Of a stretch of DNA of 22,086 bases, positions 1 through 22,086 are shown one piece after another; within the stretch, counting starts at the first letter, position 1; each line of letters opens with the position of its first letter. The notes beneath the pieces are model-generated. The model had not been told where the DNA came from. It was given only the letters and a program-made list of their open reading frames with translations, and made no database searches. The stretch spans positions 1 through 22,086 of IMG/VR virus record IMGVR_UViG_3300037189_007714. The stretch is one strand, 5' to 3'. The stretch is from a virus. Both the position numbers and the translations under genes were made by a program.

Positions 1-139
1 CTTGACTTTTCTTGTTGTTATTATTGATGTCATGTATAGGATCTCCCAGTACTATTATAGCAGAAAAAAGTAAGAAGTCAAGACTTTATTATCTACGTAT
101 ATTATTTATCAGGTTAAATAACTGGTAAAGGAAAAACTC
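1..139 (+). other. AT-rich leader upstream of the tube-cap gene
   Basis: This noncoding stretch holds no open frame longer than about 13 codons. It contains a purine-rich ribosome binding site (AAAGGA at 126-131) suitably spaced before the ATG at 140, and the 9-base element ATCTACGTA at 91-99 that recurs before gp6. A box GTTAAATA at 113-120 resembles the T4 late promoter TATAAATA at 6 of 8 positions, but it would put the transcription start almost on the ribosome binding site, so it is weak. The 5' end of the gap lies outside the window, so an upstream terminator cannot be judged. Confidence 0.6.
91..99 (+). promoter_or_regulatory. ATCTACGTA element, first copy (before tube-cap gene)
   Basis: First copy of the 9-base element shared with 7387-7395. 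It overlaps a TATATTA stretch (98-104) and lies 41 bases before the ATG at 140. Function is inferred only from the repeated placement. Confidence 0.4.
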
Positions 140-1024
140 ATGCCGACCACTGAAGAAACAAACGCAGACGTGCTACGGGCAATTGGTGCGCCGACGACAG
201 TTGTACCATCAAGCCCGGATTATAGTATATGGACTGGACAGTCACCTAAAAAGGATTATAGTGCCTTTACGGGGGGAACTCCTACAGATCCTGTTAAAGA
301 AAATTTTCAGGAAATTGCCAAGTCTATGACAGATCTAGCGGTCCCAGCATCGATAGCTCCAGCTTCTATTAATTGGAAAGGGGCACCTGCTCGTGATATC
401 AGAGTCAAGCTCTGTGTTCCTGATATGTATACAAAAGGAACATTAGGTGGAGGCCCACAATTTGGTAGCAGTAGACCTTTTGAAAATATCGGCGGCCCAG
501 CATCGCATCCTGGTGGAATTATATTTCCTTTTACACCTACAATTAGTTACTCCAATCAAGCGGCCTATTCTAATGTAGCACCTACTCATTCAAATTTTAA
601 CAATTACTTTTTTAAAAATTCGCAAACCTCTGCAATACAGATAACAGGCAAATTTACTTGTCAAAATGAGTACGAAGGATCCCTTATCCTCGCAGTTCAA
701 CATTTGCTCAGAACATTAGTAAAAATGCGTTGGGGCGACGACGTTGGAGCAGGAACACCACCTCCAGTTTGTAGATTGATGGCGTATGGTAATAGTATGT
801 TGCACAATGTTCCGGTTGCTGTGCAATCTTGGAAGATGGAATTGCCTGATAATGTTGATTATATTCAAGTAGGCGACGGTATTAAAGACTATGGTACTAA
901 CTTTGTGCCTGTAACAGCGCAATTAACTCTAGAACTAATTCCTGTGTACAGCAGATCAGAACAATTAAACTATTCCGTTGATCAATTCAATAAAGGAAAA
1001 CTGGCCGATAAGGGATATCTATAA
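140..1024 (+). CDS. Baseplate tail-tube cap protein (gp48/gp54 type)
   Basis: 294 residues, close to T4 gp54 (320) and gp48 (364), which sit on the baseplate hub and start tail-tube polymerisation. The core, residues about 95-275, has the pattern I associate with the marine T4-like tube-cap family: a segment GGIIFPFTPTISY, then T-H-S-N-F-N-N-Y, ITGKFTCQNEYEG, LLRTLVKMRWGDD, a GTPPPV motif, and LPDNVDYIQV near the C-terminus. The first 85 residues are variable and include two similar pieces, DYSIWTGQ and DYSAFTGG. The ATG at 140 follows AAAGGA with good spacing. gp53 begins one base after the stop, so the two are probably translated together. Context (gp53, gp5, gp25, gp6 downstream) supports a baseplate role. 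Whether it is the gp48 or the gp54 equivalent cannot be decided by eye; gp48 is slightly favoured by gene order recalled from cyanophages. Confidence 0.68.
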   Translation: MPTTEETNADVLRAIGAPTTVVPSSPDYSIWTGQSPKKDYSAFTGGTPTDPVKENFQEIAKSMTDLAVPASIAPASINWKGAPARDIRVKLCVPDMYTKGTLGGGPQFGSSRPFENIGGPASHPGGIIFPFTPTISYSNQAAYSNVAPTHSNFNNYFFKNSQTSAIQITGKFTCQNEYEGSLILAVQHLLRTLVKMRWGDDVGAGTPPPVCRLMAYGNSMLHNVPVAVQSWKMELPDNVDYIQVGDGIKDYGTNFVPVTAQLTLELIPVYSRSEQLNYSVDQFNKGKLADKGYL

Positions 1025-1025
1025 A

Positions 1026-1331
1026 ATGACTAATCCAGCATACAGTAAATCAAGTCCTTATTTTAACACACCTCAGAAATCTAATTATTTAGATATAATG
1101 AATATTCGAGATATTCCATCATTAAAAAATGATACACAATTTACAGTAACTTCTCAATATAAACATCGTCCTGATTTGTTAGCCTTTGATATATATCAGA
1201 ATGAACAACTGTGGTGGGTATTTGCGATGCGTAATAAAGATGTTATTAGAGATCCTATATATGATATGATTCCAGGTATTAAAATCTTTATTCCGCAACT
1301 TACGACTATTAATAAATCTCTAGGATTGTAA
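1026..1331 (+). CDS. 53: Baseplate wedge protein gp53, short form
   Basis: 101 residues from the ATG at 1026. An in-frame upstream ATG at 978 would overlap the previous gene by 47 bases; the start at 1026, one base after that stop and preceded by AAGGG at about 1010-1014, is preferred. The C-terminal half carries the LysM-like wedge signature: HRPDLLAFDIYQNEQLWWVF, then ameliorated A-M-R-N-K-D-V-I-R-D-P-I and GIKIFIP at the end. T4 gp53 is 196 residues and joins the six baseplate wedges around the hub; here only the LysM-like part and a short N-terminal arm remain, which is usual for marine relatives as far as I recall. It is followed after three bases by the large structural gene. Confidence 0.88.
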   Translation: MTNPAYSKSSPYFNTPQKSNYLDIMNIRDIPSLKNDTQFTVTSQYKHRPDLLAFDIYQNEQLWWVFAMRNKDVIRDPIYDMIPGIKIFIPQLTTINKSLGL

Positions 1332-1334
1332 TCC

Positions 1335-4300
1335 ATGACCATATCGATTAGTCAGCTAGGGTTACTCAACAACTCAACAGGGACGTCATATTCGTCTCCT
1401 GGGTTTCATAATCCATTGAATGATTATAGCAGTTACAACTATGTTATTACGATGGCTATCGTAACAAAAGAGCAGGCAAACAGCAAAACATTTTTTCACT
1501 CAAATTCTAATCTCGAGTTTGTGATTTTAAAATCCTCGGGTAAAGGTACTAAAGGAATAAATCTTCCTAGTGCAGTATTGGCTGGGGAAGATGTTGTAAT
1601 TTCTGAAGGCGATTCTAACGCATGGGGAAGTGAAGACACTACTGGAAAAGCAGTAACAGCCAGCGAGGAACTTACCGGAATACTTAAAGAATTTAATGCA
1701 GAGGGACCGGGAAGATTTGACTTCTTTGTCGAAAGCCTAGACATGAATGGCCCTCTTAGTGTGATTGAAGGAGCCACAGTACCACAAATAGAAATGACAG
1801 TAATTGAACCTTTAAGTATGGTAGGGTTCATGGAATCTGTTAGAATAAATGCATTAGCGGCTGGCTGGGAAAATCATAGGAATGCTCATTTTTGCTTAAG
1901 GATAGAATTCTGGGGCTGGAATGACACTACTGGAAAAGCAGAAAAAGTTCCTAACTCTTCTAGAGACTTTCATGTAACAATATCATCGGCAAACACATCA
2001 ATAGATGAGCGAGGAACTGTACATAGATTAGGAATGACAAATCTAAACGCCGCCGGTTACGGTCTAGACGGTGAGGTTCCTACATCGATAAAGATGATGG
2101 GCAATACAGTTAATGATATGTTGCATAATCTAATGACATCTATCACTTCGGAGAGGAAAAAAGCCAACGGATCTGAAAATCCTGAAGTCTTTAATGAATA
2201 TGAGATAGAATTTTTACCGTGGACGGGCCCTACTCCCGGCGAATTGCTTGAAAACAAAGACCCGGGCGGCTACTGGTGTAAAGTAAATCCAGATAGACTA
2301 AGATCAAACTCGTCTTTTGAGTTTGCACAGCCTAACAGTAATACTTCAAAAAATGCAATTAGATTAGTAAAACCAGCCGACGGTGCGGCCCCAGACCCTG
2401 GCATCGAAACTATAACAGTTAAATCTGGATCAAAAATTACTCAAGTTATCGAAGCATTGATACGAGACAGCACATATACTCAATGGTTCATAGACAATAA
2501 AGAAGAATTAAAAACTAAATGGAACGGTCTAGTTCCTTGGTTTAGGGTCAGCGTTCGAGTAGAGGCAAAACCTAAAGAAAACCTTAAAGAAAAAAGAACG
2601 GCTTATAAATTTTTCTATCAAGTGCGCCCATATTGGATACATTATTCTAAGCTCCCAGAAGAATTTGGAAAATGGGACACCAAGGAGATGTTACGAACGT
2701 TATCTAGAACTTACAATTATTGGTATACAGGAAAAAACGTTGATATAATATCTTTTAATTTTGCTACAGATTTTCTTTATTTTCAAGATCGACCTTACAG
2801 AATAGGCAATCAAGACAGGTCAGGGGCATCGCTGGCCGCGGCACCTAGTAATTCTTCGCAGAAAGAAATTGCAGATCAGATAGAAAAAGATAAAAACAAC
2901 CCACAAAACACCCCACCTGCTATCGCAGGAACGGTTGCTGAAGTTCCTATTTACGGAAGCTCAAAGGGCGTACAAATAACCCCATACCAAGCTATTGCGG
3001 CATCGATACACGCACAGATCGTTCGTTCGAATACTATGCAATCTATGGATATAAAGATAATAGGAGACCCTTATTACTTGGTTTCTTCTGGGTTCGGCAA
3101 TAGCGAACTTGATTTAGAAACGTCGTCACAGACTGTCAACGGTGAAGCCCCTTGGTTAGATAGAGCTATATATGTTTCTATAGATTTTAGAAGTCCCTTA
3201 GATTATCGATCAGATGGGTTTATGGAGTTTGGCCAAGACAAGATAGAACACTTCAGTGGTATATATCAGGTTAACTTTGTCAACTGCTCGTTCCGAGATG
3301 GCCAATTTACACAAACACTCCAGATGACTCGGTTGGCGGGCCAACAGCCTAATAAGTCTCCAGTTAAATCGATTCCTTTTATTAGCACTCCTAAGCCGGG
3401 GGATCAAACAACAAAGGATTCTGCACCAGCTTCTGTAAACAAGTTTGGTGCTAAGAAGCAGGTCGCCGACCTAAACAAAATTTTAACAACTACACCAAAT
3501 TTTGGATTAGTAGGATTGATGAGCGCGGCCTCGGGCCTTTTCAACAAAGCAACGAACGCATTGCAGTCTTCGGTTAGACGAATTGATTCTGCTATCGCAG
3601 AAGGCCTAGGAGTAGTACAAGGAGTAGTGGCTCCGTTACAAACTATCTCCTCAATAGGAATGCAAATAGGGGGCTTAGTTGCAGTTGCAGATGCGCTGTT
3701 AAACAATCCCGGAGCTCCAGCAGTCGGCCAGACACTGACAGGATACAACCCGTATACAAACGGAATACCGTTACAAACAACTACGTTACCGGCTCCGAGT
3801 AGGACGGCACAGAATCAAGCTAATCAATATGCGCAGTCAAATATTATTTCTAGCTTTGTTCAAGACAACAACAATCTGTATACGCTAGAAACAAACTACC
3901 AAAATAATGTGATCACCGCTGACGGAAAAAATTACATCACAAATCCGTCTAAAGGTTCTAACCTAAATAATGTTGGACAAAAAACTATTGCCGCATTGAA
4001 CGGTATTCCTACCGATCCTACAGCAATTGCCGCACAGCTAGGAATCGACCCTGCGCAATTTTCTGGACTGTCTGCAGATCAGCAATCTTCTTTGTTATCA
4101 AGATTACAAAAGGTATTTGCGTCTGTTCCTACTGACGCTAATATTCAAGGATTCCAGGCTCTTGGGCTGAGTTTAAAAAATGTAACAGGTGCAGGCATTG
4201 CAAACTTACCTGCATTGCAAGCGTTAACTACATCTCCTCTTGCTAATGTTAGTCAGTTTGATTTACAAAAAATTCTAGCAACAGGTGGAAACATTGCAAA

Positions 4301-4646
4301 TCTACCAGGAGCGGCATCATTTGCATCTGTTGGTGCATTGTTAGCTCTCCTTGGTGGATCTAGAGGACAATCAAACGGAGTCAGCGGCGGCAATCCTTTG
4401 GTTGCTACACAACAAGTTGATAAATTCAGGAGCGCAACAGCCTTAAACAATGCAAGTTTAAATACTGCTGGATTACAGCCTGCAGAACAAGGCTTAGGAT
4501 CAGTCGAATCAAATAATTCTAATGTAATACGAACAATACAAGGTATTGGCGGATATTATGTTGAAGCAAAAACTGTTAACAGTTTATACGGAACACAGCG
4601 AGCATTAAGCCCTTTAGACAAGCTGATGCTAACAAAGACAAGTTAA
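1335..4646 (+). CDS. Large baseplate structural protein, candidate hub component
   Basis: 1103 residues, starting three bases after gp53; AGGA at 1322-1325 inside the gp53 end can serve as ribosome binding site. The N-terminal half looks globular: residues about 33-60 (YNYVITMAIVTKEQ), then FDFFVESLDMNG, VIEPLSMVGFMES and LRIEFWGW, a series I recall from large uncharacterised proteins next to gp5 in marine T4-like phages. Around residues 420-490 are VRPYWIHY and RTYNYWYTGKNVDIISFNF, which resemble hub-type proteins (gp27-like). From about residue 690 the sequence becomes Ala/Leu/Asn/Gln-rich with predicted short helices, including an apolar stretch around 735-795, and ends in low-complexity segments with repeated IANLP. 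No transmembrane topology or signal peptide is evident. Position directly before gp5 suggests a central hub partner of the spike. The hub role is inference; the family is not firmly recognised. Confidence 0.55.
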   Translation: MTISISQLGLLNNSTGTSYSSPGFHNPLNDYSSYNYVITMAIVTKEQANSKTFFHSNSNLEFVILKSSGKGTKGINLPSAVLAGEDVVISEGDSNAWGSEDTTGKAVTASEELTGILKEFNAEGPGRFDFFVESLDMNGPLSVIEGATVPQIEMTVIEPLSMVGFMESVRINALAAGWENHRNAHFCLRIEFWGWNDTTGKAEKVPNSSRDFHVTISSANTSIDERGTVHRLGMTNLNAAGYGLDGEVPTSIKMMGNTVNDMLHNLMTSITSERKKANGSENPEVFNEYEIEFLPWTGPTPGELLENKDPGGYWCKVNPDRLRSNSSFEFAQPNSNTSKNAIRLVKPADGAAPDPGIETITVKSGSKITQVIEALIRDSTYTQWFIDNKEELKTKWNGLVPWFRVSVRVEAKPKENLKEKRTAYKFFYQVRPYWIHYSKLPEEFGKWDTKEMLRTLSRTYNYWYTGKNVDIISFNFATDFLYFQDRPYRIGNQDRSGASLAAAPSNSSQKEIADQIEKDKNNPQNTPPAIAGTVAEVPIYGSSKGVQITPYQAIAASIHAQIVRSNTMQSMDIKIIGDPYYLVSSGFGNSELDLETSSQTVNGEAPWLDRAIYVSIDFRSPLDYRSDGFMEFGQDKIEHFSGIYQVNFVNCSFRDGQFTQTLQMTRLAGQQPNKSPVKSIPFISTPKPGDQTTKDSAPASVNKFGAKKQVADLNKILTTTPNFGLVGLMSAASGLFNKATNALQSSVRRIDSAIAEGLGVVQGVVAPLQTISSIGMQIGGLVAVADALLNNPGAPAVGQTLTGYNPYTNGIPLQTTTLPAPSRTAQNQANQYAQSNIISSFVQDNNNLYTLETNYQNNVITADGKNYITNPSKGSNLNNVGQKTIAALNGIPTDPTAIAAQLGIDPAQFSGLSADQQSSLLSRLQKVFASVPTDANIQGFQALGLSLKNVTGAGIANLPALQALTTSPLANVSQFDLQKILATGGNIANLPGAASFASVGALLALLGGSRGQSNGVSGGNPLVATQQVDKFRSATALNNASLNTAGLQPAEQGLGSVESNNSNVIRTIQGIGGYYVEAKTVNSLYGTQRALSPLDKLMLTKTS
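1635..1941 (+). repeat. 19-base in-frame direct repeat inside the large structural gene
   Basis: The 19 bases gacactactggaaaagcag occur at 1635-1653 and again at 1923-1941, in the same reading frame, both encoding DTTGKA. The sequence around the two copies differs, so this is a short isolated repeat, not a long tandem duplication. It may be a remnant of a local duplication or recombination, or chance convergence on a surface loop. Confidence 0.8.
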
Positions 4647-4649
4647 TAT

Positions 4650-6941
4650 ATGACAATTAATACAACAGAATCAAAACATAAGTCACTTGAAGGTGTTTTT
4701 GTTGGACCCGGTCCTTACTTGGCTAGGGTTATAAATCATCTTGACACTACACTTATGGGCGGTCTTGAAGTTCTATTGTATGAAGGCGGCACCGCAGATA
4801 GCAATTTAAAAGAAGGCTCGATACCTGTATATTATATGAGCCCGTTTTGGGGATCTACATCTTCTGAATTTGAAGGAAATAATTCTGCAGACTTTAATGA
4901 TGTACAAAAGAGTTATGGCATGTGGATGGTACCTCCTGATGTCGGTTCATGCGTGATGGTTATGTTTGTTAGAGGTATGGCTAATGCAGGTTATTGGATT
5001 GGTTGCGTTCCTGACACATATCAAAATCATATGGTTCCTGGAATCTCGGCTTCTCGAGAAGTTGCATTGACCACAGAACAAGAACGAAAATATGGAACTA
5101 CAAATCTTCCAGTTGCAGAATTTTTAAAGCGTAGTAGAGATCTATCAGGCGGAGATCCGGATAAATTTACAAAGCCTGTTCATCCTTTTGCAGATCGTCT
5201 ACTGGCCCAAGGACTTATTTTAGATGATATACGGGGAATAACTTCCAGCTCGGCTAGACGAGAATATCCGTCGGCGGTTTTTGGAATCAGTACCCCAGGA
5301 CCAGTTGACATTTCAAAAGGTGCAAAAACAGGACAGATCGGGGCCGGCACAAAAGTAACTGCTTACGTCAGCAGAATGGGCGGATCGACATTTGTGATGG
5401 ACGACGGTGACAAGCAAGGTCTTAACGAGTTAGTTAGAATTCGAACTCGTACCGGGCATCAAATTCTTTTACATAATAGCAGTGACCTAATCTATATTGC
5501 CAATGCCGCCGGAACTGCATGGATAGAACTAACGAGTCAAGGCAAAATTGATGCCTACGCCGCAGATTCTATATCATTACATTCTGAAGGAGACTTTAAC
5601 CTACGTGCTGACAGAGATTTTAATATCGAAGCAGGCCGTGCTGTTAAAATCACCAGCGGGGAAACTATGCAGATAGAATCCGGAGCAAGTATACTTGGTC
5701 TAGCAGTTAATGATATAAAACTACAAACAAGCCAAGAGTTTCATCTTAGTGCAGGAACTGATATGTTCCTTGGAGCACAATCTGACATGCATATTAGTGC
5801 GGCGGGCGACAATTTATATCTGTCGTCAGGCGGCGCAACTAATATTAAAGCAACAACCGATATGGTGTTAGGATCTACTAAATCGATGGACATCAACGGG
5901 GGTACCGCAGTACAGTTAGGTAGTGCTGGTTCAATTAGTTTCAACTCCGATGCTACGATATCAATTGCCGCTAAAAAAGTTGTCAATGTATTAGGTCAAA
6001 CTTCGTTGAATCTAACATCTCCTGATCTTAATATTAACGGTAATCCAGCTACAGCAGGACCTGCCCCCGGTGTTCCAACGCCTGCTACTATTCCGGATAC
6101 ACCAGATCCTCTTCCGAGATATAATTTGCCTAATAGACAACCGCCTGGCGCATGGGCCGACGGTGAATTTTATAAGGCATCAGATATTGTTACAATCATG
6201 ACTCGTGTTCCTACTCACGAACCTTGGGAACACCACGAAAGCGTTAATCCTATAAGATTTGGTTCTGCCGCAACGGATGCAGAAAATACTGGAACGAATA
6301 CTTTCTCTGGCGCTAATATTGTATACAATAAAAACCCGTCATACGCACCTCCTACTAAAACAGGTAATCTTGCAGAAGACAACATTGCGGCCTTCCTCTG
6401 GACTATTCGTAGAGCAGAAGGTACAGCCAGTAAAGATGGTTATAGAACACAATATACCAGCGCATTATTTGACGTTGAAAATGCGAGTCTACCTCCAGGA
6501 GTTAAAGCTCCTACTGGAACTCAGTTTTACAAAGGAGTTAAGTATTACGTATACGGTAGTAACTCATATGATCAAGACGGTGAAAGTTGGATTAATAGAA
6601 GTTACAAATATAAAGATCATCCTAGAGTTGTGCTTGGCCCGGCTAGACTTAGATCTAGTGCCGCCGGAGCATATCAGTTTATGCCAGACACTTGGGACAC
6701 TTGTAAAAAAGCGTGTTCTTTGCCAGATTTTAGCCCAGCGAGTCAAGACAAAGCCTGTATATACCTCCTTCAAACTCGCAATGCACTTGACGATGTTAGA
6801 GCAGGAAGATTTTCGTCAGCGGCCTATAAGGTTAGAAAGATATGGGCCAGTTTCCAGGGCGCCGGTTACGGCCAGCGAGAAATTCCTTCTACTACATTAG
6901 CTCAATATTTTAAAGAAGGTGGAGGCACAGTTGTTGCTTAA
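4650..6941 (+). CDS. 5: gp5-type baseplate hub and spike with C-terminal lambda-R-like lytic domain
   Basis: 763 residues. In T4, gp5 forms the trimeric cell-puncturing spike. Visible domains: residues about 14-140 an OB-fold (FVGPGPYLARV, GMWMVPPDVGSCVMVMF, GYWIGCVPDTYQNHMVPGI); about 240-314 a conserved bridge (STFVMDDGDKQGLNELVRIR, TGHQILLHN); 315-467 a beta-helix of roughly 19 octads such as DFNLRADR, DFNIEAGR, AVKITSGE; 468-535 a Pro-rich linker ending in RVPTHEPWEHH; about 577-760 a lytic domain. That last domain matches phage lambda R (glycoside hydrolase family 104 lytic transglycosylase): RRAEGT with Glu590 at the place of lambda Glu19, DHPR at 656, SSAAGAYQF around 668-677, DFSPASQD from 693, IWASFQGAGYGQ around 731-742, and KEGGGTV at the end. 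It would cleave peptidoglycan during penetration. T4 instead carries a T4-lysozyme domain between OB and helix. Start is three bases after the previous stop. Confidence 0.9.
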   Translation: MTINTTESKHKSLEGVFVGPGPYLARVINHLDTTLMGGLEVLLYEGGTADSNLKEGSIPVYYMSPFWGSTSSEFEGNNSADFNDVQKSYGMWMVPPDVGSCVMVMFVRGMANAGYWIGCVPDTYQNHMVPGISASREVALTTEQERKYGTTNLPVAEFLKRSRDLSGGDPDKFTKPVHPFADRLLAQGLILDDIRGITSSSARREYPSAVFGISTPGPVDISKGAKTGQIGAGTKVTAYVSRMGGSTFVMDDGDKQGLNELVRIRTRTGHQILLHNSSDLIYIANAAGTAWIELTSQGKIDAYAADSISLHSEGDFNLRADRDFNIEAGRAVKITSGETMQIESGASILGLAVNDIKLQTSQEFHLSAGTDMFLGAQSDMHISAAGDNLYLSSGGATNIKATTDMVLGSTKSMDINGGTAVQLGSAGSISFNSDATISIAAKKVVNVLGQTSLNLTSPDLNINGNPATAGPAPGVPTPATIPDTPDPLPRYNLPNRQPPGAWADGEFYKASDIVTIMTRVPTHEPWEHHESVNPIRFGSAATDAENTGTNTFSGANIVYNKNPSYAPPTKTGNLAEDNIAAFLWTIRRAEGTASKDGYRTQYTSALFDVENASLPPGVKAPTGTQFYKGVKYYVYGSNSYDQDGESWINRSYKYKDHPRVVLGPARLRSSAAGAYQFMPDTWDTCKKACSLPDFSPASQDKACIYLLQTRNALDDVRAGRFSSAAYKVRKIWASFQGAGYGQREIPSTTLAQYFKEGGGTVVA
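5592..6050 (+). other. Triple-stranded beta-helix (spike needle) coding segment of gp5
   Basis: Residues 315-467 can be laid out in about 19 near-perfect eight-residue units with alternating hydrophobic positions and frequent Gly, Ser or Asn (for example EFHLSAGT, DMFLGAQS, SMDINGGT, TISIAAKK). This is the periodicity of the T4 gp5 C-terminal needle. It ends in LNINGNPA, after which the sequence becomes Pro-rich. Confidence 0.85.
6378..6938 (+). other. GH104 (lambda R-like) lytic transglycosylase domain of gp5
   Basis: Residues 577-763 align by eye with nearly the full length of the lambda endolysin R. Catalytic Glu590 lies in AEGT (lambda has SEGT). Between the GY at 597-598 and DHPR at 656 there is an insertion of roughly 40 residues relative to lambda, rich in Tyr, Gly and Ser. 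The stretch GAGYGQ and the terminal KEGGGTV are nearly identical to lambda. Confidence 0.87.
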
Positions 6942-6949
6942 ATATACTC

Positions 6950-7387
6950 ATGCCATATAAAAATATTATAATCCAGCCTGCAAATTACAGCCTGCAAAAC
7001 AAAGAACAAACATCTCAGTTCTATGTAGGATTTTCTACACAAGATCCACATTCGAGAACTGTAACGATGTACGACTTTGATGTTGTAAAGCAAGATTTAT
7101 TAAATTATTTTAATACTCGACAGGGCGAACGAGTAATGCAACCTGGTTGGGGAACTATAATATGGGACAAACTTTATGACCCGTTCACTGACGAAGTAAG
7201 GGCTGAAATAGAACAAGATATTAAAAAAATTGTAGCATCAGATCCTAGAGTTAGTATTTTGTCAGTAACAGTTGCGGAAGCAGATTTTGGCCTAGTTTTA
7301 GAAATCAATCTTAGATTCATACCCACAAGCCAATCTGATGTAATGCGTTTGAATTTTGATAAACAAGCCGGTTTATCCCTACAATAA
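6950..7387 (+). CDS. 25: Baseplate wedge protein gp25
   Basis: 145 residues, close to T4 gp25 (132). gp25 is a conserved wedge component, related to the GPW/gp25 family of other contractile injection systems, and helps anchor the sheath to the baseplate. The family pattern is visible: VGFSTQDP near residues 27-34, DFDVVKQDLLNYFNTRQGER, then MQPGWGTIIWDKLYDPFTDE, and IEQDIKKIVASDPRV followed by an alternating beta segment ending in EINLRFIP. It starts eight bases after gp5. The upstream sequence is AT-rich (TTAAATATACTC) with no clear ribosome binding site, so it is perhaps translationally coupled to gp5. Confidence 0.92.
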   Translation: MPYKNIIIQPANYSLQNKEQTSQFYVGFSTQDPHSRTVTMYDFDVVKQDLLNYFNTRQGERVMQPGWGTIIWDKLYDPFTDEVRAEIEQDIKKIVASDPRVSILSVTVAEADFGLVLEINLRFIPTSQSDVMRLNFDKQAGLSLQ

Positions 7388-7395
7388 TCTACGTA
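7387..7395 (+). promoter_or_regulatory. ATCTACGTA element, second copy (before gp6)
   Basis: The 9 bases ATCTACGTA lie 45 bases before the gp6 start; an identical copy at 91-99 lies 41 bases before the tube-cap start. Both are followed by TATATTA (98-104 and 7399-7405). The core TACGTA is palindromic. These are the two largest noncoding gaps in the window, so a shared transcription signal is plausible, but its nature is unknown. Confidence 0.4.
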
Positions 7396-7407
7396 GTTTA
7401 TATTACT

Positions 7408-7415
7408 AATAAATA
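7408..7415 (+). promoter_or_regulatory. Possible T4-type late promoter box before gp6
   Basis: AATAAATA matches the T4 late promoter TATAAATA at 7 of 8 positions and sits 25 bases before the gp6 ATG. Late promoters of this type are read by host polymerase with the phage gp55-type sigma factor. In AT-rich DNA such a match can arise by chance; the support is its position in a real intergenic gap. Transcription would start inside the hairpin described next. Confidence 0.4.
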
Positions 7416-7439
7416 TGTTATCCAAATGGCATAACATAT
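7413..7439 (+). repeat. Perfect 9-bp inverted repeat abutting the gp6 start codon
   Basis: Left arm ATATGTTAT (7413-7421), loop ccaaatggc, right arm ATAACATAT (7431-7439); the gp6 ATG begins at the next base. The arms are AT-rich, so the hairpin is weak and lacks a T-tract, which argues against an intrinsic terminator. In a transcript read through from gp25 it could hide the region just upstream of the gp6 start; it might instead be a protein-binding palindrome. Confidence 0.65.
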
Positions 7440-10400
7440 ATGATACCAGCAACTAACTCAAAACTACTTGTCGCAGAAGATTGGACTAAAATATACCAAT
7501 CTTTCAACAATGCAGACTTCAAATCTTATGATTACGATACTCTTCGTCGATCAGCAGTTCAGTATCTAAGAGCAAACTACCCCGAAGATTTTAATGACTA
7601 TATTGAAAGCTCTGAGTTTATTGCCTTAGTAGATCTTATTTGTTATCTAGGACAAAATCTAAGTTTCCGCGTTGACTTAAATGCCCGTGAAAACTTCCTA
7701 GAAACCGCACAACGTCGTGATAGCATTCTACGCCTAGCACAGCTAATCAGTTATAATTCACGTAGAAATACTCCTGCCAGCGGCATTTTAAAAATCACTG
7801 CTATTAGTACATCTGATTCTGTTATAGATAATAACGGAACTAATCTTGCTAATCAAATCATTAGTTGGAACGATCCTTCTAATAACAATTGGTACCAACA
7901 ATGGATCCTGGTTATGAATTCTGCAATGCCATCTGGAATGGCATTTGGCTCTCCAGCCTTGTCAGATACGATCGAGGGCATACTAACTGATCAATATAGA
8001 ATAAACACATCTCAGACTGGAACTCCTACATATACCTTTACTAAATCAATTAGCGGAATAGCTATGGGATTTGAATTAGTAAGTTCAACTTTCAAAGATA
8101 AAAATTACATATACGAAGAAGCACCATTACCCGGTAGACAGACTGGTATAATTTGGAGAAATGATAATCAGGGAGCTGGTTCAAAGAACACAGGTTTCTT
8201 TATGCATTTCAAGCAAGGATCTCTCAACAGCACTTCATTCTCGGTTGACAATCCAGTTCCAAATGAAATCGTTGGCATCAATGCTACTGATATTAATAAT
8301 GATGATGTCTGGTTATGGCAACTAAATGCAGACGGCACTTATAATAAAGAGTGGACCAAAGTTGATGCTACCGTTGGTAACAATGTTATCTATAATAGTT
8401 TAAATTTAAACACGAGAACGTTATATGCTATAACTTCTAGAATTAATGATCAGATTGATTTAAATTTCGCAGACGGCAACTTTGGTGATTTGCCTAAGGG
8501 CGGGTTTGTTCTATATTACAGACAAAGCAATGGATTATCTTACACAATTTCACCTTCAGACATAAATGGTCTAGCAGTAAGAATACCTTATGTGAATACT
8601 GCCGGTCAAGCACAAATTTTATCGCTTACTCTAAGTTTACAATATTCTGTTTATAACAGTTCACCTGCAGAAACAGATGCATCAATCAAACAAAAAGCTC
8701 CACAGAATTATTATCTACAAAATAGAATGATAACTGGAGAAGATTATAACATTGGACCAGTTACAGTTGCATCTGATGTTATCAAAGTTAAAAGTGTTAA
8801 CAGACAAAGTTCTGGAATTAGCAAGTATTTTGACCTAAATGATGTTACTGGCAGATACAGTCAAACAGACATATATGCCCAAGACGGAATCATTTATAAA
8901 GAAGATCAACAATTAAGTTTTACATTTACTTTTGAAAATCGTAATCAAGCATTCGGTATTTTAAAATCAAAGATTGAACCGTTGATTGAAAACCCAACGA
9001 CTCGAAATTTTTACTTTGACAAATATCCGAGACCAGATTTATCGAACATTAATATCAGTTGGACCCTAGCACAAACTGAATCGGGACAAGTTCGTGGGTA
9101 TTTTAAAGACAAGTACGATTTTATCAGCGGGGTTATAACACCACAACAAGTTGGATATTTCAGTAGTAATAACGCACAGTATATTACTGCTGGCGCTCTA
9201 ATAAAGTTTCAACCTCCTGAAGGAAAATTTTATCTACCATCGGGAAGATTAACTGATCAAGCTGATTCTACAACCCGCACATATACCTGGGCCCGTGTGT
9301 CCTTGATAACTGGCGACGGCTCAAACAGCGGTAATGGATTATTGAATGACGGTACTGGTCCAATAGTGCTAACAGGATTTGTGGACGACGGATCAATACC
9401 TGTTGAAATAATTCCGCAGTTGGTAACAAGTTTACCCTTTGCTTTAGAAAATGAAATTGTAAATCAAATTTCAGGAAAACTTAATTTTGGTTTAAGTTTT
9501 GATAGATTGACCAGAGCATGGGCTATTGTCACAGATACGAACATTGATTTACAAACTAAGTTTAGCCTAATATATCAAGGCGATACTACTAATCAAAATG
9601 CTGATTCATCATGGATCGTTGCGTTTCAATGGACAGGATCTTCTTATACTGTTTTTTACAGAAAAACAAATTACGTATTTGAAAGTGCAGAACAAACTTC
9701 TTTCTTTGTAGACGATTACAAAAATAATTTTGATTATATTTCTAATACCACTATTAAGGATAAAATTTCTGTATTAGGTATTAATACAATTCCTAATCTT
9801 GGAAATACATGGCGACACGGCTCTGCAACTCCTCAATCATCTTTAGGATCTAACGGTGATTTCTATCTTAATACACTTAATGATGTTGTGAGTAGAAAGA
9901 TAAATGGTACCTGGGTAGTAATACCTGCAGGACAAACTATTAACGAATTAGGAAAAGATCACCTATGGCAAGTAGATGAATCTATAGTTGAAAATGATGG
10001 ATATGTAGAACCTAAAAAAGTGTTAGTCAGTTTCTATGACAGTAAAAATAACGGACAAATAGATGATCCTGATAGTTTTGCAATTATCACCGACAGTCAA
10101 AATCCCTTAGTACAAACAGGCTTCTTGGGAAATTTTGTATACTTTCAAACCTTGTCAGATGGTTCCAGATATCAACTATATGATGCCAGTAAATTTATTG
10201 CCTACCCTGACGAAAGTTATGTACAATCGCCAGTAGATGGTCAATTATATTATTTTTATTCAGCAGATATAATTAAGAAATATTCTTCTGCAAATTTAGA
10301 TTATGAACTACAGCCGCAGTACTTTGCTCGTGCTGGTCGCAGTGGTTTAAAATTCCACTACGTTCATAACAGTGGCGAAGAAAAACGTATAGATCCTGCT

Positions 10401-10955
10401 AAGTCAAACATTATTGATATCTATATGTTGACCAAAGGATATGATACTGCTTATAGAATGTGGCTGGCCGACACTTCACAGATGGAACCTATGCCTCCAA
10501 GTACAGCTACGCTTGAAGACACATATAGTCAATATCTTGATCCTATAAAAAGCATATCTGATACAATCATATATCATCCTGCAAAGTACAAAATTTTGTT
10601 TGGACCAGCGGCCGAATTAAATTTACAAGCAACATTTAGAGCTGTAAAAAATCCTAATATTCCTATTAATGATAATAATTTAAAGACAAGAATCGTTGCG
10701 GCAATAAATGATTTTTTTGCTCTTGATAATTGGAATTTTGGCGATTCGTTTAATTTTAGCGAACTATCAACATACATTATGAATATAATGACTCCTGATA
10801 TTACTAACTTTATTATAGTTTCCAAGAATGGTTCGTCGTTTGGAAATCTATTTGAAATATCATGTCAAAGTAACGAAATATTTGTAAGTGGCGCCGGTGT
10901 AACAGATGTAGAAATTATTACAGCGTTAACTCCTTCAAGATTATCTATTGTATAA
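7440..10955 (+). CDS. 6: Baseplate wedge protein gp6, enlarged
   Basis: 1171 residues, against 660 in T4. gp6 dimers form the ring that joins the wedges in the baseplate (J-like family). The N-terminal 110 residues carry DWTKIYQSFNNADFKSYDYD, then FNDYIESSEFIALVDLICYL and RRDSILRLAQLISYN. The central signature is at about 344-480: FADGNFGDLPKGGF, YYRQSNGLSYTISP, QNRMITGEDYN, VKSVNRQSSGISKYFDL. The C-terminal part has YKILFGPAAELNLQATFRAV, then AINDFFALDNWNFGDSFNFS, which is the usual end of this family. Between these lies extra material, including a short module at residues 800-828 (GSNGDFYLN, NGTWVVIP) like those in phage tail fibres. The ATG at 7440 fits the conserved N-terminus; no strong ribosome binding site precedes it. 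The giant gene begins ten bases after the stop. Confidence 0.92.
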   Translation: MIPATNSKLLVAEDWTKIYQSFNNADFKSYDYDTLRRSAVQYLRANYPEDFNDYIESSEFIALVDLICYLGQNLSFRVDLNARENFLETAQRRDSILRLAQLISYNSRRNTPASGILKITAISTSDSVIDNNGTNLANQIISWNDPSNNNWYQQWILVMNSAMPSGMAFGSPALSDTIEGILTDQYRINTSQTGTPTYTFTKSISGIAMGFELVSSTFKDKNYIYEEAPLPGRQTGIIWRNDNQGAGSKNTGFFMHFKQGSLNSTSFSVDNPVPNEIVGINATDINNDDVWLWQLNADGTYNKEWTKVDATVGNNVIYNSLNLNTRTLYAITSRINDQIDLNFADGNFGDLPKGGFVLYYRQSNGLSYTISPSDINGLAVRIPYVNTAGQAQILSLTLSLQYSVYNSSPAETDASIKQKAPQNYYLQNRMITGEDYNIGPVTVASDVIKVKSVNRQSSGISKYFDLNDVTGRYSQTDIYAQDGIIYKEDQQLSFTFTFENRNQAFGILKSKIEPLIENPTTRNFYFDKYPRPDLSNINISWTLAQTESGQVRGYFKDKYDFISGVITPQQVGYFSSNNAQYITAGALIKFQPPEGKFYLPSGRLTDQADSTTRTYTWARVSLITGDGSNSGNGLLNDGTGPIVLTGFVDDGSIPVEIIPQLVTSLPFALENEIVNQISGKLNFGLSFDRLTRAWAIVTDTNIDLQTKFSLIYQGDTTNQNADSSWIVAFQWTGSSYTVFYRKTNYVFESAEQTSFFVDDYKNNFDYISNTTIKDKISVLGINTIPNLGNTWRHGSATPQSSLGSNGDFYLNTLNDVVSRKINGTWVVIPAGQTINELGKDHLWQVDESIVENDGYVEPKKVLVSFYDSKNNGQIDDPDSFAIITDSQNPLVQTGFLGNFVYFQTLSDGSRYQLYDASKFIAYPDESYVQSPVDGQLYYFYSADIIKKYSSANLDYELQPQYFARAGRSGLKFHYVHNSGEEKRIDPAKSNIIDIYMLTKGYDTAYRMWLADTSQMEPMPPSTATLEDTYSQYLDPIKSISDTIIYHPAKYKILFGPAAELNLQATFRAVKNPNIPINDNNLKTRIVAAINDFFALDNWNFGDSFNFSELSTYIMNIMTPDITNFIIVSKNGSSFGNLFEISCQSNEIFVSGAGVTDVEIITALTPSRLSIV

Positions 10956-10965
10956 GAATTTAAAA

Positions 10966-13900
10966 ATGGCAAAAAAAACACGCAATGAATTAACAGACGT
11001 TTATAATTTAAACGACCCTAGTCACTCAAGAAAGACCAGTGACCTACTACCTGCCTATCTTCAAACAGATAAAAACGTAAAATTCTTATCAAGCACACTA
11101 GATAGATTAGTTGAAGTTCCTCGAGTCGAACGGATTAGTGGCTATGTCGGAAGTAAAATTACATCAACATACAATCCGTCAAAAGATCAATATATCGGTA
11201 GCGTATCAAAATTAACACAAGACTATCAGTTAGAACCTGGTTTAATTGTAAGAGATGAAAGTGATAACATAACACAAGCTGTAAGTTATGATGACTTAAT
11301 CAATCAGTTAGCGTACTATAATGCTACAACAGATAATCATGATAAGATTCTTCGCCCCACTGTATATTCTTATGATCCTAAAATAGATCTTGACAAGTTT
11401 GTAAACTATACACAATACTATTGGTTAGAAGGCGGACCTGACCCTATAGAAATTACAGGAATACAGAAGTCTACTGTTAGCACATATACAGTTACTGACG
11501 GAGGAGCTACGGTTGATACTTTTACAACTGTTGATCAAAAAACAATCAGTAATACAAATAATGCAACTGTTTTTATTTTTACACCTAACGGCCTGACACC
11601 AGACCCGACTGTAACTTTTTATAGAGGGTTGACCTATGTGTTGAATGTTAGTTCAGTACACAATCTTTGGATCAAAACAGCATTGTCATACGGTCAAGCA
11701 GATCAATACTCTGGGGTACTTAATAATGGCACAAAAGATGGACAGATCATTATTACAGTTGATGATCTAACTCCGGATGTTTTATATTATGTAGCAGGCG
11801 ATGATACTCGTGTAGCAGGAAAGATTGTTGTTAAATCTATACTTGAAAACACAGAACTAAATGTTGAAGCAGATCTTATAGGAAAGAAAACATACAACTC
11901 TGGTAACAATGTCAAGCTATCAAACGGCATGGTGATATTTTTTCCAGATAGTGTATTTCCAGAATCATATGCTGGAAAGCGTTGGATAGTTGAGGGAGTA
12001 GGTACTGCTATCAAGCTGATAGATTTTGACAGTTTACAAAATAGTGTTGATTTATCAAACAATCTCGATACCAATTTTGATGCACAGAATTTTGATCAAT
12101 ACCCATTTGATGATTTTAGAAATGCTCCTATAACTCCGGACTATATTACAATTAACCGCGCAAGCGTTGATAGAAATCCTTGGTCTCGTTATAATCGTTG
12201 GTTTCATGCTGGAGTAATTGCGGCATCTGCTAAGGCAAATGGTACACCTGCCGTATATCCGCAGGACAAACGTGCTCGCCGTCCTATTATTGAATTCCGT
12301 CCTAATATCAAATTATTCAATTTTGGTATAACATCAAAGACCAATGTCCATCTAATGGATACAAAGACTCCTGATGCATTTTTTGCAGTTGAGGGTAGTG
12401 CAGGATATTATGTTGATGGAGTATTATTAGAAGAAGGTTATCGAGTTATTTTTAATGCCGATACTGATTCTTTGATAAGAGGAAAAACTTTTGTAGTTAA
12501 GATAGAAACAGTAAACAATAATCAAATCATCAATTTAGTTGAAGATCTAACATCCACACCTTCAGTTGGTGATGCTGTTGTTACTGCGGAAGGAGCTACT
12601 TACAAAGGTTCTAGCTGGTGGTGGGACGGTAGTAGTTGGATACTTGCTCAACAAAAAACAAAATTAAATCAAGCTCCTGTTTTTGATTTGTTTGACCAAA
12701 ACGGAATAAGTTACAGCGATACTACACACTATCCTGGAAATTTTTCTGGAACTAAGTTGTTTGGTTATACACCTGGAACTATATACGATTCTGTGTTAGG
12801 ACTTGATTTAAAATATCTTAACGTAGCAAATATCGGCGATTTTCTTTTTACAAATTATTTTAATACAGATACTTTTTCTGTAGCATCTGCAACCGGTACA
12901 TCAATAGTTCCAGTGTCGGCTGGATTTTTAAAAATATCAGATGGAACGTCGACAAAATATGCAAATGCTTGGGTTCGTTCGATTGATATTCCTATTCCTA
13001 TTTTGCAATATCAGATAGTCGAAGCGGTAACGAATTCTATAGAAGTTAATTCTGTTGATTATCCTGGCTGGCAAACAGATTTAACGCTTGATGTATTTGT
13101 TAATGATATTAAAAAAATACAATATGTTGATTATGAGATTATTCCACAAAATCAATATTTGTTTGTGGTCTTTACTGCCAACTTAACAATTTTAGACAAG
13201 GTGTTGTTTAAACTTTATACAACAGCAATCCCTAATGCTAACGGAGTTTATGAACCTAGTTCTAGTTTAACGAATAATCCTTTAAACGGTCCTATTGCAC
13301 AACTAACGTTAGCTGAATTTACAAATCAACTACAGTCTATCACTGAAAATGTTCCTGATTTTATTGGATCTGCATTAGGTTTTAATAATCTAAGAGATTT
13401 AGGCGAAGTTGCACACTATGGCAGACGATTAATTTCTCATATTGAACCATTGTCATTTGCACACTTTTTTATTGGCCTAAAAGAACATAGCGTTATTAAT
13501 GCAGTAAGGAAAGTATCAGACGATTATCAAAATTTTAAATCTACTTTCTTAAAAGCAGTTAATGAAATTACTAATGCAGTAACTCCTCGAGATGCGGTTG
13601 ATCAAATTTTATCTGCAATTAACGCAGGTAAGGACGTATTGTTTCCATACGGCTATTCCGATATGGTACCATATGGACAAGATTATGTACAAAGAACTTA
13701 TACTGTAACAGATTTAAGAATTACAACCTATGCTCTTCCTTCAATTATTAACTTAATAGATGTTAATGAAAAAGCAGTAATAATCTATATCAACGGATCT
13801 CAACTAATGTTAGGAACAGATTATACTATTCCTAGCACAGATCCCAGCGTAACTTTTATTAAAAAGTTAACGCTTGGCGATACAATTGAAATACGAACTT

Positions 13901-16900
13901 ATGCAACTACACAAGGTTGCTATGTTCCACCTACGCCGTCTAAATTAGGACTGTATCCTAGCTTCCGACCATCAAAGTATTTTGACACAACATATACAAC
14001 ACCCTCATTTGTAATCGAAGGGCATGACGGAAGCATCATGCAGGCTTATGGTGATTATAGAGATGATATTATTTTAGAATTAGAATTGAGAATTTATAAT
14101 AACATAAAGTCATCTTCTGTATACACTCCGACTCTAGTTGATGTTAATTCTGTGTTACCTGGTGCATATAGAAATAAAGATTTTAGCTATAACGAAATTT
14201 TTAAACTTCTAAGTTCAGAATTTTTAAAATGGACAGGCTTCAATGGTGTTGATTACCGAACAAATGTAATTGCAGTAGAAGATCCACGAACATGGAATTT
14301 TAGAACATCTGCAACTAATCCTACTAACAATTTACAACTTCCTGGACATTGGAGAGGGATTTTTAAATATTTTTACGACACCGACCGTCCACATACCCAT
14401 GCATGGGAAATGTTAGGATTTAGCGAAAAGCCAGATTGGTGGCAGTCACAGTACGGTCCAGCACCTTTTACTTCTGGTAATACACTCCTGTGGTCAGATT
14501 TATCACAGGGTATTATCCGTAGTGGCGATAGAGCCGGTATTGATTTAAACTATGCCAGACCAAATCTTTTAAAAATATTGCCAGTTACTGAAAACGGAAC
14601 TTTACTAGATCCAGTAAGTATAGGCCTCGCACAGAATGTTATTTTCAATCAAACAAATGGAGAATGGGTGTTCGGAGATCATTCGCCTGCTGAAACAGCA
14701 TGGAGAAGATCAAGTGCTTGGCCATTTGCTGTCCAATTATTATTGGCCCTTACTAAACCTGCCAAATACTCCAGCTTATTATTTGATAAGAGCAGAATTA
14801 AGTTTTCAGTTGCGGGACAAACCGTATACGGAGATAACGAACAACTATTAAAACTTTCAGATCTTGTACTATACAGAGATACAGTTGCTGGAGGAATACG
14901 GTATGCGTCTGGCTATAGTGTACTGATCATTGAAGCAGGCCTGCAAAGAAATTTAAATTATATTGATAAACTAAAGGCAGATCTTGCTGGTGTAGATTAT
15001 AATTTAATGTATAAGGCAGAAGGATTTTTAGATAAAGATAAGTTAGCAGTACGTATCGATTCAGTAGATCCATCTAGCGTTAATCCAGGAGTACTGTTAC
15101 CTTCAGAGGATTACGCAATCCAATTACATCAAAGTAATCCAATTTTATCTTTAGCAATTAGCGGCGTTATTATTCAAAAAAATCAAGGAGCATATACTAT
15201 AAAAGGTTATGACTCTTTTAATCCTTATTTTAAAATACTAACTTCTGTCCATAGTTTTCAAGATACAAAAGTTACATTAGGTGGAGCTTCTGAAAATTAT
15301 GTAACATGGACTGAAAATAAATTCTATCAAACAGGACAACTGGTATCTTATCAAAATGATTACTATAGAACTAAACTCAGTCATACTGCAACTACTTCAT
15401 TCAATGCTGATAACTTCCAACAATTATCTGAATTACCAATAGTAGGAGGAGTCACTGTTGCTAAAGCGACCAAGTATGAAACTACTCCAACTGTTATATC
15501 TTACGGTTCGACTTTGCTAACAGTACAAGATGTCTACGACTTTTTAATTGGCTACGGAAGATATTTAGAAACTCAAGGATTTGTGTTTGACTATTTCCAA
15601 TCAGACATGAATTCAATTCTTGATTGGGACTTCTCTACAAAAGAATTTTTATTCTGGACGACACAAAACTGGATAGACGGATCTTTGCTGGTACTAAGTC
15701 CTTTTGCTCAACAAGTTAAATTTAGAACAGTTGACAGTTCAGGAAACCAAACAGTATATGGAATAGTTGATGACCTAACAGACCCTTATTATCAATACAA
15801 CTTATTAACTTCGGATGGTACAGTATTTCCAAATCAACAGTTTACTTTATCGAGAGAAGATAATGAATTTGTAATTGAATCTTTATTACCTAACACAGGT
15901 TTTTATTTTGCTCAAGTTAATATTGTACAAAAACAGCATGCGGTTATTTTTAAAAATTTCAGTATGTTCAACGACATTGTTTACGATAAAGAAACTGGAT
16001 ATCGTCAGCAACGTATTAAATTAACAGGATTCAGAACAGCTGAATGGAACGGTGGTTTTACAACTCCAGGATTTATATATGACGAAGCAGTTGTAACCGA
16101 CTGGCAACCATACACGGACTATGCACCGGGCGAAGTTGTTCGATATTCTGGAAAGTATTATTCGGCTATCATGAAAGTTGACGGATCTACAACATTTGAT
16201 TTTACGTTGTGGCAAGGTCTTCTATCGAAACCTACACCTTCATTATTGCCAAACTTTGAATATAAGATTACTCAATTTGAAGATTTTTATAGTTTAGATA
16301 TAGACAACTTTGATGTTGCACAACAGCGCATGGCGCAACATCTTACAGGCTACACTCCTAGAATATATCTAGATAACATTTTTGATGACAGAATTGCACA
16401 GTATAAATTCTATCAAGGGTACATTAAAGAAAAGGGCACCTCTAATGCTATTACTAAATTAGCCAAAGCCAGTCTTAACAACTTGCATGGAGAAGTTGAA
16501 TTTTTAGAAACTTGGGCTTTTAGAATTGGAGCATTTGGAGGTTATAGTTCCTACAAAGAATTACAGATTAATCTAAATGATCAACAATTCGTCCAGAACC
16601 CTCAGATAATACAATTCACAGGATACTCTAGTACTAATAATGACTTTATCTGTCGTGTTCCGCAAAGCAAAGTTTTAATTGCGCCAGACGATTACGATTA
16701 TAATAATGTATTTCCGACACTAGATACTAATTTTTCAGAATATATTTCTGAAATACAAACAGCGGGATATGTTCGTATTGATGATGTAACTGCTACTGCG
16801 TATAATGTTAATAGTATTTTGGACATAGGAGATCCTAACCTAATTGCAGAAGGTAGTACTTTCTGGCTAGGTTATAGTCCTACTGGTAGTTGGGATGTTT

Positions 16901-19900
16901 TACGATACACAAGACAGAATGTACAGATCATTCAAGTTGAAATAGAAGAACCCGGAATAAGCATTAGATTTACTACAGCACAACCGCACGGATTAGCAGT
17001 AGGCGAAGTAATCGCCGTTTCAAGATTTATCCCAGATCTTAATAAAGTTTACCTTGTTACTTCAGTAGACCCATCTCCGGCATCTGCTCCTGTAGGAACT
17101 ACAACTACCGTTACAGCCACTACTGATGCCGGAACAATTACTGATACAACATTTATTGCAGGCGGAAAACTTAGTTTTACACCGTTTAGTGTAGGTCAAC
17201 TCTTGACAGGAAACGGAGTAGCCGATAATACATATATTACTAAAGCACTAGGCAATAATACATGGACAGTTAGTGTATCACAATATATTACAGTTCCTAC
17301 AGCAATTACTGGTACAATAACAGTTTATAATGCTCCCCCGTCGCCTCCAACGTCGTCATATCAGTTTATTGTTTCTAGCACATTAACTGCGGTGCCGTAC
17401 TCATCGGACATTTATATTGGAATCGTTTCTAAATTTGTACCAGTTCGCTTTGGTAGTTTTGATGATTTACATTCTTTACCAAGATTAACAACAACCAAAT
17501 ATGGCGATAAAATTTGGGTTGACGATGACGGAACTGGAAAATGGGCTGTTTACGAAAAGATCAATAATTATTCTGCTACTGTATATTCCGATGACGTTAA
17601 TAATAGAAATCAACAATATGGTTTTTCATACAGTACAGACGAGTCAACATCAACATACGTAGTTAGTGCGCCAGGATTTTTTGATGCAAACTATGGATAT
17701 GGCAAAATATTTGTTTACAATAAAACATCCGTTAGAGATGTAAAAACAAACACACTATTCACATACTCATTAAAAGAAGCCGGACACGACTACTACCTGA
17801 GCACAATATCACCTGAGTTCGGTTATAGTTTAAAATACGATGCGGCTGATGATATAATTTTTGTAGGTGCGCCTGCAACAAGTCGAGTTCGAGGTGATGT
17901 GACAGGATCTGGCGATTTACGATTTGTAAATGATGCAAATAATGTAACATTATTTGATAGAAGCGGTATGATTAAAATTACTGCTATCAACAGAGTTACA
18001 AACTTGCCAGTGACGTTAGCGGCCCTAACTACTCCTAATCCTACTTCAAATGGCCGTTACGGTAACTCAATTGTAGTAAATTCTTCAGCAACTAACAAAC
18101 ACTTCTTAGTTGGTGCTCCTGGAGAGGGTGTTGGACATGTTTACAACTATAATATGACTATGGGACAGTACAACACAAGTACTGTAACAGTTTCTGCATT
18201 AACCGCATTGTCAAATGCTAATCTGCCAACAGGAAGTTATTTTGGTCAAAGCATCGCGGCAAATGAAGATCTCAGTGTCGTAGCAGTGGGTGCGCCGGGC
18301 GCATATACTGATACTGGTATTGTAAGAATTTATACTAAGAATTCTGATAATACATATACACCTTTGTCGTCCGGCGATATAACAAAAGATACAACAGGCC
18401 TAAAAGGTTTAATTAATTCCGGAGACTTGCTTGGTAACAAACTTGTAATGAGCAAGGACGGAGAGTACTTGTTCATAAGTAGCCCAGGAACACAATACGG
18501 CTTATACCAAGGTATGGTTAGCGTATGGCAATGGAATGGATCTAAATTTGCATGGTTACAAAACTTAACACAACCAAATAGAAATTCTAATACAGTCTTT
18601 GGGTTTGATATTTCTATCGATGACAAAAAAGAAACTCTAGTTGTTTCAAGTCTTGGCACACTAGAATTACAAAACATTACCTTTGATACCTATATGGGGC
18701 TAATGCCAAATGCGCTGGCATTGTATGGCACAAAGTACGTCAAAGATCCTACAACCGATAAGCGTCATGTAAAAACAACGTTTGATAACGGGTCAACTCG
18801 ATTCTATAGTAACATAGAAGGTGCCGGATCTGTTAGCGTGTTTAATAGATATCATACATATTTTTCTTATGCACAAGATATACAATCAAATTCAATTACA
18901 GACGGAAGTGATTTTGGTTATTCAGTTACCCAGCTAGGCGGAAATATATATGTTGGTGCACCAACTTCTGATACACTGGCTGGAAAAAATAATGGCCAAA
19001 CATTTATATTCCAAAAAATAGATACATCTCTAAACAGCTGGAGCCTATTACGACATGAAGAGCCGTTAGTAGATCCTTCAGTGATCAAACGTCTCATGAT
19101 AATTGATGCAGATAAAGATACTATTACACAATATCTTGAAATATTTGATCCTGTAAAAGGATATATCCCCGGTACGGCTAATCAAGAATTATCATATAAA
19201 ACAATAACCGACCCCGCCGTCTATACTCTTGGAACTGGAAAGATATCAGTTGATACTAATACCAATTGGACAGACGATCATGTTGGCGAGTTATGGTGGG
19301 ATACTGGAGCGGTAAAGTACTATTGGTATGAGCAAGGCGATTTAGAATATAGAAAAAATCAGTGGGGTACAACATTCCCAGGAAGTGCTATACAAGTATA
19401 TGAGTGGGTAAGTTCTGACTTATTACCTAGCGAATGGGCGGCAGTGGCTGATACCAGCAACGGATTGCTACGTGGTATTAGCGGCCAACCAAAATATCCT
19501 GATAACAGCGTTTTGTCTGTAAAACAAGTCTATAATACAGTTACCAATACTTTTAGTAATGTGTATTATTATTGGGTTAGAAATAAAACTACCCTACCTG
19601 TTGGATCTAAACAGCGAAGAATAAATGCACTAACAGTTGCAGGATTGATTGCTGATCCTAAAAATCAATTAGTAGAACATGCTACGATTTTAAGACAAGA
19701 TGCTATAGCATTAGTTAATGTCAAGGATTTAATCAATAATGACTCAACAAATCTACATATTAATTTTGATAGATTAGCGAAATCAGCACCTCGACATACA
19801 GAATGGTTATTGTTACAAGAGGGTGATCCTTACAGTACACCTTCTACGATGCTAGAACAAAAACTAATAGACAGTCTAGTTGGATATGATAAAATAGGTC

Positions 19901-22086
19901 AACCTGTTCCTGACCCAGCTCTATCAGTACAGGAACGATATGGCATTAATGTACGTCCTCGTCAAACAATATTTGTTGACAGAATGGAGGCATTAAGAAC
20001 CTTATTAGAATGGACTAATACTGTGTTGTTAGAAAACAGAATAACGAGTTTAAAATCAATTCCTAATCTTAAAATGATGGAAGAAATTCCATCACCTGAA
20101 GCAAATGTTTGGGATCAGATAGTTGAAACAGACTATCAATTAGGCCTCATCGAAACTAAGGGATTAAGCCAAGCGCAATTAGTATGTACGATTAATACTA
20201 ACGGCGGAATCGATCGAGTAATTGTTGCCTATCCAGGCGGCGGGTATAACTATCTTTACCCACCAACTGTTACAGTTTCTGGAAACGGTTACGGAGCAGT
20301 GATTGAGACTGTACTGAATGACACTGGGCGAGTGATAGGTGCAAATATTATTAATCCTGGCCGCGGCTACACCGCAATACCAAAATTAATAGTTCGTCCA
20401 TACACTGTATATGTACAAACAGATTCTGAAGCAAACAATATGTGGAGCAAGTTTGAATGGAATCAGGCAGAACAACTGTGGACACGTATCCATAGTCAAC
20501 AGTATGATGTAACCAAATATTGGTACACAGTTGATTGGGTACGAGCAGACTATAATAAACTACAGCCAATTGCTTACACAATAAGTGATACATACGGACT
20601 AAACGGAATAACTGCTGGGATTGGCGACCTTGTAAAAATACAAAATGCTGGCGCAGGCCGCTATGTAATTTTAAGAAAGGTTGATAAGACAATTAATGTT
20701 GGCACGTTTGATGCTGATTATGATATCGTTGCCGAGGAACAAGGAACGATACAACTCGATTCTGCGTTGTGGATACCTTCGTTAACTGACTTTGGATTTG
20801 ATGAAGTTGCCGCATATGATTCGACGTTCTTTGACCAAGCACCTGATGTAGAATTAAGCTACATTCTCAAAGCGATCAAAGATGATTTGTTCACAGGAGA
20901 CCTAAAACAATATTGGAATAAATTCTTCTTCCATGCTGTAAAATATGCGTTGTCAGAACAGACAAATATTGATTGGGCATTTAAAACAGCCTTTATTGAT
21001 GTTACAAATAAGGCGGGTTCTTTAGATCAACGACCTACATATAAATTGCAGGATAGTACTTTCTATGAAAAATGGATTGAAGAAGTAAAACCTTATCATA
21101 CAAAGATTAGAAATTTTACAACAGATTATACTGCGTTAGATCCAACGCATACCTTTAGTACGGACTTTGACCTTCCTGCATATTATAATCAAACGTTGGA
21201 ACAATTTACAACAATCAAATCTTATAGCGATCCGTTATTAAATTCGTATCCTTATAAATCTTGGGCAGATAATTTTTCTTATGGTGTAGGAGAAGTCCAA
21301 ATAACCAACGGTGGGTCTAATTATATACATCCTCCTAGAGTAGAAATTATAACAGCGCCTGGCGATACAGGATACGGAGCATTTGCTCGAGCATACATTA
21401 GTTTAGGAAAGGTGTATGATATTGTTGTGCTTGATCCAGGCAGTAACTATACAGAAACTCCGACTGTTGTGTTAGTAGGGGGCGGAGGTAAAGATTTTAC
21501 ACAGGCCACAGCAAGAGCCCAGCTATACAACGGAAAAATTCGAACAACATCAGTAACGATGAGGTTTGATCGTATATCTTACGGAACAGAAATTGCAGAT
21601 ATTAACGCATCTGACTATTTTGTAGGTGATGGCGAAACTTATACTTGGCAGTTGACTTGGGTACCCCAAGCTGAAAAGAACACAATCAATCTTACTATAG
21701 ACGGTTCTCTGATCTTAAATGATCGATACACTATTGAATATTATTCGGACTTCTTTACAAACGCCAGCGGAGTTACTGCTCTTAAGAAATTTGCAAAATT
21801 AGTATTAAATTTTGTTCCTGATAAAGAAAAACGGTTAGAACTAAACTATATTAAAGATATTAAATTGTTATCAGCAGTTGATAGAATCAACAATTATTAT
21901 AACCCTGCGGCCGGAATGCCAGGTAAGGAATTAACACAGCTAATGAAAGGTATGACCTTTGGTGGTGTTAAAGTTGACACATTGCCGTTTAACTATGCGT
22001 CTGGATGGGATGCATTGCCGTTCTATACCAGTGCCTGGGACAGCTACTCTAGCGAATCTAATTATGGAGTAGTAACTGATCCATTA
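10966..22086 (+). CDS. Giant mosaic virion protein (at least 3707 residues), gp7 position, 3' end outside window
   Basis: One frame stays open from the ATG at 10966 to the last base; I read it codon by codon and found no stop. It follows gp6 by ten bases, where T4 has gene 7 (wedge initiator, 1032 residues). Many segments recall large structural proteins of marine T4-like phages: DLLPAYLQTDKN and FVNYTQYYWL near the N-terminus, RASVDRNPWSRYNRWFH around 400, IEGHDGSI with DDIILELELRIYNNIK near 1020-1050, LPGHWRGIFKYFYDTDRPH and WEMLGFSEKPDWW near 1125-1160, AETAWRRSSAWPF near 1242, VYDFLIGYGRYLE near 1525, MAQHLTGY near 1790, EEVKPYHTKIRNF near 3370, and NPAAGMPGKELTQLM near 3646. Embedded modules are listed separately. 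No signal peptide or membrane segment is seen. A wedge/peripheral baseplate role is inferred from position; host contact is a further guess. The true length is unknown. Confidence 0.85.
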   Translation, partial: MAKKTRNELTDVYNLNDPSHSRKTSDLLPAYLQTDKNVKFLSSTLDRLVEVPRVERISGYVGSKITSTYNPSKDQYIGSVSKLTQDYQLEPGLIVRDESDNITQAVSYDDLINQLAYYNATTDNHDKILRPTVYSYDPKIDLDKFVNYTQYYWLEGGPDPIEITGIQKSTVSTYTVTDGGATVDTFTTVDQKTISNTNNATVFIFTPNGLTPDPTVTFYRGLTYVLNVSSVHNLWIKTALSYGQADQYSGVLNNGTKDGQIIITVDDLTPDVLYYVAGDDTRVAGKIVVKSILENTELNVEADLIGKKTYNSGNNVKLSNGMVIFFPDSVFPESYAGKRWIVEGVGTAIKLIDFDSLQNSVDLSNNLDTNFDAQNFDQYPFDDFRNAPITPDYITINRASVDRNPWSRYNRWFHAGVIAASAKANGTPAVYPQDKRARRPIIEFRPNIKLFNFGITSKTNVHLMDTKTPDAFFAVEGSAGYYVDGVLLEEGYRVIFNADTDSLIRGKTFVVKIETVNNNQIINLVEDLTSTPSVGDAVVTAEGATYKGSSWWWDGSSWILAQQKTKLNQAPVFDLFDQNGISYSDTTHYPGNFSGTKLFGYTPGTIYDSVLGLDLKYLNVANIGDFLFTNYFNTDTFSVASATGTSIVPVSAGFLKISDGTSTKYANAWVRSIDIPIPILQYQIVEAVTNSIEVNSVDYPGWQTDLTLDVFVNDIKKIQYVDYEIIPQNQYLFVVFTANLTILDKVLFKLYTTAIPNANGVYEPSSSLTNNPLNGPIAQLTLAEFTNQLQSITENVPDFIGSALGFNNLRDLGEVAHYGRRLISHIEPLSFAHFFIGLKEHSVINAVRKVSDDYQNFKSTFLKAVNEITNAVTPRDAVDQILSAINAGKDVLFPYGYSDMVPYGQDYVQRTYTVTDLRITTYALPSIINLIDVNEKAVIIYINGSQLMLGTDYTIPSTDPSVTFIKKLTLGDTIEIRTYATTQGCYVPPTPSKLGLYPSFRPSKYFDTTYTTPSFVIEGHDGSIMQAYGDYRDDIILELELRIYNNIKSSSVYTPTLVDVNSVLPGAYRNKDFSYNEIFKLLSSEFLKWTGFNGVDYRTNVIAVEDPRTWNFRTSATNPTNNLQLPGHWRGIFKYFYDTDRPHTHAWEMLGFSEKPDWWQSQYGPAPFTSGNTLLWSDLSQGIIRSGDRAGIDLNYARPNLLKILPVTENGTLLDPVSIGLAQNVIFNQTNGEWVFGDHSPAETAWRRSSAWPFAVQLLLALTKPAKYSSLLFDKSRIKFSVAGQTVYGDNEQLLKLSDLVLYRDTVAGGIRYASGYSVLIIEAGLQRNLNYIDKLKADLAGVDYNLMYKAEGFLDKDKLAVRIDSVDPSSVNPGVLLPSEDYAIQLHQSNPILSLAISGVIIQKNQGAYTIKGYDSFNPYFKILTSVHSFQDTKVTLGGASENYVTWTENKFYQTGQLVSYQNDYYRTKLSHTATTSFNADNFQQLSELPIVGGVTVAKATKYETTPTVISYGSTLLTVQDVYDFLIGYGRYLETQGFVFDYFQSDMNSILDWDFSTKEFLFWTTQNWIDGSLLVLSPFAQQVKFRTVDSSGNQTVYGIVDDLTDPYYQYNLLTSDGTVFPNQQFTLSREDNEFVIESLLPNTGFYFAQVNIVQKQHAVIFKNFSMFNDIVYDKETGYRQQRIKLTGFRTAEWNGGFTTPGFIYDEAVVTDWQPYTDYAPGEVVRYSGKYYSAIMKVDGSTTFDFTLWQGLLSKPTPSLLPNFEYKITQFEDFYSLDIDNFDVAQQRMAQHLTGYTPRIYLDNIFDDRIAQYKFYQGYIKEKGTSNAITKLAKASLNNLHGEVEFLETWAFRIGAFGGYSSYKELQINLNDQQFVQNPQIIQFTGYSSTNNDFICRVPQSKVLIAPDDYDYNNVFPTLDTNFSEYISEIQTAGYVRIDDVTATAYNVNSILDIGDPNLIAEGSTFWLGYSPTGSWDVLRYTRQNVQIIQVEIEEPGISIRFTTAQPHGLAVGEVIAVSRFIPDLNKVYLVTSVDPSPASAPVGTTTTVTATTDAGTITDTTFIAGGKLSFTPFSVGQLLTGNGVADNTYITKALGNNTWTVSVSQYITVPTAITGTITVYNAPPSPPTSSYQFIVSSTLTAVPYSSDIYIGIVSKFVPVRFGSFDDLHSLPRLTTTKYGDKIWVDDDGTGKWAVYEKINNYSATVYSDDVNNRNQQYGFSYSTDESTSTYVVSAPGFFDANYGYGKIFVYNKTSVRDVKTNTLFTYSLKEAGHDYYLSTISPEFGYSLKYDAADDIIFVGAPATSRVRGDVTGSGDLRFVNDANNVTLFDRSGMIKITAINRVTNLPVTLAALTTPNPTSNGRYGNSIVVNSSATNKHFLVGAPGEGVGHVYNYNMTMGQYNTSTVTVSALTALSNANLPTGSYFGQSIAANEDLSVVAVGAPGAYTDTGIVRIYTKNSDNTYTPLSSGDITKDTTGLKGLINSGDLLGNKLVMSKDGEYLFISSPGTQYGLYQGMVSVWQWNGSKFAWLQNLTQPNRNSNTVFGFDISIDDKKETLVVSSLGTLELQNITFDTYMGLMPNALALYGTKYVKDPTTDKRHVKTTFDNGSTRFYSNIEGAGSVSVFNRYHTYFSYAQDIQSNSITDGSDFGYSVTQLGGNIYVGAPTSDTLAGKNNGQTFIFQKIDTSLNSWSLLRHEEPLVDPSVIKRLMIIDADKDTITQYLEIFDPVKGYIPGTANQELSYKTITDPAVYTLGTGKISVDTNTNWTDDHVGELWWDTGAVKYYWYEQGDLEYRKNQWGTTFPGSAIQVYEWVSSDLLPSEWAAVADTSNGLLRGISGQPKYPDNSVLSVKQVYNTVTNTFSNVYYYWVRNKTTLPVGSKQRRINALTVAGLIADPKNQLVEHATILRQDAIALVNVKDLINNDSTNLHINFDRLAKSAPRHTEWLLLQEGDPYSTPSTMLEQKLIDSLVGYDKIGQPVPDPALSVQERYGINVRPRQTIFVDRMEALRTLLEWTNTVLLENRITSLKSIPNLKMMEEIPSPEANVWDQIVETDYQLGLIETKGLSQAQLVCTINTNGGIDRVIVAYPGGGYNYLYPPTVTVSGNGYGAVIETVLNDTGRVIGANIINPGRGYTAIPKLIVRPYTVYVQTDSEANNMWSKFEWNQAEQLWTRIHSQQYDVTKYWYTVDWVRADYNKLQPIAYTISDTYGLNGITAGIGDLVKIQNAGAGRYVILRKVDKTINVGTFDADYDIVAEEQGTIQLDSALWIPSLTDFGFDEVAAYDSTFFDQAPDVELSYILKAIKDDLFTGDLKQYWNKFFFHAVKYALSEQTNIDWAFKTAFIDVTNKAGSLDQRPTYKLQDSTFYEKWIEEVKPYHTKIRNFTTDYTALDPTHTFSTDFDLPAYYNQTLEQFTTIKSYSDPLLNSYPYKSWADNFSYGVGEVQITNGGSNYIHPPRVEIITAPGDTGYGAFARAYISLGKVYDIVVLDPGSNYTETPTVVLVGGGGKDFTQATARAQLYNGKIRTTSVTMRFDRISYGTEIADINASDYFVGDGETYTWQLTWVPQAEKNTINLTIDGSLILNDRYTIEYYSDFFTNASGVTALKKFAKLVLNFVPDKEKRLELNYIKDIKLLSAVDRINNYYNPAAGMPGKELTQLMKGMTFGGVKVDTLPFNYASGWDALPFYTSAWDSYSSESNYGVVTDPL
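11581..11841 (+). other. Cupredoxin-like domain in the giant protein, copper ligands mostly absent
   Basis: Residues about 206-292 read LTPDPTVTFYRGLTYVLNV, VHNLWIKT, then GVLNNGTKDGQIIITV and TPDVLYYVAGDDTRVAGKI. This resembles the 'YRG-TY-F...HPFWI...LYY-C-YH--M-G' beta-sandwich common in marine bacterial and phage proteins. His232 is kept, but the Cys, second His and Met normally near LYY are replaced (VAGDDTRVAG), so type-1 copper binding is unlikely. A structural role is inferred. Confidence 0.6.
13087..13902 (+). other. Two 'VNG...DYT' beta modules in the giant protein
   Basis: Residues about 708-745 (LDVFVNDIKKIQYVDYEI and a following beta stretch) and 938-975 (VIIYINGSQLMLGTDYTI, then VTFIKKLTLGDTIEI) fit the pattern 'V-V-N-G-x-L-x-x-x-x-DYT...VTF...L-x-x-GD-x-x-x-I' found repeatedly in phage tail fibres. 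A third, more diverged copy is near residue 3573 (21682: INLTIDGSLILNDRYTI). Confidence 0.55.
15301..15426 (+). other. CBM5/12-like aromatic module, copy 1
   Basis: Residues about 1446-1487 read VTWTENKFYQTGQLVSYQND followed by YYRTKLSH. The spacing W, Y-x-x-G-x-x-V-x-Y, YY is that of small chitin/cellulose-binding (CBM5/12-like) modules. Carbohydrate binding is inferred from this pattern only. Confidence 0.42.
16099..16221 (+). other. CBM5/12-like aromatic module, copy 2
   Basis: Residues about 1712-1752 read TDWQPYTDYAPGEVVRYSGK, then YYSAIMK, ending in LWQGL. It matches the CBM5/12-like spacing more closely than copy 1, including the final Trp. It follows a segment typical of the marine structural protein (GYRQQRIKLTGFRTAEWNGG). 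Confidence 0.5.
17101..17340 (+). other. Tail-fibre-type Thr/Gly insert in the giant protein
   Basis: Residues about 2046-2125 are rich in Thr and Gly and contain FSVGQLLTGNGVADNTYIT, then TWTVSVSQYITVP and ITGT. This fits the module 'VGQ-ISGTGV--GTYIT...YTVS-SQ' seen across phage tail fibres and marine phage structural proteins. It ends in a Pro/Ser hinge (NAPPSPPTSS), consistent with an inserted, separately folding unit. Confidence 0.55.
17617..19020 (+). other. Seven FG-GAP repeats (integrin-type beta-propeller) in the giant protein
   Basis: Residues about 2218-2685 contain seven repeats of the pattern 'FG-S...VGAPG...G-V-IY'. They begin near 17617 (YGFSYSTD, VVSAPG, GKIFVYNK), 17818 (FGYSLKYD, FVGAPA), 18058 (YGNSIVVN, FLVGAPG, GHVYNYN), 18241 (FGQSIAAN, VAVGAPG, GIVRIYTK), 18430 (LGNKLVMSKDGEYLFISSPG), 18598 (FGFDISIDD, LVVSSLG, GSVSVFN) and 18913 (FGYSVTQL, IYVGAP, GQTFIFQK). 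Repeat 2 has a long extension and repeat 6 a long insertion. Seven such repeats make a closed propeller, as in integrin alpha chains, where it binds ligand. Confidence 0.75.
20221..20400 (+). other. Gly/Pro 'GYxxxP' module, copy 1
   Basis: Residues about 3086-3145 read VIVAYPGGGYNYLYPPTVTV, then GNGYGAVIETVL and GANIINPGRGYTAIPKLIV. It has two 'PG-GY---P-V' turns flanking a GYGA-rich strand, a pattern seen in marine phage structural proteins. Confidence 0.55.
21295..21490 (+). other. Gly/Pro 'GYxxxP' module, copy 2
   Basis: Residues about 3444-3508 read VQITNGGSNYIHPPRVEI, then GDTGYGAFARAYISLGKVYD and DPGSNYTETPTVVLVGGGG. It repeats the plan of copy 1 about 360 residues later: two 'G-NY---P-V' turns around a central GYGA strand. 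The copies are diverged at the residue level, so the duplication, if real, is old. Confidence 0.55.

Follow-up and report, generated by a model that had tools for sequence, protein, structure and literature searches.

Directly downstream of the gene for the baseplate wedge protein gp6, the viral contig analyzed here (22,086 nucleotides, hereafter the window) carries the 5′ part of a giant gene that is real, under selection, and conserved, and whose product consists of a fixed frame surrounding a cassette of variable length. We consider it probable that this gene encodes a virion protein of about 4,500 residues (about 500 kDa) of a RaK2-like jumbo myovirus that replaces T4 gp7, forming a trifurcation with two copies of gp6 through a Lys-Gly (KG) block and carrying additional modules on the baseplate rim.

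A giant reading frame under uniform selection

On the plus strand, one frame is open without a stop from the ATG at 10966 to the contig edge at 22086 (3,707 codons), as stated in a preliminary description of the sequence. The remaining five frames over the same stretch contain 187 to 416 stops, and, given the local base composition, a run of 3,707 open codons would arise by chance with a log10 probability of about −120. A mechanically assigned TTG start at 10948 would overlap the stop codon of gp6. Since the window is the entire virus record, the contig edge truncates the giant frame, whose stop lies further on. Comparison with five relatives showing about 87–88% amino acid identity gave a pN/pS of about 0.1 in each 250-codon bin from the start to the edge, indicating that translation and selection extend over the entire frame.

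The closest complete relative, found on a 200.6-kb contig (L012) and about 87% identical, starts at the same place and runs for 4,532 codons (504 kDa); the two giants are fully collinear save for one module. The position of the L012 stop indicates that about 825 residues are missing from the window giant, so that the contig is expected to show roughly the first four-fifths of a protein of about 4,530 aa plus a 94-aa insert. Another relative (L007) has a complete frame of 4,515 aa, and complete giant frames were present in 65 of 115 IMG/VR loci, ranging from 3,830 to 6,444 codons with a median of about 4,600 aa, in agreement with the giant size claimed earlier. These 65 frames include some near-duplicates; a 66th complete frame in the list (1,149 aa) was gp6 and was left out of the count. 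A profile scan of environmental viral contigs yielded at least 598 stretches matching the giant family.

The long frame might in principle be an artifact, produced by misassembly, by overlooking a stop, or by a frameshift that fuses several genes, and its 3′ end is indeed out of view, with the stop beyond the contig. We regard this as extremely improbable, because 65 complete giant frames occur on other contigs and further giants in isolates, purifying selection is uniform along the frame, and collinearity with L012 is full except for the one module. The independent complete frames, which agree with the window and reveal no frameshift, together with the uniform selection, rule out an artifactual origin.

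Two observations concern the lengths of other members. The longest complete frame, in L082, has 6,444 codons and a cassette of 1,950 aa. Two closely similar giants, L016 (9962–22108) and L017 (193–13875), differ in length (4,049 versus 4,561 aa), probably because one of them has a frameshift or genuinely stops early.

The giant gene occupies the gene 7 position of the wedge locus

Upstream of the giant gene, the plus strand of the window encodes a gp53-like wedge protein (978..1331; phrog_7145; start codon uncertain), a large virion structural protein that is probably a hub component (1335..4646; phrog_11190), a gp5-like spike with a C-terminal lysozyme-type domain (4650..6941; phrog_13211 and phrog_90), the baseplate wedge protein gp25 (6950..7387; PF04965 and phrog_261), and the 1,171-aa baseplate wedge protein gp6 (7440..10955; phrog_10646, E 8e-282, and phrog_219). 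The order is thus gp53, hub, gp5-like spike, gp25, gp6, and giant. Up to gp6 the wedge gene order is that of T4, and the giant occupies the gp7 slot; gp6 was directly upstream of the giant in 102 of the 108 testable loci, bearing out the T4 gene 7 position assigned from the sequence at the outset. The window gp6 is nearly double the length of T4 gp6 (1,171 versus 660 aa); that is, the partner of the giant is enlarged as well.

The family includes virion proteins of isolated jumbo phages

The window giant matched phrog_10938 (virion structural protein, 3,324 positions) with 1,141 bits and an E value printed as 0. By tblastn, the giant family was detected in 58 isolate records at 25–31% identity, all of them RaK2-like, PA5oct-like, Atu_ph07-like, or SCTP-2-like jumbo phages; no nucleotide similarity between the window and isolate phages was found. 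The phrog_10938 giants comprise RaK2 ORF070 (3,326 aa), CBB_236 (3,340 aa), PA5oct gp355 (3,857 aa), Atu_ph07 AUZ94962 (4,449 aa), and SCTP-2 gene 140 (3,807 aa), and are homologous to the window giant along the conserved frame (25–30% identity, E down to 1e-149), whereas the environmental clade to which the window belongs is longer (about 4,530 aa). In RaK2, CBB, PA5oct, and Atu_ph07 the giant directly follows gp6, as in the window. SCTP-2 is the exception: a 3,098-aa frame precedes the giant (L003 6621–15914), and with the gp6 homologue about 90 kb away this adjacency is broken.

Virion mass spectrometry in related phages, proposed earlier as a check, is on record for two relatives. The PA5oct gp355 record is annotated with ESI-MS/MS, and 21 peptides of CBB_236, which the CBB report names only "structural protein", were obtained from virions (PMC5259590); we confirmed that CBB_236 is the phrog_10938 giant gene. 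Relatives of the window giant are therefore virion proteins. Homologues of gp6, gp25, and gp53 are given in the CBB report, with no gp7 in the list consulted (PMC5259590). Among the points that count against the replacement of gp7 by the giant, RaK2 and CBB baseplates are only about 35 nm wide, and the PHROGs category of the giant's family is "head and packaging". Other PHROG matches in the giant were rejected: those to "head closure Hc2" and "tail lysozyme" fall on GxGY repeats, which many unrelated families contain, and that to "thymidylate synthase" was at chance level.

A conserved frame surrounds a variable cassette

The family alignment revealed a conserved frame around a variable middle cassette. 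Across the family, the distance from the N terminus to a conserved block at aa 1780–1900 was 1,791 ± 70 residues and that from the block at 2740 to the block at 3300 was 541 ± 42 residues, whereas the intervening cassette measured 921 ± 262 residues and ranged 7.6-fold, from 255 aa (RaK2) to 1,950 aa (L082). In the window, the cassette lies between two conserved blocks at aa 1901–2739 (16666..19182, plus strand) and is followed by the second conserved frame segment at aa 2740–3440 (19183..21285, plus strand).

The module that interrupts collinearity with L012 is an in-frame, fibre-type module of 94 aa (aa 2036–2129; 17071..17352, plus strand) that is absent from this closest complete relative. 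Five other near relatives have the shorter cassette of L012, leaving an equal number of window residues unaligned, and the insert is likewise the window's own in comparison with the phrog_10938 isolate giants. A search of phage records for its source gave no match. Apart from this insert, close relatives conserve the cassette to the same degree as the remainder of the protein, with a pN/pS of about 0.1. A few distant giants, namely L094, L082, and L112, contain weak look-alikes of the 94-aa module at other positions.

AlphaFold2 models of aa 1–775 and aa 770–1950 had a mean pLDDT of 84 each. A cupredoxin-like fold was found at aa 169–294 (11470..11847, plus strand; model pLDDT 84), with Z scores of up to 10.9 over 96 residues. 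The β-sandwich of cupredoxins is present, but their Cys/His copper ligands are absent: the ligand columns hold Ala-277 and Asp-280 in the window, and Cys/His is kept at these columns in about 15% of the relatives. Two CBM5/12-like modules were assigned by model fold at aa 1444–1490 (15295..15435) and aa 1708–1755 (16087..16230), both on the plus strand, with Z scores of 5–7.7 to CBM5/12 folds and a Pfam E value of 4e-4 that is below the gathering score of that family. Their best structural neighbors were baseplate and fibre proteins of phages Milano and 7-7-1. At the position of the exposed ligand Trp of chitinase A1 (ChiA1), the family profile of module 1 has an aligned Phe, which makes glycan binding doubtful.

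Within the cassette, aa 2191–2720 (17536..19125, plus strand) form a predicted integrin-α-like FG-GAP β-propeller with seven blade motifs (at aa 2218, 2285, 2365, 2426, 2489, 2545, and 2650). A 27-sequence profile of this region matched integrin α-4 with an E value of 3e-14, as well as many other integrin α chains. The seven FG-GAP-type blades are common to the integrin α propeller and the window giant, but here the propeller forms one domain of a structural protein of a phage, outside any integrin context; by motif count, RaK2, PA5oct, and SCTP-2 have no propeller. GxGY repeat modules common to cyanophage giants were found at aa 3076–3153 (20191..20424) and aa 3440–3592 (21283..21741), both on the plus strand. 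The propeller, the cupredoxin and CBM-type folds, the fibre-type insert, and the GxGY repeats agree with the earlier view of the protein as a mosaic with binding and fibre modules.

A candidate gp7 trifurcation unit in the giant

The preliminary description, in suggesting that a single chain may combine wedge assembly with host-surface modules, implied the presence of gp7 within it. Family profiles did not establish direct homology between the giant and T4 gp7: the window giant had no match to phrog_964, the T4 gp7 family, and a whole-family hhalign comparison of the giant family with T4 gp7 was not significant (E 0.6). One local block did stand out. When a profile of the T4 and cyanophage gp7 "trifurcation", a term from the T4 and T6SS literature (PMC6300606), was compared by hhalign with 183 segments of the window family, segments near aa 1790–1830 reached a score of 25 (P 5e-4), with a probability of only about 30% over 22–24 columns; no unrelated segment scored above 17.6 and no reversed decoy above 16.7. 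These segments belong to a block at aa 1785–1850 (16318..16515, plus strand) whose Lys-Gly pair (aa 1823–1824) was identical in all 98 sequences compared and is flanked by two predicted helices. The best match among the 183 segments thus suggests that the KG block corresponds to the gp7 trifurcation unit, which leaves the earlier proposal with one suggestive block and without a direct match to the T4 gp7 family.

Two further candidates gained no support from profile comparison. An LLPxxFxTxxNxKFL helix at aa 27–50 (11044..11115, plus strand) resembles the gp7 core-bundle helix with its LP..F motif by eye, but its profile score was below those of decoys, and a KPYH motif at aa 3370, considered as a third gp7 block (HPxGF motif), did not score above decoys. 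Structure searches with both AlphaFold2 models returned no gp7, their lists being filled by cupredoxins and CBM5/12 folds; since the KG region is of low confidence in the model (pLDDT about 36–83), the absence of gp7 from these lists is uninformative.

The earlier reading also stood to be challenged by a separate gp7 homologue in the same genome. No T4-gp7-family protein was detected in the complete genomes of the relatives Atu_ph07, PA5oct, SCTP-2, and RaK2 in searches of limited sequence sensitivity, for which the T4 control was positive. T4 gp7 (phrog_964, 1,032 aa) and the giant have in common the position after gp6 and, as a candidate in the giant, a KG-containing helix-loop-helix block. 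Conversely, the giant is 4.4 times longer and has no significant family-level similarity to gp7, and its inserts lie between the putative core pieces and not upstream of the core. TssG, P2 gpI, and Mu gp48 have been proposed to be the lone partner of a gp6/TssF dimer (PMC6300606), as the giant would be; they are small, and no match between them and the giant was obtained. Together, the place of the gene, the lack of an alternative, and the one block support equivalence to gp7, but do not prove it.

Cyanophage giants in the same slot

Giant ORFs also follow gp6 in T4-like cyanophages: P-RSM4 PRSM4_106 (6,603 aa), S-CREM1 (5,422 aa), S-RIM12 (6,376 aa), and, by annotation, ACG-2014d (6,817 aa). 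In DSL-LC03, the 4,107-aa giant after gp6 is annotated "baseplate wedge initiator". Like the window giant, these proteins are giant, are encoded directly downstream of gp6, contain many GxGY repeat modules (BLAST E 2e-9 between the two groups), and carry a KG-type trifurcation block, that of the window being a candidate. They differ in insert positions and show no end-to-end similarity to the window giant. The link to marine T4-like structural proteins drawn at the outset is supported in part, through the shared GxGY repeats.

In the cyanophage giants, gp7 blocks are detectable by BLAST, whereas in the window giant they are detected only suggestively. The P-RSM4 giant aligned with T4 gp7 (E 8e-4) and, at an E value of 1e-12, with a Desulfovibrio phage gp7. 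For Desulfovibrio phage 7757, the gp7-like protein aligned with T4 gp7 aa 645–888 (E 1e-7), and its alignments with cyanophage giants had E values from 1e-7 to 1e-13. Long inserts separate the gp7 blocks in the cyanophage giants. In pelagi- and cyanomyophages, T4 Gp7 has been reported to be absent and replaced by the protein VrlC (PMC7029224). The suggestion that the window represents an unusual baseplate solution was therefore not upheld, given the same-slot giants in 58 isolate records and many cyanophages and the substitution of T4 Gp7 already published (PMC7029224). Because the giants of isolated jumbo phages and cyanophages are known, the size and place of the window giant are not new; it adds another member to a group that has hardly been studied.

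Proposed role of the giant and alternative explanations

In T4, six copies of gp7 surround the hub (PMC3004832). If the giant is the gp7 equivalent, six copies would likewise ring the baseplate hub, with the KG block of each joining two copies of gp6 in a gp7-type trifurcation. The inserted modules would then form the baseplate rim, as gp7 does with gp8, gp9, gp10, and gp11 in T4, and may hold fibres and contact the cell surface; the cassette may do either.

We think it likely that this assignment of the giant to the wedge is right. It is unlikely, by our estimate, that the giant is instead a peripheral baseplate or fibre-network protein beside gp6, with another, unrecognized protein serving as the real gp7 equivalent in the (gp6)2–gp7 core. 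A peripheral location would fit the non-significant whole-length similarity to gp7, the failure to find the N-terminal helix and the third gp7 block above decoys, the numerous adhesion-type folds, and the location of SCTP-2 gp6 elsewhere in the genome. It is harder to reconcile with a KG block that stands out among 183 scanned segments, synteny with gp6 in 102 of 108 loci, four complete genomes with no other gp7-family protein, and cyanophage giants in the same slot that carry gp7 blocks.

The fold content raises another explanation, namely that the giant serves chiefly for receptor binding, with host glycans bound directly by its propeller and its CBM-type folds and with the cassette acting as a swapped host-range locus. 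The 7.6-fold variation in cassette length between fixed blocks, the in-frame 94-aa module that the window has and 87%-identical relatives lack, and the CBM5/12 folds and integrin-like propeller themselves are consistent with such a function. We nevertheless judge it rather improbable, as CBM-like module 1 has Phe at the position of the exposed Trp of ChiA1, the cassette outside the insert is not fast-evolving (pN/pS about 0.1 in close relatives), and several dedicated fibre genes lie downstream. Replacement of gp7 by the giant might be combined with display: a gp7-type wedge protein may serve as a modular display frame with a fixed core and an exchanged cassette of 255–1,950 residues, so that domains for host contact, among them the integrin-like propeller, would sit on the scaffold itself and not on a separate fibre. 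We put this forward only tentatively and hold it to be less probable than the replacement itself.

The giants are among the largest proteins of any virus, and their annotation goes no further than "virion structural protein" or hypothetical. Placement of the family at the gp7 node, if true, would explain the apparent absence of gp7 from RaK2-like phages, provide a testable model of how jumbo-phage baseplates are built, and make the cassette the place to seek host-contact modules.

Genes downstream of the giant

The region beyond the contig edge was viewed in relatives. In G003, the giant is followed by a 917-aa protein that combines collagen-like repeats with a gp9-like segment, then by a 235-aa protein, and then by four fibre-type proteins with a common N-terminal domain. 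Another locus, L061, likewise has four fibre-type genes in a row (3597–11420) with a common N-terminal domain (phrog_14394/15511), which suggests that their products share one attachment point on the baseplate. In L012, the stretch at 23602–24486, which matches the beginning of the 917-aa gene of L061, encodes collagen-like repeats and then a domain containing YYQCTHHPAM. In this gene after the giant, the sequence has the appearance of a cupredoxin copper site that is still intact.
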